Part shown: positions 1 through 64,000 of the stretch, piece by piece
How positions within the stretch are numbered: the stretch's first letter is position 1
How the letters are laid out: every line of letters starts with the position of its first letter
Assembly (NCBI RefSeq): GCF_014653785.1
Contig: NZ_BNAS01000002.1
Coordinates: 797,128-861,127, forward strand
Source: Promicromonospora soli
Lineage (GTDB): Bacteria; Actinomycetota; Actinomycetes; Actinomycetales; Cellulomonadaceae
DNA length: 64,000 nucleotides
Reading direction: 5' to 3'
Program-made: the position numbers and the translations under genes
Notes under the pieces: model-generated
What the model was told of the DNA's origin: nothing
Database searches by the model: none
The model's input: only the letters and a program-made list of their open reading frames with translations

Positions 1-1437
1 GTTTCGGGCGCCCACGTGGATCGCCACCGCTCCGTACGGCGGGACCGACGCCGTGAACCAGCCGTCCCCGTTGACGGTGCGCGTCACCGAGCAGCTAGTG
101 CTCGCGACGACGTCGCAGTACGTGCCCGCGGGGAGCGACGTCTGGAACCAGCGCTGCACCGTCGACCCGGTGTTGTTCAGCACCACGTACCCCCGGTTGC
201 CTCGGCCGTAGGCGACGAGGTTGCCGCCGTCGTCCCACCAGTTCGTGACTGCTGTGCCCGCAACGGCGTTGTGGAAGCCGACCATGCCGCGGATCTCCGT
301 CCAGCGCTGGGTGCAGGTCCACCGCCCTGCGCCGCAGGTCGCGTCGGGTACGGAGGTCTCGGTGGCGCCGGGCGCGCCGGCGTCGGCGTTCGAGAACTCG
401 TAGCCGGAGTACACGGTGGGCGACCCGTACGGCCACGACAGCAGGAACGTGTTGGCCAGCACGTACTTGGCCCCCCACTTGTAGTTCATCGACTCGCCGT
501 TGCGCTCGGTGTCGTGGTTGTCCACGAACACGCCTGCCCGGTTGGACGACAGCACGTTGTCGCCGATGAAGCGCAGGTTCTTGATCTGGCCGTCGAACTC
601 GGCCTTGAGCCGGCGCACGTAGGTGAACTCGTGCGAGTCGCCGCTGCCCAGGTACTCCGACGGCTGGATCGGCTCGCCGGCGCCGCCGATCACCTCGTGC
701 ACCCAGAACACGTTCGGGTTGCTCATCCGCGCCTTGACCGCCTCGAGGTCCGACGCCGGGATGTGCTTCGCGGCGTCGATCCGGAATCCGTCGACGCCGA
801 GGGAGACCAGGTCGTCGAGGTACGCGGCGAGCCTGCCGCGCACGTAGTCGGAGCCGGTGCGCAGGTCCTGGAGCGCGACGAGGCGGCAGTTCTGCACCTC
901 ATAGCGGTTGCCGTAGTCGGCGATGTTGGTGCGGCAGTCGTTGAAGTCCTGGGCGCCGTACGTGCCGGCGAAGCTGTCGTCCGAGAACTGGGTGCCGGCC
1001 ACACCCGTGCCGGACTGGCCGGCGCCCGCCATGTGGTTCACGACGGCGTCGGCGATTACGCCGACCCCTGCGGCGTCGCAGGTGGCGACCATGTTCGCGA
1101 ACTCCGCGCGGGTGCCCAGCTTGGACTCGATCCGGTAGCTCACGGGCTGGTAGGACGTCCACCACTGGGAGCCGCGGACGTGCTCCATCGGTGGCGAGAC
1201 CTGCACGTAGCCGAACCCGGCCGGGCCGACGACGTTCGTGCACTCGGCGGCGACGGAGTCCCAGGTCCACTGGAACATGTTCAGGATGACGTCCCCGTCG
1301 CCGTGGACCGGGGTGGCGGCTCGGGCAGATTCGGCGGCGGGCGTGGCCGCGGTCGCGACCAGGCCCAGGGTTAGTGCGGTGGCGAACGTCGTGAGAGTTG
1401 CGAGCAGACGTCGGGGCACGTTCGGATGGCGCGTCAT
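1..1437 (-). CDS. Secreted alpha-amylase, glycoside hydrolase family 13 (3' end outside window)
   Basis: Extracellular endo-hydrolysis of alpha-1,4-glucan bonds in starch. The frame is open from an ATG at 1437 to the window edge (479 codons), so the C-terminus is missing. Residues 1-40 are a signal peptide (Arg/Pro start, Ala/Leu/Thr-rich core, cleavage near AESARA). GH13 regions are readable: DAVVNH (about 130), GFRIDAAKH with the nucleophile Asp (about 221), HEVIGG with the acid/base Glu (about 247) and FVDNHD with the third Asp (about 307). The order and spacing match Streptomyces-type amylases. An AAGGAG site lies 5 nt before the ATG. The final visible part, WFQTSLPAGTYCDVV..., is the usual C-terminal beta domain; whether a starch-binding module follows cannot be seen. 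Confidence 0.96.
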   Translation of the reverse strand, partial: MTRHPNVPRRLLATLTTFATALTLGLVATAATPAAESARAATPVHGDGDVILNMFQWTWDSVAAECTNVVGPAGFGYVQVSPPMEHVRGSQWWTSYQPVSYRIESKLGTRAEFANMVATCDAAGVGVIADAVVNHMAGAGQSGTGVAGTQFSDDSFAGTYGAQDFNDCRTNIADYGNRYEVQNCRLVALQDLRTGSDYVRGRLAAYLDDLVSLGVDGFRIDAAKHIPASDLEAVKARMSNPNVFWVHEVIGGAGEPIQPSEYLGSGDSHEFTYVRRLKAEFDGQIKNLRFIGDNVLSSNRAGVFVDNHDTERNGESMNYKWGAKYVLANTFLLSWPYGSPTVYSGYEFSNADAGAPGATETSVPDATCGAGRWTCTQRWTEIRGMVGFHNAVAGTAVTNWWDDGGNLVAYGRGNRGYVVLNNTGSTVQRWFQTSLPAGTYCDVVASTSCSVTRTVNGDGWFTASVPPYGAVAIHVGARN

Positions 1438-1480
1438 TGCGGCTCCTTGCGGCGTCGTACCGGGCTGAGGCGTGTGCGGC

Positions 1481-1520
1481 GTTGCACAGCCGTTCCGGAT
1501 CTTGCTGCAAGCGTTGCAGA
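1481..1520 (-). promoter_or_regulatory. Candidate LacI/MalR-type operator region of the amylase gene
   Basis: About 65-85 nt upstream of the amylase start the minus strand reads TGCAACGCTTGCAGCAAG (1502-1519), with another TGCAAC at 1481-1486. Alternating TTGCA/TGCAA half sites of this kind are typical of maltose or starch regulators of the LacI family in actinobacteria. The assignment to a specific regulator is inference; no regulator gene is in the window. Confidence 0.45.
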
Positions 1521-1540
1521 GCATCCGGCGACACGCCAGA

Positions 1541-1563
1541 GGCCCGGGTGAAAGACCCGGGCC
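1541..1563 (-). terminator. Hairpin terminator after the PspC gene pair
   Basis: Perfect 9-bp GC stem, GGCCCGGGT (1541-1549) pairing with ACCCGGGCC (1555-1563), loop of 5. It lies just past the stop of the PspC gene ending at 1587 on the same strand. No clear U-run follows. Confidence 0.6.
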
Positions 1564-1586
1564 CGGCGTGTCGGAGCTGTGGGCTC

Positions 1587-1775
1587 TCAGTCCTCGTTGG
1601 GCATGAGGATCCAGAACGCGATGTACGCGAGAAACTGCGGCCCCGGGATGAGGACCGAGGCGACGGTGAGGACCCGGACCAGCGTGGGGTCCCAACCGAA
1701 TCGGCGCGCGATACCGGCGCAGACGCCGGCGATCATGCGTCCCTGGCGCGGACGAGAAAGTGTCTGTGTGGTCAT
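1587..1775 (-). CDS. PspC-domain small membrane protein (copy 2)
   Basis: A 62-residue protein that is nothing but a PspC domain. It contains the hallmark GVCAGIARRFGWDP followed by one hydrophobic segment (about residues 33-57, VLTVASVLIPGPQFLAYIAFW) and ends in PNED. PspC proteins sit in the cytoplasmic membrane and in several bacteria help sense envelope stress; in actinobacteria short stand-alone versions are common and mostly uncharacterised. It starts 1 nt after the stop of a near-identical upstream copy (1777-1974), so the two are certainly co-transcribed and arose by tandem duplication. About 70% of positions match by eye. Confidence 0.9.
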   Translation of the reverse strand: MTTQTLSRPRQGRMIAGVCAGIARRFGWDPTLVRVLTVASVLIPGPQFLAYIAFWILMPNED

Positions 1776-1776
1776 G

Positions 1777-1974
1777 TCAGGCCGCCTGGGGCTCGTTCGG
1801 GATGAAGATCCAGCCGATCACGTAGGCCAGGACCTGCGGTCCCGGGATGAGGATCGATGCGACGGCGACGATGCGCACGGTCGTGGGATTCCAGCCGAAG
1901 CGGCGGGCGATACCGGCGCAGACGCCGCCGATCATGCGGCCCTGACGAGGACGGAAGAGTGTAGGTGTGCTCAT
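1777..1974 (-). CDS. PspC-domain small membrane protein (copy 1)
   Basis: A 65-residue PspC-only protein, first gene of the two-gene unit. It shares FRPRQGRMIGGVCAGIARRF-type sequence with the downstream copy, then has one membrane span (about residues 34-58) and the C-terminal tail PNEPQAA. Residues 1-8 differ from the paralogue, as expected for a diverging tandem duplicate. The role is inferred from the family: membrane-associated, possibly envelope-stress related. No other psp genes (pspA, liaR-like) are near, so the pair is separated from the usual stress operon. Confidence 0.9.
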   Translation of the reverse strand: MSTPTLFRPRQGRMIGGVCAGIARRFGWNPTTVRIVAVASILIPGPQVLAYVIGWIFIPNEPQAA

Positions 1975-2092
1975 GCCATCGACGGTACGTCTGTCGCGGG
2001 CTGGCGGGTATCCGGTGATTCCCTGGTGTGGCCCTGATCCGGGCCCGGAGAAATCTCCGAGAGTGAGCGCGGGTGAACTTCGCGGTTCTTCG

Positions 2093-2122
2093 TTGTTGTC
2101 GCGTTCTCGCCCGACCTAGTCT
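2093..2122 (+). promoter_or_regulatory. Candidate sigma-70 promoter of the ChW-repeat gene
   Basis: TTGTTG (2093-2098), 18-nt spacer, TAGTCT (2117-2122). It lies downstream of the first in-frame GTG (2073) and 64 nt upstream of the TTG chosen as start, which supports the later start. Confidence 0.5.
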
Positions 2123-2186
2123 CGGCGCAGCCCTGCCTGCGCAGGGCCTTGCCGGCCCTGAGGGGGCCCTTCAGAGGAACGACGAT

Positions 2187-4568
2187 TTGAACCCTTTGCG
2201 ACCTACGGGTGTACCGAGCCGTGTCCTGGCAGTCCTGACTGGCGGTGCGCTCCTTGCAGGCCTGATCACGGTGCCTGCGATCCCGGCGTCGGCCGCGACG
2301 GCAGAGCCGTCACCGTCCGCGGAGCCTTCCGCCCCGGTAGAGCCGGCGCCGTTGATCACGATGAACGGCGAGGCTTGTGGCACCGAGCTTGCTTGGCACA
2401 CCGGCACCGGTGATTACATCGATCTGCAGTGGGCCACGACGTTCGACGCTGCGACGGAGGTGTCGTCGGTCTACTACACGATCCTCGGACCGGACGGCGT
2501 GGCGGTGACCTGGTTCCCCGACCCGGTCGACGGCGGCCTGAGCACGGTCGAGCGCGAGCTGTACCTAAGCCACGGGAACGTTTATACCCTCGTGGTCCGC
2601 GTCCGTGAGGGCGACGTCTGGTCGACGGATCCGGTGGCGTCGTGCCGGTTCGGGGTGCGGCAGCCACCCGTCGTCGCGCTGACCGTGCCGGTGCTCGGCG
2701 CCGGAGCCGTGTATGTCTACGGCGAGGCTCGCGGTGGGGCGGGCGTGGCCGGTCAGTACCTGGTGGCCGCCACACGTCAGGGCGAGGCCGTCGCGTACGA
2801 GTACGCCGTGACGGCGAACTCGAGCCGACCCGCGACCTGGGAGAGCATCGCTGTGGCGGACAGCAGCCCGGCGTTGATCCCGGTTGTACCGACGGCATCC
2901 GGTAGTCAGTACCTGCACGTGCGGGGCGTTGACCGGTATGGCGTACGCGGTCCTGCTCGGTGGAAGAACTTCCTGGTGGGGACCGTCAGCACGACGAAGC
3001 CCGCACCGCCGGCGATCACCGTGCGCGGTCTGGAGGATTCGATCTCGGGCGACGGTCGTCTCCCGCTGGAGGTCACGCTCACGAGCGACCTGGAGGTCAG
3101 GCCGATGGGCGAGGTCGTGCTCCGGCACGGCACTCAGGAGGTCGGCCGTACGACGTTCGACGCACAGTCCGAGACCGTCCTCGTAGAGCAGGCGCCGCTC
3201 GGTACCGGGTTCCAGGACATAGCTGCCGAGTACCGGCAGTTCGAGGGCGCCCCCACGTTGTCTGCGACGGCCCGGATTTGTGCGGACGGCTGTCCTTTCG
3301 CTGGTGGAAAGGCCACCATCACGGCGTACGACGATGTGCGCCTGGACCCGAACCTGTACGTCGAGGTGTCCGGGTTCTCGCCGCAGCCGACGTCCTATAA
3401 GTTCGAGTGGCTGCGGGCGGGCAAGGTGGTCTCGTCCGGTCGAAGCGATGAGGACGCTCATTACCTCAGCCTGCCGCCCGACGAGGGACACACGCTGACG
3501 GCCCGAGTGACCGCCTACGGGCCGGGCATGGCGCCCAAGACGGTCACGGCTTCGGTCAAGATCGGCGACCGGGAGGACGCCGACGTCTGCTACGGCGGAA
3601 AGACGATCGGATCCAGATGGCTGACGAGGTACACATACTGCTCCCCGCAGACTGTCTCGTTCGGCGTCGAGGGGAGCGGTCGGGCAATCGAGATGCTGGT
3701 GGCCGAACCATGGCTGGCTCCGGGGTACACCAGCTCCAGGGCCGGGGAGCTACCCGATGACGGCAGCCCGACTCCTGCCTATTGGTTCGATCTAGAGGGC
3801 TACGTCCAGGGCCAGGGCTGGCAGGGGCTCAAGGTCAAGGACACGATCTACTATGTCGGCAGCGTCGGGCAGAACCGTCGCCTCGAGGCGTTCCGCATCG
3901 ACGACGGCGGCGTGCTGGCCCCCTACTACGACGTCTGGTACCGCGCCTACGTACCGAAGTACGGCTGGCTGGGCTGGGCCAAGAACGGCGGGAACGCGGG
4001 CACTGTCGGGTTCGCCAACCGCATCGAGTCCATCCAGATCAAGGTCCTGCCGAAGGGCAAGCAGCTCACGTCCGGGTCGGGCAACGCGGCGTACTACTCC
4101 GCCGCGACGCAGCGGCAGGTGCACGTCCGGTCCTACCTCCAGACGTCGAACGTGTGGCGCACGCCTGTCGTCGGCGGCTCGACCGCGGGTCTGACCAGCA
4201 CCAGCCAGCGCCTGAGCGCGGTGCGTGTCGACGTCGACGGGACGAGGTACTCGGGCGGGGTCCAGGTGGCCGCCAAGGTCGAGGGCGACGGTTGGCGCGG
4301 GTATGTGTCGAACGATCGTGTCGCGGGTACCTACCACAGTGCCCACCGGGTCTCCGCCTACAAGATGCGGCTGACGGGCCAGATGGCTGAGCACTATCAC
4401 GTCTACTACCGGGCGCACGTCGCTGGGATCGGCTGGCTGGGGTGGGCGAGGAACGGCGGGGAAGCGGGTTCCGCGTCCTACACGAAGCGGGTCACCGCCG
4501 TGCAGGTGCTGCTCGTGCCGAAGGGTGATCCGGCGCCGCAGAGCGGCCGGGTGGCTTACCTCCGCTGA
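2187..4568 (+). CDS. Secreted ChW-repeat (clostridial hydrophobic W) cell-surface protein
   Basis: A 793-residue exported protein of unknown role. The TTG at 2187 is preferred over an in-frame GTG at 2073: AGAGGAAC lies 7 nt before it, and it places a normal signal peptide at the N-terminus (LRPTGVPSRVLAVLTGGALL, cleavage near PASAA). After a Pro/Ser/Glu linker come Ig/FN3-like beta-rich stretches (about residues 60-480). The C-terminal 270 residues hold four or five ChW units, the clearest being YGWLGWAKNGGNAGT and IGWLGWARNGGEAGS, each followed by R-(I/V)-x-(S/A)-(I/V)-Q. ChW units are known from surface proteins of clostridia and some actinobacteria and are thought to mediate wall or substrate binding. 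No catalytic motif was recognised. Confidence 0.85.
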   Translation: MNPLRPTGVPSRVLAVLTGGALLAGLITVPAIPASAATAEPSPSAEPSAPVEPAPLITMNGEACGTELAWHTGTGDYIDLQWATTFDAATEVSSVYYTILGPDGVAVTWFPDPVDGGLSTVERELYLSHGNVYTLVVRVREGDVWSTDPVASCRFGVRQPPVVALTVPVLGAGAVYVYGEARGGAGVAGQYLVAATRQGEAVAYEYAVTANSSRPATWESIAVADSSPALIPVVPTASGSQYLHVRGVDRYGVRGPARWKNFLVGTVSTTKPAPPAITVRGLEDSISGDGRLPLEVTLTSDLEVRPMGEVVLRHGTQEVGRTTFDAQSETVLVEQAPLGTGFQDIAAEYRQFEGAPTLSATARICADGCPFAGGKATITAYDDVRLDPNLYVEVSGFSPQPTSYKFEWLRAGKVVSSGRSDEDAHYLSLPPDEGHTLTARVTAYGPGMAPKTVTASVKIGDREDADVCYGGKTIGSRWLTRYTYCSPQTVSFGVEGSGRAIEMLVAEPWLAPGYTSSRAGELPDDGSPTPAYWFDLEGYVQGQGWQGLKVKDTIYYVGSVGQNRRLEAFRIDDGGVLAPYYDVWYRAYVPKYGWLGWAKNGGNAGTVGFANRIESIQIKVLPKGKQLTSGSGNAAYYSAATQRQVHVRSYLQTSNVWRTPVVGGSTAGLTSTSQRLSAVRVDVDGTRYSGGVQVAAKVEGDGWRGYVSNDRVAGTYHSAHRVSAYKMRLTGQMAEHYHVYYRAHVAGIGWLGWARNGGEAGSASYTKRVTAVQVLLVPKGDPAPQSGRVAYLR

Positions 4569-4577
4569 GCTCGTCCA

Positions 4578-4618
4578 GGTGAGGACACCGCACGGATCAC
4601 TCATGCGGTGCCCTCACC
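4578..4618. terminator. Bidirectional terminator between the ChW gene and hrpA
   Basis: GGTGAGG-A-CACCGCA (4578-4592) pairs with TGCGGTG-C-CCTCACC (4604-4618), a 15-bp stem with one mismatch and an 11-nt loop. It sits between two convergent genes and overlaps the stop codon of hrpA (4614-4616). Confidence 0.75.
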
Positions 4619-7600
4619 AGCCGTTAGGCGCCAGCACCTTCCGGATCCGCTTCTCGCTGACCGGGCCGTCCGTGCCGAGCTGCTGCGCGAACAGCGAGAC
4701 GCGCAGCTCCTCGAGCATCCACCGCACGTCGGCGAGCTCGGCGGCGCGAGCGGCGTCGGGCGAGCCGGCGGCGTACGTGGCCTGCGCCTTCTCGTAGGCG
4801 GAGGTCACATCGCCGATCCGCCAGGCGAGGTCGGAGTCCCGCGCCGGATTCTCGGCTGCCTTGGTCAGCCGGTGCGACGCCGCGCGCAGGTAGCGCGCCA
4901 GGTGCGGCAGCCGTCTCGGCGGCGTCGCCGACACGAAGCCGTCGTGGATCAGGGTCGCGCGGTGCTCACGGATGTCCTGCAGCGTGTTCAGCAGCGCCAG
5001 GCTGCCCGACGCGCGGACCTCCGCCTCGAGCGTCCGGCTCGCCGACAACGCGGCCACCACGTGCCCGACGACGCGGTACACCTCGTCCTCCAGGTGCTTC
5101 CGCACGAACGCCAGGGCGTCGGCATACGCCGCCGCGGAACGCACCGACGCCGCATCCGGTCCGCCCGACGGCGTGTCGTAGCGCGCCTCGTCCGCCGACG
5201 ACGTCAGCGAGATGACGGCCGCAAGCTGCAGGTCCGCCACCAGGGACTCAGTGTTCGCATAGGGAGACGCGGCCATGGTCAGCGACTGCGTCCCAGTCCA
5301 CCGCGACGTGATCCGCCCGGTACCAAGAGCGGCCTCGGACACCAGCAGCCGCCGTACCCCGGCGGCGTGCAGCACGTCCCGCCGCGTCTCGTCGGCCAGG
5401 ATCCGCAGCGACACCCCGACGGACCGAGCCTGCCCCTTCACCTTCGGAGCAACCTCCTCCACAAGAGCCGGGAACCCCCGCACCACAACCCCGGCCCCCA
5501 CATCGGTAGACACCGACGAAGGCAGCACCCCGCCGTCGGGCAACCCGGAAGGCCAAGAGGAAAGCCCACCCTGCTCCCCAACAACACCAGCACCAGCACC
5601 CCCGCCAACCACCCCACCGTTGGAGCCGCCGCCCACCCCAGAAGGCGACGCCCCTACGGAGGCCGGGGACGAGGAAGACCCTCGCGCGGACGTAATCCTT
5701 CCCGAAGTGGAGGGCCCCCCTGGGCCCGTGAACGCGTCCGCGCGAGGGTCTTCCTCGTCCCCGGCCGCCCCAACCGAAACAGCCCCAGCAGAAGCAGCAG
5801 AAGCAGCCCGAGCCTCAGCAAGCGCCGCACCAACAGCACCCCGCACCGCAGACCGCACAGCAGCCTCCGCACGCGCCGCCAACTTCCGCTGCAGCAGCAG
5901 CAGATCCTTCGACTCGTCCAGCACGACCGAAGACGCAGAACGCCCACGCCCACGCTCCTCGATCACCCGGAACGTCATCCGCAGGTGCCCCGGAAGCCGC
6001 GAGACCCGCTCCTCGTCCCACACCTCGGCCGGCACCACCACATCACGCAGCGCACGAACGGCCCGCGTGAACGCGGAGACGAACGGCTCCGCCATGTCGC
6101 CGGCCCGGACGATGTCTTCCCAGGCCGGGCTCTCCGCGCGCATCCAGGCGACTATGTCGCGCGCGACGTCGGGTGCCGGCACCAGCTCGCGCCGCACAGT
6201 CTTGGGCAGCGACTTGATGGTCGCGATGGTCAGCTCTTCGAGGAGCCCGGGCACCATCCAGTCGAACCCGTCGGGCACGACGCGCGCGAGCACGGCGACG
6301 GGAATGTGCACGGTGACGCCGTCGGCGTCGGACCCGGGCTGGAACTGGTAGGTGAGCGGCAGGGAGAGCTCTCCCTGGGGCCACGTCCCGGGGAACTCTG
6401 TCGTGTCGACGGACGCGTCGCCGACGAGCTGCTCCATCGTGAAGGCGAGCAGGTCCGGCGTCTCCTTGCGGGCCCGCGACCACCAGCGGTCGAAGTGCGC
6501 GGCGGACACCACGGAGTCGGGGACGCGCTCGTCGTAGAAGGCGAACAGGTCGTCCTCGTCCGCGACCAGCCCCCGCTGCCGGGAGCGGGCCTCGAGCTCG
6601 CCGGCCTCCTCCAGGAGGGCGCGGTTGTCGTGGAAGAACCGGTGGTGCGTGGTCCACTCGCCCTGCACGAGCGCGTGCCGCACGAACATCTCGCGTGCCG
6701 CCTCGGGGTCGACCTTCGCGTAGAGCACGCGGCGGTCGGACACGATCGGCACCCCGTACAGCAGCACCTTCTCGGTGCACATCGCCGCGCCCTGCTTGGA
6801 GGACCAGTGCGGCTCCGAGTAGGTGCGCTTCGCCAGCGGGCCGGCGAGGTCCTCTGCCCATTCGGGCTGGATACGCGCGACGTCGCGGGCCCACAGGCGG
6901 CTGGTCTCGACCAGCTCGCCCGCCATGATCCACACCGGAGGCTTCTTCGACAGCGGCGACCCGGGGAAGATCGCGAACCGCGCCCCACGGGCGCCCACGT
7001 ACTCGTTGCGGGCCTGCTTCTTGGCGCGCTTCAGCGCAACTTCCCGCTGCGGTCCACGCAGGTGCGCGACGGCGGACGCCTTGACCTCCCCGGTGTCCTG
7101 CATGCCGATCTGTGACAGCAGCCCGGCGAGCAGCGACCTATGGATCGTGTCGTCGTCCCACATCTGCCGATACGAGGGCGACTCAATGTCGGTGCCCTCC
7201 ACCGGACTGGGCCGAGCGCCGTCGGACGCGGGGCGGTGGCGCGGCTGGAACGACATCTCGATGCCCAGGGGCCTCGACATCTCGCGGAGCTGGGCCACGA
7301 CGTCCTGCCACTCGCGGATGCGCAGGAAGTTCAGGTACTCGGCCTTGCACTGGCGGCGGAACGCCGAGCTCGACAGCAGGTGCTGCTGCTCCCGCACGTA
7401 CTCCCAGAGGTTCAGGTAGGTGAGGAAGTCGGAGCCCGGGTCGGCGAACCGCGCGTGCAGCTGGTCGGCCTGCGCGCGCTGCTCGGCGGGGCGCTCGCGG
7501 GGGTCCTGGATCGACAGCGCGGCCGCCACGATCGCCACCTCGCGGGCCACGCCGTGGCGTGAGCCCTCGATGACCATGCGCGCCAGGCGCGGGTCCATCG

Positions 7601-9293
7601 GCAGCTGCGCGAGCGTGCGCCCCACCTCGGTGAGCAGCGTGACGCCGTCGACCTCCTCCAGCGCGCCGAGCTCGGTGAGCAGCTGGACACCGTCACGGAT
7701 CGAGCGGGTGTCCGGCGGTTCCACGAAGGGGAACCTGGCGACGTCGTCGGGCGTGCTGACCACGCCCACCGAGATCATCTGCAGGAGTACCGACGCCAGG
7801 GAGGTGCGCAGGATCTCGGGCTCGGTGAACTCGGACCGCCCGGCGTAGTCCTCCTCCGAGTAGAGACGGATCGCAATGCCGTCCGCGACGCGGCCGGAGC
7901 GGCCGCTGCGCTGGTTGGCGGACGCCTGCGACACGGGCTCGATCGGCAGCCGCTGCACCTTGGTCTGCTTGGAGTAGCGGCTGATGCGTGCCGTGCCGGG
8001 GTCGACGACGTAGTGGATGCCCGGGACGGTCAGCGACGTCTCGGCGACGTTCGTCGCCAGCACGATGCGCCGCGAGGCGTGCGGCTGGAACACCCTGTGC
8101 TGTTCCGCGCTCGACAGGCGTGCGTACAGCGGCAGTATCTCGATGTGCTGCGGGTGCTTCGGGTCGCGGGCGCGTTCCTTGAAGTGCCCGGCGAGGCCGT
8201 CGGCGGCGTCGTGGATCTCGCGCTCGCCCGAGAGGAACACGAGGATGTCGCCGGTGCCCTCCCGCAGCAGCTCGTCGCAGGCGTCGATGATGCCGGTGAC
8301 GAGGTCCTTCTCCTCGCCGCCCCGTGCCTTGCCCTTCTTCTTCGGGCTGCCCGAGTCCCGCGGTCCCCGCGAAGTACCGGAGCGGAGCGAGGACACTTCG
8401 TGGGGTGGCGGCGCCGGTCGCTCGCCCTCCGTAGCCGCCTCGCCCTCGTCGGGGGAGAGCGGGCGGTAGCGGATCTCGACCGGGAACGTCCGGCCGGAGA
8501 CCTCGACGATGGGCGCCAGGTCCGCGAGCACCTCGGTGACGTATTCCGGCGCCCCGCCCCGCCGGGCCAGGGCCGCGGGCGAGAAGTGCGCGGCGAACCG
8601 CTCCGAGTCGATGGTGGCCGACGTGATGATGAGCTTGAGGTCGGGCCGCTGGGGGAGAAGCCGCGACAGGTAGCCCAGCAGGAAGTCGATGTTGAGGGAC
8701 CGCTCGTGCGCCTCGTCGATGATGATCGTGTCGTAGGCGAGCAGCTGCGGGTCGCGCTGGATCTGGGCGAGCAGGATGCCGTCGGTCATGACCTTGACGA
8801 GCGTCTCGTCGCTGGACTGGTCGGTGAACCGGACCTGGTAGCCCACCACGCCGCCGAGCTGCGTGCCAAGCTCCTCGGCGATGCGCTCCGCGACCGTGCG
8901 CGCGGCCAGCCGCCGGGGCTGGGTGTGCCCGATCTGGCCCTGCCGTCCGCGCCCGAGCTCGAGCGCGATCTTCGGGATCTGCGTCGTCTTGCCCGAGCCG
9001 GTCTCGCCGGCCACGATCACCACCTGGTTGTCCCGGATCGCCGAGGCGATGTCCGCGCGGCGCGCGGAGACGGGCAGCTGCTCCGGGTAGGTGATGGGCG
9101 GCATCTCGACGGCCGCGCGCTTGGCCGCCGCGGCTTCCAGCTGGGCCGTCGAGACGCGCTGCGGCCCGTTACGCCGCGGCCGACGGTTCTGGTTTCCCGT
9201 CTGCTTACCCGAGCCGCGGCGACGGTTCCGGCCTCCGCCCGGGCGGCCGCGATCGCCGTCGGACACTGGGGTGGAAGAAGGCTCGGTACTCAC
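4614..9293 (-). CDS. hrpA: ATP-dependent RNA helicase HrpA (DEAH box)
   Basis: A 1559-residue DEAH/RHA helicase that unwinds RNA using ATP in the cytoplasm; E. coli HrpA acts on mRNA processing and stalled ribosomes. The Arg/Gly-rich N-tail (residues 1-45) is followed by Walker A GETGSGKT (96-103), TQPRRLAA (124-131), DEAH (193-196), SAT, and QRSGRSGR with helicase motif VI. The winged-helix/ratchet part follows, then the long DUF3418 C-terminal region typical of full-length HrpA (about 1300 residues). The extra length comes from two low-complexity inserts: EGEAATEGERPAPPPHEV... with a Lys-rich patch (about residues 280-320) and a Gly/Ser/Val-rich block (about residues 1160-1260) that contains a 28-bp inverted repeat. 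It is a single gene, convergent with the ChW gene. Confidence 0.97.
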   Translation of the reverse strand: MSTEPSSTPVSDGDRGRPGGGRNRRRGSGKQTGNQNRRPRRNGPQRVSTAQLEAAAAKRAAVEMPPITYPEQLPVSARRADIASAIRDNQVVIVAGETGSGKTTQIPKIALELGRGRQGQIGHTQPRRLAARTVAERIAEELGTQLGGVVGYQVRFTDQSSDETLVKVMTDGILLAQIQRDPQLLAYDTIIIDEAHERSLNIDFLLGYLSRLLPQRPDLKLIITSATIDSERFAAHFSPAALARRGGAPEYVTEVLADLAPIVEVSGRTFPVEIRYRPLSPDEGEAATEGERPAPPPHEVSSLRSGTSRGPRDSGSPKKKGKARGGEEKDLVTGIIDACDELLREGTGDILVFLSGEREIHDAADGLAGHFKERARDPKHPQHIEILPLYARLSSAEQHRVFQPHASRRIVLATNVAETSLTVPGIHYVVDPGTARISRYSKQTKVQRLPIEPVSQASANQRSGRSGRVADGIAIRLYSEEDYAGRSEFTEPEILRTSLASVLLQMISVGVVSTPDDVARFPFVEPPDTRSIRDGVQLLTELGALEEVDGVTLLTEVGRTLAQLPMDPRLARMVIEGSRHGVAREVAIVAAALSIQDPRERPAEQRAQADQLHARFADPGSDFLTYLNLWEYVREQQHLLSSSAFRRQCKAEYLNFLRIREWQDVVAQLREMSRPLGIEMSFQPRHRPASDGARPSPVEGTDIESPSYRQMWDDDTIHRSLLAGLLSQIGMQDTGEVKASAVAHLRGPQREVALKRAKKQARNEYVGARGARFAIFPGSPLSKKPPVWIMAGELVETSRLWARDVARIQPEWAEDLAGPLAKRTYSEPHWSSKQGAAMCTEKVLLYGVPIVSDRRVLYAKVDPEAAREMFVRHALVQGEWTTHHRFFHDNRALLEEAGELEARSRQRGLVADEDDLFAFYDERVPDSVVSAAHFDRWWSRARKETPDLLAFTMEQLVGDASVDTTEFPGTWPQGELSLPLTYQFQPGSDADGVTVHIPVAVLARVVPDGFDWMVPGLLEELTIATIKSLPKTVRRELVPAPDVARDIVAWMRAESPAWEDIVRAGDMAEPFVSAFTRAVRALRDVVVPAEVWDEERVSRLPGHLRMTFRVIEERGRGRSASSVVLDESKDLLLLQRKLAARAEAAVRSAVRGAVGAALAEARAASAASAGAVSVGAAGDEEDPRADAFTGPGGPSTSGRITSARGSSSSPASVGASPSGVGGGSNGGVVGGGAGAGVVGEQGGLSSWPSGLPDGGVLPSSVSTDVGAGVVVRGFPALVEEVAPKVKGQARSVGVSLRILADETRRDVLHAAGVRRLLVSEAALGTGRITSRWTGTQSLTMAASPYANTESLVADLQLAAVISLTSSADEARYDTPSGGPDAASVRSAAAYADALAFVRKHLEDEVYRVVGHVVAALSASRTLEAEVRASGSLALLNTLQDIREHRATLIHDGFVSATPPRRLPHLARYLRAASHRLTKAAENPARDSDLAWRIGDVTSAYEKAQATYAAGSPDAARAAELADVRWMLEELRVSLFAQQLGTDGPVSEKRIRKVLAPNGW
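5665..5762. repeat. Perfect 28-bp inverted repeat inside the hrpA coding sequence
   Basis: Arms 5665-5692 and 5735-5762 are exact reverse complements (core GAGGAAGACCCTCGCGCGGA), separated by 42 nt that hold a smaller GGGCCC-rich dyad. On the hrpA strand the arms are translated as part of a Gly/Ser linker (GDEEDPRADAF and SARGSSSS). The repeat keeps the frame and adds only disordered residues, as expected for an inserted palindromic element tolerated in a linker. Confidence 0.9.
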
Positions 9294-9371
9294 AACCCCT
9301 CATTGTCCCAGGAACGGCAAGGTGATTTGCCCCGCCGGCGCTGCGGTCGGTCGGCCGCGCCGCCCCTAGGC

Positions 9372-9391
9372 CATGGGGATCGCTCCCCATG
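9372..9391. other. Short palindrome in the hrpA upstream region
   Basis: CATGGGGA (9372-9379), 4-nt loop, TCCCCATG (9384-9391), a perfect 8-bp dyad between the divergent hrpA start (9293) and the mini-ORF at 9460. It could be an operator or an RNA hairpin; nothing favours one. Confidence 0.4.
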
Positions 9392-9459
9392 TTGCCTCGG
9401 CCGCGTCAGATCTAGGCTTCGAAAGCCTGCGACGTGCAGGGATGCGTGAGGGGAGCTGG

Positions 9460-9513
9460 ATGGCTGAGCAGCTGAAGGTCGACGCCCGTCCGGCCACCGA
9501 CGGGCCGACGTGA
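9460..9513 (+). CDS. 17-codon mini-ORF overlapping the next gene by GTGA
   Basis: ATG at 9460 preceded by GAGGGGAGCT; it encodes MAEQLKVDARPATDGPT and stops at 9511-9513. The GTG start of the next gene is at 9510, so stop and start overlap as GTGA and the pair would be translationally coupled. The opening MAEQLKVD resembles the first residues of actinobacterial WXG100/ESX-type proteins, which suggests either a leader peptide or the remnant of a longer secreted partner. It is too short to assign, and it may simply position the ribosome for the second frame. Confidence 0.45.
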   Translation: MAEQLKVDARPATDGPT

Positions 9514-10145
9514 CACCGAGCGAGCTCATCGATCTGTGCGAGCGCCGGATCAACGAGCTGAGCCGCATACGTCAGGGGTTCGAGCACATCGGCCTGCCGG
9601 AGCGCGTCGAGGCCTTGGTCGACGACCTCCGTGCCACGGCGTCCGGCTGGGACGCCGCGATTGACAGCCCGCCCGCGGGGAATCCCGCGGCCGTCCGCGC
9701 CAACGCGCAGGCCGTCCGGGCCGCCGCGGCGGGCCTGCGCACCATGGAGAGCGTGTTGCGCGGCCATGCCACGGTGGTGCTCGAAGCGCAGGGCATCGAC
9801 GTCATGGCCAACACCCTCGACGACTACGCGACCGCCCTGGAGGCAGGGCAGGCCCGCCACGCCTCCGGTGCCGCCCGCCTCCGTGCCGCCCAGCAGAAAG
9901 TCGCCGGGCTCCCGTCGGTCATCGGCGACGCCGGGCCGGACGAGGTCGCGACGGCGTCGATGGCCGCGCTCGACGCCGCCTGCGCCGGGTACGCCGCCTG
10001 CCAGGACGCCTACCAGGCGGTGTTCGACGCCGAGGCAGCGCTCCGCGCCGCCGTGTCCGACGCCGGGCCCAGGCGCGGATCGTCGACGCCCCGCCCCGCG
10101 AAGGTCCGGCACCACATGCAGCAAGCCAGGGCCACGGTGAAGTAG
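9510..10145 (+). CDS. Helical hypothetical protein (possible WXG100/LXG-like)
   Basis: A 211-residue, Ala-rich, almost entirely helical protein without signal peptide or membrane span; no family was recognised. The pattern of long amphipathic helices (DLCERRINELSRIRQGFEHI, then ALVDDLRATASGWDAAIDSP with a W in a helix-turn-helix setting) recalls the N-terminal half of type VII secretion substrates, and it follows a mini-ORF with an ESX-like start, but no WXG motif or secretion tail is evident. The GTG start is chosen from the GTGA overlap. The last codons are AAG-TAG, and this TAG is part of the first 16-nt repeat unit. The distinctive C-terminal tail is PRRGSSTPRPAKVRHHMQQA. Confidence 0.6.
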   Translation: MTPSELIDLCERRINELSRIRQGFEHIGLPERVEALVDDLRATASGWDAAIDSPPAGNPAAVRANAQAVRAAAAGLRTMESVLRGHATVVLEAQGIDVMANTLDDYATALEAGQARHASGAARLRAAQQKVAGLPSVIGDAGPDEVATASMAALDAACAGYAACQDAYQAVFDAEAALRAAVSDAGPRRGSSTPRPAKVRHHMQQARATVK

Positions 10146-10185
10146 AACCGTGGCGAAGTAGAACCGTGGCGAAGAAGAAGCAGGG
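10138..10185 (+). repeat. CGAAGTAGAAC repeat, locus A (two units plus one degenerate)
   Basis: 16-nt units at 10138-10153, 10154-10169 (CGAAGTAGAACCGTGG) and a degenerate 10170-10185. The first unit supplies the TAG stop (10143-10145) of the preceding gene. There is no inverted copy here; a separate hairpin (10178-10206) follows. It belongs to the same family as 22920-23005, 47111-47214 and 57193-57297. Confidence 0.85.
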
Positions 10186-10206
10186 CGCCCGAGGGACGCC
10201 CTGCTT
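10178..10206. terminator. Terminator hairpin between convergent genes
   Basis: AAGCAGGGCG (10178-10187) pairs with CGCCCTGCTT (10197-10206), a 10-bp stem with a 9-nt loop. On the minus strand it is followed by CTTCTTCGCC. It separates the helical protein gene from the HNH gene ending at 10234. Confidence 0.75.
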
Positions 10207-10233
10207 CCTGGTGCTTCGGGGTAATGAGGCGGA

Positions 10234-10899
10234 TCAGTACGAGCAGGTGTTCAGGAGCCCCTGCAGCGCTGTCTTCTCGGCGGAGTTCAGCGTGAGGCCC
10301 CAGCGGTACTTCGTGTGGATCCACATCTTCGAGTACGCACAGCGCTTGCTGGCGAGCGGCGGGACCCACTCGGCGGGGTCCTTGTCGCCCTTCGACCTGT
10401 TCGACTCGGCCGTGACAGCGATGAGCTGCGGGCCGGCGAGATCGTTCGCGAAGCTCCGCCGGCGGTCCGTCGTCCACTCGCTGGCACCCGAGCTCCAGGC
10501 CTCGGACAGGGCCACGACGTGGTCGATGTCAAGGTCCGACGGCGCCGTGCGCGTTTCGCCGTCCCACTCGCTGTACCAGCTGCCCGACGTCGGGTAGCAG
10601 TCGCTACCGACCTGCACGTTGCTGCCGTCGCGCTTGAGGACGGTCTCGCGGGTGGTGCACCCGTCGACAGTGATCCAGTGCGGGAACAGGTCTCGGTCGT
10701 ACGGGGCAGACGAGCCCTCTGCCTTCACGGTGAGTGCGTTGAGCTCGGACTGCGCGGTTGCCTTGGAGGGGAGGCCCGGTGGGTAGGCGCCTGCGGGCTG
10801 GGGGTGCACCACCACGAGGAGCGCGACAAGCGCCAGCGCCGTGACGGACGCGATCAGGTGACGCGTTCGAGACCCTCGCTGAACGGCGAACTGCGACAT
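10234..10899 (-). CDS. Secreted HNH endonuclease-family protein (DUF1524/GmrSD-like), copy 1
   Basis: A 221-residue exported protein. The signal peptide spans residues 1-38 (RTRHLIASVTALALVALLVV, cleavage after AGA), then the mature protein begins YPPGLPSK. The nuclease core has DLDIDHVVALSEAW (His-Asp region, about residues 122-135), AVTAESNRSKGDKDP and WVPP, matching the secreted HNH/DUF1524 family common in actinobacteria. Such enzymes are presumed to degrade extracellular DNA for nutrition or competition; no immunity gene is adjacent. Cysteines at CTTRE, CYPTSG, CAYSK and the terminal CSY could form two disulphides, consistent with export. AGGAAGG precedes the ATG. It is a tandem duplicate of 11098-11763. 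Confidence 0.9.
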   Translation of the reverse strand: MSQFAVQRGSRTRHLIASVTALALVALLVVVHPQPAGAYPPGLPSKATAQSELNALTVKAEGSSAPYDRDLFPHWITVDGCTTRETVLKRDGSNVQVGSDCYPTSGSWYSEWDGETRTAPSDLDIDHVVALSEAWSSGASEWTTDRRRSFANDLAGPQLIAVTAESNRSKGDKDPAEWVPPLASKRCAYSKMWIHTKYRWGLTLNSAEKTALQGLLNTCSY

Positions 10900-11041
10900 G
10901 GGACAGACCTTCCTCGAGACTGACCTGGGCGTTCATCGTCGAGGCGGTCGGTGACGGCTACATGACCATGATGTGACGGTTGGCGAAAATCCACCCATAT
11001 GCGTAGTTCGTGCCACCTCAACTACAAAGCGGCGCATCGGC

Positions 11042-11072
11042 GAGGCAGGGCGCCCGGTGGGCACCCTGCCTC
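11042..11072 (-). terminator. Terminator of the second HNH gene
   Basis: GAGGCAGGG (11042-11050) pairs with CCCTGCCTC (11064-11072); the stem continues inside as GCCC/GGGC past one mismatch, leaving a 3-nt loop. It lies 26 nt beyond the stop of the gene at 11098-11763. A similar CAGGGCGCCC element ends copy 1, so the terminators were probably duplicated too. Confidence 0.75.
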
Positions 11073-11097
11073 GTGATGCTTCTCAGTGCGGGGCCGA

Positions 11098-11763
11098 TCA
11101 GGACGAGCAGGTGTCGAGCAGCGGCTGCAGCGACGCCTTCTCCGCGGTGTCCAGGGTGAGGTCCCAGCGGTACTTGGTGTGGATCCACATCTTTGCGTAG
11201 GCGCAGTGCGAGCTGGCGAGCGGCGGGACCCACTCGGCGGGGTCGTTGTCGCTCTTCGACCTGTTCGACTCGGCCGTGACAGCGATGAGCTGCGGGCCGT
11301 CGAGGTCGTTCGCGAAGTCCTGCCGGCGGTCCGTCGTCCACTCGCTGGCGCCCGAGTGCCAGGCCTCGGACAGGGCCACGACGTGGTCGATGTCAAGGTC
11401 CGACGGCGCCGTGCGCGTTTCGCCGTCCCACTCGCTGTACCAGCTGCCGGACGTCGGGTAGCAGTCGCTGCCGACCTCGACGCCGTCGCCGTCGCGCTGC
11501 AGGACGGTCTCGCGGGTGGTGCAGCCATCGACGGTGATCCAGTGCGGGAACAGGTCCCGGTCGTACGTGTCCGACGAGCTCTCCGCCTGCACGGTGAGCG
11601 CGTCGAGCTCGGCCTGGGCCACTGCCTTGGACGGGACGTCCGGTGGGTAGGCGTCGGCGGGCTGGGGGTACACCACGATGAGGAGCGTGACGAGCGCCAG
11701 CGCCGCGACGGACGCGATCAGATGGCGGATTCGAGACGTTCGCTGAACGACGAGCTGCGACAT
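11098..11763 (-). CDS. Secreted HNH endonuclease-family protein (DUF1524/GmrSD-like), copy 2
   Basis: A 221-residue paralogue of the preceding gene, starting at the ATG that aligns with copy 1 (MSQLVVQR; AGGAAGG site at the same distance). An in-frame extension to 11823 exists but is not conserved in copy 1. Signal peptide residues 1-38, mature start YPPDVPSK. The catalytic region DLDIDHVVALSEAWHSGASE and the ESNRSKSDNDPAEWVPP block are nearly identical to copy 1, while charged surface positions differ (for example DFANDLDGPQ versus SFANDLAGPQ). The core is conserved and the surface diversified, as expected if both copies are functional, perhaps with different targets or inhibitors. No immunity protein gene is beside either copy. 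Confidence 0.88.
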   Translation of the reverse strand: MSQLVVQRTSRIRHLIASVAALALVTLLIVVYPQPADAYPPDVPSKAVAQAELDALTVQAESSSDTYDRDLFPHWITVDGCTTRETVLQRDGDGVEVGSDCYPTSGSWYSEWDGETRTAPSDLDIDHVVALSEAWHSGASEWTTDRRQDFANDLDGPQLIAVTAESNRSKSDNDPAEWVPPLASSHCAYAKMWIHTKYRWDLTLDTAEKASLQPLLDTCSS

Positions 11764-11918
11764 GGGACAGACCTTCCTCGAGACTGACCTGAGCGCGTTC
11801 ATCGTCGAGGTGGCCGGTGACACCCGAATGACCGTTATGTGACGTTTGGAGAAATTTCACCCGCTCTGCCGCCATGGCCCGCTGGAGACGGTTCGCCTGG
11901 GCTGTCGTCCCAAGCGCA

Positions 11919-11994
11919 AGGTCCGCCCCGACCAAGCGATCTGGCATGGGGTCTGGGTGAGGACCATGCCAGATCGCTTGGCAGAAGCGGACCT
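11919..11994. terminator. Long hairpin: 18-bp perfect stem extended by a further 8 bp
   Basis: Arms 11932-11949 and 11964-11981 are exact complements (CCAAGCGATCTGGCATGG) with a 14-nt loop. AGGTCCGC (11919-11926) and GCGGACCT (11987-11994) extend the stem past a short internal bulge. It lies downstream of the gene ending at 12015 and upstream of the HNH gene, all on the minus strand, and may be a terminator or a REP-like element. Confidence 0.75.
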
Positions 11995-12014
11995 CTGTCG
12001 GGCAGCTGGCCGGC

Positions 12015-12527
12015 TCAGATCGCGCCGGCGGTCAGCAGGCCGAAGTAGTAGCCGAGGCCGACCAGGAGCAGGGCGCCGACGGTCTCGATGATGGCGAGCG
12101 CGAGGCCCCAGCGGGCGAGCCACAGGTCGAAGCCCTCCTTGCCGGCGCGGGCGACCGCGATGGCGTTCAGGATGACGCCGATGACCGGCAGGGCGGCCAG
12201 GAAGAAGGTGACGAGGCTGAACACCGCGGTCTGCGGGTCCTCCTCCTCGGCAGCATCGGCGGCGGCCGGCGTTGCGACGGCGATCGCGGCGGCGACCTCG
12301 GTCGTGGCGACGGCCGTCGCGGTCTCGGCAACCGGAGCCGCGGCGTCGGGCGCGGGCTCGACGGCGGGGGCCGCGGTGGTGGTCTCTGGTGCGGGGGCCT
12401 CGGCCTCTGCCTTCGCCTCGGACGTCGCCTCGGGCGCGGCGGGCTCGGTCTCCACGACCGTGGTGGCGGCCGCGGCCGTGTTCTCTTCGGTCGGGGCCTC
12501 GGCGGTCGTGGTGTCGGGCGTGGTCAT
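12015..12527 (-). CDS. DUF4190-like membrane protein with Ala/Pro/Glu-rich N-terminus
   Basis: A 170-residue protein. Residues 1-105 are low complexity (Thr, Ala, Glu, Pro), probably an unstructured cytoplasmic or surface tail. Residues 105-170 hold two membrane spans around an ARAGKEGFDLWLARWGLALA loop, the arrangement of DUF4190-type proteins. The ATG at 12527 is chosen over the longer frame (12590) because GGGGAG lies at a proper distance. The membrane part is clearly related to the next gene (12729-13010), which has KAGLDSKLAKWGLALSI at the same place. Function unknown; the pair probably arose by duplication, with the long tail acquired by one copy. Confidence 0.75.
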   Translation of the reverse strand: MTTPDTTTAEAPTEENTAAAATTVVETEPAAPEATSEAKAEAEAPAPETTTAAPAVEPAPDAAAPVAETATAVATTEVAAAIAVATPAAADAAEEEDPQTAVFSLVTFFLAALPVIGVILNAIAVARAGKEGFDLWLARWGLALAIIETVGALLLVGLGYYFGLLTAGAI

Positions 12528-12695
12528 GGTGGTAGTGCTCCCCTGGTTGCAGGTTCTAGGAAATGTCAGGCCATATTGTGGAGTATCCAAATGATCCTGG
12601 ATAGACCGTTATAGCCCATAGATGTATACCCCTGAGTGCAGCGGAGGCCGCCGCTCCGGGGGGAACGACAGCCTCCGTGCTGCTGAGGGCGCTGC

Positions 12696-12713
12696 CGGGC
12701 GCGCAGGCGCCCG
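12696..12713 (-). terminator. Terminator of the small DUF4190 gene
   Basis: CGGGCGC (12696-12702) and GCGCCCG (12707-12713) with a 4-nt loop, 16 nt past the stop of the gene at 12729-13010. Confidence 0.6.
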
Positions 12714-12728
12714 TGGTGTGCTGCTAGG

Positions 12729-13010
12729 TCACATGGTCGTGGCGGCCGGAAGCGAGAGCGTCGTCAGATAGACGCCGACCCCGACGATCACCAGGTACAG
12801 CACCGTGAAGATGATCGAGAGGGCGAGGCCCCACTTCGCGAGCTTGCTGTCCAGGCCCGCCTTGCCGGCCTTCGACACGGCGATCCCCGACACGATGATC
12901 CCGATCGGCGAGGCGATGAACGCCAGCACAAAACCAACGATGGCCAAGGTGTTCGCCTGCGGGTCCTGGGCTGTGCCCTGGACGGCGGGTGCGTTGGGAG
13001 TCTCGGACAT
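12729..13010 (-). CDS. Small DUF4190-like membrane protein
   Basis: A 93-residue protein with a short polar head (MSETPNAPAVQGTAQDPQ) and two membrane spans (about residues 22-44 and 58-85) joined by a basic loop KAGKAGLDSKLAKWG. This matches the DUF4190 group of small actinobacterial membrane proteins of unknown role. AAGGAAG is 6 nt before the ATG. It is a paralogue of 12015-12527, about 200 nt downstream on the same strand, but each gene seems to have its own promoter and terminator. Confidence 0.8.
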   Translation of the reverse strand: MSETPNAPAVQGTAQDPQANTLAIVGFVLAFIASPIGIIVSGIAVSKAGKAGLDSKLAKWGLALSIIFTVLYLVIVGVGVYLTTLSLPAATTM

Positions 13011-13319
13011 GAGGGACTTCCTTTCACGGCCACTGTTCCGGCCGTTCGGCTGCGGGCGCGAGTGCGCCCGTACGGACCCGGGTCAGTGTGAAGCATCCTG
13101 AGATGTACCTGGAAGACCTCATTGCGTTATACGCCCGAATCGTTACCCTTGTCGACCGTGGGTGTCATCAGCGCCGACGTCGTCGTCCTCGTGGAGGAGT
13201 GCGGTTCACCTGAGCGCCGATAATTACCCCGCTCGGATTCGCCAGACCGTGATAGTCCTGTGTAAGGATCCGAAGTTACTGCGCACCACGAAGCAGCGCA
13301 CCGACCGAGGGGGCGACGC
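13011..13319. promoter_or_regulatory. Divergent intergenic region with a clear minus-strand promoter
   Basis: 309 nt between divergent genes. On the minus strand TCGACA (13150-13155) and TATAAC (13126-13131) are separated by 18 nt and point at the DUF4190 gene starting at 13010, giving a leader of about 110 nt. No equally good promoter was seen for the VanY gene; GAGGGGG at 13307-13313 is its ribosome site. Confidence 0.55.
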
Positions 13320-15212
13320 GTGAAGGACCAGGCGAAGAAGCCCGTTCACCCCACTCCCCGCGCGAGCCTGCGCAGGTTTCTCCGGACCGCCTGGACCGGG
13401 GCTGTCGCCACCCTGATCGCTGCGGGCGTGCTGGTCACGGCCGCGGCGAGCGTTCCCGCGTCGTACGCACCGGGCACTGCCCGGGACCTTCCGATCCGGC
13501 TCTACGGCCTGATCGAGAGCTTCACCGTCGGCGAGACCAAGACCGCCCCGGAGGGCGTGACGCTGGGTCAGATCGTCGCGGTCCTCGAACGCGCGGAGAA
13601 GGAGGCGCAGGAACAGGGCCCCGACTTCAGCCCTACGGTCGCGCAGGCCGCTGCAGAGCTGGGAATGCTGTACACCACGTACCAGATGCAGCAGCTGGCG
13701 TTCGGCGAGAACAACGAGGGCCTTCGCATCGAGGACGCCCCCGTCGCGCGCACGTCCGAGCAGGGCCCGTCGGAGCAGGACGCCAGCGCTCCGGGGTCGG
13801 GCGCCGAGAAGGACGGTGCGCAGAAGGGCGACGCCGAGAACGACGACCGCGGTGCTGACAAGAAGGACACCGCCGACAACCTGCCGCCGGACGAGGACGG
13901 CCCGCCCGCGGTACAGGTGTCGGACGAGCACGCCTCGGTCATCGAGCCGCACACCCACGACCCGCAGGCAAGCTACGTCACCTACGACGAGGTAGTGATC
14001 GCAGCGGTGCGGCTGGCGAACATGCTGGATCCGTCGGTGCCCAACGCGCTGGTGGAGGTGGAGGGCGTGGACGAGCGCGAGGGGGGCTTCTCGCTGCGCG
14101 AGAGCCTGCTCGACGTGGTGAGCATGTTCGGTGGTTCGACCCTGGGTTATGCCAATGGCCGTATCCCCGCGGACGTGCTGTGCCCGCTGGAGTTCGCGCC
14201 CGGGCACATGCTGCGCTGTGACGCGGCTGAGCGGCTGACGGCGCTCAGCGCGCAGTACGAGGAGGAGTTCGGCTACCCGATACCCATCACCGACTCCTAC
14301 CGGTCCTACGCCGCTCAGGTCGCCGTAGCTGGGATCAAGCCGCATCTCGCGGCGATCCCGGGCACGTCGAACCACGGCTGGGGCCTGGCTGTGGACCTGG
14401 ACAACCCGATCGCGGGCGGCAACTCCCGGGAGTACGTCTGGATGCGTGTGCACGGTCCTGACTACGGCTGGGACAACCCGTCGTGGGCCCAGCTCGGCGG
14501 CGCCAAGCCCGAGCCGTGGCACTTCGAGTTCTTCGCGGCCGGCTCCATCCCGAACCGCGCCATCGACGCGTCCGACGTCGGCACCTGGGCGCCGACCGAC
14601 TCGGCGAGCCCGCGCTACAAGCCGGCGCTCGACCCCAAGCCGACCGACGACACGTCCGGGGGCACGGTTCGCGATCCCGTCACGAAGCCGTCGGACGAGC
14701 CGAGCACCAGCCCGCCTTCGCAGAAGCCGCCGCAGCCGACGCCCAAGCCGACGGACCCGACGCCCACGCCGACGCCAACCCCGAAGCCGACGCCCACGCC
14801 TACCCCGACGCCGACGCCTACCCCGACGCCGACGCCGACGCCTACCCCGACGCCGACGCCTACCCCGACGCCCACGCCGACGCCGACGCCGACCGACCCC
14901 ACGCCCACCCCAACCCCAACCCCGACGCCCACGCCGAGTGATCCGAACCCCACGGATCCGACGGATCCGTCGTGCTCGAGTGACGACAGCGACGCTGAGA
15001 CGAGCCAGTCGACCGCACCGAGCCCCGACGCCCAGCCCGAGTCCGAGGCCGAGCCCGAGCCCGAGCCGACGACCTCGCCGTGTCCGAGCGACGAAGCCGC
15101 GGGTACCGGGGACGGGACCGCACAGGATCCCGAGCCCTACTCGACGACGTCGACCCCGCTGGCTACCCTCCGCGAGGAGCTTGGCGTCGTCGGCGACGAC
15201 ACCGAGGACTGA
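13320..15212 (+). CDS. D-alanyl-D-alanine carboxypeptidase of the VanY/M15B family with Pro-Thr repeat tail
   Basis: A 630-residue cell-wall enzyme expected to trim the terminal D-Ala of peptidoglycan stem peptides outside the membrane. The GTG start is followed by a basic segment and one hydrophobic signal or anchor (about residues 20-45). A poorly conserved, acidic middle region (residues 140-210, Glu/Asp/Lys-rich) precedes the M15 domain (about residues 285-405). Zinc ligands are visible in TSNHGWGLAVDLD (His 352, Asp 359) and EPWHFEF (His 401), with the SYRSYAAQ block ahead of them. After residue 430 comes a Pro/Thr/Lys tract (about 470-540) of PTPTPT and PKPTPT steps and a Ser/Glu/Pro tail. 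The tract probably spans the wall. No LPXTG or membrane anchor is seen at the C-terminus. Confidence 0.9.
   Translation: MKDQAKKPVHPTPRASLRRFLRTAWTGAVATLIAAGVLVTAAASVPASYAPGTARDLPIRLYGLIESFTVGETKTAPEGVTLGQIVAVLERAEKEAQEQGPDFSPTVAQAAAELGMLYTTYQMQQLAFGENNEGLRIEDAPVARTSEQGPSEQDASAPGSGAEKDGAQKGDAENDDRGADKKDTADNLPPDEDGPPAVQVSDEHASVIEPHTHDPQASYVTYDEVVIAAVRLANMLDPSVPNALVEVEGVDEREGGFSLRESLLDVVSMFGGSTLGYANGRIPADVLCPLEFAPGHMLRCDAAERLTALSAQYEEEFGYPIPITDSYRSYAAQVAVAGIKPHLAAIPGTSNHGWGLAVDLDNPIAGGNSREYVWMRVHGPDYGWDNPSWAQLGGAKPEPWHFEFFAAGSIPNRAIDASDVGTWAPTDSASPRYKPALDPKPTDDTSGGTVRDPVTKPSDEPSTSPPSQKPPQPTPKPTDPTPTPTPTPKPTPTPTPTPTPTPTPTPTPTPTPTPTPTPTPTPTPTDPTPTPTPTPTPTPSDPNPTDPTDPSCSSDDSDAETSQSTAPSPDAQPESEAEPEPEPTTSPCPSDEAAGTGDGTAQDPEPYSTTSTPLATLREELGVVGDDTED
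14737..14938 (+). repeat. Tandem 6- to 18-nt repeat encoding (Pro-Thr)n
   Basis: About 200 nt built from CCGACGCCTAC/CCGACGCCCAC-type steps. It encodes nearly uninterrupted Pro-Thr and is prone to slippage in multiples of 6, so tract length may vary between strains while the frame is kept. Confidence 0.9.
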
Positions 15213-15229
15213 TCAGGGAAGGGACAGCC

Positions 15230-15550
15230 GTGCAGATGCCGAGCGAACGGGCAGCGTCCGGCTCCGAGGGAGGGGCCAACGACGACCCCCGGCGCTTCCT
15301 GCGGTCCGGGCGCCTGGAGACCATGCCGCGGCGGTGGCGCGACAAGGTCGCGGTGACGCGGTACCTCGCGGTGCAGGTGCTGCCAACGCTGCTGGAGCCG
15401 ATGACCGAGCGCGAGCTGACGGACCGGCTGCACGAGCTGGTCCACGACCCGGTAGGCGTCCGGCGCGCGATGGTGGACCAGGGTCTGGTGCGGCGCACAC
15501 GTGACGGCGCCGAGTACTGGCGCACGGAGCGCACCGAGTACGACGCCTGA
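15230..15550 (+). CDS. DUF2087-domain protein
   Basis: A 106-residue cytoplasmic protein. The core from FLRSGRLETMPRRWRDKVAV through VRRAMVDQGLVRRTRDGAEYWR matches the DUF2087 family: a basic segment with K-x4-R-YL, then a winged-helix-like ERELTDRLHEL...D-P-V-G-VRRAMVDQGL unit. The family is often fused to transcription regulators, so a nucleic-acid role is plausible but unproven. The GTG at 15230, preceded by GGGAAGGGA, is preferred; an ATG two codons later is the alternative. It lies 17 nt after the VanY gene and is probably in one transcript with it. Confidence 0.85.
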   Translation: MQMPSERAASGSEGGANDDPRRFLRSGRLETMPRRWRDKVAVTRYLAVQVLPTLLEPMTERELTDRLHELVHDPVGVRRAMVDQGLVRRTRDGAEYWRTERTEYDA

Positions 15551-15568
15551 GCCCCCAGGGAGTCCGGG

Positions 15569-15625
15569 TTGCCGCGCGGGAGATAACTTGACCATAGTGC
15601 GAGACAACGAAAACCCGTGTTTTCG
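15569..15625 (+). promoter_or_regulatory. Candidate promoter and leader hairpin of the YbaK gene
   Basis: TTGCCG (15569-15574), 18-nt spacer, CATAGT (15593-15598). Just inside the predicted transcript CGAAAAC (15608-15614) pairs with GTTTTCG (15619-15625) around a 4-nt loop, ending 14 nt before the preferred ATG. The hairpin may modulate translation. Confidence 0.45.
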
Positions 15626-15639
15626 GGATGGGAAATCTC

Positions 15640-16107
15640 ATGAGTGAAGAGCGTGCTGTCGCGGCGCTCGAGGCGGCGGGTATCCCGTTCGAGATCAAGC
15701 GGCACGGCCAGGTCGGGAGCCTCGCTGAGGCAGCAGCCGCGCGCGGGGTCCAGCCGGCAAAGCTGATCAAGACCATGGTGGTGCGGCGGGCCGACGGTGA
15801 TTTTCTGTTCGTGCTGGTCCCTGGTGACCGGCAGATCTCCTGGCCAAAGCTGCGTGCACTGCTCGGCGTCTCGCGGCTGTCGATGCCGAACAAGGACGTG
15901 GCTTTCGAGGTCACAGGCTACGAGCGGGGAACCATCACTCCGTTCGGGTCGTTCCACAGGTGGCCCGTCGTCGCGGACTCCCGGCTCAGCGAGCCGGGGC
16001 TCGTGTCGATCGGCGGAGGCGCTCACGGTGTGGGTGCCACGGTCGATGCCGTCGACCTCACGACGGCACTCGACGCCACGGTTGCGGACGTGACCGACCC
16101 TGCCTGA
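15640..16107 (+). CDS. YbaK/ProX-type aminoacyl-tRNA deacylase
   Basis: A 155-residue YbaK-fold protein, predicted to hydrolyse misacylated tRNAs in trans, typically Cys-tRNA(Pro) or Ala-tRNA(Pro). Family marks: RHGQVGSLAEAAAARGVQPA, the AKLIKTMVV strand with the conserved Lys, the SMPNKDVAFEVTGYERGTIT helix-strand unit, TPFG, and the closing glycine motif SIGGGAHGVG. The length is that of the stand-alone family. The ATG at 15640 has GGGAA at good spacing; an upstream ATG at 15628 would add four residues. It is transcribed singly from its own promoter. Confidence 0.9.
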   Translation: MSEERAVAALEAAGIPFEIKRHGQVGSLAEAAAARGVQPAKLIKTMVVRRADGDFLFVLVPGDRQISWPKLRALLGVSRLSMPNKDVAFEVTGYERGTITPFGSFHRWPVVADSRLSEPGLVSIGGGAHGVGATVDAVDLTTALDATVADVTDPA

Positions 16108-16240
16108 GACCCTCTCGGGGAGGTGCCGAGCAGGCCCGCAAGGACGCGGAGGCCGACAGTTCCCCTTCGCGCAACGTGACCGTAACGCCATGGGGGTGGA
16201 CGAAAGCCCGGTGTCGGGTGAACACTCGCCGTAGGCAAAT

Positions 16241-16259
16241 CTTGCCCCACGGGGGCAAG
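16241..16259 (+). terminator. Hairpin between the YbaK and STAS genes
   Basis: CTTGCCCC (16241-16248) and GGGGCAAG (16252-16259), a perfect 8-bp stem with a 3-nt loop, 134 nt after the YbaK stop. There is no U-run. Downstream, GTCCAAG occurs twice 12 nt apart (16285-16291 and 16297-16303), a possible operator for the STAS gene. Confidence 0.5.
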
Positions 16260-16343
16260 GACCGGTCAGACAGCACCAAGAAGTGTCCAAGTCAACGTCC
16301 AAGCCAGTTTGTAAGTCAGTGTCTAACGAAGTCGAGCCGACCA

Positions 16344-16769
16344 ATGCAGGACGGAGCGAATGACCCCATGGACCCTCTCCCGTCAGACTCAGCGCAGGAC
16401 CTGGTTCCCGGACGACTGGGATCCGGTATCGCCTGCCGGAACACCTACGAGGGCACGGTGCTGACCCTCTGGGGTGACATCGATGCGCTGTTGCGCGAGA
16501 ACGCGAGCGCGGCCATGGCCACGCTCGCCGCACGACCCGATCCCGACCCCGTCATCGTCGACGCTCGGGACGTCACGTTCATCGACTCCTCCGGGGTGGC
16601 CTTCATCCTGCAGGTGTTCGTGCTCGGCGAGGAGACGGGTTCCCCCGTGCTGCTCCGCGAGCCGTCCGCCGTGGTGATGGAGGTCCTGGACATGGTCGGT
16701 ATCAGCCAGCGGATCCCGGTGGTCCGCAACGCTGCAGCAGCGCCTGAGCCGCAACTGCACCTCATGTGA
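16344..16769 (+). CDS. STAS-domain protein, anti-anti-sigma factor type
   Basis: A 141-residue STAS protein. Such proteins bind a kinase-type anti-sigma factor when unphosphorylated and so release a sigma factor. The diagnostic strand-helix VIVDARDVTFIDSSGVAFIL contains the phosphorylatable Ser in DSSG (about residue 75). It is preceded by GTVLTLWGDID and followed by the LLREPSAVVMEVLDMVGI helix, the SpoIIAA/RsbV order. The start is uncertain: ATG 16344 has no good ribosome site, and ATG 16368 (133 residues) has GGAG 11 nt upstream. No RsbW-like kinase is nearby, so the partner is encoded elsewhere. Any link with the sigma factors at 25-28 kb is speculative, since those lack the partner type. 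Confidence 0.85.
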   Translation: MQDGANDPMDPLPSDSAQDLVPGRLGSGIACRNTYEGTVLTLWGDIDALLRENASAAMATLAARPDPDPVIVDARDVTFIDSSGVAFILQVFVLGEETGSPVLLREPSAVVMEVLDMVGISQRIPVVRNAAAAPEPQLHLM

Positions 16770-16811
16770 TCGTTCGCGTCCGACCGGGCGCAGGAGTGGC
16801 ACCCTTGTCCG

Positions 16812-18068
16812 GTGAAGAACTGGGCAGCGAACCTCACCTATTCCTCCGCGCGCGTCGAGCGCCCCAGGACACTCGCGGAGCTTGCCGGCATCGTCGCCGG
16901 CGAGCCCCGCGTCAGGGCACTTGGATCACGCCACTCGTTCTGCGACGTCGCTGACACGAAGGGCGTGCACGTCCAGCTCGACCTGCTGGACGACGGCCGG
17001 GCATCCCTCGAGGTCGACCCGTCCACGGGCGTGGCATCGGTCCGCGCGGGCCTGCGCTACGGCGAGGTCGCGGCCGACCTGCACGCGCAGGGGCGGGCGC
17101 TCGCCGCCATGGCCTCCCTGCCGCACATCTCGGTGGCGGGCGCCGTCGCCACGGGCACCCATGGCTCCGGGGACGGGACGCGCTCCCTGGCCGGCGACGT
17201 CGTCGGCCTGGAGCTCATGACCGCCTCCGGCGAGACGCTGACGCTGCGCCGCGGCGACGCCGACTTCCCCGGGTCGGTGGTGGCGCTCGGCGCCCTCGGG
17301 GTCGTGACGCGCGTGGAGCTCGCGACCGCGCCGACGTTCGATGTGCGCCAGGACGTCTTCACGGGTCTGCCGTGGGACGCGCTGATCGAGAACCTCGACG
17401 CCGTGCTGGGCAGCGCGTACTCCGTCAGCGTCTTCACGAGCTGGTTCGAGCCCGACGTGCGCATGGTCTGGTGCAAGTCCCGCGTGGCCGACGGCGCAGG
17501 CGTGGCCCCCTCGCTCCCTGTCGATCTGGGTGCCACTCCGGCGACCCAGCCGATGCACCCTCTGCCCGACGTCGCCGCCGTCGCGTGCACCGAGCAGGGC
17601 GGGGTCCCCGGGCCGTGGTTCGAGCGGCTGCCGCACTTCCGCCTGGACTTCACGCCGTCCCTGGGCGAGGAGCTGCAGTCCGAGTACCTGCTGCCGCGCA
17701 CCGCGGGGCCCGACGCCGTTCGCGCCGTGCGGGCCCTCGGGGACCGGCTCGGCCCGCTGCTGCTCACGTCCGAGATCCGCACGATCGCCGGCGACGACCT
17801 CTGGCTCAGCACCACGCCCGAGGACAGCCTCGCGCTCCACTTCACGTGGAAGCAGGACTGGCCGGCCGTGCGGGCGGTGCTGCCCGAGCTGGAGGCGGCG
17901 CTGCTGCCGCTCGGCGCGCGCCCGCACTGGGGCAAGCTGTTCACGGTTCCCGTGACCGCCCTCCGGGGCCTGTATCCGCGGTTCGACGACTTCGCCGAGC
18001 TGGCCGAGCGCCTCGATCCGACGGGCAAGTTCCGCGGCGGATACGTGGAGACGCTGCTCGCGGAGTGA
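16812..18068 (+). CDS. aldO: Alditol oxidase (AldO/xylitol oxidase family)
   Basis: A 418-residue FAD-linked oxidase that converts alditols such as xylitol or sorbitol to aldoses with release of hydrogen peroxide. Length and sequence track remembered Streptomyces AldO closely: NWAANLTY at the start, RALGSRHSF with the His (residue 41) that carries covalent FAD, MASLPHISVAGAVATGTHGSG, GALGVVTRVEL in the PP-loop domain, and the C-terminal HFTWKQDW, ARPHWGKLFTV and LYPRFDDF motifs lining the substrate site. The GTG start has only a weak ribosome site. It is a single gene with no associated transporter, and the product is probably cytosolic. Confidence 0.93.
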   Translation: MKNWAANLTYSSARVERPRTLAELAGIVAGEPRVRALGSRHSFCDVADTKGVHVQLDLLDDGRASLEVDPSTGVASVRAGLRYGEVAADLHAQGRALAAMASLPHISVAGAVATGTHGSGDGTRSLAGDVVGLELMTASGETLTLRRGDADFPGSVVALGALGVVTRVELATAPTFDVRQDVFTGLPWDALIENLDAVLGSAYSVSVFTSWFEPDVRMVWCKSRVADGAGVAPSLPVDLGATPATQPMHPLPDVAAVACTEQGGVPGPWFERLPHFRLDFTPSLGEELQSEYLLPRTAGPDAVRAVRALGDRLGPLLLTSEIRTIAGDDLWLSTTPEDSLALHFTWKQDWPAVRAVLPELEAALLPLGARPHWGKLFTVPVTALRGLYPRFDDFAELAERLDPTGKFRGGYVETLLAE

Positions 18069-18149
18069 GCTCGGCGCCTGCCGGCTGGGTGAAGCTCGCC
18101 TGAAACGTCGGATTTCGCACTCACGGGGTTTATCTCGCAAGATCAAGGT

Positions 18150-19712
18150 ATGAGCGACGCGCAGAGAACGACCGCGGAGCCCGAGAAGCGCGAGGAGTTC
18201 AGCGGACAGCTGGGATTCATCCTGTCCGCTGTCGGCTCCGCCGTCGGGCTGGGAAACATCTGGCGCTTCCCGGGGGTGGCGTACGAGAACGGTGGGGGCG
18301 CGTTCATCGTGCCCTACCTGATCGCGCTACTGACGGCAGGCATCCCGATCCTGTTCCTGGACTATGCGGTCGGGCACCGGTTCCGTGGTTCAGCGCCGCT
18401 GGCCCTCCGCCGGGTCAAGCGCTGGCTCGAGGGCCTCGGCTGGTTCCAGGTGGCCATCTGCTTCGTCATCGCCGTCTACTACGCGGTGATCATCGCGTGG
18501 GCGCTCAGCTTCTTCGTGTACTCCTTCGACCTGCGCTGGGGTGACGACACGGTGGGCTTCTTCACCGGTGACTACCTCCAGCTGGCCGACGTCGGCGGCG
18601 CGGACCCCTGGTTCACCCTGGACTTCGTGCCCGCGGTGCTGATCCCGCTGGCGCTCGTGTGGGCGGCGACGATCGCCGTGCTGGCCGCCGGGGTGGCCAA
18701 GGGCCTGGAGAAGATCAACCTGGTGTTCATGCCCCTGCTGCTCCTCGCATTCGGGACGCTCGTCGTGCGCGCCCTCTTCCTGCCGGGCGCGGCGGACGGG
18801 CTGAACGCGCTGTTCACGCCCGACTGGGCGGTGATGGCCGACCCGAACGTGTGGATCGCCGCCTACAGCCAGACCTTCTTCACGCTCTCCGTCGGGTTCG
18901 GGATCATGATCACGTACGCCTCGTACCGGGCGCGTCGCGCCAACCTGACGTCGCCTGGTCTGGTCGTGGCGTTCTCCAACTCCGCCTTCGAGGTGTTCGC
19001 CGGCATCGGGGTGTTCGCCGGGCTCGGCTTCCTCGCGCACCAGGAGGGGGTGGGCGTGGCCGACCTCGAGGGCATCACCGGTCCTACCCTCGCGTTCATG
19101 ACGTTCCCCGCACTGGTCTCCGAGATGCCGGCGGGGCCGGTCTTCGGGGCGCTGTTCTTCGGGTCGCTCGTCATGGCCGGGTTCATGTCGCTGCTCTCCA
19201 TCGTGCAAGTGGTCTCGGCGTCGTTCCAGGAGAAGTTCGGCTGGTCCCGCAGGCAGGCCTCCCTCCGCGTCGGCGTGGTGTCGGCCGTGCTCTCCGTGCT
19301 GGCGTTCTCCACCACCACCGGCCTGGTCGCGCTCGACACCGTCGACCAGTGGGCGAACAACATTGGCATAGTGGTCTCCGCCATCGCGATGTGCGTACTC
19401 CTGGGATGGGTGCTCCGCCGCACCGAGGAGATGCGGTTCCACCTGAACGCGGTCTCCACCATCGGGGTGGGCCGCTGGTGGGCGTTCTGCGTGGTGGTGC
19501 TCGGGCCCGTGGTGCTCGCGGCGATGCTGGTCTCACGGATCGTCAGCCTGGTCCAGGACGGCTACGAGGGATACGCCGGGTGGTACCTCGTCGTCATGGG
19601 ATGGGGCACGGTGGTCCTGCTGTTCGTGGCGGCGCTCGTGCTCACCCGGATGCGGTGGCGTGTCGAGCCCGATGTCTACGACGCATGGCCCACGTTCGGA
19701 GGTAAGTCATGA
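18150..19712 (+). CDS. Neurotransmitter:sodium symporter (NSS) family amino-acid transporter
   Basis: A 520-residue membrane protein with about 12 spans, predicted to import an amino acid (methionine or alanine in the best studied actinobacterial case, MetP) with Na+. The first helix has the family signature SAVGSAVGLGNIWRFPGVAYENGGGAF, where the unwound part binds substrate and sodium. The sixth helix region SQTFFTLSVGFGIMITYASY and the TGLVALDTVDQW segment are also typical. The short soluble N-tail MSDAQRTTAEPEKREEFSGQ matches the family. The stop overlaps the start of the MetS-like subunit as ATGA, so the two are translationally coupled. Confidence 0.95.
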   Translation: MSDAQRTTAEPEKREEFSGQLGFILSAVGSAVGLGNIWRFPGVAYENGGGAFIVPYLIALLTAGIPILFLDYAVGHRFRGSAPLALRRVKRWLEGLGWFQVAICFVIAVYYAVIIAWALSFFVYSFDLRWGDDTVGFFTGDYLQLADVGGADPWFTLDFVPAVLIPLALVWAATIAVLAAGVAKGLEKINLVFMPLLLLAFGTLVVRALFLPGAADGLNALFTPDWAVMADPNVWIAAYSQTFFTLSVGFGIMITYASYRARRANLTSPGLVVAFSNSAFEVFAGIGVFAGLGFLAHQEGVGVADLEGITGPTLAFMTFPALVSEMPAGPVFGALFFGSLVMAGFMSLLSIVQVVSASFQEKFGWSRRQASLRVGVVSAVLSVLAFSTTTGLVALDTVDQWANNIGIVVSAIAMCVLLGWVLRRTEEMRFHLNAVSTIGVGRWWAFCVVVLGPVVLAAMLVSRIVSLVQDGYEGYAGWYLVVMGWGTVVLLFVAALVLTRMRWRVEPDVYDAWPTFGGKS

Positions 19713-19885
19713 GCAGCGCAGCGATCACCCTGATGGTCATCTCTCTCGTCGTGCTGTGGGGCGGTCTCGCCGCGAGCATCGTCGCGATCGTGCGTCGGCC
19801 CGACCGGACGGAATGGCCGCCCGGCGGGGAGCTCGAACGTGGTCCGGAAGACCGGCCGGACGAGCCGGTCGAGCACGACACCTGA
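19709..19885 (+). CDS. MetS-like small subunit of the NSS transporter
   Basis: A 58-residue protein with one membrane helix (about residues 5-27, ITLMVISLVVLWGGLAASIV) followed by a short acidic and Pro-rich tail (RPDRTEWPPGGELERG...). This is the layout of the methionine/alanine-import NSS small subunit (MetS), which in Corynebacterium is needed for transport by MetP. The ATGA overlap with the transporter gene supports a two-subunit complex. An AGGTAAG sequence precedes the ATG. The assignment rests on size, topology and position. Confidence 0.9.
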   Translation: MSSAAITLMVISLVVLWGGLAASIVAIVRRPDRTEWPPGGELERGPEDRPDEPVEHDT

Positions 19886-19890
19886 GCGGC

Positions 19891-19932
19891 ACCCCGGCAA
19901 GTCGGTCCTTGACCAACTTGCCGGGGTTCTTT
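19891..19932 (+). terminator. Intrinsic terminator of the NSS operon
   Basis: ACCCCGGCAAGT (19891-19902) pairs exactly with ACTTGCCGGGGT (19916-19927), 13-nt loop, followed by TCTTTG. It starts 5 nt after the MetS stop. Confidence 0.9.
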
Positions 19933-20166
19933 GCGCAGGTCAGACCCTAGCTGGGTGGGTGAAACACCTGTGTAACACGTCATATATCCCGGTGTGACAT
20001 GGGTCTCGGATGTCCGGGTTTACGCCTGCGGGGAGTCACGGTTAGGTGAGACACGCATTCGAGGCGCCATGTGCGCCGTCGGGTCCTCTGCTCCTCTGAT
20101 GACGGAGATCTGCCGGGTCGTGCTGGGCCTCGTGACACGCATACGAATCGACCCAGGAGACCCCTG

Positions 20167-21093
20167 ATGCGCAGGCTTCCCGCCCTCACCGCTGCGGCGA
20201 CACTGACCGCTGCCGCCCTCGTCCTGACTGCATGCACCGACGCGTCCCAGCAGACCGCGGACGGCGCCACCCCCGACGAGGCAAGTGCCGAGGCGTCGTT
20301 CGACCCGTCGACTGTCGAGGTCGACGCGGAGATCGCCGCGATGCTCCCGAAGGAGATCGCCGACAAGGGCACGCTGTCCGTCGGGTCCGACACCGCGTAC
20401 GCGCCCGCAGAGTTCATCGACGTCGACGGCAAGACGCCGGTCGGGTTCGACGTCGACCTGGTGAGCGCGGTCGCCGCGGTGCTCGGCCTGGAGGCCGAGG
20501 TTGAGTCGGCGCCGTTCGACGGGATCATCCCCGCCATCGGCTCCAAGTACGACCTGGGCGTCTCCGCGTTCACCATCACGGACGACCGCACCGCCGAGGT
20601 CAACATGATCAGCTACGCCATGGCCGGGTCGCAGTTCGGGGTGGCCGCCGGCAACCCGGAGGACTTCGATCCCGAGAACCTGTGCGGCACCACGGTCGGG
20701 GTGCAGACCTCGACCATCCAGGACGAGGAGCTCACCGAGGCCACCAAGTCCTGCGAGGACGACGGCGAGGAGCCGATCGACGTAGTGCGCTACGAGTCGC
20801 AGGCGGACGTCACCACCAACCTCGTGGGCGGCAAGCTCACCGCCATGTACGCCGACTCGCCGATCACCGCGTACGCGGTGGAGCAGAGCGCCGGCGAGGT
20901 CGAGACCATCGGCGAGATCCGGGACGCAGCGCCCTACGGCATCGTCGTCTCCCAGGACGACGAGGAGCTGACCGAGGCCGTGCAGGCGGCCGTGCAGAAG
21001 CTCATCGACGACGGCACCCTCCAGGCGGCCTTCGCCTCGTGGGGCAGCGAGGACGCCGTCGTGGCCGAGGCCGAGCTGAACCCGGCCGAGTGA
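20167..21093 (+). CDS. Amino-acid ABC transporter substrate-binding lipoprotein
   Basis: A 308-residue periplasmic-type solute receptor (family 3) tethered to the membrane by a lipid. The signal sequence ends in the lipobox LTAC (Cys about residue 22). The mature domain begins KGTLSVGSDTAYAPAEFIDVDGKTPVGFDVDLVSAVA, the standard opening of polar amino-acid receptors, and later shows AFDG-like FDGIIPAI, AFTITDDR and the hinge-returning DVVRYESQADVTTNLVGGKL. The start is set by AGGAGA 5 nt before ATG 20167; the longer open frame from 20071 has no signal peptide. It is the first gene of a three-gene importer operon (receptor, permease, ATPase). Confidence 0.93.
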   Translation: MRRLPALTAAATLTAAALVLTACTDASQQTADGATPDEASAEASFDPSTVEVDAEIAAMLPKEIADKGTLSVGSDTAYAPAEFIDVDGKTPVGFDVDLVSAVAAVLGLEAEVESAPFDGIIPAIGSKYDLGVSAFTITDDRTAEVNMISYAMAGSQFGVAAGNPEDFDPENLCGTTVGVQTSTIQDEELTEATKSCEDDGEEPIDVVRYESQADVTTNLVGGKLTAMYADSPITAYAVEQSAGEVETIGEIRDAAPYGIVVSQDDEELTEAVQAAVQKLIDDGTLQAAFASWGSEDAVVAEAELNPAE

Positions 21094-21125
21094 CCCGCAC
21101 CCCAAGGACCGAAGCGAGGGGTGAG

Positions 21126-22097
21126 ATGAGCTCCAACAAGACTCCGGCGGGCGACCCGGTGCCCAACCGGATCCACGCGCGGCCCGTGCCGCGGCCCGGC
21201 CGCCTCGTGGCGGCCGTGGTCGTGCTGGTACTCGCCGCCATGGCGGCCAACGCCCTGATCACGAACGAGAACTTCCGCTGGGACGTGGTCTGGCTCTACC
21301 TGCGCGACATCGTGGTGATCCGCGGTGTCATGTGGACGCTCGTCCTCACCTTCGCGTCCATGGCGATCGCCGTCGTCCTTGCGGTCACGCTCGCGATGAT
21401 GCGCCGGTCGGACAACCCCGTCATGCGCTGGGTGAGCTGGGTCTACATCTGGTTCTTCCGCGGCACGCCGATCTACACCCAGCTCATCTTCTGGGGACTG
21501 ATCGCGGTGCTGTACCCACGGCTGTCGCTGGGCATCCCCTTCGGGCCGGAGCTCTTCTCCTTCCGCACGGACGACGTCATCACCGCCTTCTGGGCGGCCC
21601 TCCTGGGCCTCGCGCTCAACGAGGCGGCGTACCTCGCGGAGATCGTGCGCGCCGGCCTGACCTCCGTGGATCCCGGCCAGACCGAGGCCGCCAAGGCGCT
21701 CGGGATGAAGGACGGCAAGATCATGCGCCGCGTGGTGCTGCCGCAGGCCATGCGTGTCATCGTGCCGCCGACCGGGAACGAGACCATCTCGATGCTCAAG
21801 ACCACGTCCCTCGTGGTCGCCGTGCCGTTCACTTTCGAGCTGACCTACGCCACCAGCGCGATCGGCAACCGCAACTTCCTGCCGATCCCGCTGCTGGTCA
21901 TCGCGGCGCTCTGGTACCTGCTCATCACCTCGATCCTGATGGTGGGCCAGCACTACCTGGAGCGGCACTACGGTCGCGGGTTCGGCACGGCCACCGGACG
22001 CCGCGGCCGCGGCACCGGGCCGGGCGGCGGCAAGCAGGCGGCCATCGCGGCCGCCGGGACCGTGCGGGTAGACATCACCAAGGAGGTGACGCCATGA
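21126..22097 (+). CDS. Amino-acid ABC transporter permease
   Basis: A 323-residue membrane subunit of the HisM/GlnP type. The cytoplasmic N-tail (about 30 residues, Pro/Arg-rich) leads into about five spans. The conserved permease signature sits at [30 protein letters not shown] with the EAA loop that contacts the ATPase, followed by [20 protein letters not shown] Gly/Arg tail with [18 protein letters not shown] follows the last span, longer than usual. ATG 21126 is preceded by GAGGGG. It overlaps the ATPase gene by ATGA, and a complete AAGGAGGTGA within its last codons serves that gene. With one permease gene only, a homodimer is expected. Confidence 0.94.
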
Positions 22098-22909
22098 GCG
22101 TCGTCACTGACTCCGTTGCCGCTCCGGCGGACGCCACCGACATGGTCTCCGTACGCGCCGTGCACAAGGTGTTCGGCCACGGGCACGACGCCGTGCACGT
22201 CCTGAAGGGCGTCGACCTCGACGTCGCGCGGGGCGAGGTCACGGTGATCCTCGGCCCGTCCGGGTCCGGCAAGTCCACCCTCCTGCGCTGCATCAACGAG
22301 CTCGAGGAGATCACCGGCGGCTCCGTGGTGGTCGGCGGCGACCTGATGGGCTACCGCAAGGACGCCAACGGGACGCTGCACCGGCTGCACCCGAAGGCGG
22401 TCGCCAAGCAGCGGTCGCGCATCGGCATGGTGTTCCAGCGGTTCCACCTGTTTCCGCACATGACGGCGCTCGAGAACATCATGGAGGCGCCCGTGCAGGT
22501 GCGGGGGCTGTCCAAGAGGGCAGCGAAGAAGCGGGCGATGGAGCTCATCGAGCGGGTCGGGCTGTCCGACCGGATGGACCACTACCCGGCGCAGCTCTCC
22601 GGCGGCCAGCAGCAGCGGGTCGCGATCGCGCGGGCGCTCGCGATGGACCCGGAGCTCATGCTGTTCGACGAGCCGACGTCGGCCCTCGACCCCGAGCTCG
22701 TGGGCGAGGTGCTGTCGGTGATGCAGGACCTGGCGCGGTCCGGCATGACGATGATCGTGGTCACGCACGAGATCGGGTTCGCCCGTGAGGTCGCCGACCA
22801 CGTCGTGTTCATGGACGACGGCGTGATCGTCGAGTCCGGGCCGCCGAGCGCGGTCCTGGACGACCCGCAGGAGCAGCGCACCCAGGACTTCCTGGCCCAC
22901 GTGCTCTAA
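22094..22909 (+). CDS. Amino-acid ABC transporter ATP-binding protein (GlnQ-like)
   Basis: A 271-residue ATPase driving the importer. Walker [12 protein letters not shown] (about residues 55-65), Q-loop [22 protein letters not shown], signature [40 protein letters not shown] (signature and Walker B) and H-loop VVTHE are all intact. The N-terminus has about 18 extra residues before the first strand. It is coupled to the permease through ATGA with a consensus ribosome site. The gene is followed 10 nt later by the inverted 16-nt repeat element. Confidence 0.95.
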
Positions 22910-22919
22910 CCCACCCCGC

Positions 22920-23005
22920 CGAGATAGAACCAGGGCGAGATAGAACCCCAGCAACCGCTCGGGTTCTATCTCGCCCTGTTCTATCTCGCCAGAGTTCTAC
23001 TTCGG
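22920..23005. repeat. CGAGATAGAAC repeat, locus B (two units facing three inverted units)
   Basis: Plus units at 22920 and 22936. Inverted units run from 22962 to 23005. Arms 22920-22947 and 22962-22988 form a 27-bp stem with one bulged base around a 14-nt loop. The last inverted unit carries the TAG stop (22997-22999) of the histidine kinase gene. It lies between convergent genes, and CCCCGC precedes the first unit as at loci C and D. Confidence 0.9.
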
Positions 23006-24049
23006 CGAGGTGGCGGGGAGGCGGAGCTCGAAGCGGCAGCCGCGCCCGCCGTCCGGTCCGGGCAGGTTGGTGACCGTCGCCGTCCCCGCGTGGGCCTCGG
23101 CCACACCACGCACTATGGAGAGGCCGAGGCCCGCCCCGCCTCCCGGGTTGTCGCCGCGCTCCGGGGTGCGCGCTCCGGAGCTGCGCCAGCCCGCCTCGAA
23201 GACGCGGCCGAGGTCCGCCTCCGGGATCCCGCCGCACTCGTCCTCGACGGCGATCACCACCGTCCCGGACCCCGTCGCGTCCTCCTCGCACGCCACCGCC
23301 ACCCGCACAGTGCCGCCCGGACCCGTGTGCCGGATCGCGTTCACCAGCAGGTTCTCCAGTGCCCGCCCGACGTCCTGGGCGTCGAGCGACGTGACCACCG
23401 GATCGGTGACGTCCCACGCCAGGGTGACCCCTCCGGCGTCGGCCAGGGGCTGAGCGGCGGCGATCGCGTCGGAGGCGAGGTCGGCCACGGCCACCGGCTC
23501 GCGGCGCAGCGTCGTCGTGGGGGACTGGAGGCGGGAGAGGGCCAGCAGGTCGTCGACCATGGCGGCCATGCGCCGGTTCTCGGCGAGGATGCGGGGCACG
23601 TGCTCGTCCACCTGGCCGACACCGTCCTCCAGCGCCTCCGCCAAGGCCCGGACCGCGGCCAAGGGCGTGCGCAGGTCGTGCGACACCCACGCCACCATCT
23701 CGCGGCGGCGCACCTCGACCTCGCGGTCGCGTTCGCGGGCCGCCTTCTCGGCCGCTGCCTCGGTGGTGACCGTGCGGATCCGCGCCGTCAGCACCAGGCC
23801 GACGGCGAGCGCCACCGGCACCGTCGCAAGGAGGAGCAGCAGGACTGTCGCGGAGTCGTCGTCGGACAGGAACATGGCCCGCGCGCTCGCGTAGACGCCC
23901 GCCGCGACCGACGCCACAACCACGAGCGGTGCGAGGGTCGCGGCGAGCCCGACCCGGCGCCGGGCCAGGGCGAACAGGGCGACGACGCCCACCGCACCCA
24001 CCGCGGCGGCTACCGAGACGGACAGGACCACACCCTCGAGATCGTTCAC
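22997..24049 (-). CDS. Two-component sensor histidine kinase
   Basis: A 350-residue membrane kinase. Three hydrophobic segments (about residues 4-27, 35-57, 67-90) with almost no extracellular domain are followed by a short coiled linker and the HisKA box VAWVSHDLRTPLAAVR (phospho-accepting His about 124). The ATPase domain has NLLVNAIRHTGPGG (N box), DECGGIPEADL (G1) and GGGAGLGLSIVRG (G2). The small sensor part suggests an intramembrane-sensing kinase, often tied to cell-envelope stress. The GTG at 24049 overlaps the stop of the response regulator (GTGA). The last codons AAG-TAG lie in the repeat element. Confidence 0.93.
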   Translation of the reverse strand: MNDLEGVVLSVSVAAAVGAVGVVALFALARRRVGLAATLAPLVVVASVAAGVYASARAMFLSDDDSATVLLLLLATVPVALAVGLVLTARIRTVTTEAAAEKAARERDREVEVRRREMVAWVSHDLRTPLAAVRALAEALEDGVGQVDEHVPRILAENRRMAAMVDDLLALSRLQSPTTTLRREPVAVADLASDAIAAAQPLADAGGVTLAWDVTDPVVTSLDAQDVGRALENLLVNAIRHTGPGGTVRVAVACEEDATGSGTVVIAVEDECGGIPEADLGRVFEAGWRSSGARTPERGDNPGGGAGLGLSIVRGVAEAHAGTATVTNLPGPDGGRGCRFELRLPATSPK

Positions 24050-24900
24050 GCCCGGCCTCCCGGCCCCGCGGCGGGGAACGGCCCCTTGGCGGGAGACGGC
24101 CCCGCGGCGGGCGACGGAGACGTGGCGGAAGACGTAGCGGGCGGCGTGGCGTCCCACCGGTAGCCGACGCCGAAGACGGTCACCAGCCGCGCCGGCCGGG
24201 ACGGGTCCGCCTCCACCTTCTCGCGCAGGCGCCGGACGTGCACCGTCACGGTGGACTGGTCGCCGTACTCCCAGCCCCAGACGCCGCGCATGAGCGCCTC
24301 GCGGTCGTGCACCTGGCCGGGGTGCGTGAGGAACCAGCGCAGCAGCTCGAACTCGCGCACGGTGAGCTGCAGCTCGGCGCCGGAGCGCGTGACGCGATGG
24401 GCGGCGGGGTCGAGGCGGAGGTCGCCGTCGTACAGGGCGCCAGGCGCCTCTGGGGCGGCCCCGGAGCCGCCGACCGTGGCCCGGCCCGGCGGAAGTGCCG
24501 AGACACCTGCTGGGGCGGAGGTGGAAGCCGTGACGGCCCCCGCGCGGCGCAGCAGCGACTGCACCCGCAGCACCAGCTCCCGCGGGCTGAATGGCTTGAC
24601 CACGTAGTCGTCGGCGCCGATCTGCAGGCCCAGCACGCGGTCCTCCTCCTCGCCCCGTGCCGTGAGCATCAGCACGGGCAGGTCGGCGCGGGTCGCGCGA
24701 AGGCGCCGGCACACCTCCAGGCCGTCGATGCCGGGCAGCATGAGGTCGAGCACGACGGCGTCGGGCGGGTTCGCGGCGGCGGCTGCCAGCGCGGCTGGGC
24801 CGTCCGCGGCATGCTGGGCGACGACACCGGCGCGTTCCAGATAGGCGACGACCACCTGCGCGACGGTGGCGTCGTCGTCGATCACCAGAACTCGGGCCAC
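24046..24900 (-). CDS. OmpR/PhoB-family response regulator
   Basis: A 284-residue transcription regulator, partner of the kinase downstream. The receiver has the acidic pocket VIDDD (residues 7-10), phospho-acceptor Asp 52 in VVLDLMLPGIDG, and Lys 103 in YVVKPFSPRE. The winged helix begins around residue 165, with LTVREFELLRWFLTHPGQVHDREALMRGVWG and TVTVHVRRLREKVE. An unusually long linker (residues 120-160, Ala/Pro/Gly) and a C-terminal tail of repeated SPAAGPSPAKGPFP-type sequence make it longer than the usual 225-240 residues. First gene of a two-gene operon. Confidence 0.95.
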   Translation of the reverse strand: MARVLVIDDDATVAQVVVAYLERAGVVAQHAADGPAALAAAAANPPDAVVLDLMLPGIDGLEVCRRLRATRADLPVLMLTARGEEEDRVLGLQIGADDYVVKPFSPRELVLRVQSLLRRAGAVTASTSAPAGVSALPPGRATVGGSGAAPEAPGALYDGDLRLDPAAHRVTRSGAELQLTVREFELLRWFLTHPGQVHDREALMRGVWGWEYGDQSTVTVHVRRLREKVEADPSRPARLVTVFGVGYRWDATPPATSSATSPSPAAGPSPAKGPFPAAGPGGRA

Positions 24901-24985
24901 GCCTCAGGGTACGGGCGGGCGGGGGCAGAAACCCGGCGTCGGGCGAGGCCGTCAGCATCTCGTAAGAAGCCGTCCGGAAAGAAGC

Positions 24986-25014
24986 GGAACCAGATCGGTC
25001 CCGGTCTGCGTCTA
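24986..25014 (+). promoter_or_regulatory. ECF-sigma type promoter upstream of the first SigE-family gene
   Basis: GGAACC (24986-24991), 17-nt spacer, CGTCTA (25009-25014), close to the GGAAC-N16/17-CGTC pattern used by actinobacterial ECF sigma factors. It points at the gene starting near 25104 and suggests autoregulation. A matching promoter precedes the second module at 27218. Confidence 0.65.
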
Positions 25015-25103
25015 AGGTGCATGACGCACACGAAGCGGCCCGCACGGCGCCGCGAACCAGTGCCGGGGCAGGTCACCGGCCACAGCTCCGGGCGGTGCAC
25101 CGG

Positions 25104-25679
25104 ATGAGCGAGGTAGCGGTGAGCCTGGAGCCGGAGATGTCCACCGGTGACTTCCCCGTAGTCCGGAGCGGTCTGGACCCGGTAGCGGAGTTCACGGTGT
25201 TCGCACAGGTCAGCACTCCGGCCCTGTACCGGATCGCGTACCTGCTCTGCGGCGACCAGCACCGCGCGCAGGACCTGGTGCAGCTCGCCCTCGAGCGCAC
25301 GTTCAAGGCCTGGAAGAAGGTGGGCGACGGCGACCCGTTCGCCTACGCGCGCCGCGTCCTGGCGACGGCCCGCATCGACACATGGCGCCGCACCAAGCGC
25401 GAGACGCTGAGCGACGACCCGGCGAGCAGTGCGCCGGAGCGGAGCGCTCCGGCGTCGGACACCGGGCTGGGCGACCGCGACCGCCTGGTCCGCGCCCTCA
25501 TGCAGCTGCCCGTCAAGCAGCGCCGCGTCGTGGTGCTGCGCTACCTGCTGGACCGTTCCGAGGCCGACACCGCGGCCGAGCTCGGCATCTCCGCCGGCAC
25601 GGTCAAGTCCACTGCCTCGCGCGCCCTGGCGCGCTTGCGCACCCTCGTGGTGCCCGACGGCGAGATGAGTCGATCATGA
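25104..25679 (+). CDS. SigE-family ECF RNA polymerase sigma factor, module 1
   Basis: A 191-residue sigma-70 factor of the short ECF type. The region 2 stretch TPALYRIAYLLCGDQHRAQDLVQLALERTFKAWKK and region 4 LPVKQRRVVVLRYLLDRSEADTAAELGISAGTVKSTASRAL match the SigE family of Streptomyces and relatives. The start is uncertain: ATG 25104 is taken here; ATG 25137 (MSTGDFPVV) has GGAG at better spacing; a GTG at 25017 lies too close to the promoter. The stop overlaps the next gene as ATGA, so it is coupled to a membrane protein that probably acts as its regulator. It is paralogous to 27252-28130. Confidence 0.93.
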   Translation: MSEVAVSLEPEMSTGDFPVVRSGLDPVAEFTVFAQVSTPALYRIAYLLCGDQHRAQDLVQLALERTFKAWKKVGDGDPFAYARRVLATARIDTWRRTKRETLSDDPASSAPERSAPASDTGLGDRDRLVRALMQLPVKQRRVVVLRYLLDRSEADTAAELGISAGTVKSTASRALARLRTLVVPDGEMSRS

Positions 25680-27088
25680 ACGTCCACGACATCAACGCGA
25701 AGCAGGACGCGACGCTGGTCGCGGAGCTGCGTGCGGCCGGCTCGACGATCGAGCCGCCCGAGTCACTGGACTCGGTCACCATGGCGGTGCGGGCGGTGCG
25801 GAACGTCCGCCGGCGCCGGGTCGTGGTCGCTGCGACTGCCGGCGTCGCCGCACTCGTGCTCGCCGGCGCGGGCATCGGTGCGGCCGGCGCGATCTACGCA
25901 GACCGGCAGGAACCCTTGCCGGGCACTGACAAGTCGCATGCCGAGTCGGCACGGGCGAGCGAGTCGCCGTCGGCCAGCCCGAGCCCCTCCCCGAGCCCGA
26001 GCATCGAGCCCGACGCCGCACCGACGGAGTACCTGCGGACCGGTGGCGGAACGCTGCCGGTGATGCCGGGCGTCGAGCGCGGTGTCGTCGAAGGCGGGGG
26101 GCACGCCCCGTACATCCTCGGCGGCCTCTGGTACGAGGTGCCGCCGGGCGGCTGGTTCGCGGTCGGCGACGTCAACGCGGGCGGCGTCGCCGGATGGCTG
26201 GACCCGGAGCACCCGGAGGCCGCGGGCCTTGGCGAGACCGGCACCATCGACGACATGGACGCCACCATCGAGCTGCGCAACGTGTTCGACGTTGCCGGCT
26301 GGACGGTGCCGGCGAAGGACTCCGGCGCGATGACGCTGGACATCGAGGGCGCGGACCTCGTGGTCATCGAGCAGCACAAGCGGGAGGGCAAGGTCCGCCC
26401 CGCCACGATCACGCTCCGCAGCGGCGACGAGGGCTGGATCATCGAGACCCGCTTCCCCGCGAACGCGCAGGGCGACACCACGCTGCGAAACTTCGTCGGG
26501 AACCTCTGGTTCAAGGAGGCGGGCGAGCCCGACTGGTACCAGCCGGAGTTCTCGACACCGGTCCTGGACGCCATCGAGCGCGGTGTCCCGGCCGACTGGG
26601 TCAGGACCGAGCACAACGGCCTGAAGTTCGCGGTGCCGAAGGGCTGGGTCGACAAGGAGACCGAGGGTGAGTTCTCACCTGGCGTCGAGTGGACCGGGCC
26701 GACGATCACGCACGTGGACCCGGGCGTCGATGCGGAGACCCTCGAGTCGTGGACGGACGCCTCCAAGGAGGAGAAGGAGCGCGCGGCCGAGGAGACTGAG
26801 TGGCCCGAGCGGGTCTACGTCCAGGGCGGGAAGCCCGGCGGCAACTGGTGGAGCCGGACCATGGACGCGCCGCAGTCTCAGATGATCGACGTCCCGGGCG
26901 CCGACTACGCCGAGGTCCTACCGACCATCCATAACGCGGACGGTGAGGCCGACTACTACTGGCTCCAGATCTTCATCCATCAGGAGGACCAGGGCGAGAA
27001 CCTGTTCCTCGTGGTCGAGTTCGACGGTACCGAGCAGGGCTTGAAGGACCTGCACACCTTCCTGGGGACGCTGGACTTCCGCCGCTGA
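25676..27088 (+). CDS. One-pass membrane protein coupled to sigma factor, module 1 (putative sigma regulator/sensor)
   Basis: A 470-residue protein of unknown family. Residues 1-47 are soluble and end in RNVRRRR, residues about 48-73 form a single membrane helix, and the rest is extracytoplasmic: a Ser/Pro spacer (SPSASPSPSPSPS), then two beta-rich lobes (about residues 120-280 and 290-470) with many Trp, Gly and Asp residues. The ATGA overlap with the sigma gene and the small cytoplasmic head are the usual arrangement of an anti-sigma or co-sensor protein, but no zinc-binding HxxxCxxC anti-sigma motif is present, so this role is inferred from position. Four codons after the helix the sequence turns acidic and secretory in character. 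Confidence 0.75.
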   Translation: MNVHDINAKQDATLVAELRAAGSTIEPPESLDSVTMAVRAVRNVRRRRVVVAATAGVAALVLAGAGIGAAGAIYADRQEPLPGTDKSHAESARASESPSASPSPSPSPSIEPDAAPTEYLRTGGGTLPVMPGVERGVVEGGGHAPYILGGLWYEVPPGGWFAVGDVNAGGVAGWLDPEHPEAAGLGETGTIDDMDATIELRNVFDVAGWTVPAKDSGAMTLDIEGADLVVIEQHKREGKVRPATITLRSGDEGWIIETRFPANAQGDTTLRNFVGNLWFKEAGEPDWYQPEFSTPVLDAIERGVPADWVRTEHNGLKFAVPKGWVDKETEGEFSPGVEWTGPTITHVDPGVDAETLESWTDASKEEKERAAEETEWPERVYVQGGKPGGNWWSRTMDAPQSQMIDVPGADYAEVLPTIHNADGEADYYWLQIFIHQEDQGENLFLVVEFDGTEQGLKDLHTFLGTLDFRR

Positions 27089-27106
27089 CCCGCCCCGCAT
27101 CACCCG

Positions 27107-27158
27107 GCACGTGTCAGACGTGCAGGTCACCCCAGTGATCTGTGCGTCTGGCACGTGC
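27107..27158 (+). terminator. Terminator between the two sigma modules
   Basis: Arms 27107-27128 and 27137-27158 pair over 22 bp in RNA, with four G-U wobbles and no mismatch, around an 8-nt loop. It lies 19 nt past the stop of module 1. The wobbles all fall on one strand pattern, so the reverse transcript would fold less well. Confidence 0.75.
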
Positions 27159-27217
27159 TTCGACGTGCGTGGTGGCCTGGATCACACCCGCTCCGAAGAA
27201 ATCCGTTAAAACCGGAT

Positions 27218-27245
27218 GGAACCTTCGCCCCGGTCGGCCCGTGTT
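27218..27245 (+). promoter_or_regulatory. ECF-sigma type promoter of the second SigE-family gene
   Basis: GGAACC (27218-27223), 16-nt spacer, CGTGTT (27240-27245). A start point about 7 nt on would fall at the in-frame GTG 27252, which suggests a leaderless message and excludes the longer frame from 27216. Confidence 0.65.
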
Positions 27246-27251
27246 CCGTTC

Positions 27252-28130
27252 GTGACAGTCACGAGTCCGCGCGTTCGAGCGCCAGAGTCCCGGGTCCCCA
27301 AGCCCGTGGTTCTGCGCGTCGTGCGCGCCGACTCCAGCTCTGCGGACGACCTGGAGACCGTGACCACCCAGCAGAACACCCCAGACTCCCCTTCCACCAC
27401 GACGCCGAAGTCGGCGGCGGAGCTCGCGATCGTGCCGGTCGCGGACGACGTAGACGTCGAGTCGGCAACCAAGCCCGGGGCCGAACCCGTGCCCGCGACC
27501 AGGCCACTCACAGTGGTCCGGGATGGGGCGGCGGACGCCGATGACGTAACCTCGCTGCCCGTGCGTACAGACCGGCCCAGGGCCACTCACGCGCGCAGGA
27601 ACGCACAGGTTTCGAAGAACGAAGAGTTCACCGCGTTCATGCGAGAGGCCAAGGATCCACTCCACCGGATGGCCTTCCTTCTGAGCGGTGATGCGCACCG
27701 TGCGGAGGAGCTCACCCAGCAGACCTTCGAGCGGTGCTACCGGCACTGGCACAAGGCCCGCCAGGGCGATCCGCTCGTCTACGCGCGACGCGTGCTGGCG
27801 AACCTGCGGATCGACGCCTGGCGCCGTACGCGGCGCGAGGTCCTGACCGGCCCCGACGAGCTGCCGCAGGACGACGTCCGCGTCTCCCGGCCCTCGGCTC
27901 GGATGCCGACCCGCACCGTTGACGATCGTGACGCCGTCGTGCGCGCTCTCCTGCGGCTCCCGGTGAAGCAGCGCCGGGTAGTGGTGCTGCGCCACCTCCT
28001 GGACCTTTCGGAGTCCGAGGTCTCGAACGAGCTCGGAATTCCCCTCGGCACCGTGAAGTCCACGGCCTCGCGCGGGCTCGCCCACCTGCGCGCGATTCTC
28101 GATCTCGATTCACTGGGCGGCAGTCGATGA
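27252..28130 (+). CDS. SigE-family ECF RNA polymerase sigma factor, module 2
   Basis: A sigma factor of about 292 residues (GTG 27252 chosen from promoter geometry; GTG 27360 would give about 256). Residues 1-120 are a long, poorly conserved, Thr/Ser/Pro and acidic N-terminal extension. The conserved part begins MREAKDPLHRMAFLLSGDAH, then ELTQQTFERCYRHWHKARQG (region 2) and LPVKQRRVVVLRHLLDLSESEVSNELGIPLGTVKSTASRGL (region 4). It is nearly the same as module 1 in region 4, showing common descent. The odd N-terminal extension is absent from module 1. The stop overlaps the membrane-protein gene by ATGA. Confidence 0.9.
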   Translation: MTVTSPRVRAPESRVPKPVVLRVVRADSSSADDLETVTTQQNTPDSPSTTTPKSAAELAIVPVADDVDVESATKPGAEPVPATRPLTVVRDGAADADDVTSLPVRTDRPRATHARRNAQVSKNEEFTAFMREAKDPLHRMAFLLSGDAHRAEELTQQTFERCYRHWHKARQGDPLVYARRVLANLRIDAWRRTRREVLTGPDELPQDDVRVSRPSARMPTRTVDDRDAVVRALLRLPVKQRRVVVLRHLLDLSESEVSNELGIPLGTVKSTASRGLAHLRAILDLDSLGGSR

Positions 28131-29485
28131 ACATGAGCCTCCCCGACGACGACTTCGTCGCCCGGGTCCGCGAGTCGGCGCACGCGGCAGTACCCGCGTC
28201 GACGCTGGACCTGGACAGCGTCCTGCGGTCGAGCCGTCGTAAGCACGCCACGCGGCGTGCGAGCGTCACGCTGGCCTCCACGCTTGCGCTCGCCACGGTC
28301 GGAGCCGGTGCGGCCGGTGCGCTGCCCGGTATCCCGGGCTTCTGGAGCAACAACCCGGTAGAGGTCACGCCCAGCGCGGCACCGCCGTCGACGTTCGACG
28401 AGGGCGAGGTCGACGTCGAACCGCCTGCGCCGTCGCCCACCGACATCCCGACGCCGGACCCGGCGGCGGAGCTCGCATACCTGGCGCCCGGCGTGCGCAC
28501 GGTGGCGCAGCCCGCGGCCTATCGCGTCGATGCGGACACCGCTGTGCTCGACCTCGGTCTCTCCGCCGGGGGTGGCGACCGCTATCTCGCGGTGGTGACC
28601 CTGGCGAAGATCGACGGCCGGCACAGCGCCACAGACCTGGAGGTCCTCGCGGGTGGCGACACCGCCCTCGAGAACCTCCGTGCGGGGAACCTCGGTGGAA
28701 CCCTGCTCTGGCGCGGCGTCACGTCCGACGCGATGGTCCTGCCGTCCGACGGCGGTCCGGCCCTCGTGTTCGGCTTCTCCTCCGGGGCCATGGAGGGAGA
28801 CCAGTTCCTGGTCTTCGACGACCCGCAGACCGATGGTGCCGCGGGCGCGCAGGGGGCGTCCGCGTCACCGGGTACCGGTTCGGACGGCGGTTCCGGCGAG
28901 ACGGGCGCGCCCGAAGCGGGCGCGTCGCTCCGGGTCACGCCGTTCGACGTGCTCGGCGACGGCAGCGTGTGGATGCGGGTCCTGCAGGTGGACCGCTCGA
29001 CGGCGGAGCCGCGCGGGTTCGTCTACTCGAACCAGGGCACGTGGAGCGCCTCCTGGTGCCGCAGCACCTCGCCCGAGTGCGCGGTCATCCACGACATCGC
29101 GGGCGAGACCGTGAAGAAGCCGAAGGCCGCAGCACCTGCGCCGATGGTCGCGAAGCTGGCTCCGATGCTGGTCGAGAACGCGCAGGCGAACGAGGTCCCC
29201 GCGATGGAGACCTGCGTGGCGCAGCGCACCGGCACGAGCTGGACGGCGCCGCCGCAGCTCACCGGCAAGGCGTTCTCGCGGGCACCGAAGGGTGTGGACG
29301 CCGACGTCTGGCGGCTGTGCCTGGTGGACATGAGCGAGGCACTGCAGCTCGCCTCGGCGGGCGAGATCGTGCCCGACGGCGAGGTGTCGCCCAGCCCGGC
29401 TCCCAGCAAGGAGCCGACCGAAGCTCCCGAGGACGGGGATCCCCTCGGCCTCGGTGCACTCCTGGAGGGACTCTTCGGGGGATAA
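28127..29485 (+). CDS. One-pass membrane protein coupled to sigma factor, module 2 (putative sigma regulator/sensor)
   Basis: A 452-residue protein. The cytoplasmic head MNMSLPDDDFVARVRESAHA (residues 1-44) ends in RRKHATRR and precedes one membrane helix (about 45-66), a Pro-rich spacer (PPAPSPTDIPTPDPAAE) and a large exported domain. Four cysteines in the exported half (SWCRSTSPECAV, METCVAQ, LCLVDM) may pair. Head sequence and topology mirror module 1, although the exported domains do not obviously align, so the two systems probably sense different signals. No HxxxCxxC anti-sigma motif was seen. The regulator role is inferred from coupling to the sigma gene. Confidence 0.75.
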   Translation: MNMSLPDDDFVARVRESAHAAVPASTLDLDSVLRSSRRKHATRRASVTLASTLALATVGAGAAGALPGIPGFWSNNPVEVTPSAAPPSTFDEGEVDVEPPAPSPTDIPTPDPAAELAYLAPGVRTVAQPAAYRVDADTAVLDLGLSAGGGDRYLAVVTLAKIDGRHSATDLEVLAGGDTALENLRAGNLGGTLLWRGVTSDAMVLPSDGGPALVFGFSSGAMEGDQFLVFDDPQTDGAAGAQGASASPGTGSDGGSGETGAPEAGASLRVTPFDVLGDGSVWMRVLQVDRSTAEPRGFVYSNQGTWSASWCRSTSPECAVIHDIAGETVKKPKAAAPAPMVAKLAPMLVENAQANEVPAMETCVAQRTGTSWTAPPQLTGKAFSRAPKGVDADVWRLCLVDMSEALQLASAGEIVPDGEVSPSPAPSKEPTEAPEDGDPLGLGALLEGLFGG

Positions 29486-29542
29486 GACTTCCCGGTCCGC
29501 GTCTCGTCTGGGGAGATGGCGTGGGCCGGGAACACATGAGCA

Positions 29543-29590
29543 GGCCGAGGCAGATTCTGGGGATCTGCCTCGGCCCGCTCTATTTTCTCA
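29543..29590 (+). terminator. Strong intrinsic terminator after module 2
   Basis: GGCCGAGGCAGAT (29543-29555) pairs exactly with ATCTGCCTCGGCC (29563-29575), 7-nt loop, followed by CTCTATTTTCTC. It also faces the end of the convergent excalibur gene. Confidence 0.92.
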
Positions 29591-29608
29591 GACTGGTTTC
29601 AGATGTGA

Positions 29609-30766
29609 CTACTCGCCGTCCTCGCAGGCGATGCCGTTGCCGTTCCCGTCCAGGTGGGGCATGTAGCCCGGCTCCGTGCTCGCGAGCGGGGCCGCACCGG
29701 CGGCACGCACGGCGTCGCAGTTCCAGTAGAAGACCGTTCCGGGGTTCCCGCCGTTCCCGTTCCCGTTGTCGCCGTCCTGGTCCTCTTGCTGCTCCTGCTG
29801 CTGCTGTTGTTCCTGCTGCTCGAGCGCGGTCTCCCGCTCCTCGAGCTGAGCCTCGCGGTCGCCCAGAGCCTGTTCGCGCTTGGCCACCTCGTCACGCTGC
29901 TTCTCGACCTGAGCGCGTTCGGACTCGATCTCGGCGCGCTGCTCGTCGATCTGCGACTGGATGTTCTGGGCGTCGGTGATCGCCTGGTTCGCGTCGGCCT
30001 GCTGGCCCGCCGTGACGATCACACCCACGATCACGCCGAGCGCGATGCCGGCCACGGCGATGGCGATCATCAGCCCGGCACCTGGGGGGCGCGGGCCGCC
30101 CTGGCGCACGGGGGCGCCGGGGCGCGGTCCCGCTCCCATGGGTCCTACGGGCACCTGCCCGAGGGGCATCGGTCCGCCGGGGCGCGGGCGGTTGGCGTCG
30201 TCGATGCTCAGCGGACCAGGACCGGAGGCCCCGGGCGGGCCCGCAGGCGGCGCCAGCCTGCCGCCGAGCCCCTTGAGGGCGGCGAGCACGCCAGTGGTCG
30301 GTCGCTTGCTGGGTGGCTCCGGAGGCGGGGGCGGGGGCGCCATACCGGGTTGCGGCGGGTACACGGGCTGCGGGCCCGAACCCGGCCGGGGCGCGCCCGG
30401 TGCCGGGGGAGCACCGATCGGCGCCATGGTCATGGTCGCGCCCATCGCCTCGGCGGGCGACATGCTGGGCACGCTCGGCGGCGCGGCGGCGGGGCGGGTG
30501 GCGGGGCCGTCGATCACCTGGATCGCGACCGTCCGGGTGTCCGCGTCTGCGCCCGTCTTCACGGCGGGAGCAGGGGCGGAGCTCGGCTGTGCGGCGGGCT
30601 CGCCGCCGCGGGCTCCGGCGTCGGGCTGGGGAGAGTCGGGCCGGTCGACCCAGTAGTCCCAACCGGGCGGGGCCGGCGGCCACGACGGGTCGGGAGCCCA
30701 GTTGGAGTCGGGTCGGAATCCCGGGGGCACCTGCCAACCCGGAGGCGGGTTGAAGCGCACGGGCAT
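29609..30766 (-). CDS. Excalibur calcium-binding domain membrane protein
   Basis: A 385-residue protein in four parts. The N-terminus (residues 1-40) is rich in Pro and Trp (PPPGWQVPPGFRPDSNWAPD), like DUF2510. A Pro/Gly/Ala-rich linker runs to about residue 215, then one membrane helix (GLMIAIAVAGIALGVIVGVI, about 220-245). A coiled coil follows (SQIDEQRAEIESERAQVEKQ and on) and ends in Gln and Asp/Gly/Asn-rich repeats. The last 40 residues are an excalibur domain, VFYWNCDAVRAAG...DGNGNGIACEDGE, whose Asp-rich loop should bind calcium outside the cell. AAGGAG precedes the ATG at 30766. Role unknown. Confidence 0.88.
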   Translation of the reverse strand: MPVRFNPPPGWQVPPGFRPDSNWAPDPSWPPAPPGWDYWVDRPDSPQPDAGARGGEPAAQPSSAPAPAVKTGADADTRTVAIQVIDGPATRPAAAPPSVPSMSPAEAMGATMTMAPIGAPPAPGAPRPGSGPQPVYPPQPGMAPPPPPPEPPSKRPTTGVLAALKGLGGRLAPPAGPPGASGPGPLSIDDANRPRPGGPMPLGQVPVGPMGAGPRPGAPVRQGGPRPPGAGLMIAIAVAGIALGVIVGVIVTAGQQADANQAITDAQNIQSQIDEQRAEIESERAQVEKQRDEVAKREQALGDREAQLEERETALEQQEQQQQQEQQEDQDGDNGNGNGGNPGTVFYWNCDAVRAAGAAPLASTEPGYMPHLDGNGNGIACEDGE

Positions 30767-30934
30767 GGTTGCTCCTTCGATACGGTCGGCCCCACTATCG
30801 GCCATCCAGGCGGGTCGGCGCCAGAACCCGGCGCCAAAAGGTGGCGCGGGAGGTGCTGCCTGCTACCCCGTTAACCGGACATGTGGGGCGACAGTAGCGC
30901 GCTCGTGTCGGTGGTCCCTGGTAGACCTGGGGAC

Positions 30935-33900
30935 ATGTTCCTCCTGGAGCGTGAAGACGCCGGCACACTCGTGTACTCGGCCAGCGACCTGGTGATCGCC
31001 GGCGAGTGCGAGTTTCGCCTGCTGCGACGCCTCGACGAGCTACTGGGTCGCAGCCCTCGCCGTCCGCGGGAGGAGGACGAGATGCTCGCCCGCACCGCGG
31101 CCCTGGGCGAGGACCACGAACGCCGCGTCCTCGACGGTCACGTCCGCACCTTCGGCCCGGCCGACGCCGGACGCCCTGGCGGCGTGCTCGAGGTCGCACC
31201 CGCCCGCCGCATGTCCCGCGACGAGCTGACCGAAGCGCACGCCCGCACGCTGGCCGCCCTGGAGCAGGGCGCCGACGTCGTCTACCAGGCCTCGTTCTTC
31301 GACGGCCGGTTCCACGGCCGGGCCGACTTCCTGGTGCGCGACCTGCTCGGCGAGATGGTGCACTCCGGCGAGCACGGCGGCGTCATGGCGCTGGATCCAG
31401 CGGCGCGGCATTCCGAGGCGCGCAGGCTCGCCCCTCAGCCGCGGTACGCCGTGCACGACTCCAAGCTCGCTCGCCGCACCAAGGTGCGCGCCCTGCTTCA
31501 GCTCGCCGCATACGCGGACCAGCTGATGGCCGCGCGGATCGACCCGACGGACGAGGTGCACCTCGTGCTCGGCACGGGGGAGACCACGTCGCACCGGCTG
31601 GCCGACCTGCTGCCGGTCTTCCGCAAGCGTCGTGCGCGCCTCACCGAGATCCTGGACGCCCACGTGGCCGACGACGCCCCGGTGAGCTGGAGCGACGGGC
31701 GGTACCTGACCTGCGGCAGGCTGCGCGACTGCCAGGACTGCGCCGATGCCGCCAACCGCAGCCGCGACGTCCTGCTGGTCGGCGGGGTGTACGGGGCGCA
31801 GCGGGCCAGGCTGTCGGCATCGGGGATCACCACCATCGACGGGCTCGCGGCCGCCGAGGAGCCACCGGACGGCATGGCCGCCGCCCGCTTCGAAGGGCTG
31901 CGCGCCCAGGCGCGCCTCCAGCTCGGGCTGGACGACGGCGACGGCTCGGTTGCACTCGACCACCTGCCCGACGGCGTCGACCCCGACGGCCCCGACGGCC
32001 GGCTGCGCTGGCAGCTCACCGCTACCGAGGCCATCGACCGGCTCCCGAACCCGAGCCCCGGGGACGTGTTCTTCGACTTCGAGGGCGATCCCCTGTGGGA
32101 GGACGCGCGCCTGCCCGGCGACGACCAGGCGCCGGCCATGGGCCTCGACTACCTGTTCGGCTGGGTCGAGCGCCCCGGCCCGGACGACGGGATACCGCCC
32201 TTCCACGGGCTCTGGGCCGACGACCTGGCGAGCGAGCGCGACGCGCTCGTCCAGTTCGTCGACTACCTCAACGCACGTCTGAGGACGTATCCCGACCTGC
32301 ACGTCTACCACTACGCCGCCTACGAGAAGACGCACCTGCTCTCCATCGCGGCGCGGCACGGCGTCTACGAGGACGAGGTGGACCAGCTGCTCCGCGACGG
32401 CGTGCTTGTCGACCTCTACGCGGTGGTGCGGTCCTGCCTGCGGATATCGAACCGGTCCAAGTCGATCAAGAAGCTCGAACCGCTCTACATGCAGGACGAT
32501 CCGTCACGCGAGGGTGTCACGAGCGCCACGGCGTCGGTCACGGAGTATGCGGAGTACGCGAAGCTCGCCGCCGACGGAGATGAGCGGGCGGCGGAGCTCA
32601 GGCAGCGGATCCTGGACTACAACGAGTACGACTGCCGGTCGACGTTGCGGTTGCTCGATTGGCTGAGGGTTGCGCGATCGTCGGTCGGGTCGGTCGAGGC
32701 CCGGCCGTTGGCGGTCGAGCCTGTCCCGTCGGTCGAGCCTGCCGAGACCTCGCTGGTCGAGCCAGCCTCGTCGGTCGATCCAGCCTCGTCGGTCGATCCT
32801 GCCTCGTCGGTCGAGCCTGTCGAGACCCGGCCCTTGGCGGTCGAGCCTGCCCCGCCGGTCGCGCCCGTCGAGTCCTCCGAAGCCCCAGAGGAGAGCCCTC
32901 GGGCAACGGCCCGGCGGGAGGGGCGGGAGCGGCGGTTGGCGCTGGCCGCCGAGATCTCGTCTCGCGTGGGGGAGAACCGCGGGGAGCGGTCGCTCGAGGT
33001 GCAGGCGCTCGCGATGCTGGGCGCCGCGGTCGGGTACTACCAGCGGGAGGAGAAGCCCTTCTGGCAGGAGCACTACGCGCGGCTCGAGCTGCCTCTGGAC
33101 GAATGGCCCGGGCGGAGGTCGACGTTCCACGTGGAACGTTCGGTCGTGCTGCGGGACTGGGGCGTCGAGGGGCGCGATCGGCTGCCCACGCGAGAGATCG
33201 AGCTGGTGGGGCGCATGCTCGACGGGTCGCGGGTCGACGGCTCAGACCTCGGCGTAGGCGACGGCGTCCAAGTGCTGTACGACCAGCCCGTGCCGCCGGT
33301 GGTCGGCGAGCTCGAAGCACGCGCCGTGCGGGGCGAGCACTCGGGCGGCGTGATCCTGGCGATCCACGAGGAGCCTGACGCCGAGCAGGACGACGCACCG
33401 CGGTGGCGCGACGTCGTCGTCCTGCGGGAGCGGCTGTCCGGGGGAGCGGAGCCGCACGACCAGGCGCCCGTGGCGCTCGCACCGCAGCGCGGCCCGGCCC
33501 ACGACGCGCAGGAACGGGCGGTCGAGGAGGCGGCCCGCGCCGCCCTCGCCCTGTGGGACACGGATCGCACCCTGCCCGACGGCGCCGCGGTCGACCTGCT
33601 GCGCCGTCGGCCGCCACGGCTGGTCGACACTTCGACAGGCTCAGGGCAGCGCGACGGGGACCTGCCCGGGCTCGACGGCGGAGACGACGGCGGGTTCGGC
33701 CTGGAGGCGGCCGTGCATGCCGCCGTCGAGCGGCTCGACCACTCCTACCTCGCCGTGCAGGGCCCGCCCGGTACCGGCAAGACGCATGTCGGGTCGCACG
33801 TCGTCGCCAAGCTCGTGGGCGCCGGCTGGCGGGTGGGCGTGGTGGCCCAGTCGCACTCGGCGGTCGAGAACATGCTCAGCGCCGTCGTCGACAAGGCGGG

Positions 33901-34912
33901 GGTGCCGGTCGAGCTGGTCGCGAAGAAGCAGCGGGCGAAGGGCACCGAGAAGCCTGGGCCCGGGGCTCAGCCGTGGCAGGAGCTGACCAGCGCCGAGCTC
34001 GCGGACTTCGCCGCGAGCAGCACCAGCGGCTGCGTCGTGGGCGGCACCGCATGGGACTTCGCGCACGAGCGCTGGCCCGACGAAGGGCTCGACCTGCTGG
34101 TCATCGACGAGGCCGGGCAGTTCTCGCTCGCCGATACGGTGGCCGTCGGCCGGGCCGCGCAGCGGCTGCTCCTGCTCGGCGACCCGCAGCAGCTTCCGCA
34201 GGTCAGCCAGGGGAGACATCCCGAACCTGTCGACGCGTCGGCGCTCGCCTGGCTCGCCGCCGGCAGCTCAGTGCTGCCCGACGGGCTCGGCTACCTGCTG
34301 CCCGAGTCGTGGAGGATGCACCCCGCTGTCTGCGCCGCCGTGTCCCAGCTCGCGTACGCCGGCCGGCTCTCGGCCAACCGGGTCACCACCGAGCGTTCGC
34401 TCGACGGCGTGGCGCCCGGGGTGGTGCACGTCCCGGTCGTCCACGAGGGTCGCTCGACGTCGTCCCGCGAGGAGGCCGCCGAGGTGGTCCGCCAGGTGCA
34501 GGCCGTGATCGGACGCGCGTGGGTCCCGGGAGGCGGCCACCCGTCCCGCCCGCTCGGCCCCGACGACGTGGTGGTGGTCGCCGCCTACAACGCGCAGGTC
34601 CACACGGTGCGCGAGGCGCTGCGCACGGCCGGCCTCGGCGGCGTGCCCGTCGGCACGGTCGACATGTTCCAGGGGCGTGAGGCGCCGGTCGCGATCCTGA
34701 CGCTCGCCGCCTCGGCGCCCGAGAACGTCTCCCGCGGCATGGGATTCCTGCTGTCGCGCAACCGCATCAACGTGGCAGTGTCGCGCGCACAGTGGCGGGC
34801 GGTCGTGATCTCGTCACCCCGGCTCACCGACTACCTCCCCGGCGACCTGGAGGCCAACGGCGTCCGCCACCTCATGGAGCTCGGCGGGTTCCTCCGCCTC
34901 ATCGGCAGCTGA
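30935..34912 (+). CDS. TM0106-family RecB-like nuclease fused to UvrD/DNA2-type helicase
   Basis: A 1325-residue fusion protein thought to process DNA or RNA ends. The start at ATG 30935 (MFLLEREDAGTLVYSASDLV) fits the family better than 30881. The RecB-like nuclease lobe covers about residues 1-300 (CEFRLLRRLDE, EKTHL later, CRLRDCQDCA iron-sulphur-like Cys cluster). A DnaQ/RNase H-like block begins at DVFFDFEGDP (about 390). The helicase core has Walker A GPPGTGKTHVG (about 943), LLVIDEAGQFSLADT (about 1055), GDPQQLPQVSQG, DMFQGREAPVAI and RINVAVSRAQ. Residues about 590-670 are a Val/Glu/Pro/Ser repeat linker made by repeat DNA. Cytoplasmic. Confidence 0.88.
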   Translation: MFLLEREDAGTLVYSASDLVIAGECEFRLLRRLDELLGRSPRRPREEDEMLARTAALGEDHERRVLDGHVRTFGPADAGRPGGVLEVAPARRMSRDELTEAHARTLAALEQGADVVYQASFFDGRFHGRADFLVRDLLGEMVHSGEHGGVMALDPAARHSEARRLAPQPRYAVHDSKLARRTKVRALLQLAAYADQLMAARIDPTDEVHLVLGTGETTSHRLADLLPVFRKRRARLTEILDAHVADDAPVSWSDGRYLTCGRLRDCQDCADAANRSRDVLLVGGVYGAQRARLSASGITTIDGLAAAEEPPDGMAAARFEGLRAQARLQLGLDDGDGSVALDHLPDGVDPDGPDGRLRWQLTATEAIDRLPNPSPGDVFFDFEGDPLWEDARLPGDDQAPAMGLDYLFGWVERPGPDDGIPPFHGLWADDLASERDALVQFVDYLNARLRTYPDLHVYHYAAYEKTHLLSIAARHGVYEDEVDQLLRDGVLVDLYAVVRSCLRISNRSKSIKKLEPLYMQDDPSREGVTSATASVTEYAEYAKLAADGDERAAELRQRILDYNEYDCRSTLRLLDWLRVARSSVGSVEARPLAVEPVPSVEPAETSLVEPASSVDPASSVDPASSVEPVETRPLAVEPAPPVAPVESSEAPEESPRATARREGRERRLALAAEISSRVGENRGERSLEVQALAMLGAAVGYYQREEKPFWQEHYARLELPLDEWPGRRSTFHVERSVVLRDWGVEGRDRLPTREIELVGRMLDGSRVDGSDLGVGDGVQVLYDQPVPPVVGELEARAVRGEHSGGVILAIHEEPDAEQDDAPRWRDVVVLRERLSGGAEPHDQAPVALAPQRGPAHDAQERAVEEAARAALALWDTDRTLPDGAAVDLLRRRPPRLVDTSTGSGQRDGDLPGLDGGDDGGFGLEAAVHAAVERLDHSYLAVQGPPGTGKTHVGSHVVAKLVGAGWRVGVVAQSHSAVENMLSAVVDKAGVPVELVAKKQRAKGTEKPGPGAQPWQELTSAELADFAASSTSGCVVGGTAWDFAHERWPDEGLDLLVIDEAGQFSLADTVAVGRAAQRLLLLGDPQQLPQVSQGRHPEPVDASALAWLAAGSSVLPDGLGYLLPESWRMHPAVCAAVSQLAYAGRLSANRVTTERSLDGVAPGVVHVPVVHEGRSTSSREEAAEVVRQVQAVIGRAWVPGGGHPSRPLGPDDVVVVAAYNAQVHTVREALRTAGLGGVPVGTVDMFQGREAPVAILTLAASAPENVSRGMGFLLSRNRINVAVSRAQWRAVVISSPRLTDYLPGDLEANGVRHLMELGGFLRLIGS
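32690..32865 (+). repeat. GGTCGAGCCTGTCGAGACC-type repeats inside the nuclease/helicase gene
   Basis: About ten imperfect GGTCGAGCCTG/GGTCGATCCTG units in tandem, several extended to CCTGTCGAGACC or CCTGCCGAGACC. They are translated as VEPVETR, VEPASSVDPASS and similar. The same palindrome core occurs between genes at 34972-35011 and in another reading frame at 41155-41173. Confidence 0.85.
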
Positions 34913-34936
34913 CGCATCGGCACCTGAACAGCGGCC

Positions 34937-35011
34937 GCGACAGAACTGTCGCGAGGTCTTCGCCGCCCGTTGGTCGAGCTTGTCGAGAACAGGGTCTCGA
35001 CAAGCTCGACC
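34937..35011. terminator. Twin hairpins with the TCGAGCTTGTCGAGA palindrome between convergent genes
   Basis: GCGACAG (34937-34943) pairs with CTGTCGC (34946-34952). GGTCGAGCTTGTCGAGA (34972-34988) is an exact 17-bp reverse complement of 34995-35011 with a 6-nt loop. Together they probably terminate both the helicase gene and the Gly-rich gene; the second hairpin is the intergenic member of the repeat family found inside the helicase frame. Confidence 0.85.
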
Positions 35012-35038
35012 AGCGAGGAAGCTCGACCAACGAGGAAG

Positions 35039-35764
35039 CTAGAACTCGCCGCCTCCGAAGTCGCCCCCACCGAAGTCGCCGCCCCCGAAGTCACCACCGA
35101 AGAAGCCGCCACCGTCGCCACCGGCGTCGCCGCCCTCAGCGCCGGAAGCCTCGACCGGTTCGGCACCGGCCTCCTCGCCACCGGCCTCCCCGCCGGCCTC
35201 ACCGCCACCCGCCTCGCCGGCGAAGTCCTGGCCCGGGTCCCCGAACGAGCTGCCGAACATCATGTCCGCCACGGCCGAGCCGATGACCATGCCACCGATC
35301 GTGCCGAGCATGCTCGCGCCCAGCATCGAGCCGAAGCCCGGACCACGGCTCGCGCCGAAGTTTCGCTCGAGGGTGCCGGGGTTTCGCATCTCGGCGCGGG
35401 TGGCCATGCGGGCCAGGTCGCGCGGATCGTCCGACGTCGCGCGCTCGTTCGGCGGCACGGTCTCGCTCAGCTGGGCCAGCACTTGGCTCCGCTGCTCAGG
35501 CGTGAGCTGCGCGAACGCCTCCGCGTGCGCCTCTTCGACCCGGTCCGGCGGCGCGGTGCGCAGCAGGTAGCGGTAACGCTCGATCGCCACCTCGTCCTCG
35601 CTGCGGCCCGTGCTCGCGGCGGATCCGTAGACGGGTGCCGTGCCGTAGTCGGGGGTCTGGCCCGGCGCCTGCCGATACTGCGGCTGCGGCGTGCGGCCGC
35701 CCTGGTACATGCCGGGGGTCTGCTCGCGCGGCTCGCGGCCGAGCAGTCGGTCGAGGAAGCCCAT
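35039..35764 (-). CDS. Hypothetical protein with Gly-rich repeat tail
   Basis: A 241-residue protein, family not recognised. It starts MGFLDRLLGREPREQTPGMY; the helical middle EDEVAIERYRYLLRTAPPDR...AFAQLTPEQRSQVLAQL is followed by a hydrophobic Gly/Met/Ser stretch (GSMLGASMLGTIGGMVIGSA) that could insert in membranes. The tail is acidic, with EAGG steps, then (FGGGD)n ending GEF. The arrangement recalls actinobacterial DUF-type cation-associated or surface proteins, but no motif supports a function. ATG 35764 is used because AAGGACTGAGAT precedes it; a longer frame to 35812 lacks a site. Single gene. Confidence 0.65.
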   Translation of the reverse strand: MGFLDRLLGREPREQTPGMYQGGRTPQPQYRQAPGQTPDYGTAPVYGSAASTGRSEDEVAIERYRYLLRTAPPDRVEEAHAEAFAQLTPEQRSQVLAQLSETVPPNERATSDDPRDLARMATRAEMRNPGTLERNFGASRGPGFGSMLGASMLGTIGGMVIGSAVADMMFGSSFGDPGQDFAGEAGGGEAGGEAGGEEAGAEPVEASGAEGGDAGGDGGGFFGGDFGGGDFGGGDFGGGEF

Positions 35765-35879
35765 GATCTCAGTCCTTAGTGAGGTTCGGTCCTGACGGTC
35801 CACCCGGGTCAACGGAACGTCGTCGTCCTGGGTTCCCGTCCATCGTCCCGCTCGTACGCGGACGGGACATGACGAAAGA

Positions 35880-35901
35880 CCCGGCCACCTGGGTGGCCGG
35901 G
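35880..35901 (-). terminator. Terminator of the branched-chain receptor gene
   Basis: CCCGGCCACC (35880-35889) pairs with GGTGGCCGGG (35892-35901) around a 2-nt loop; on the minus strand GTCTTTCGTC follows. It lies 28 nt past the stop at 35929. Confidence 0.85.
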
Positions 35902-35928
35902 CCTCTCGTGGTAGGTCTGTCGGGAGCG

Positions 35929-37209
35929 TCAGCCCTCGACGGAACCCTCGATCGCGCGCTCGAAGACGATCGCGTTCTTGTCGTCGTACTTGTAGACACC
36001 GACGAACGCAGACGACGGGTCGTTGTCCTCGTTGATCGGCCCGATGCCGGAGACGCCCTTGTAGTGGATCTCGTCGCCGGCCTCGAGCGCCGCGACGCCC
36101 TCCTCGAAGGTGGTCACCTCGGTGCCGCCGTTCGCGCCGGACACCGCGGCGAACTCCGCGGCGATGTCGGTGCCGGCGGTCGACCCGGCCTTCACCGCGG
36201 CGAGCGCGGCGAGGATCACTGCGTCGTACGACTCAGCGGCGTAGGCGTAGTCGGCGAGGGGCTCGCCCTCATTCTCCTCGTACCAGGCGCTCGCCTTGTC
36301 CTTGAACTCCTGCGCGGGGTCGGCGCCCGGGATGGTGCCGATGACGCCCTCGAGCGTCCCCTTGTCGAAGTCCTTCGTGTAGTCGGCGGTGTTGCCGTCG
36401 CAGAAGTACGTGGTGCCGTTGAAGTCCCAGCCCTGCGAGACGAGCTCGGCGACAGCTGCCTTGGTCTCCTCGAACGCGATGATGGCGATGGCGTCCGGCT
36501 TGGCTGCCAGCGCGTCGGTCACGATGGACGAGAAGTTGGTCTCGCCCGGGGCGAACTCGTCGCCGGCGCCCGTGCCGCCGTACACGACCTCGGCCCCCGC
36601 GGCCTCGATGGCCTTCTGCACGTTGTCGCGCAGACCGGTGCCGTAGGTCTCGTTCTGCACCAGGAAGGCGACCTTCTGGTGGCCGCCGTCGAGGATGAGC
36701 GAGCCGAGCGCCGCGCCCTGCACGGTGTCCGGCGGAGCGGTCCGGGTGTACAGGTCGCTCGCACCCGACAGCTCGGTGGACGTGTTCGCGGGCGAGATCT
36801 GGAGGACCCCAGCCTCGGTGAACTGGTCCAGCACGTTCTGGGACACGGACGAGGACGCCGCGCCGATGGCAACCTGCGCGCCCTTGCCGATGAGGTCGGT
36901 GGCGGTGTTGGTCGAGACGCTCATGTCGGTCGAGTCGCCGGAGTCGCCATTCTCGAGCTCTACGTCGTTGCCGAGCACACCTCCGGCAGCGTTGATCTCG
37001 TCGACCGCGAGCCCGACGCCAGCGAACTCGGGCGGGCCGAGGTAGGCGAGGGAACCGGTGACCGGGAGGATGGTGCCGATGACGAGCGGTTCGGCGGAGC
37101 CTTCACCTTCACCTCCGCCACCACCACCCGAGGTGGAGCAGGCGGCCAAGCCCACGCTGAGGACTGCCGCGAGCGCGAGACCGCGTGCAGCCGTGGAACG
37201 TCGAATCAT
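35929..37209 (-). CDS. Branched-chain amino-acid type ABC substrate-binding lipoprotein (LivJ-like)
   Basis: A 426-residue lipid-anchored receptor. The signal peptide ends in LAAC (lipobox Cys about residue 24), followed by a Gly/Glu spacer (STSGGGGGGEGEGS). The mature start PLVIGTILPVTGSLAYLGPPEFAGVGLAVDEINAAGG is the type I receptor signature, with later IGAASSSVSQNVLDQF, TRTAPPDTVQGAALG and SYDAVILAALA. The only branched-chain permease/ATPase operon here (42937-47104) lacks a receptor, so this orphan gene 5.7 kb away is its probable partner (inference). GGGGAA precedes the ATG. A dyad TGTGTC-N16-GACACA lies upstream. Confidence 0.93.
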   Translation of the reverse strand: MIRRSTAARGLALAAVLSVGLAACSTSGGGGGGEGEGSAEPLVIGTILPVTGSLAYLGPPEFAGVGLAVDEINAAGGVLGNDVELENGDSGDSTDMSVSTNTATDLIGKGAQVAIGAASSSVSQNVLDQFTEAGVLQISPANTSTELSGASDLYTRTAPPDTVQGAALGSLILDGGHQKVAFLVQNETYGTGLRDNVQKAIEAAGAEVVYGGTGAGDEFAPGETNFSSIVTDALAAKPDAIAIIAFEETKAAVAELVSQGWDFNGTTYFCDGNTADYTKDFDKGTLEGVIGTIPGADPAQEFKDKASAWYEENEGEPLADYAYAAESYDAVILAALAAVKAGSTAGTDIAAEFAAVSGANGGTEVTTFEEGVAALEAGDEIHYKGVSGIGPINEDNDPSSAFVGVYKYDDKNAIVFERAIEGSVEG

Positions 37210-37544
37210 TGCTGTTCCCCTTCAAGCGGGAGTGGATCTGACGGCGACACCTTGCCCCGTCGTGGCGCTGAAAGTAACTACATCGTGTGACGGTCGTGTG
37301 TCATATCGACCACTAGTGGACACATTGTTACGAGGACGTGACCAAGTTCACCCTGGACCCCAAGAAAAGTTCATCCGCGGACCCGTCTGACGAACGTCAC
37401 GAAGTTTGGTCGGGCTTTCCTGGGCTCGGGCGGGTAGGCTTGTCTTGTTGCAGTGCCTCGATCGTTCTTCCAAGAGATGACGACGACACCGTGATTACTG
37501 CGATCCCGAAGGCCGGGGTCGTCGCATCTTGCAAGGAGCAGTAC
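37210..37544. promoter_or_regulatory. Divergent control region of the receptor and cold-shock genes
   Basis: 335 nt between divergent genes. TGTGTC (37297-37302), 16 nt, GACACA (37319-37324) enclose the perfect palindrome CCACTAGTGG (37310-37319), a candidate operator for the receptor gene. A long untranslated leader before the cold-shock ATG is likely, as is usual for such genes, but no promoter was placed with confidence. Confidence 0.45.
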
Positions 37545-37748
37545 ATGGCATTCGGAACCGTCAAGTGGTTCAACGCCGAGAAGGGCTTCGGGTTCATCGC
37601 ACCCGAGGACGGTGGGCAGGACGTGTTCGCCCACTTCAGCGCGATCCAGTCGAGCGGCTACCGCTCGCTGGAGGAGAACCAGCGCGTCGAGTTCGACGTG
37701 AAGCAGGGCCCCAAGGGCCTCCAGGCGGAGAACATCCGCCCGATCTGA
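37545..37748 (+). CDS. Cold-shock protein (CspA family)
   Basis: A 67-residue single-stranded nucleic-acid chaperone. RNP1 appears as KGFGFI and RNP2 as DVFAHF, with the opening [20 protein letters not shown] and closing [19 protein letters not shown] of actinobacterial Csp proteins (CspA of mycobacteria). AAGGAG lies 6 nt before the ATG; the longer open frame upstream is not conserved sequence. Single gene followed by a strong terminator. Confidence 0.97.
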
Positions 37749-37811
37749 TCCTGACAGCCAGCACGGCGGGTTCGCCTGAGTACGCTTGAGCTCGCCTGGT
37801 TGTATGACGGC

Positions 37812-37841
37812 GGCCCGGTCACCTTTTGAGGTGGCCGGGCC
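37812..37841 (+). terminator. Terminator of the cold-shock gene
   Basis: GGCCCGGTCACC (37812-37823) pairs with GGTGGCCGGGCC (37830-37841) with one G-U, loop TTTTGA, followed by TTCGTTC. GCCGGCC and TTCGTTCTGG recur just after it. Confidence 0.88.
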
Positions 37842-37920
37842 TTCGTTCTGGCCGGCCTTCGTTCTGGCCGGCCCGGCGCGCACGGCCCCGCGGTCCGCCT
37901 CCGCGGGCACGCGGGAGAAT

Positions 37921-39042
37921 GTGCTGGTGCAGCACTTCGCCTCCGACAACTACGCCCCCGTCCACCCCGAGGTCATGGCCGCGATCGTCGCGGCGAACGA
38001 CGGCGCCGCCGTCTCGTACGGCGACGATCCCGTCTCGGCCCGCCTCCAGGCGCGCGCCGCCGAGGTGTTCGGCGAACAGGCCCGCATCTTCCCCGTGCTG
38101 AACGGCACGGGCGCGAACGTCATCAGCCTCATGGCGGCCGCCCCGCGCTGGGGCGGCGTGATCGCCAGCGACGTCGCGCACGTCCACACGGATGAGAACG
38201 GCGCTCCCGAGCGGGTGGGCGGCCTCAAGATCCTCGCCGTCCCGAGCGTGGAGGGCCGCATCGGGCCCGACGCCGTGGACCGCTACGCCGGGGACATCGG
38301 CAACGTGCACCGCGCGCAACCCGCGGTCCTGAGCCTCACGCAGGTGACCGAGCTGGGCACTGTCTACTCGGTCGCCGACCTCAAGCTGCTCGCGGACACC
38401 GCCCACGCGGCTGGCCTGCGCGTGCACGTGGACGGGTCTCGCCTCGCGAACGCGGCGGCCACGCTCGGCGTCGGCCTACGGGAGATCACCACCGACGTCG
38501 GGGCCGACATCGTCTCCCTCGGTGCCGCGAAGAACGGCGGCATGCTGGGCGAGGCGATCGTGGTGCTGTCCGACGGCGGCGGCGCGGCCGGCGCATCGGC
38601 GGACCTGGGCGAGGCCGTCCCGTACCTGCGCAAGGCCACCATGCAGCTCGCGTCGAAGACGCGGTTCGTATCGGCTCAGCTCCTGGCGCTGCTCGGCGAG
38701 CCGGGTACGCCGACGTCTGGCGCGGATGCGGGCGCGCCCCTGTGGCTGCGCAACGCCGCGCACTCCAACGCGATGGCCGCGCGTCTGCGTTCGGGCATCG
38801 AGGCGGCGGAGCTGACCGGCGACCAGCCGGGCGCGGTCCGCATCACCTGTCCGACGGAGGCGAACGTCGTGTTCGCGACGCTGCCCCGCGCGGCAGCCGA
38901 CCGTGCGCGTGCCCACGCGCGGTTCTACGACTGGGCTCCGGGCGAGACCGCCGACCGCGTCGAGGTCCGCTGGATGTGCGCCTGGGACACCACGGAGACG
39001 GACGTCGACGGGTTCGTCCAGGCGCTCGGCCGCGCTCTCTGA
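37921..39042 (+). CDS. Low-specificity L-threonine aldolase / beta-eliminating lyase family
   Basis: A 373-residue PLP enzyme predicted to cleave threonine or allo-threonine to glycine and acetaldehyde. It opens FASDNYAPVHPEVMAAI, as in the aldolases. VFPVLNGTGANV and the HTDENGAPERVGG region bind cofactor, AGLRVHVDGSRLANAA carries the Asp that contacts the pyridine nitrogen, and the Schiff-base Lys is in SLGAAKNGGMLGEAIV. The starting codon is GTG 37921 or GTG 37927; both lie behind GGGAG. A long insertion (ASADLGEAVPYLRKATMQLASKTRFV) matches the actinobacterial version. Single gene, tetramer expected. Confidence 0.88.
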   Translation: MLVQHFASDNYAPVHPEVMAAIVAANDGAAVSYGDDPVSARLQARAAEVFGEQARIFPVLNGTGANVISLMAAAPRWGGVIASDVAHVHTDENGAPERVGGLKILAVPSVEGRIGPDAVDRYAGDIGNVHRAQPAVLSLTQVTELGTVYSVADLKLLADTAHAAGLRVHVDGSRLANAAATLGVGLREITTDVGADIVSLGAAKNGGMLGEAIVVLSDGGGAAGASADLGEAVPYLRKATMQLASKTRFVSAQLLALLGEPGTPTSGADAGAPLWLRNAAHSNAMAARLRSGIEAAELTGDQPGAVRITCPTEANVVFATLPRAAADRARAHARFYDWAPGETADRVEVRWMCAWDTTETDVDGFVQALGRAL

Positions 39043-39102
39043 GCGGGTTCGGGTGGCGGCTCCCTTGCACGCGCCGCGTGCGATGGGGTGAGACTGGAGG
39101 CC

Positions 39103-40401
39103 ATGAGCAGCTCTCGCCCGAGCGGACTCCTCACCGCGGTAGCTCTCGCAGTGGCGGCCCTGTTCGCGGGCTGCACCGGTCCGACCGCGGAGCCCGGCCC
39201 GACAGCGCTGCCCGGACCCACCCAGTCGAGCACCCAGACGAGCGAACGGCCGAGCCCGCCGCCGCCGAGCGGTTCGCCGTCCGGTTCGGCGTCGCCACCC
39301 GAGACGCCGTCCGGCGCCGTATCGCCGGGGGAAGCCACCGCTGAGCCGACGCCGTCGCCCACTCCGGAGCCCCCGCCCGGATCTCCGGACCTGTCGCTCG
39401 TGGCCGGCTGGAGCCTGCAGGAGAAGGTGGGGCAGATCGTGATCGTCGGCCTGCCTGTCGCCGGTCCGTTCCAGCCGACGTTCGACATGCTCCGGGACCA
39501 GAAGATCGGCGGTGTGTTCCTGCACGGACGCACCACGGCGGGCCGACAGCCGGTGAAGGACCTGGTGGACGCCGCCGTTGATGCCGCGGCGCGCGGCAGG
39601 GAGCCCCTCTTCGTCGCGACGGACCAGGAGGGCGGCGCGGTGCAGGTCCTGCGCGGGCCCGGCTTCAGCGACATGCCGAGCGCGCTCGACCAGGCGGAGA
39701 TGCCGGCGTCCGACCTCCGGGCGTGGTCCCGGAGATGGGGCGCCCAGCTCGCCAGGGTCGGCGTGAACCTCAACCTGGCGCCGGTGCTGGACCTCGTGCC
39801 GCAGGAGACGGCGGCGTCCAACGAGCCGATCGGGGTCTTCGGGCGGAACTACGGGTACACGGCGGAGTCCGTGATCACGCACGGCAACGCGTTCGCGCAG
39901 GGGCAGCGCGACGCGGGCGTGCAGACGTCGATCAAGCATTTCCCGGGCCTCGGACGCGTCACCGGGAACACGGACAGCACGGTCGGCGTGACCGACACGG
40001 TCACCGGCCCGGACAACCCGTCGGTGGCCGTGTTCGAGGCCGGCATCGAGTCGGGCTCCGGTCTGGTCATGATGTCGTCAGCGATCTACACGCGGATCGA
40101 TCCGGACGCCCCGGCCGTGTTCAGTCCCCGGGTGGTGGGCCTGGTGCGCGAGCTCGGGTTCGACGGCGTCATCATGTCCGACGACCTGTCCGCGACTGCG
40201 CAGGTCGAGAAGGTGCCCGCCGGAGAGCGCGCGGTCCGCGCCGTCGGCGCAGGGGTCGACCTGGTGCTCGCCTCGGCGCGGCCGTCGGTCGCCCCGGCCA
40301 TGGTGGACGCACTGATCAGGGCCGCGCGGAACGACCCCGCGTTCGCCGCGAAGGTGGACGCGGCGGCGGCCCGGGTCGTCGCGGCCAAGGCTGGTGTCTG
40401 A
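39103..40401 (+). CDS. Glycoside hydrolase family 3 lipoprotein (beta-N-acetylhexosaminidase-like)
   Basis: A 432-residue lipid-anchored enzyme. The signal peptide ends with the lipobox FAGC (about residue 24) and is followed by a 75-residue Ser/Pro/Thr linker, presumably reaching into the wall. The GH3 barrel contains QEGGAVQVLRGPGFS, KHFPGLGRVTGNTDST (about residues 276-291; the His and Lys of the NagZ-type catalytic loop) and IMSDDLS with the Asp nucleophile (about 357). The single-domain form and KHFPG loop fit bacterial NagZ, which removes N-acetylglucosamine from peptidoglycan fragments. GGAGG is very close to the ATG. Convergent with oligopeptidase B; only 9 nt separate the two stops. 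Confidence 0.9.
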   Translation: MSSSRPSGLLTAVALAVAALFAGCTGPTAEPGPTALPGPTQSSTQTSERPSPPPPSGSPSGSASPPETPSGAVSPGEATAEPTPSPTPEPPPGSPDLSLVAGWSLQEKVGQIVIVGLPVAGPFQPTFDMLRDQKIGGVFLHGRTTAGRQPVKDLVDAAVDAAARGREPLFVATDQEGGAVQVLRGPGFSDMPSALDQAEMPASDLRAWSRRWGAQLARVGVNLNLAPVLDLVPQETAASNEPIGVFGRNYGYTAESVITHGNAFAQGQRDAGVQTSIKHFPGLGRVTGNTDSTVGVTDTVTGPDNPSVAVFEAGIESGSGLVMMSSAIYTRIDPDAPAVFSPRVVGLVRELGFDGVIMSDDLSATAQVEKVPAGERAVRAVGAGVDLVLASARPSVAPAMVDALIRAARNDPAFAAKVDAAAARVVAAKAGV

Positions 40402-40410
40402 ACCTGCGGG

Positions 40411-42684
40411 TCAGCGGTCCGCGAGGCCTAGCACGTCGAGCGTCCAGGCGTGCTCGAACGCGATCTGCTCCCACGCCGAGTAGCGCCCCGAGACGCCGCC
40501 GTGACCCGCCGCCATCTCGATCTTCAGCATCGCCGGTGCGCCCGCGGCCTGCAGCCGGGCCACCCACTTCGCCGGCTCCACGTACAGGACGCGGGTGTCG
40601 TTGAAGCTCGTGGTGGCGAGGATCCGGGGGTAGTGCGATGCGTCGTCGGCAACGTTCTCGTACGGCGAGTACGAGCGCATGTACGCGTACACCTCGGGGT
40701 CGTGCAGCGGGTCGCCCCACTCGTCCCACTCGGTGACGGTCAGGGGGAGGGTCGGGTCGAGCATGGACGTCAGCGCGTCCACGAACGGCACCCCGGCCAG
40801 CACGCCCGCGAACAGCTCGGGCGCCAGGTTGGCGGCCGCGCCGACGAGCAGGCCGCCGGCACTGCTGCCGTCGGCCACGATGCGGTCCGACGCCGTCCAG
40901 CCGGTGGCGACGAGGTGCCTGCCGCAGGCCACGAAGTCGGTGAACGTGTTGCGCTTCGCGGCCAGCTTGCCCTCGTCGTACCAGGCGCGGCCCATCTCGC
41001 CGCCGCCCCGCACGTGCGCGACGGCGAAGACGACCCCGCGGTCAAGCAGGCTCAGGCGCGGCACGGAGAAGTAGGGGTCGATCGACATCTCGTACGCGCC
41101 GTACCCGTACAGGAGCAGCGGCGCGGGCTCGGCGGGAGAGCCGGAGCTTTCGGTGGTCGAGCCTCTCGAGACCCCGAACCGCACCTTGTCCTTGCGCCAG
41201 ACCAGGGAGATCGGTATGCGAGTCCCGTCCTCGGCGACGGCCCACTCCCGGCGCTGGTCGTAGTCGCTCGCGTCGTAGCCACCGAGCACCGGCTGCTGCT
41301 TGAGCAGAGTGCGCCCGCCGGAGGCGACGTCGTACAGGTAGAGGGACTGCGGCGTCACGAACGAGGTGTAGCCGACCTTCAGGTTGGGCTGCTCCCATAC
41401 GCCCACACCCGCGCCGACGGACTCCAGCGGCTGGCCGAAGGAGATCTCCTGGAAGTCCCAGGAAACGGTGGCCTCGGCCAGCGACAGCACGGCCGAGCGG
41501 GAGATCGCCTCGCGGCGGTAGTAGAGCACCAGGTAGCGCTCGCTCGAGCTCACGCCCTCCAGCCGCACGTCGGGGTCGTGCGGCACGACGACGGTCGCCG
41601 CCTGAGGGGTCACCGTCTCGCCGCGCGCGGGAACGGGGGAGGCGACGAGCTCGAAGTTCAGGGCGTCCTTGTTGTGCAGGATCAGGAGCACATCGCCGCT
41701 CGAGGGCAGCACCGCGTGCTCGACCGTGTACTCGACGCCCTCGCGGCGCGGCCACACGACGCGGAACTCGCCGGTCGGGTCATCGGACTCCAGGAGCCAT
41801 GACTCGCTGGTCACCTTGGAGCCGAGCTCGATCTGCAGGTACTTCTTCGACCGGGACAGGCCGACGCCGACCCAGTACCGCTCGTCGGGCTCCTCGAACA
41901 CGATCACGTCGTCGGACCCGGGCGTGCCGAGCCGGTGCCGCCAGACGCGCCAGGGCCGCCAGGCGTCGTCGACCGTGAGGTAGAAGATGTGCTCACCGTC
42001 GGGTGCGAACAGCGCGCCGGGCGCGGTGTCGGGCACCTCGTCCCCGAGGTCCGCACCCGTGGTCAGGTCACGGACGCGCAGGGTGTAGCGCTCGTCGCCC
42101 GCGGTGTCGGTCGCGTAGAGCAGGCGCCTGCCGTCGTCGGACACGTCGAGCGAGCCCAGCGCGAAGAAGTCGTGGCCCTCGGCCTCGATGTTCTGGTCCA
42201 GCAGCACCTGCTCGCCCGGCACCGGTTCGCCGGGCTCGAGGACGCGAGGCGTCCAGTCGTCCGGTCCGGCGGCGGGGTAGCGCGCGTGGATCGAGTACTG
42301 CTGGCCCTCGACCGTGCGGGCGTAGTACCACCAGCCGCCGTCGCGCGAGGGGACCGAGAGGTCGGTCTCGAGGGTGCGGCCCTTGATCTCGTCGAACAAC
42401 GTCTGCCGCAGCGGCGCGAGGTGCTCCTGATGGGACAGGGTCCAGGCGTTCTGCGCCTCCAGGTACGCGACGACCTCCGGGTCCTCCTTGTTGCGGAGCC
42501 ACTCGTAGTCGTCCATGACGGGATCGCCGTGGAACGTGCGCTCGGCAGGGCGGCGCACGGTAAACGGGGGCTCGGGCAGGGGAGGGACGAGCTCGGACGG
42601 TGCAGGGAGAGAGGCAGTCACGGAGTCGGTCGATCGATCGGTTGCTGGGGCTGCCGCTGGGGAAGCAATGGCGTCGTCGGGCAC
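40411..42684 (-). CDS. ptrB: Oligopeptidase B, S9A serine peptidase
   Basis: A 757-residue cytoplasmic prolyl-oligopeptidase-family enzyme, predicted to cut short peptides after Arg or Lys. The N-terminal beta-propeller (about residues 40-480) begins TFHGDPVMDDYEWLRNKEDP, typical of oligopeptidase B. The hydrolase domain has the catalytic Ser in GSSAGGLLVG (about 607), Asp in FNDTRV (about 695) and His in AAGHGGVSGRY (about 727). A short insert VSRGSTTESSGSPAEP (about 505-520) is encoded by a copy of the TCGAG palindromic repeat. The GTG start has no ribosome site but a TAGGCT -10-like sequence ends 6 nt upstream, so the message may be leaderless. Confidence 0.94.
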   Translation of the reverse strand: MPDDAIASPAAAPATDRSTDSVTASLPAPSELVPPLPEPPFTVRRPAERTFHGDPVMDDYEWLRNKEDPEVVAYLEAQNAWTLSHQEHLAPLRQTLFDEIKGRTLETDLSVPSRDGGWWYYARTVEGQQYSIHARYPAAGPDDWTPRVLEPGEPVPGEQVLLDQNIEAEGHDFFALGSLDVSDDGRRLLYATDTAGDERYTLRVRDLTTGADLGDEVPDTAPGALFAPDGEHIFYLTVDDAWRPWRVWRHRLGTPGSDDVIVFEEPDERYWVGVGLSRSKKYLQIELGSKVTSESWLLESDDPTGEFRVVWPRREGVEYTVEHAVLPSSGDVLLILHNKDALNFELVASPVPARGETVTPQAATVVVPHDPDVRLEGVSSSERYLVLYYRREAISRSAVLSLAEATVSWDFQEISFGQPLESVGAGVGVWEQPNLKVGYTSFVTPQSLYLYDVASGGRTLLKQQPVLGGYDASDYDQRREWAVAEDGTRIPISLVWRKDKVRFGVSRGSTTESSGSPAEPAPLLLYGYGAYEMSIDPYFSVPRLSLLDRGVVFAVAHVRGGGEMGRAWYDEGKLAAKRNTFTDFVACGRHLVATGWTASDRIVADGSSAGGLLVGAAANLAPELFAGVLAGVPFVDALTSMLDPTLPLTVTEWDEWGDPLHDPEVYAYMRSYSPYENVADDASHYPRILATTSFNDTRVLYVEPAKWVARLQAAGAPAMLKIEMAAGHGGVSGRYSAWEQIAFEHAWTLDVLGLADR
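41155..41173. repeat. TCGAG palindromic repeat inside the oligopeptidase B frame
   Basis: GGTCGAGCCTCTCGAGACC, one base from the GGTCGAGCCTGTCGAGACC form in the helicase gene. It encodes GVSRGSTT in a surface loop. Confidence 0.75.
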
Positions 42685-42936
42685 CGTGTCAGCCTATCCG
42701 CGCCGCCCGCTGCGTGACTTGCCCAGTGACGTCCGTTCTGCTCCGTCTCCATGGCGCTTTGTGACCTGTGTGTGACCCTCGCGTGCAAACAGTGACACAA
42801 CGCACGGCTACACTCTCGGCACACCGATGCCATAAGTTTGATGCAGGCCTGGTTAAGCAGGACTGAATCATTCCGGCGTCGCGCGGCACCGAGACCTCGG
42901 AGCACCACTCACCAGAACCGACGGAGGACCCGGCAG

Positions 42937-44361
42937 ATGACAGCCGACCGACCGAACCTCGCGACAGCCGCGCGGAGGCTGCTCGCCACGCTCGCGGCAG
43001 TGGCCATACCGGCCATGATCGTCGCGACGCCCGCCATGGCAGCCTCTGCGCCTGACGCCGAGTGCACACCTGACGCCTCGACCGCCTGTGTCGTGGCGAT
43101 CGTCCTGGACGGACAGAGCAACCCCGTCCCCGACGTCGGCGTGAACATCTCGGGCGCGGATTTCGACGTAGACGTGACCACCACCAAGGAGGGCCCGGCG
43201 TCCGTGGAGGTGCCACACGTCGGCTCCTACACGATCACCCTCGACGAGGCGACCGTCCCGGACGGGCTCTTCCCAGACGCCACCGAACGCGTGGTCACCG
43301 CGCAGAACGGCATCGCGGCGCGTTCCGCGTTCCGGCTGACCACCACGCCCCCCGAGGGCGCCGAACCCACCGCGACACCGACCGACGGCCAGCCGACGGA
43401 CGCGGCGACCGACGGCACCGTGCCCGCTGACGAAGGCCTCGGCGGCGCCGACACCACCAGGGGGTCGGGTCCGTCCTTCGGCCAGATCTGGCAGCAGTTC
43501 GGCTCCGGCATCCGCTTCGGCCTGCTGCTCGCCCTTGCCTCGGTGGGCATCAGCCTCATCTACGGCACGACCGGCCTGTCGAGCTTCTCGCACGGCGAGC
43601 AGGTGACGCTCGGCGCCATGTTCGGCTTCATCGGCATCCAGTGGATGGGCCTTCCGGTCTGGCTCACCCTGATCCTTGTGATGGTGGTCTGCGCCGCCAC
43701 GGGCTGGTTGCAGGACGCCGCCATCTGGGCTCCACTGCGCAGGCGCGGCACCCCGGTCACCCAGATGATGATCGTGACCATCGGCCTGTCGCTCGCGCTG
43801 CAGTACATCATCCAGATGGTGATCGGCGGCCGGTCGCTCCGTGTCCTGCCGCAGAACCCCCGGCCCCTCGAGATCGCGGGCATCACCCTGAGCACCGCGT
43901 CGTGGCTCTCGATGGGGGCCGCCATCGTGGTGATCGGGTTCATCGCCTGGTTCCTCACCCGCACCCGGATCGGCCGCGCCACGCGCGCCGTGTCGGACAA
44001 CACGGCGCTCGCGGCGGCCACGGGAATCAACCCCGACCTCATCGTCCGCATCGTGTGGATCATGTCCGCGGGCTTCGCGGGCCTGGCCGGCATGCTCCTG
44101 GCGATCTCGTTCGGCTCGTTCAACTGGTCGCTCGGCATGCTCCTGCTGCTCCTGATGTTCGCCGCCGTCACCCTCGGCGGACTGGGCACTGCGTTCGGCG
44201 CCCTGCTGGGATCTCTCGTGATCGGCCTCGTCGTCGAGATGTCCACACTCATCCCCGGAATGCCGAGCGACCTCCGGTACGCGTCGGCACTCGTGATCCT
44301 CATCCTCGTGCTGCTGGTACGGCCTCAGGGCCTGCTCGGCCGCGCCGAGCGGATCGGCTGA
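42937..44361 (+). CDS. livH: Branched-chain amino-acid ABC permease (LivH-like) with exported N-terminal domain
   Basis: A 474-residue fusion. Residues 1-36 are a signal peptide (LLATLAAVAIPAMIVATPAM), then comes an exported Ig/carboxypeptidase-regulatory-like domain (about 37-130, ACVVAIVLDGQSNPVPDVGV...GSYTITLDEATVP). A Thr/Pro/Glu linker leads to a complete LivH permease (about 180-474) of eight spans with ASVGISLIYGTTGLSSFSHG, RTRIGRATRAVSDN and the ATPase-contact loop TGINPDLIVRIVW. The usual LivH is about 290 residues, so the N-terminal part is extra and may shape receptor docking. GGAGG precedes ATG 42937. First gene of livHMGF; no receptor gene in the operon. Confidence 0.92.
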   Translation: MTADRPNLATAARRLLATLAAVAIPAMIVATPAMAASAPDAECTPDASTACVVAIVLDGQSNPVPDVGVNISGADFDVDVTTTKEGPASVEVPHVGSYTITLDEATVPDGLFPDATERVVTAQNGIAARSAFRLTTTPPEGAEPTATPTDGQPTDAATDGTVPADEGLGGADTTRGSGPSFGQIWQQFGSGIRFGLLLALASVGISLIYGTTGLSSFSHGEQVTLGAMFGFIGIQWMGLPVWLTLILVMVVCAATGWLQDAAIWAPLRRRGTPVTQMMIVTIGLSLALQYIIQMVIGGRSLRVLPQNPRPLEIAGITLSTASWLSMGAAIVVIGFIAWFLTRTRIGRATRAVSDNTALAAATGINPDLIVRIVWIMSAGFAGLAGMLLAISFGSFNWSLGMLLLLLMFAAVTLGGLGTAFGALLGSLVIGLVVEMSTLIPGMPSDLRYASALVILILVLLVRPQGLLGRAERIG

Positions 44362-44374
44362 AAGGAGAACCATC

Positions 44375-45364
44375 ATGGAACTGAGCCGCATCCTCACCCA
44401 GGCGCTCGCCGAGCTCATCGCTCCGACCACGGCAGCCATCGCGCTGGCCGCAATCGGCCTCAACCTGCACTTCGGGTTCACCGGCCTCCTCAACATGGGG
44501 CAGGCAGGCTTCATGCTGCTGGGCGCCTACGGCTTCGGCATCGCCACGATGTCCGGCGCGCCGTTCTGGCTCGCTCTGGTCGTCGCGCTCGCCTCTGGCG
44601 CGCTGTTCGCTCTCATCCTCGGTATACCGACGCTGCAGCTGCGTGGCGACTACCTGGCGATCGTGACCATCTCGGCCGCGGAGATCATCCGAATGCTCGG
44701 CCGTGCCACCGTCTTCCAGGAATGGACCGGCGGCGCGGCAGGCCTCACGGGCAGCTCCTTCAAGGCGACGTTCCAGGAGCTGTCGATCCTGCCGGCGGCC
44801 CCGGAGCGCGGCGCGTTCGGGCCGCTCGAATACGTGTTCACGGGCTCCGACTCGTGGTGGACCCGTCTGTTCGCCTGGGCCGCCGTGCTCGTCGCGGTCC
44901 TCTTCGTCTGGCTCCTGACGCGCAGCCCGTGGGGCCGCGTGCTCAAGGGCATCCGTGAGGACGAGGACGCCGTCCGCGCCCTCGGCAAGAACGTCTTCTC
45001 CTACAAGATGCAGGCGCTGGTGCTGGGCGGCATGCTCGGGTCGCTCGGCGGCGTGCTGTATGTGCTGCCCCGGTCTGTGGCACCCGACTCGATGGGCCGC
45101 TCGCTGACGTTCTTCGTGTGGACCGTGCTGCTGCTCGGTGGCGCCGCCACCCTGTGGGGCCCGGTGCTCGGGTCCATGCTCTTCTTCGCCGTCTACATGC
45201 TGCTCCGCGCAGGCATGCGCGAGGGATTGGAAGGCGTGGTTTCGAGCACGATGGTCGAGCAGATCGGCGGGATGCTTGTTGGCGTGACGCTCATGCTTCT
45301 CGTCATCTTCCGTCCACAAGGAATACTGGGGAACAAGAAGGAGCTCGCCTTCGATGTCCGATGA
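44375..45364 (+). CDS. livM: Branched-chain amino-acid ABC permease (LivM-like)
   Basis: A 329-residue permease, second membrane subunit. About nine spans with the typical GLNLHFGFTGLLNMGQAGFMLLGAY, TLQLRGDYLAIVTISAAEII and the EAA-like RSPWGRVLKGIREDEDAVRALGKN loop that meets LivG. A large extracellular loop TVFQEWTGGAAGLTGSSFKA follows the third helix. AAAGGAG is 6 nt before the ATG. The last 11 nt overlap the start of livG, so the four genes form one operon. Confidence 0.94.
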   Translation: MELSRILTQALAELIAPTTAAIALAAIGLNLHFGFTGLLNMGQAGFMLLGAYGFGIATMSGAPFWLALVVALASGALFALILGIPTLQLRGDYLAIVTISAAEIIRMLGRATVFQEWTGGAAGLTGSSFKATFQELSILPAAPERGAFGPLEYVFTGSDSWWTRLFAWAAVLVAVLFVWLLTRSPWGRVLKGIREDEDAVRALGKNVFSYKMQALVLGGMLGSLGGVLYVLPRSVAPDSMGRSLTFFVWTVLLLGGAATLWGPVLGSMLFFAVYMLLRAGMREGLEGVVSSTMVEQIGGMLVGVTLMLLVIFRPQGILGNKKELAFDVR

Positions 45365-46339
45365 GACGCAGAACAAAGGCACTGAGGTGACCGAGCCCGA
45401 GACCACGGTCGAGGCGCTCGACACAGTCGAGCGCAGCGACTCCGTGGCTGCCAAGGTGGCGGAGCATGTGCTGGCCAAGGTCGAGCCGACGGTCGGCGTG
45501 AGCAAGCCGGACACGATCATGGTCGTCGACGACGTGGTGCGGCGGTTCGGCGGTATGACCGCCGTCGACGTCGGGCACCTGGAGGTCCAGCGCGGCGTGA
45601 TCACGGCCCTCATCGGCCCCAACGGTGCCGGCAAGACGACGTTCTTCAACCTGCTCACCGGGTTCGACAAGCCCAACCAGGGCTCATGGTCGTTCGAGGG
45701 CAGGTCGCTCCACGGGATGAGCGCCACCAAGGTGGCGCGCAACGGCATGGTCCGCACGTTCCAGCTCACCAAGGCCCTCTCGCGCCTCACCGTGCTGCAG
45801 AACATGCTGCTCGCCGCCATGGACAACCCGGGCGAGAACCTGTTCGGCTCCCTGGTGAGGCCCCTGTGGGCGGGCACCGAGAAGCGGAACACCGAGAAGG
45901 CGCTCGAGATCCTCGCGCGGTTCAAGCTCGACACCAAGAAGGACGACTACGCGGGCTCCCTGTCCGGCGGTCAGCGCAAGCTCCTGGAGATGGCGCGGGC
46001 CCTCATGACGGACCCGACCATGATCATGCTCGACGAGCCGATGGCCGGCGTGAACCCCGCCCTGGTCCAGTCGCTGCTGCACCACATCCAGGCGCTGCGC
46101 GACGACGGCATGACCGTGCTGTTCGTGGAGCACGACATGCACGCGGTCCGGCACATCTCCGACTGGGTGGTGGTCATGGCCGAGGGCAAGATCGTGGCCG
46201 AGGGCCCGCCCAAGTCCGTCATGCAGGACCAGGCAGTGATCGACGCCTACCTCGGCGCCCACCACGACACCGACCTGGGGGACGACTCGCTGCTCGACCC
46301 CGCGGTGCTGGCCCGGCTCGAGGCCGAGGAGGACAAGCG

Positions 46340-46343
<4 letters not shown>
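45354..46343 (+). CDS. livG: Branched-chain amino-acid ABC ATP-binding protein (LivG-like)
   Basis: A 329-residue ATPase. Walker A GPNGAGKTTFFNLLTG (about residues 86-101), GMVRTFQLTKALSRLTV in the Q-loop region, signature LSGGQRKLLEMARALM and Walker B IMLDEPMAGVNPALV are intact, and VEHDMHAV carries the H-loop. The first 50 residues are an unusual acidic, Thr/Val-rich extension (EVTEPETTVEALDTVERSDS) ahead of the normal start, and the C-terminus has about 30 extra acidic residues; most LivG proteins are about 255 long. It overlaps livM by 11 nt and livF by ATGA. Confidence 0.94.
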
Positions 46344-47104
<761 letters not shown>

Positions 47105-47110
47105 TCCCGC

Positions 47111-47214
47111 CGAAGTAGAACTGTGGCGAGATAGAACTGTGGCGAGATAGAACTCTGGCGCAACCCCTGGTCAGGGGTTGCGCCAGAGTTCTATCTCGCC
47201 ACAGTTCTATCTCG
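47111..47214. repeat. CGAGATAGAAC repeat, locus C (43-bp perfect palindrome)
   Basis: Plus units at 47111, 47127 and 47143; inverted units at 47183 and 47199. Arms 47127-47169 and 47172-47214 are perfect complements over 43 bp with a 2-nt loop, including a non-repeat centre CGCAACCCCTG. The three plus units put TAG at 47116, 47132 and 47148, one in each frame. It lies between convergent livF and the GH59 gene. Confidence 0.95.
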
Positions 47215-47226
47215 GCAGGGGGCTCG

Positions 47227-50200
47227 TCAGGCCTGGCCGTCGTCCGCCACGGCGAGCCAGCTCAGCGCAGGGGCCTCCGTGCCGCCGTCGTTCGAGACGG
47301 TGTAGGTGACCACTGCCGCGTCGGGCAGCGTGAACGTCCCCGAGACCACCGCCGACTGCCCCATGCTCCCGTTCGGGAAGGCCGCGGAGCCGACCGGCAC
47401 GGTAGTGACCGTCCCGTCCGCCGCCCCGGTCCACGAGACCGACGTAGCCATACGACGTGACCGCCCCGAGCCCGGGTTCCACCACTCGGTGTGCCCGGAC
47501 GACACCGTGTACGTGCCGGCGGGCAGCGTGAGCCGGTACTGCAGCGGTGTGCCCGTCCCGGCGGTGTACCAGCCGGTCTCACGCATCTTGTCGTACGGGT
47601 TCGTGTTGAGCAGCCCCTTCGCGCTGTACGACGCCGCCCGGCCCCAGCCGCGCTCGGCCGACCACGCGGCGTCCGCCTCGCGATTGAGCAACGGCCGGTC
47701 CTCAGCGTCGGCCCAGGCCCGCACGGCGGGGTACGCGACGGCGTTCGGAGCAGCCGGCGCGTTGGCGTCGATGAAGTACCGGAGCCCCTCGGGCACCACC
47801 TCGACGTATAGCGAGATCCGCAACGACGGGTCCTTGACGAAGGTCCCGTCGACCCGGACGAGGGCGTACGGGGTGTCGAGCGCACCCTCCGGCACGAACC
47901 ACGACACCTCGGCGTCGATCGTGGTCCCGGCCGCCGAGACGGCCCGGACGGTCCGAGGCAGGTCGGCAGCCTGCCCGACGGCGGTCGCCGCCCGGGCCGG
48001 TGCCTCGACCACCTTCACCGGACGCTCGGCCGCGTCGCCGAGCCGCACCTTGGCGCCGCCGGTCAGCACGTCGACGCCGTCGAGCGTGAACGTCCCGCTC
48101 GCCACCCGCACGGTGACGGTGTGCTCGCGCTGCTCCAGGCCACGGAGCCAGTACGACGTCTGTCGCGTGCCCACGGTGCCCACCTGTTCCGTGCGAGGCG
48201 TGCCGCCGTCGATCGTCACCTCGAGCGTCGCAGCACCCGTGGCGCCGAACAGGTTCAGCCCGGTACCGGTGAAGTCGACGTTCACGGACTGGCCGGTGCG
48301 CAGCACGTGCTGGGTCCGGTTGAAGTGCGCGAAGCCGGCCTGCGCGAAGGTGAACCCGTCCGGGTAGGCCAGGCGCGCGTCGGAGTCGTCGATCTTCTCG
48401 GACGCCCAGGCGTACCCCTTGACCGGAGTCACCGCGAGGTTGTCGTACCGGGTGTTGTAGAACCCGCTGGCCAGTGCGATGCGCCCGGAGAGCACCGGGT
48501 TGGCAGACGGGTCGACGTGCTGCACCAGCCGCGCGCCGTCCAGGTTTGCCGTGATGACGTTCTCCCGGGCCTCGACGGCCAGGGTGTGCCACGCGCCGCC
48601 GTCGAACTCCGCCACCGTGCCGGAGGCCACGACCGCGTCGAGCTTGCGCAGCTGCCACCGCCCGTCCTCGTGCACGCGCACGGTGTAGGTGGCCTGGTCG
48701 CCGCCGCGCGCGTACGTCTGGCGCACGCCCAGCCCGGCGAAGTTCTCGAGCGTGCCGTCCCGGTCCACCGCGTCGAGCTGGAAGTCCACCATGGCGGTGT
48801 AGTCGGCCCAGCGGTGGTCGCCGAGCACCGTGGACGGTGCCGCCGTCTGGAGCACGTCCTGCCGGCCGTTGCCCCACACGTTCCAGGTGAAGCCGCGGTT
48901 CTGGCCGTGGATCTGCTGCTGCAGCACGTTGCGGTGCGCCGCGTCGTCGGATCCGACCACCTCGAACGCGCCGTCCTGGTCGGCCGTGTACCTCGGGGTG
49001 CCGCCCCGCCGCTCCAGGTACGTCATCTCCCGCCCGCCGACGGTGGTCACCGGGTAGTCGTCGTACTCGAAGTTGTCCCGGTACGGCAGCTCGAGGATCG
49101 TGTCCTCGGCGTCGGGCGCGAAGTCGCCCGGTGCGTACTCCGCCGTCGTGCCGTGCACGCCGTCCTCGAGCGTCGACAGCGTGACGATCGAGTACGCGGG
49201 CACCTTCACTCGGTACACGTCGTGCTCGACGCCGCCGATCGTCTCCGAACGGACCGGCGCGTAGTAGCCGGTCTTCTGGAAGTAGTTGGCGTCGTACGCC
49301 TGGTCGGCGTCCGGGCCGCGCGTCTCCCACGCGTAGAGCGGCCGTCCCGCCGCGCCCAGGTCCGCCACCTTGACCTCGAAGTACCGGTCCGTGCGGGTGT
49401 TGTTGGCGTGCACCTGCGACCACTGCTCGTCGGCGTCGCTCTCGGCGCTCGCGGGCGTGCGGGCGGTGAGGACCGTGCGCGTCGACGTGTCGACGTTCGT
49501 GCCGCCGTCGCCCTTGGTGCCGTCGCCGCCGGTAGCTCCCTCGACGTACTCCCAGCCGTCCTCGACGAACTGGTGGAAGTGCCGCACCGCGACGAGGCCG
49601 ACGTCGCCCTCCCAGTAGCCGGACCACGGGTCGGAGGCCCGGATCAGGTGCTTGGGGGAGTACTGCGTGCCCTCGTACATGGCGCTGACGGCGGGCTGGA
49701 ACAGGAACGTCGTCATGTGCGCCGGGTCGCTGCCCGCGCCGCTCCAGCGGTAGGCGTTGATGAACCGGTCGGCGATGTCGGCGGCGGAGACGGTGCCGCC
49801 CACGCCGCCGCGGCCCGGGTCGGCCGCGATCCGGTACTGCGGGTCGATCATCGGGGCCACGCCCTCGGAGTACAGGATCTCCTTGCCGAACTCCTTGTTG
49901 AGCCGCGTGACGTTCGGGCCGCCCACGATGTCGTAGTGATAGCCGAGGGCGTCCACCTGTTCGAGCGCGGCCGGGTCGGCAAGGATGCGGGCGGCGATCG
50001 CGTCGCCCTCCCGGTAGGAGTCCAGGGCGACGATCTTGATCTTCGAGTAGTCGTAGCGGGCGCCCGGCGCCGCGGCGTCGCGCTCGAGCCACTGCGCGAA
50101 CTGGACCGTCCAAGCGAGCTCGGACGCCTGGTAGGTCGCGCCGCGCACCTCGTTCTGCGACGGGCTCATCCAGTCGAACTCGACGCCGAACGTGTCGTAG

Positions 50201-50817
50201 GCGGCGTCGATCGTCTCCTTGTACCACTGGTACCGCTTGGCCGGGTCGTTGCCCGTCCAGGACGGCTCGCCCCAGCGCAGCGCCTCGGTCTCGATGTCGG
50301 GGTTGATCGACAGCGCGTCGGCGATGAAGTGGAACCCCGCGCCGCGCAGCACGTTCGCGGGCTCGTCGGCGCTGCGCTTCGTGGCCGGCTCGGCGCCCGA
50401 CGAGCTGTTGCTGTCCGCCCCCAGCTCGACCTTGATGTGCTTGAGGCCCGCCCCGGTCTCGGGGTCGAACAGCATCCGCATGATCGCCCAGTAGGCGTCC
50501 GGGTTCTCCTCCTTGTAGTCGAGGAGCAGGTTCGACGTGTTGTTGCACGAGACGGACCCGAAGCCGCCGAAGGCGTTGTAGGGGCTGCCATCGGCGCGGC
50601 GTTCGACGTCGTCACCGTCGACCACGAGCTCCTTCCATGCGATCGACGGGTCGTCGAGGCGGAGCTCGGGAAGGGGCGCGTCGGTCGAGACCGCAGTGGG
50701 TGCGGACGCTTCGTCCGGTGCCGCTCCTGCCGGTGGAGCCAGGAGGCCGCCGGCTGCGAGGGTGAGGATGGCGGCCGTCGCGGCTCCCGCGGCCGTGAGG
50801 CGGTGGGTACGTGGCAT
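47227..50817 (-). CDS. Secreted GH59-type glycoside hydrolase (galactocerebrosidase-like), multidomain
   Basis: A 1196-residue exported enzyme predicted to release beta-galactose or related sugars. Signal peptide residues 1-33 (ATAAILTLAAGGLLAPPAGA). The clan A barrel (about residues 60-400) opens with FGGFGSVSCNNTSNLLLDY and holds the acid/base Glu in SPSQNEVRG (about 220) and the nucleophile in ILYSEGVAP (about 316), the GH59 pattern. A lectin-like beta-sandwich follows (about 640-830), then CBM-like (QREHTVTVRVASGTFTLDG), Ig-like and C-terminal beta domains. ATG 50817 is preceded by GGAGAG. An operator-like dyad TGATC-N6-GATCA lies 40 nt upstream. Substrate not determinable by eye. Confidence 0.82.
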   Translation of the reverse strand: MPRTHRLTAAGAATAAILTLAAGGLLAPPAGAAPDEASAPTAVSTDAPLPELRLDDPSIAWKELVVDGDDVERRADGSPYNAFGGFGSVSCNNTSNLLLDYKEENPDAYWAIMRMLFDPETGAGLKHIKVELGADSNSSSGAEPATKRSADEPANVLRGAGFHFIADALSINPDIETEALRWGEPSWTGNDPAKRYQWYKETIDAAYDTFGVEFDWMSPSQNEVRGATYQASELAWTVQFAQWLERDAAAPGARYDYSKIKIVALDSYREGDAIAARILADPAALEQVDALGYHYDIVGGPNVTRLNKEFGKEILYSEGVAPMIDPQYRIAADPGRGGVGGTVSAADIADRFINAYRWSGAGSDPAHMTTFLFQPAVSAMYEGTQYSPKHLIRASDPWSGYWEGDVGLVAVRHFHQFVEDGWEYVEGATGGDGTKGDGGTNVDTSTRTVLTARTPASAESDADEQWSQVHANNTRTDRYFEVKVADLGAAGRPLYAWETRGPDADQAYDANYFQKTGYYAPVRSETIGGVEHDVYRVKVPAYSIVTLSTLEDGVHGTTAEYAPGDFAPDAEDTILELPYRDNFEYDDYPVTTVGGREMTYLERRGGTPRYTADQDGAFEVVGSDDAAHRNVLQQQIHGQNRGFTWNVWGNGRQDVLQTAAPSTVLGDHRWADYTAMVDFQLDAVDRDGTLENFAGLGVRQTYARGGDQATYTVRVHEDGRWQLRKLDAVVASGTVAEFDGGAWHTLAVEARENVITANLDGARLVQHVDPSANPVLSGRIALASGFYNTRYDNLAVTPVKGYAWASEKIDDSDARLAYPDGFTFAQAGFAHFNRTQHVLRTGQSVNVDFTGTGLNLFGATGAATLEVTIDGGTPRTEQVGTVGTRQTSYWLRGLEQREHTVTVRVASGTFTLDGVDVLTGGAKVRLGDAAERPVKVVEAPARAATAVGQAADLPRTVRAVSAAGTTIDAEVSWFVPEGALDTPYALVRVDGTFVKDPSLRISLYVEVVPEGLRYFIDANAPAAPNAVAYPAVRAWADAEDRPLLNREADAAWSAERGWGRAASYSAKGLLNTNPYDKMRETGWYTAGTGTPLQYRLTLPAGTYTVSSGHTEWWNPGSGRSRRMATSVSWTGAADGTVTTVPVGSAAFPNGSMGQSAVVSGTFTLPDAAVVTYTVSNDGGTEAPALSWLAVADDGQA

Positions 50818-51238
50818 GAGGAACTCTCCGTCGTCTTTGACTGGTCGAGGAGAGCCTGATCGAACGTGATCAGTTATGACCGGATGGGTTGGTCCGGAGG
50901 TGCCCTCCGGCCTTGAAAGTACGGGGAGGTGACCGGAATGGTCAACGATGTGATCGATATTGTTTGGGTCGGTCTTCGTGCCTGGGTCCGCCGAATGGGG
51001 CGGGCGCCGACAAGGCTTCTTGATCCTGGGACCGCCGAATGGGGCGGGAGACGTGCGGCCGGCCTCGCTCACGCGCCCCAGGGGGCGCTCCGCTACGGCT
51101 TTACGGCCGGCCGCACGTCTCCCGCCCCATTCGGCTCTTCCTATCGCTCGCCTTCGCGGGTGGTTGGCGAGAGAAGACTGTCTGGTGAGAGTGGCAGTCG
51201 TGGGTGTACGTCGCTTGGTGTAGGTGTGCGTGTGGGTG
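50818..51238. other. Intergenic region upstream of the GH59 gene: operator-like dyad and large inverted repeat
   Basis: 421 nt. It contains the dyad TGATCGAACGTGATCA (50857-50872), a possible sugar-regulator operator for GH59, then GTGATCGATATTGTTTG (50951-50967), an AT-rich tract. GCCGAATGGGGCGGG (50990-51004) is followed by the 31-bp inverted repeat at 51034-51135. No open frame in it looks real. Confidence 0.6.
51034..51135. repeat. Perfect 31-bp inverted repeat with nested hairpin
   Basis: Arms 51034-51064 and 51105-51135 (starting GCCGAATGGGGCGGGAGACG) pair exactly. The 40-nt loop contains GCGCCCC (51073-51079) pairing with GGGGCGC (51082-51088). A third partial copy of the arm lies at 50990-51004. 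It follows the stop of the endonuclease gene (51239) and may end its transcript. Confidence 0.88.
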
Positions 51239-52534
51239 TCAGGGGTGGGTGAGGTCGGTCCAGGTGAGGCGGTGGTCGCTGCTCGGGAACGGGAAGACGC
51301 CGGTGAGGCGGGAGAGGGGGTCGGCGGCGGCCGGCCAGAAGACTCCAGCGTCGCGGACGCGCAGGTCGCGCGAGGGGAGCACGTAGTCGACCCGGAGGTT
51401 GCCCGGGGCGGTGTCGGCGAAGTCGGCCGTGTCGAGCGCGGGATCGCCTACGTGGTTCAGGTTCGCGCCGGCCTGCAGCTCGGCGGCCTCGGGCGCGCCC
51501 GCCGACGTCGGCTGCGGGTCGGTGACCCGCGGGTGGCTCAGCAGCTGGTGGATCGCGGCGTCCACGGAGTCGCCGTCGGCCGGGTCGGCGTTGTAGTCGC
51601 CCACGATCACGAACGACGAGCCGGGACGCAGACCGCCGCGGTGACCCTCGTCGTCGTACAGGTAGCGGGCGGCGCGGCCGCCGCGCACGTAGTCCGCCCA
51701 GAGCCGGATCTCGTCGTGGTTGCGCAGGCCGTTGCGGTCCTCGACGCCGTCGAACGACGGCGGGGTCGGGTGCGCCGCCAGCACGTGCACCGTCTCGTGG
51801 CCGACACGCACCGGCACGTCCCAGTGGGACTTGCTCGACAGCGGCAGCACCGCGAGCTCCTCGGCCGAGTACCAGTCGGCCGGGGCGTCGGTAGCCGGGT
51901 CGTCCGGCAGGAGCGCGCCCGGCATGTCCTGCCACTTGAAGCTCTGGAACGTGCGCACGCGGTCGTGCTGGATGGGGTACTTCGACAGCACGACCATGCC
52001 GTACTGCCCCGGGAAGAGGCCGAAGCCGAGCGCGTCGTCGCCGCCGCCCACGGTCCCGTTGTTGTTCAGGTCGAACCCGCTCGGGATCCCCGTGTTCGAC
52101 GGCGCCACGAAGGCGTAGGGGTACTCCACCGGCGTCCCGGTGCCCTGCGGCACCTCGAGGTAGTTCTCGCGGAACAGGTCCGCGGCGGCGTACGGGTCGA
52201 GGTCGCCCGAGTAGTCGAACTCGTTGAGCAGCACGATGTCGGGGTCGGCGTGCTGGATGACCTCCGCCACGGTCGCCGCCTGGGCGTCGTCGCCCGTCGA
52301 CAGGTCGGCGACGAGCTCGCCCTCCTGAGCCCGGTTGAGCGACAGGTTGTAGGTGGCGGCGCGCAGGGTCCGGTGTCCGGCGTCGGCCCGGTCCGCCGGC
52401 GTCGTGCCTGCCGAACCTGTGCCTGTCGAAGCCGTGCCTGCAGCGGCCGTGCCTGCCGAGGCGAGGAAGGCCCCGGCCAGCAGGGCTGCTGCCGCGGCCG
52501 CGGCCGTCAGGCGCGAGGGGGTACTGGCTCGCAT
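51239..52534 (-). CDS. Secreted endonuclease/exonuclease/phosphatase (DNase I fold)
   Basis: A 431-residue exported hydrolase of the EEP superfamily. Signal peptide residues 1-30 (LTAAAAAAALLAGAFLASAG), then a Gly/Thr/Ala linker. The fold starts TLRAATYNLSLNRAQEGELV; the metal site shows DIVLLNEFDY (Glu) and GDYNADPADG (Asp, Asn), with the catalytic His pair probably in AAHPTPP and SSDHRLTW. The order matches secreted actinobacterial EEP proteins, which may be DNases, phosphatases or lipid-acting enzymes; the substrate is unknown. AAGGAG is 5 nt before the ATG. Short Thr/Gly/Ala repeats after the signal peptide are encoded by GTGCCTGCC/CTGTCGAAG-type steps. Confidence 0.88.
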   Translation of the reverse strand: MRASTPSRLTAAAAAAALLAGAFLASAGTAAAGTASTGTGSAGTTPADRADAGHRTLRAATYNLSLNRAQEGELVADLSTGDDAQAATVAEVIQHADPDIVLLNEFDYSGDLDPYAAADLFRENYLEVPQGTGTPVEYPYAFVAPSNTGIPSGFDLNNNGTVGGGDDALGFGLFPGQYGMVVLSKYPIQHDRVRTFQSFKWQDMPGALLPDDPATDAPADWYSAEELAVLPLSSKSHWDVPVRVGHETVHVLAAHPTPPSFDGVEDRNGLRNHDEIRLWADYVRGGRAARYLYDDEGHRGGLRPGSSFVIVGDYNADPADGDSVDAAIHQLLSHPRVTDPQPTSAGAPEAAELQAGANLNHVGDPALDTADFADTAPGNLRVDYVLPSRDLRVRDAGVFWPAAADPLSRLTGVFPFPSSDHRLTWTDLTHP

Positions 52535-52838
52535 GACTGCTCCTTCTTCGGGTGTCGTGCCCTGGGAATCACGGCCGCCGTGCGTGGATGTCACGGCTCG
52601 CCGTGCGGTGGTGTGGTGCGCGGGCTGTCCGCGTCAGCCACCGTAGGGCGGCGTCGGTTCAGATGGGTGAACGGCGCATGAACAGCCGCGCGCCCGGTCC
52701 GCGGAGGTTCACGCGGGGTCGTGATCGAATCGTTGCGCCAGGGCTGCCGGCATGGCCGTTCCTGCCGATAGGTTTCCGGGGCGGCCCGGCCGGTCGCCAC
52801 GACGGCGTCCGCCGTCGTGCAGCGTGAGGGAAGAGCCG
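52535..52838. promoter_or_regulatory. Divergent region with a 10-bp hairpin before the septum-formation gene
   Basis: 304 nt between divergent genes. CACGACGGCG (52798-52807), 2-nt loop, CGCCGTCGTG (52810-52819), ends 8 nt before the AGGGAAG ribosome site of the next gene and could hide or expose it, or be an operator. Nothing else was recognised; promoters for both genes must lie here. Confidence 0.5.
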
Positions 52839-53387
52839 ATGAACCGCATTTTCCGCCCCGCCCGCCTGCTGACGGCAGCGGCCGCAGTGACCATCTCGCT
52901 GACCATGCTCACCGGTTGTGGTGCGTTCCTGGACGAGATCGTGTCGAACGGCGATGCCCCGCGCGACGAGCCGGGCGGCGAGGTCACCGCTTCCGCCGAG
53001 GCGGATGCCTTCGCGATCCTGAAGGGCGACTGCATCGACCTCGAGGCGCTCCAGGGCTACGGCGAGGCCGCGGAGGGCGAGGAGTACGAGGTCGAGTCGG
53101 TGCCCGTGGTGCCGTGCGCCGAGCCGCACACCGGCGAGGTGTATGCCGAGCTCGTCATGAAGACCGACAAGTTCCCGGGCGAGAAGGGCATGTCGAAGAA
53201 GTTCGACGAGTGGTGCTACGCCGAGTTCGGCAAGTTCGTAGGCATCTCCTACGACGAGTCGAGGTACGGCTACACCGGCTTCTACCCGACCAAGGACAGC
53301 TGGGAGCAGCTGGACGACCGCACTCTCCAGTGCATCGTCAGCTCCGAGGAGCCGTTCACGGGCAGCCTCAAGGGCGTCGCCGAGTAA
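52839..53387 (+). CDS. Septum-formation-domain lipoprotein
   Basis: A 182-residue lipid-anchored protein of the Septum_form type. The lipobox is LTGC (about residue 27). The mature domain begins FAILKGDCIDLEAL and has VPVVPCAEPHTGEVYAELVM, FDEWCYAEFGKFVG, YTGFYPTKDSWEQLDDRTLQCIV; the four Cys (DCID, PCAE, WCYA, QCIV) form the family's conserved pairs, and SRYGYTGFYPTK is its signature. Family members bear on wall or division in some actinobacteria, but the role here is unproven. ATG 52839 has AGGGAAG. The 3' end overlaps the MFS gene by 20 nt. Confidence 0.85.
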   Translation: MNRIFRPARLLTAAAAVTISLTMLTGCGAFLDEIVSNGDAPRDEPGGEVTASAEADAFAILKGDCIDLEALQGYGEAAEGEEYEVESVPVVPCAEPHTGEVYAELVMKTDKFPGEKGMSKKFDEWCYAEFGKFVGISYDESRYGYTGFYPTKDSWEQLDDRTLQCIVSSEEPFTGSLKGVAE

Positions 53388-54618
53388 CCCGTGCCGCACC
53401 TTCGCGCGCCGTAGCGCGTGGGGACGCAGCCCGCAGGTCCGCCGCGAGGACCGCCAGTGCGGCCAGCACGAACATCGCCCCGAACAGGGGCACCGTGCCG
53501 ACGCCGTCCGCGGCGACCACCCACGCCCCGAGCGCCGCCCCGCCGGCGATCCCGAGGTTGAAGACGGAGCTCGATATCGCGGACGCCGACTCGACGGCGC
53601 CCGGGGCGACCTGCATGCACAGGAACGACAGGGCCGGCGGGATCGCGCTGAACGCGACGCCGAACAGGGCCAGGCCCACCAGGGCGATCGCGGGGACGTG
53701 CCCGAGCGCCCAGAGCAGCATGAGCGCCCCCGTCAGCAGCCCGAGGGAGGCGAGCACCGCGTGCCATGGCCGCCTGTCGAGCACCTGGCCGATGAGGACG
53801 GTCGCGGCCACGCCCGCCGCCCCCTGCCCGAGCAGCAGCATGCTGAGGTACTTGTCTGGAAACCCTGCGGTCTCCAGCAGGAACTGCGTGACGAAGGTGA
53901 TCATGATGAATCCGCCCGTCACGAGCAGCGCCGTGACCACCATGAGCACCACGAAGCGGCGCATGCTGGGATCCGTGCCGCGGGCGGTCCCGCCCTGCTC
54001 CGGGGTGACGTCCGGCATCGCGACCGCCATCGCAACGCACGCTGCCAGGCTGACCACCGAGAACAGCAGGAACGCGGTGCGCCAGCTCGTCTGCTGACCC
54101 ACCCAGGTGCCGAGCGGGACGCCGAGCACGGGCCCGAGCGAATTGCCGATGGTGAGGCGAGCGATCATCTTGCCGCGCACGGCGGGGGCGAACAGGCTCG
54201 CGGCCGCAGGCGCGACGGCCGCCCAGAAGAGCGCCTGCCCCAGCGCGGTGAACATGCGCGCAGCCATCAGGTCGGCGTAGCCGATCGCGAACGCGGACCA
54301 CAGCGAGCCGATCGCGCAGACGGCGGTGGTCGCCGCCAGGACGTAGCGGCGCGGGAACCGGCGCGTCAGGCGCGAGAGCGGCAGCGACGCGAGGAAGACG
54401 ACGGCGGCATAGGCCGTGACCAGCAGCCCGATCTCGGACGTGCTGCGGCCCAGGTCGGGGGCGATGAGGGTGAGCAGGCCGCCCGGCAGGTTCTCGGCGG
54501 TGACAAAGGTGAACGCAGAGACCGACAGCGCGACGAGCGCGGCGACCGCGCGGCGCTGGTTCACGGGAGAGTGCTGGGTCGCAGACTGGGCGGCTGCGGG
54601 GGGCGTGGTCGCGGTCAT
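53368..54618 (-). CDS. MFS transporter, DHA1 (Bcr/AraJ-like) exporter
   Basis: A 416-residue integral membrane protein with 12 spans, probably an exporter of drugs or sugars. The loop 2-3 motif appears as LSRLTRRFPRRYVLAAT, and TFVTAENLPGGLLTLIAPDLGRSTSEIGLLVTAYAAVVFL is typical for the DHA1 group with CmlR, AraJ and similar. The C-terminal half carries DRRPWHAVLASLGLLTGALM. ATG 54618 follows GGAGAA; the longer frame to 54687 adds a non-hydrophobic segment. Its stop lies 20 nt inside the convergent septum-formation gene, so full-length transcripts would be partly antisense to one another. Confidence 0.92.
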   Translation of the reverse strand: MTATTPPAAAQSATQHSPVNQRRAVAALVALSVSAFTFVTAENLPGGLLTLIAPDLGRSTSEIGLLVTAYAAVVFLASLPLSRLTRRFPRRYVLAATTAVCAIGSLWSAFAIGYADLMAARMFTALGQALFWAAVAPAAASLFAPAVRGKMIARLTIGNSLGPVLGVPLGTWVGQQTSWRTAFLLFSVVSLAACVAMAVAMPDVTPEQGGTARGTDPSMRRFVVLMVVTALLVTGGFIMITFVTQFLLETAGFPDKYLSMLLLGQGAAGVAATVLIGQVLDRRPWHAVLASLGLLTGALMLLWALGHVPAIALVGLALFGVAFSAIPPALSFLCMQVAPGAVESASAISSSVFNLGIAGGAALGAWVVAADGVGTVPLFGAMFVLAALAVLAADLRAASPRATAREGAARVTRRRP

Positions 54619-54750
54619 GCTGTTCTCCGGCTGGTCGGCGGGCGTGGGCTCACCCGGACGACGAACTGGTCCGGCGGACGACGACAAACGTACGCGGCCT
54701 CGAACCGATTCTACGAACGCATTTCCGGCGCGGATCGCGAACTAAAAATG

Positions 54751-54773
54751 TGTCGTAAGCAACATTGTCGTAA
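54751..54773. promoter_or_regulatory. Direct TGTCGTAA repeats in the MFS/M6 divergent region
   Basis: TGTCGTAA at 54751-54758 and 54766-54773, 15 nt apart in an AT-rich stretch (TAATAT at 54771-54776 could be a -10). They sit between the MFS start (54618) and the protease start (54870) and may bind a regulator of one or both. Confidence 0.45.
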
Positions 54774-54869
54774 TATTTCCCTGGTTTCCTCCTACTTGGG
54801 ACATAGGCGTCCCGCAGGTCCGGCGAATCACCTCCTCGTCCCGGACACCGCACTCTTCACGGAGGAAAC

Positions 54870-57176
54870 ATGAACCCACGCATCTGTGCTGTCGGCGCGG
54901 GAGCTGCTCTGCTGCTCTCCGCCGCCGTCGTACCGATCACCGCTTCGGCAGCGCCACCGGTCGAGGAGCCGCCGCAGCAGGCGGCGCCCGCCAAGGAGGA
55001 CAACCGTCCGGACGCCCTCGCCGAGAAGCAGACCGAGAAGCGGCAGCGCGCCGTGGACCTGGTCGCCACCGGTGAGGCGAAGGTCGAGACCCGCGGCACG
55101 GGCGCCCACGCCTCGAAGGTCGTGGAGATCGCGCCGAACGAGTTCGTCGAGTACGGCGTCGAGGAGACGGCTCAGCTGTTCAGCATCCTCGTTGAGTTCG
55201 GCGACCAGGCCGACGAGCGCTTCCCGGACGCCGCCGCAGGTCCGCTGCACAACACGATCCCGGAGCCGGCCGACAACGACAACTCCACCTACTGGGAGCC
55301 CGACTTCTCCAGCGAGCACTTCAAGGCGATGTTCTTCACCGGCCTGGAGGACCAGGGCGGGGAGTCGTTCCACGACCTTTACGACGAGATGTCGTCGGGC
55401 CGGTTCGACCTGCAGGGCGACGTGTCCGACTGGGTGACCGTGCCGTACAGCACGGCCTCGTACGGCACCACCGAGTCTGGCACGGACATGACGCGGTTCG
55501 TCCAGGACGCCGCGGACGCCTGGTACGAGCAGCAGGTCGCCGCGGGCAAGACCGCCGCGGAGATCGACGCATACCTCCAGTCGTTCGACGTCTGGGACCG
55601 CTACGACATGGACGGCGACGGCATCACCGCCGAGCCGGACGGCTACATCGACCACTTCCAGGCGATCCACGCGGGTGAGGGCGAGGAGGCCGGCGCACCC
55701 GAGTCGGCCATCTGGTCGCACCGCTGGGCCGTAAACCAGGGCGGCTTCGGCTCGGACGGCCCGGCCGCTTTCGAGAAGCTCGGCGGTATCAAGATCGGTG
55801 ACTCCGATCTCTGGATCCGCGACTACACCACGGAGCCGGAGAACGGCGGTCTCGGCGTCTTCGCGCACGAGTTCGGCCACGACCTCGGCCTGCCGGACTA
55901 CTACGACACCGCTGGTGGCGAGAACGGCACCGGGTTCTGGAACCTCATGAGCTCCGGCTCGTGGATGGGCCACGGCGACGGCACCATCGGCACCACGCCG
56001 GACCACATGGGCGCCACCGAGAAGCTCTTCCTGGGCTGGCTCGACTACGAGGTGGTGGAGCCGGGCGAGACCGAGCGGGTCAAGCTGGGCCCCTCGTACC
56101 ACGCCACGACGCGGGAGCAGGCGGCGATCGTGACCCTGCCGGACGGCGTCGCGAAGATCGACCTGGGGGTTGCGCCGTTCGACGGCCAGTTCGCGTACTC
56201 GGGTCAGGCCGACGACCTGAACAACACGCTCGCCTCGCCGTCGTTCACCGTGCCCGCCGGCGGCTCGCTGGCCGCCAAGGTCCAGTACGCCATCGAGGCG
56301 GACTACGACTATGCGTTCGCTGAGGTCTCCACGGACGGCGGCGGCTCGTGGACGTCCCTGCCGACCAACCTCTCGACGAACGAGGACCCGAACGGCACCA
56401 ACCCGGGCAACGGCATCACCGGCAGCTCGGCCGGCGCATGGGTCGACCTGACGGCCGACCTCTCCGCGTACGCGGGCCAGACGGCGTCGGTCCGGTTCCG
56501 CTACTCGACCGACGGCGGCACCACCGAGACCGGCTTCATGGTCGACGACGTCGCCGTGGGCACCGCCCTGACCGAGGACTTCGAGGACTCGTCCGACTGG
56601 ACCGTCGACGGCTTCATGACGATTGCCGCCGACGGGACCTACGAGGTCGAGTACTCCCACTACTACGTGGCCGAGAACCGCGTGTACGGCGGGTACGACG
56701 CCACGCTGAAGACCGGCCCGTACAACTTCGGCTGGCTCTTCAGCAACGGCAACCGGGTGGAGCACTTCCCGTACCAGGACGGCCTGCTGATCTGGTACGT
56801 GAACTCCCTGTACGGCGACAACAACGTGTCCGCCCACGCGGGTGGCGGCCAGGCGCTGCCGGTCGACGCGCATCCCAAGTCGCTGACCTGGTCGAACGGC
56901 GCGATCGCCCGCAACCGGATCCAGACGTACGACGCCACGTTCGGCCTGCAGAAGACCGACCCGCTCTCGCTGCACCGCGAGCTGTCGGCGACCGAGTCGG
57001 CCTCACTGATGACGGGCAAGCAGAAGCCGGTGTCGAAGTTCGACGACACCAACCCGGAGGCGTACTACGACCCGGCGAACCCGGGTAACTCCGTACTGGT
57101 CGGCGGCACCGGAACCACCATCAAGGTGCTGTCGCAGGACACCTGGTCGGGCAACATGACCATCCAGGTCAACTGA
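54870..57176 (+). CDS. Secreted M6-family metalloprotease (immune inhibitor A type)
   Basis: A 768-residue extracellular zinc protease. Signal peptide residues 1-27 (CAVGAGAALLLSAAVV), then a propeptide. The zinc motif HEFGHDLGLPD is near residue 334, with the third ligand in SSGSWMGHGDG about 30 residues on. The Asp/Gly-rich YDMDGDGITAEPDGYIDH is a calcium loop, and DYNYAFAEVSTDGGGSWT and FRYSTDGGTTETGFMVDDV are the MAM/VEG-like repeats of InhA proteases. GGAGGAAAC precedes the ATG. Such enzymes degrade host or competitor proteins; here probably nutritional. It is followed by repeat locus D. Confidence 0.95.
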   Translation: MNPRICAVGAGAALLLSAAVVPITASAAPPVEEPPQQAAPAKEDNRPDALAEKQTEKRQRAVDLVATGEAKVETRGTGAHASKVVEIAPNEFVEYGVEETAQLFSILVEFGDQADERFPDAAAGPLHNTIPEPADNDNSTYWEPDFSSEHFKAMFFTGLEDQGGESFHDLYDEMSSGRFDLQGDVSDWVTVPYSTASYGTTESGTDMTRFVQDAADAWYEQQVAAGKTAAEIDAYLQSFDVWDRYDMDGDGITAEPDGYIDHFQAIHAGEGEEAGAPESAIWSHRWAVNQGGFGSDGPAAFEKLGGIKIGDSDLWIRDYTTEPENGGLGVFAHEFGHDLGLPDYYDTAGGENGTGFWNLMSSGSWMGHGDGTIGTTPDHMGATEKLFLGWLDYEVVEPGETERVKLGPSYHATTREQAAIVTLPDGVAKIDLGVAPFDGQFAYSGQADDLNNTLASPSFTVPAGGSLAAKVQYAIEADYDYAFAEVSTDGGGSWTSLPTNLSTNEDPNGTNPGNGITGSSAGAWVDLTADLSAYAGQTASVRFRYSTDGGTTETGFMVDDVAVGTALTEDFEDSSDWTVDGFMTIAADGTYEVEYSHYYVAENRVYGGYDATLKTGPYNFGWLFSNGNRVEHFPYQDGLLIWYVNSLYGDNNVSAHAGGGQALPVDAHPKSLTWSNGAIARNRIQTYDATFGLQKTDPLSLHRELSATESASLMTGKQKPVSKFDDTNPEAYYDPANPGNSVLVGGTGTTIKVLSQDTWSGNMTIQVN

Positions 57177-57192
57177 CCCCTCCCCGATCCCG

Positions 57193-57297
57193 CCGAGGTA
57201 GAACTGGGGCGAGATAGAACCCTGGCGAAGTAGAACCGCAGCGCGAAGCTGTAGTTCTACTTCGCCAGGGTTCTATCTCGCCACAGTTCTACCTCGG
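57193..57297. repeat. CGAGATAGAAC repeat, locus D (44-bp arms, all frames stopped on both strands)
   Basis: Three plus units (57194, 57210, 57226) face three inverted ones (57254-57297). Arms 57193-57236 and 57254-57297 are complementary over 44 bp with one mismatch, loop 17 nt. Plus-strand TAGs at 57199, 57215 and 57231 and minus-strand TAGs (CTA at 57257, 57273, 57289) fall in all three frames of each strand. The next gene (57324) starts 27 nt after it. Confidence 0.93.
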
Positions 57298-57323
57298 CGA
57301 ACGCGGGCACTACGCTCGAACGC

Positions 57324-58304
57324 ATGACACACCTGCGATGGGGCATCCTGGCGGCCGGCTGGATCGCCGAGAGCTTCACATCAGACCTGAACGACAACGG
57401 ATTCACCGTGCAGGCGGTGGGGTCCAGGTCCCTGGAGAAGGCGCGCACCTTCGCCGACCGTTTCGGCATCCCGACGGCGCACGGCTCCTACGAGAACCTC
57501 GTGAACGACCCCGAGGTCGACATCGTCTACATCTCCACGCCGCACCCGTTCCACGCCGAGGCCGCGAAGCTGGCGCTGGAGGCCGGCAAGCACGTGCTGG
57601 TCGAGAAGCCGTTCACGCTCAACGCGTCCGAGGCCCAGGAGGTCATGGACCTCGCCGAGGCAAAGGGGCTCGTGGCGCTCGAGGCCATGTGGACCCGGTT
57701 CCTGCCCCACATGGCGCGCGTCCGGGAGATCATCGAGTCGGGCGTGCTCGGCGAGGTGCGGACCCTGCTGGTGGACCACACCCAGGACCTGCCCGACGAC
57801 CCCGCACACCGCATCAACGCCCTGGCCCTCGGCGGCGGCTCCCTGCTCGACCTAGGCATCTACCCTGTCTCGTTCGCATGGGACCTGTTCGGCGAGCCGC
57901 TCACCGTGCAGTCACACGCCACGTTCAAGGAGACCGGCGCGGACGCCACCATCGCCACGATCTTCGGGTACGACGGCGCACGGGTCGCCACGACCATCTC
58001 GGCGTCGGACACCCGGGGGCCCAACCGGGCCTCGATCCTGGGTACCGAGGGCCGCATCGAGATCGACGCCGTCTGGTACAGCCCGGCGGTGGTGCACGTC
58101 TACGACGCCGCGGGCACCGAGACCGAGACCTTCACCGGTGAGGTGATCGGCCGCGGCATGCAGTTCCAGGCCGCCGAGGCGGAGCGTCTGGTCGCGGCCG
58201 GCCAGCTCGACAGCCCGCTGCTGCCGCGTGCGGAGACGGTGGCGATCATGGGCACGCTGGACACGATCCGCGAGCAGATCGGCCTCAAGTACCCGGGAGA
58301 GTAG
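57324..58304 (+). CDS. Gfo/Idh/MocA-family NAD(P)-dependent oxidoreductase
   Basis: A 326-residue dehydrogenase acting on sugars or related polyols. The Rossmann fold opens RWGILAAGWIAESFTSDL, followed by AVGSRSLEKARTFADRFGIP, STPHPFHAEAAKLALEAGKHVLVEKPF (EKP motif with the catalytic Lys) and the C-terminal sheet GGGSLLDLGIYPVSFAWDLFGEP with the conserved Asp and Tyr. The usual family length is 330-350. The repeat element ends 27 nt before its ATG and no clear promoter is visible in the rest, so its transcript may start within or just after the palindrome. Converges with the amino-acid ABC cluster (4 nt gap). Confidence 0.92.
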   Translation: MTHLRWGILAAGWIAESFTSDLNDNGFTVQAVGSRSLEKARTFADRFGIPTAHGSYENLVNDPEVDIVYISTPHPFHAEAAKLALEAGKHVLVEKPFTLNASEAQEVMDLAEAKGLVALEAMWTRFLPHMARVREIIESGVLGEVRTLLVDHTQDLPDDPAHRINALALGGGSLLDLGIYPVSFAWDLFGEPLTVQSHATFKETGADATIATIFGYDGARVATTISASDTRGPNRASILGTEGRIEIDAVWYSPAVVHVYDAAGTETETFTGEVIGRGMQFQAAEAERLVAAGQLDSPLLPRAETVAIMGTLDTIREQIGLKYPGE

Positions 58305-58307
58305 GGG

Positions 58308-59141
58308 TCAGTCGAGGGGGTGGAGGACTCGGTCCAGGAAGCGGCGGGTGCGCTCCTCGGCCGGATCGCTGAAGATCCGCGCGGGCGCACCGCGCTCGAC
58401 GACCACGCCGCCGTCGAGGAACAGCACCTCGTCCGCGACCTGGCGCGCGAACTGCAGCTCGTGCGTCACCACCACCATGGTCCAGCCCTCGTCCGCGAGC
58501 TCCTTCATCACGGTCAGCACCTCGCCCACGAGCTCGGGGTCCAGGGCCGACGTCGGCTCGTCGAAGAGCAGCAGGTCCGGCGAGAGTGCGAGCGCGCGCA
58601 CGATCCCGACGCGCTGCTGCTGACCGCCGGACAGCTCGTGCGGGTAGGCGTCGCGCTTGTCGGCGAGGCCGACGCGGGCCAGCAGCTCCTCGGCACGGCC
58701 GATCGCCGTCGCGCGCGGTACCCGCTTGACCTGCGTGGGGCCCTCGATCACGTTCTCCAGCACCGTGCGGTGCGGGAACAGGTTGTGGTGCTGGAAGACC
58801 ATCGCGGACCGGTCACGCAGGGCGGCGCGGTTCGCCTTCACCGTGCGGGCGGCGGCGCGCCGGCCGGCCCACGTGCGGGACCGGACACCAGCGGCCTCGG
58901 CGCCGAAGTCGACGTGGGGTCCGCCGTCGAGCTCGAGCAGGCCGGCGTCCGGCGTCTCGAGGCCGTTGAGCGAGCGCAGCACAGTCGTCTTGCCGCTGCC
59001 GGACGGGCCGATCAGCGCGATCACCTCGCCCCGCCGCACGTCCAGGTCCACCCCGCGCAGGACATGGTTGGTGCCGAACGACTTCTGCAGGCCGCGGGCG
59101 GTCAGGAGGTTCTCCGTCGTGGCGTCCTCAGTGTGCGACAT
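58308..59141 (-). CDS. Amino-acid ABC transporter ATP-binding protein (second importer)
   Basis: A 277-residue ATPase. Walker [12 protein letters not shown] (about residue 45), Q-loop [22 protein letters not shown], signature [41 protein letters not shown]-loop VVTHE. An unusual 45-residue insert between Walker A and the Q-loop ([20 protein letters not shown]...[14 protein letters not shown]) is Arg/Ala-rich, whereas the other importer's ATPase (22094-22909) has a short loop there. Last gene of the receptor-permease-ATPase unit; its start overlaps the permease by 14 nt. Confidence 0.94.
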
Positions 59142-59787
59142 ACCGGTCCAGCCTCTTCTCGAGGGCGTCCTGCCCGGTGGCGAGCACGGTGCAGAACAGC
59201 CAGTAGATGAGGGCCGCCTCCAGGTAGACCGTCATGAACTCGTTGGAGAACGCGGCGATCTCCTGGGCCCTGCGGAACATCTCGGTCACCAGGATCAGCG
59301 ACGCGAGCGACGTGTCCTTGACCAGCGAGATGAACGTGTTCGACAGCGGCGGCACCGACACCCGAGCGGCCTGCGGCAGGATGATCCGGCGCAGCGAGCG
59401 GGCGGGCGACATGCCGACCGTCCAGCCGGCCTCCCACTGCCCCTTCGGCACCGACAGGATCGCCGCGCGGACCACCTCGGCGGCGTAGCCGCCCACGTTC
59501 ATGGAGAACGCGATGATCGCGCTCGGCCACGGGTCGATGCGCACGCCGACCGCCGGCATGCCGTAGAAGATCACGAACAGCTGCACCAGCAGGGGCGTGC
59601 CGCGGATCAGCGAGACGTACGCCCGGCCGACCCACGACAGCACCCGGTTCGGGGAGAGCCGCAGCAGCGCCACGACGAGTGCCAGCACCAGCCCGATCCC
59701 GAACGACGCCAGCGCCAGCGGGATGGTGCCGGTGAGGCCGCCCAGCAGGAGCGGCCAGAACGAGTCGGCGATGAGCTGCCAGTCCAT
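59128..59787 (-). CDS. Amino-acid ABC transporter permease (second importer)
   Basis: A 219-residue membrane subunit of the HisM/GlnP type with five spans. The family loop is [29 protein letters not shown], with [29 protein letters not shown] after it. [21 protein letters not shown] marks cystine/polar amino-acid permeases. ATG start preceded by AAAGGGATAC. It lacks the long N- and C-tails seen in the first importer's permease (21126-22097). The ATPase start lies inside its last codons. Confidence 0.94.
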
Positions 59788-59817
59788 GTATCCCTTTCGC
59801 CGCCCGTCAGCGGAGAA

Positions 59818-59864
59818 GCGTCACTTCGTGCCTCGTGCGCTGCGTCACTCGTGCCTCACTCGCT
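59818..59864 (+). repeat. Two imperfect 23-24 nt direct repeats before the permease gene
   Basis: GCGTCACTTCGTGCCTCGTG (59818 onward, to 59841) and GCGTCACTCGTGCCTCACTC (59842 onward, to 59864) in tandem between permease and receptor genes. No hairpin; function unknown. Confidence 0.5.
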
Positions 59865-59867
59865 GCC

Positions 59868-60665
59868 TTACTCGGAGACGTCCTCGCCGAAGTACTTCTC
59901 GCCCAGCTCGGCGAGGGTACCGTCGGCGCGCAGCTCGTCGAGGGCGCCGTCCACCGCCTGGGCGAGGGCCTCGCGCTCCGGCGTCACGACGAACGCCGAC
60001 TGCGACTCCTCCTCGGTCTCCGCGGCCACCTTGATGCCGGAGGCGTCCTCGGTGTTCGCGTAGTCGAGGAAGGTCAGGCTGTCGTTGATCGTGGCGTCCA
60101 CGCGGCCCTCCTCCAGCAGGGCGACGGCCTGCGCCCAGCCCTCGACGCCCTCGATCGCCGCGCCGTTCTCCTCGGCGAGGTCACGCCAGTTGCTCGTGAG
60201 CGACTGGGCAGTGGTCTTGCCGTCGAGGTCCTCGAAGCCCGCGATCTCGGTGTTGTCGGCCTGCACCACGAGCACGCCCTTGGACACGGTGTACGGCGCC
60301 GAGAAGACGTAGTCGGCCTCGCGCTCCGGGGTGATGGTCACCTGGTTCGCGATGGTGTCGAAGCGGCCGGCGTCCAGGCCCGTGAAGATCGCGTCCCACT
60401 GGGTCTCCTGGAAGTCGATCTCCAGGCCCAGGTTCTCCGCGACGGCCTCGGCGACCTCGACGTCGTACCCCACGAGCTCGCCCGTCTCGTCGTGGTAGCT
60501 GAACGGCCGGTAGGTGCCTTCCGTGGCGACGGTCAGGGTGTCCCCGGACACGAGCCCGAGCTCCTCGCCCGCGCCGCCGGGCTCGCCAGAGCTGCCGCAG
60601 CCGGTCAGGGTCAGGAGGGCGGCCGAGGCCGCGGTGACCGTGATGAGGGCGCGGTTGCGAGACAT
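59868..60665 (-). CDS. Amino-acid ABC transporter substrate-binding lipoprotein (second importer)
   Basis: A 265-residue family 3 receptor. Signal sequence with lipobox LTGC (about residue 21). The mature part starts SGDTLTVATEGTYRPFSYHDETGELVGYDVEVAEAVA, then DFQETQWDAIFTGLDAGRFDTIANQVTITPERE, a signature of cystine/polar amino-acid receptors. ATG 60665 is placed by GGAG 8 nt upstream; an upstream extension has no signal peptide. First gene of the receptor, permease, ATPase unit, 106 nt below an AraC-type gene on the same strand that may control it. Confidence 0.94.
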   Translation of the reverse strand: MSRNRALITVTAASAALLTLTGCGSSGEPGGAGEELGLVSGDTLTVATEGTYRPFSYHDETGELVGYDVEVAEAVAENLGLEIDFQETQWDAIFTGLDAGRFDTIANQVTITPEREADYVFSAPYTVSKGVLVVQADNTEIAGFEDLDGKTTAQSLTSNWRDLAEENGAAIEGVEGWAQAVALLEEGRVDATINDSLTFLDYANTEDASGIKVAAETEEESQSAFVVTPEREALAQAVDGALDELRADGTLAELGEKYFGEDVSE

Positions 60666-60771
60666 GGTGAAAGCTCCGTTCGATGGTTGACACACATCGG
60701 CCGAATCGATGCGTGCCCCCAAACTAGCCGATAGCAGGACCGAACTCACGTCTGCATCGGCGTCTGTTCCG

Positions 60772-61773
60772 TCACGTCCGTTCATCACGCCGCCACCGGT
60801 CCGGGGTGGTCCCGTACCTGTCCTTGAACCGCCGCACCAGATATGTCGCGTCGCGCAGGCCCGTGCGTGACGCGACGACGCCGAGCGGCAGGTCGGTGTC
60901 CCTGAGCATCCGGCGCACCTCGGTCATGCGGCGTTCGGTGATCCAGTCCAGCAGTGTGCGGCCCGTGCGCTCACGGACCACGGTGGTCAGGTAGCCAGGC
61001 GTGTAGCCCAGCGCCCGGGCGACGTCGGCTGCCGAGACCCGGTCGCGGAACGTCGCCTCGATCTCGTCGAAGACGCGCGTCACCAGCGGGTCGGGCGGCA
61101 CGGGGGCCGACGGCGCGAGCCGCGCCGCAGCGATCAGGATCCGGGTCAGCAGGGCCGACGCCGCATCGCGCGCCCCGACCTGGCCGGGGTCCGCCAGCTC
61201 CTCCTCGAGCTCCGTCAGCCACGAGGCCCAGCGGGGGCGCTCGGCCTCGGGCACGTTCGCGCTCGCGGCGCGGGACACGGTCGCGGGCTCGGAACCGGTC
61301 GTGCGTTCCCCAGCGCCGGCGGAGGCCGTGCCGGCGTCCCCGGCGAATAGCGCCAGGAGCGGGTGGTGCGCCCAGGCGAGGGGTGAGACCGAGGCGAGCG
61401 AGGGGACGGCGTCGGGCGTGAAGGCCACGTTCCAGGCCCGGCAGTGCTCGAGGCCGACGATCTCCGCGGCACTGATCGCCAGCCCGGGCGGGACGGCATG
61501 CAGGTCGCCGTCGCGCAGCGGGGTGTCCTGGCCGCCGAAGGCGACCGCACCACCGCCTCGCTCGATGTAGACGAGCACGAGGAAGTCGTGCGCGTGCCGG
61601 CCGTCGGTCGTCAGGTGCGGACGGTCGACCTCGGGGTCGATCCGGATGACCTGGACCGGCGGCATGCCTGGGCGCGGTGGATACCGGTAGACGGGGGTGC
61701 CGTCCGGGCGCACTGTGCGCAGCTGAGCTCGGGACCGGTGCCTGTCCGGGGTGCTGCCCGACGACTGCGGCAT
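60772..61773 (-). CDS. AraC-family transcriptional regulator
   Basis: A 333-residue regulator. The N-terminal cupin-like ligand domain has HLTTDGRHAHDFLVLVYIERGGGAVAFGG. The C-terminal double helix-turn-helix (about residues 230-333) reads ATFRDRVSAADVARALGYTPGYLTTVVRERTGRTLLDWITERRMTEVRRMLRDTDLPLGVVASRTGLRDATYLVRRFKDRYGTTPDRWRRD, with both recognition helices intact. Its length includes an Ala/Gly/Glu linker (residues about 175-215). ATG 61773 is chosen because AGGAGGTC lies 9 nt upstream. Its position just above the second importer suggests it regulates that operon or its own ligand's catabolism; the effector is unknown. Confidence 0.93.
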   Translation of the reverse strand: MPQSSGSTPDRHRSRAQLRTVRPDGTPVYRYPPRPGMPPVQVIRIDPEVDRPHLTTDGRHAHDFLVLVYIERGGGAVAFGGQDTPLRDGDLHAVPPGLAISAAEIVGLEHCRAWNVAFTPDAVPSLASVSPLAWAHHPLLALFAGDAGTASAGAGERTTGSEPATVSRAASANVPEAERPRWASWLTELEEELADPGQVGARDAASALLTRILIAAARLAPSAPVPPDPLVTRVFDEIEATFRDRVSAADVARALGYTPGYLTTVVRERTGRTLLDWITERRMTEVRRMLRDTDLPLGVVASRTGLRDATYLVRRFKDRYGTTPDRWRRDERT

Positions 61774-61989
61774 CGTTACCGACCTCCTGTCCCCGTCACG
61801 GCTTCGTAGCTGATCCGACGCTATCGACGTTCCACCACGTACGGCCAACCGAGGATCGTGCCATCGTCACCGACTTCTGTGCTGTTGCCACATCGCAGGA
61901 TGTCCAATGCTGGAGAACGGCGGGACCCGCGCAGCGGACCAGCATGGACTACATGACAACCGGCGCAGCATTCGACGGAAGGCACTCCG

Positions 61990-62694
61990 ATGAGCAATAG
62001 CAAGACGGTGCGGATCTATGACCATCGCACCCCGGAGGAACATGACCGCGAGTTCCTGCCAGGCATGGGCAAGCCCTGGCTGCTTCCGCTCTACGACGCG
62101 TTCTCGCGCCTTTCCGGCGTGCGGCCTTTGCACGACCGCGCGGCGGCGCTCGCGGACATCGCTCCCGGTGAGTCCGTGCTCGACGTGGGCTGCGGCACCG
62201 CGAACCTGTCGCTGGCGGTGCTGCGTGCGCAGCCGGCCGCGCGGGTCACCGGCCTGGACCCGGACGCCGGCGCCCTGCGCATCGCGGCCCGCAAGGCATC
62301 GCGCCGCCGTGTTCCGCTCACTCTCGTCCAGGGGTTCGCCGACCGCTTGCCCACCGACGACGGCTCGCTCGACCACATAGTGTCCGCCCTCGCCCTGCAT
62401 CACGTGCCCGACGAAGGACGGATCCTCTTCGGTCGCGAGACCTTTCGCGCGCTCCGCCCGGGAGGGAAGGTGACGATCGTGGACTTCGGGAGCTCGGCTG
62501 GGGGCGACGGGGGCCACGGCTCGCACAAGGGGCACGGCCATTCCGCCCTGGCCGCCAACCCGCACACCGCCCGGAATTTCGCGGGCGGCCTGGTCCAGCT
62601 CCTCGCGGACGCCGGGTTCACCGACGCCCGGGAGATCGAGCGCGTGGAGCACCGCTACGGGCCGATCACGTTCGTGCAGGCAACCCGTGCCTGA
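61990..62694 (+). CDS. SAM-dependent methyltransferase (class I) with His-rich insert
   Basis: A 234-residue enzyme. Motif I VLDVGCGTANLSLAV (about residues 63-77) binds S-adenosylmethionine, followed by VTGLDPDAGAL and the motif IV/V region DDGSLDHIVSALALHHVPDEGR and RALRPGGKVTIVDFG. After motif V a loop GGDGGHGSHKGHGHSALAANPH adds six His residues in about 22, not seen in the basic fold; it could bind a metal or reflect low-complexity drift. The substrate is unknown; the architecture resembles UbiE/Erg6-like small-molecule methyltransferases. GGAAGG precedes the ATG. Single gene. Confidence 0.9.
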   Translation: MSNSKTVRIYDHRTPEEHDREFLPGMGKPWLLPLYDAFSRLSGVRPLHDRAAALADIAPGESVLDVGCGTANLSLAVLRAQPAARVTGLDPDAGALRIAARKASRRRVPLTLVQGFADRLPTDDGSLDHIVSALALHHVPDEGRILFGRETFRALRPGGKVTIVDFGSSAGGDGGHGSHKGHGHSALAANPHTARNFAGGLVQLLADAGFTDAREIERVEHRYGPITFVQATRA

Positions 62695-62744
62695 GGGAAG
62701 CTGCGCGATCGGGCCGTCACGGGGGAACTGTCACTGCCCGAGAG

Positions 62745-62783
62745 GGGTAACGGAGAAGTAGCAATGCTCCCTCTCCGTTACCC
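62745..62783. terminator. Bidirectional terminator between methyltransferase and tricorn-like genes
   Basis: GGGTAACGGAGA (62745-62756) pairs exactly with TCTCCGTTACCC (62772-62783), loop of 15. It is located between convergent genes. Confidence 0.85.
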
Positions 62784-62831
62784 GTTCCCACGCGCAAACC
62801 GTTCCCCGGACCGTCACTAGGCCAGGGTCGG

Positions 62832-64000
62832 CTACTGCCGGCGTCGCACCCTCGGCTCCGGCAGGGCCGGGGGCGCCGCCGCCGGACGCTCCGCGAGCTG
62901 GCGGAACGCCTCGGCCATGCCCGCTTCGAGCTGCGGATCGACGTCGGAGAAGTAGTCAGCCGGCGTATGCCGCACCTCGATGTCGGGGTCGACACCGTGG
63001 TTCTCCACGTCGAAGCCCTTGCCGTCGAGCCAGAAGGCGTACCGCGGCTGGGTGATGCCGGTGCCGTCCACCAGCTCGAAACGGCCGTCGATGCCGACGA
63101 CACCACCCCAGGTCCGCACACCGACGACCGGCCCGACGCCGAGCGCCTGCGCTGCCGCGTTCACGATGTCGCCGTCGGACCCCGCGTACTCGTTGGTGAC
63201 GAGCACGACCGGTCCGCGCGGCGCGCGGTCCGGGTAGGAGCTCGGGCGGTCGTAGTGCCGGTTCAGGCCCCAGCCCGCGACGCGCGCTGCGAGGCGCGCG
63301 ATCACGAGCTGCGAGGTGTGCCCGCCGCCGTTGAACCGCACGTCCACGACGATGCCCTCGCAGTCCGCGGCGAGCCGCAGGTCGCGGTGCAGCTGCGCCC
63401 ACCCGGTGCTCATCATGTCCGGGACGTGCACGTACCCGAGCCGGCCGCCCGACTTCTCGGCGACGTACTGCCGGCGCGACCGCACCCAGTCCTGGTAGCG
63501 CAGGTCCGACTCGTTGGCGAGCGGCACCACGACGACGCGGCGGTCCCGGCCGGCTGTCTCGTTGCCTGCCGTATCGCCGTCCGGCTCACCCTCGGTGTTG
63601 CTCGCGGGCCTGCGCAGCGTGAGCTCGACCGGGATCTCGGCCGCACCGACCAGGTTCGCCGCCGGGCCGGCCACCGGGTCGACGGGCCGCCCGTCCACAG
63701 CGACGATCAGGTCACCGGGTCGTGCGTCGACGCCGGCCGCCCGCAGCGGCGACCGTGCCCCCGGATCGGACGACTCGCTCGGCAGCACTCGCTCGATCCG
63801 CCAGCCCTCGGGCGTACGGGTGAGGTCGGCGCCGAGCAGCCCTAGCTTGCGCGCCGTGTCGCCCGGCTCTTGCGGCCGTCGCACGTACGCGTGCGACGTG
63901 TTGAGCTCGGCGACCGTCTCCCAGAGCACGTCCTCGAGGTCGTCGTGCGTAGCGATCCGGTCGATGAGCGGACGCCACCGCGCCACCACGCCGTCCCAGT
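62832..64000 (-). CDS. Tricorn-type protease, C-terminal part (S41 family; 5' end outside window)
   Basis: The last 389 codons of a larger gene; the frame stays open through the window edge at 64000. Visible are a core helical piece (DDLEDVLWETVAELNTSHAYV), a PDZ-like domain (GARSPLRAAGVDARPGDLIVAVDGRPVDPV) and the S41 core. There GRLGYVHVPDMMSTGWAQL leads to IVVDVRFNGGGHTSQLV and the catalytic Ser in TNEYAGSDGDIV. WGGVVGI, GKGFDVENHGVDPDIEV and the tail are as in actinobacterial tricorn homologues, which degrade peptides downstream of the proteasome. The missing N-terminal part should contain the beta-propellers. Terminal residues ALPEPRVRRRQ are basic. Confidence 0.92.
   Translation of the reverse strand, partial: WDGVVARWRPLIDRIATHDDLEDVLWETVAELNTSHAYVRRPQEPGDTARKLGLLGADLTRTPEGWRIERVLPSESSDPGARSPLRAAGVDARPGDLIVAVDGRPVDPVAGPAANLVGAAEIPVELTLRRPASNTEGEPDGDTAGNETAGRDRRVVVVPLANESDLRYQDWVRSRRQYVAEKSGGRLGYVHVPDMMSTGWAQLHRDLRLAADCEGIVVDVRFNGGGHTSQLVIARLAARVAGWGLNRHYDRPSSYPDRAPRGPVVLVTNEYAGSDGDIVNAAAQALGVGPVVGVRTWGGVVGIDGRFELVDGTGITQPRYAFWLDGKGFDVENHGVDPDIEVRHTPADYFSDVDPQLEAGMAEAFRQLAERPAAAPPALPEPRVRRRQ

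Follow-up and report, generated by a model that had tools for sequence, protein, structure and literature searches.

Hairpin elements built from a 16-nt unit lie at the 3' ends of genes in Promicromonospora soli and in several of its relatives. With a probability of roughly 60%, we suggest that they are dispersed 3'-end hairpin cassettes that bound convergent transcripts and that probably serve as barriers to exonucleases and to readthrough, a function drawn from their sequence. The elements are placed at gene ends, have the potential to form hairpins and carry symmetric arms, and at many orthologous gene ends in sister species other hairpins are found.

The elements were recognised in a 64,000-nt stretch of the P. 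soli genome, referred to here as the window. The initial annotation had reported a 16-nt unit common to four loci (at 10138, 22920, 47111 and 57193), facing inverted units at three of them, and a position mostly between convergent genes. All four loci do contain the unit; facing units are found at loci B, C and D and locus A is without them, and A, B and C lie between convergent genes while D lies between co-directional ones. With up to three mismatches, the 16-mer matches the window 26 times, compared with a mean of 8.5 and a largest value of 16 in 100 dinucleotide shuffles. Locus C (47111..47214) consists of three plus-strand units, an apex palindrome and two minus-strand units, with the apex stem (47159..47182) joining the innermost units. 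The palindrome claimed here, perfect over 43 bp around a 2-nt loop, is confirmed, as the arms 47127-47169 and 47172-47214 pair with 0 mismatches; the outermost left unit (47111-47126) is partnerless. The predicted RNA fold has an energy of -98.1 kcal/mol, against a shuffle mean of -41.0 (z -13.7). An ABC-transporter ATPase gene (46340..47104, plus strand) has its stop 6 nt upstream of locus C, and a GH59-like gene (47227..50817, minus strand) converges on it. Species differ in the gene on the right of the locus (47104-47227; L124), whereas a hairpin is retained at the gene end on the left, so that a rearrangement breakpoint lies at or adjoining the element.

Locus D (57191..57299) has three plus units facing three minus units within a co-directional gene pair, and an M6-type metallopeptidase gene (54870..57176, plus strand) ends ahead of it. 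The 44-bp palindrome with one mismatch described previously is present, but it lengthens to 52-bp arms (57191-57242 and 57248-57299) with 3 mismatches once more mismatches are tolerated; its RNA fold scores z -15.4 relative to shuffles. Locus B (22920..23004), with two plus units facing three minus units, is imperfect, having 22-bp arms with 1 mismatch plus an outer unit offset by 1 nt, and it is the outermost unit that provides the stop triplet of the right-hand gene (22997-24049, minus strand). At locus A (10138..10169, plus strand) there are two tandem units and no facing arm. Gene 9510-10145 takes its stop codon (10143-10145) from the TAG of the first of these, and an unrelated hairpin (10177..10207, plus strand) lies 3' of both units; the locus is a remnant with a single arm, next to another hairpin. 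The earlier statement that units occur just after stop codons needs correcting in two cases, locus A and the right-hand gene of B, where the stop is part of the unit. The CCCGC motif noted before the first unit at B, C and D shrinks, over the loci compared, to a conserved YGC in a C-rich spacer. At another place in the window, site E (34971..35012), an unrelated hairpin (TGGTCGAGCTTGTCGAG...) lies between convergent genes, and the orthologous place in P. panici has a 16-mer element. Separately, site F (29486-29608), 3' of gene 28127-29485, contains a pair of successive hairpins; their sequence is conserved in all 12 of the sister species, and they have no Rfam match at the gathering score; site F is a candidate structured RNA or regulatory 3' UTR.

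The 682 units taken from 122 clusters, with up to three mismatches tolerated, give the consensus CGARRTAGAACNNNRG, which is not self-complementary and is without a GT(A/G)G-headed palindrome. Its CGA, TAG and AAC positions are near-invariant, and the G at position 8 varies least (present in 680 of 682 units). At the RR pair, GG, AG and GA account for all but six cases, and positions 12-14 are variable, taking mostly one of eight triplets (TGT, CAG, TCT, CGT, CGC, TGC, CCT and TGG). An arm has from 1 to 6 tandem units, and the units face inward, as a minus unit is found ahead of a plus unit in 0 of 135 clusters. Both arms are present in 102 of the 122 clusters, the left alone in 12 and the right alone in 8, and the outer ends of the elements are conserved as YGCCGA...TCGGCR. 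The conservation of CGA..TAG is not accounted for by hairpin function alone. Binding of a protein to the unit would fit a strict CGA..TAG beside a variable NNN, and the conserved core hints at a putative sequence-reading factor.

Placement relative to genes was determined with a purpose-written, simple codon-model gene caller trained mainly on Promicromonospora. There are 135 distinct clusters, 122 in named loci and 13 in further loci of the P. soli genome, of which 93 are convergent, 37 co-directional and 5 at locus edges; 0 are divergent and 0 are inside genes. For comparison, gaps of at least 30 nt in the named loci number 236 co-directional, 103 convergent and 102 divergent (n = 441). Because the named loci were fetched by a two-unit pattern they are biased to multi-unit elements, but such fetching does not select for position. 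The share of P. soli itself is 40 loci, 30 convergent and 10 co-directional, among the matches listed, which exclude 41 of 141. A facing stop codon lies within 40 nt of 131 of the 135 clusters, on both sides in 74, and none was called for 4. Elements have 201 gene ends within 40 nt of them; in 158 the stop comes ahead of the element, at a median of 11 nt, in 40 it is the first unit that supplies the stop triplet, and in 3 the second (TAG in 42, TAA in 1). Stems scoring at least 12 occur in 61 of 65 convergent gaps and 26 of 28 co-directional gene ends with units, in 25 of 44 convergent gaps and 45 of 235 co-directional ends without units, and in 2 of 101 divergent gaps. Strong stems are a general feature of gene ends here, extending beyond the ends that bear units. 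As a separate observation, two contig ends of P. thailandica (L056 and L078) have an identical right flank (648 nt, 100%), a partly shared element and different left flanks, for which a recent duplication, recombination at the hairpin or an assembly effect are candidate explanations.

The unit is numerous and patchily distributed. The strict genome-wide pattern CGARRTAGAACNNNGG has 141 matches in the 5.38-Mb genome and 0 in the reversed control. Across the 13 genomes of the genus that were compared (G000 being this genome, G008 P. panici and G011 P. thailandica), strict units with TAGAAC number 141, 3, 0, 54, 22, 63 and 0 in G000 to G006 and 0, 325, 7, 49, 161 and 5 in G007 to G012, so that the unit recurs in several other Promicromonospora genomes with copy numbers from 0 to 325. 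Among 46 genomes sampled outside the genus, G022 has 30 matches and all others have 0-2. When a sequence collection was searched for tandem pairs of units, at least 94 stretches matched; all matches listed are from Promicromonospora, and the species among them are panici, thailandica, sukumoe, iranensis and sp. AC04.

Counts of TAGAAC and TAGTC units across the 13 genomes show that species dialects are present. G007 has 0 TAGAAC units and 298 strict TAGTC units of the form CGARRTAGTCNNNNGG, together with 283 tandem CGARRTAG matches at 16-nt spacing, and G004 has 88 TAGTC and 22 TAGAAC units. Elsewhere, TAGTC units number 19 in G012 and 2-16 in the other ten genus genomes (reversed controls 0-4), and they are a minority in the TAGAAC-rich genomes (16 in G000, 12 in G008 and 9 in G011). 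Two further genera of the family bear CGAGGTAG units with a 20-nt period, having TAGAAC tails in G022 and TAGGCAAC-like tails in genus g21; the g21 loci inspected were six from G079 with facing arrays and one from G062 that is one-armed. With loose spacing and a pattern that excluded 16-nt spacing, CGAGGTAG pairs have a match in 194 of 396 genomes across the order. The outliers belong to g21 (55 in G079, 18 in G062 and 12 in G215), followed by a fourth, G389, with 7; the remainder have at most 6 per genome, and the reversed control gives at most 4. TAG is kept in the other dialects examined, one of these searches having demanded TAG by design. For 25 clusters of other dialects or genera, the convergent, co-directional and divergent counts are 4, 3 and 2 in G022, 4, 4 and 2 in G007, and 2, 4 and 0 in G004. 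The 4 of 25 that lie between genes called divergent, by a gene model trained mainly on Promicromonospora, count against strict 3'-end placement there. Hairpins beginning CGAGGTAGAGCGCCTGTCC were also seen at L052 and L097; their start equals CGAGGTAG, their tail is different, and they are possibly a further dialect.

Syntenic DNA from 12 sister genomes (50-60 kb from ten and 35-40 kb from two) shows that many species have a different hairpin at the gene ends corresponding to B, C, D and E. At locus D, TAGAAC units are found in this genome and P. thailandica, a collapsed form (GCCGAAG-TTCTA-CTTCGGC) in P. panici, a degenerate one in G003, the TAG-TC dialect in G004 and G012, a GTCAGACG-type hairpin in G010, G006, G005, G009 and G002, and others in G001 and G007. 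At locus C, the orthologues in G000, G008, G010 and G005 have TAGAAC units, those in G004 and G012 the TAG-TCC dialect (degenerate in G012) and those in G011, G002 and G009 a GTCAGACG-type hairpin (N-interrupted in G009); G003, G001, G006 and G007 are of other kinds. Site E has a GTCGAGC hairpin in this genome, G004 and G012, and TAGAAC units in P. panici and G010. In counts that omit loops of 30 nt or more, a stem scoring at least 11 is absent at locus B in 5 of 13 genomes (G010, G009, G011, G004 and G007), at site E in 4 of 12, at locus C in 1 of 12 (G006, where the loop of a long hairpin exceeds the limit) and at locus D in 1 of 13 (G007, with a score of 10). The GTCAGACG hairpin is itself repeated, with both-strand matches of 74 in G005, 63 in G006, 40 in G010, 21 in G009, 20 in G008 and 0-9 in the others. 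GTCAGACGNNCAGGTCAC hairpins, seen at L174-L179 and among these matches, are a second repeat family at gene ends, with the highest numbers in G005 and G006.

The two arms of an element resemble each other more closely than neighbouring units do. Mirror units have the same variable triplet in a fraction of 0.47 of outermost and 0.48 of innermost pairs (102 sites), against 0.17 and 0.09 after shuffling, and adjacent units of the same arm share it in 0.21 of 458 pairs. At 34 co-directional sites, a wobble bias indicating selection at the RNA level is absent (G·U-type versus A·C-type mismatches 96:97), and the sense strand folds no better than the antisense strand (Wilcoxon p 0.50). Base-by-base selection for RNA pairing does not explain the symmetry of the arms, and the equal mismatches point to copying of arms at the level of DNA. 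Two ortholog pairs differ at 13 base pairs; both partners changed in 6 of these, and 5 of the 6 went from Watson-Crick to Watson-Crick. Template switching is described in PMC8794818 as making and maintaining hairpins, and switching of the DNA template between arms would fit the symmetric changes, the collapsed perfect forms and the absent strand bias.

From where the elements lie, and from the way in which they alternate with other hairpins, we infer that they act at RNA 3' ends. In the mechanism that we propose, the cassette is a long inverted repeat whose arms are 1-6 inward-pointing tandem units; it begins some 11 nt beyond a stop codon, or provides the stop itself, and often fills the gap of a convergent gene pair. 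Once transcribed, the unit arrays would fold into one very stable stem, which may form and protect mRNA 3' ends by blocking both 3'->5' exonucleases and readthrough into the opposing gene. Termination itself would be brought about by Rho or by a U-tract-poor hairpin. The arms would be kept alike by DNA template switching, and units may spread from site to site through copying or conversion by a putative enzyme.

This barrier function has to be weighed against the idea that the elements are repeated but otherwise ordinary intrinsic (Rho-independent) bidirectional terminators, which we regard as improbable. They are stable hairpins shortly past stops and between convergent genes, and PMC12207403 describes, from Term-seq in Streptomyces, which are likewise GC-rich actinobacteria, hairpins after genes that are U-poor, unusually long and stable, with Rho or processing probably playing a larger part. 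However, the tails after our hairpins have a mean of 1.02 T in the first 10 nt, compared with 3-4 of 10 in that account and 2.26 at other strong hairpins of co-directional ends (n = 31). A U-tract is lacking (TTTT in 1 of 218 tails), the 3' side of the element is G-rich, and this family differs from the Streptomyces terminators further in being one repeated sequence. A scan of 12 kb with promoter and terminator consensus patterns gave nothing above chance (3 terminator-like sites versus a mean of 2.6). With the U-tract missing, a barrier guarding ends made by Rho or by processing fits better than intrinsic termination of the textbook kind. Of the termination or message stabilisation proposed in the initial annotation, a 3'-end role is supported by the stop adjacency, the strong hairpins at B, C and D and the alternative hairpins, and the case for classical intrinsic termination is weakened. 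It is less improbable, though still unlikely, that the elements are non-autonomous MITE- or REP-like elements moved by a putative enzyme, with gene ends as a tolerated or targeted landing place and a hairpin that has no role for the host. This reading is favoured by copy numbers that are high but patchy (0 in three sisters, 141 here and 325 in another sister), by presence/absence switches at orthologous sites and by the conserved outer ends. Against this, neutral insertion is not expected to fall a median of 11 nt from stops or to alternate with other hairpins, and none of three candidate mobilisers fits. RAYT (Y1_Tnp, PF01797) and reverse transcriptase were each found in 0 of 13 genus genomes, with the RAYT control matching E. 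coli and 4 others of 14, and both are rejected. IS110 occurs in 4 of 13 (G002, G003, G007 and G011) and is absent from this genome and from G008, the richest in TAGAAC units; its presence is unrelated to unit copy number, and it too is rejected. REP-type mobility in the strict sense, raised at the outset, is not supported, given the lack of a RAYT/Y1 transposase in these 13 genomes and a unit that is no palindrome.

Two other readings give the unit itself the main role, and both are very doubtful. A DNA-recognition word akin to Neisseria DUS or Haemophilus USS would, by analogy, account for the dialects (TAGAAC versus TAGTC), and PMC3630211 describes Neisseriaceae DUS as a short word with dialects that forms facing, terminator-linked hairpin pairs at gene ends. 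Intragenic DUS are common in that description, however, whereas 0 of our 135 clusters are intragenic; the arms, which hold as many as 6 units in tandem, are also unlike DUS, and there is no known link to uptake. Alternatively, the TAG in each unit could be a translational backstop, the 16-nt period covering all three frames to catch readthrough. The gene ends that use the stop triplet of the first or second unit agree with this, as does the retention of TAG in other dialects within the design of those searches. But position 8 is G in 680 of 682 units even though TAA also stops, and TAA (2 units) is rarer than the non-stop variants TGG (9) and CAG (14); moreover, the first TAG is in frame for just 38 of the 158 ends that have their own upstream stop. 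On position-8 conservation and frame counts, we reject the backstop as the main function.

The statement in the initial annotation that the repeat matches none known from actinobacteria agrees with Rfam and with the papers listed by searches of open full texts, none of which, by titles, abstract starts and passages, describes the 16-nt unit. No Rfam match was found in the window at the gathering score, and a permissive search of 47000-57400 gave 10 sub-threshold matches, 9 of them to microRNA precursor models. REP/BIME elements, as presented in PMC2817692, are similar in being extragenic, of high copy, patchy among relatives, arranged in composite inverted arrays and hairpin-forming; here, by contrast, the unit is no palindrome, has no GT(A/G)G head and no RAYT, and the arms are made of tandem 16-nt units. 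The survey of stem-loop-containing sequence families in 40 bacterial genomes (PMC2267715) similarly has repeated families with a common stem-loop. Its group of high-GC Firmicutes includes Corynebacterium diphtheriae and two species of Mycobacterium, and in its passages no relation of these families to the Promicromonospora unit was seen. Since the elements resemble both REP/BIME and terminator-associated uptake words and lack a defining feature of each, we class them as dispersed palindromic gene-end repeats.

Beyond the barrier function, we tentatively raise a wider possibility, to which we give less weight. Interchangeable hairpin cassettes at gene ends in this bacterial family (CGARRTAG dialects, GTCAGACG, GTCGAGC and TTGAGTGC) may swap in place, and a cognate factor other than RAYT, reverse transcriptase or IS110 may recognise the CGARRTAG units and copy them. 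Units of CGAGGTAG are still present, at a 20-nt period, in both related genera, one of which has this tail and the other a different one. If our interpretation is right, message-closing hairpins would be swappable as repeat cassettes with species dialects, and not merely slowly evolving single sequences. The family would then provide a natural experiment on what 3' ends need in high-GC genomes (a hairpin, but not a U-tract), and would also inform how perfect stems arise and persist.
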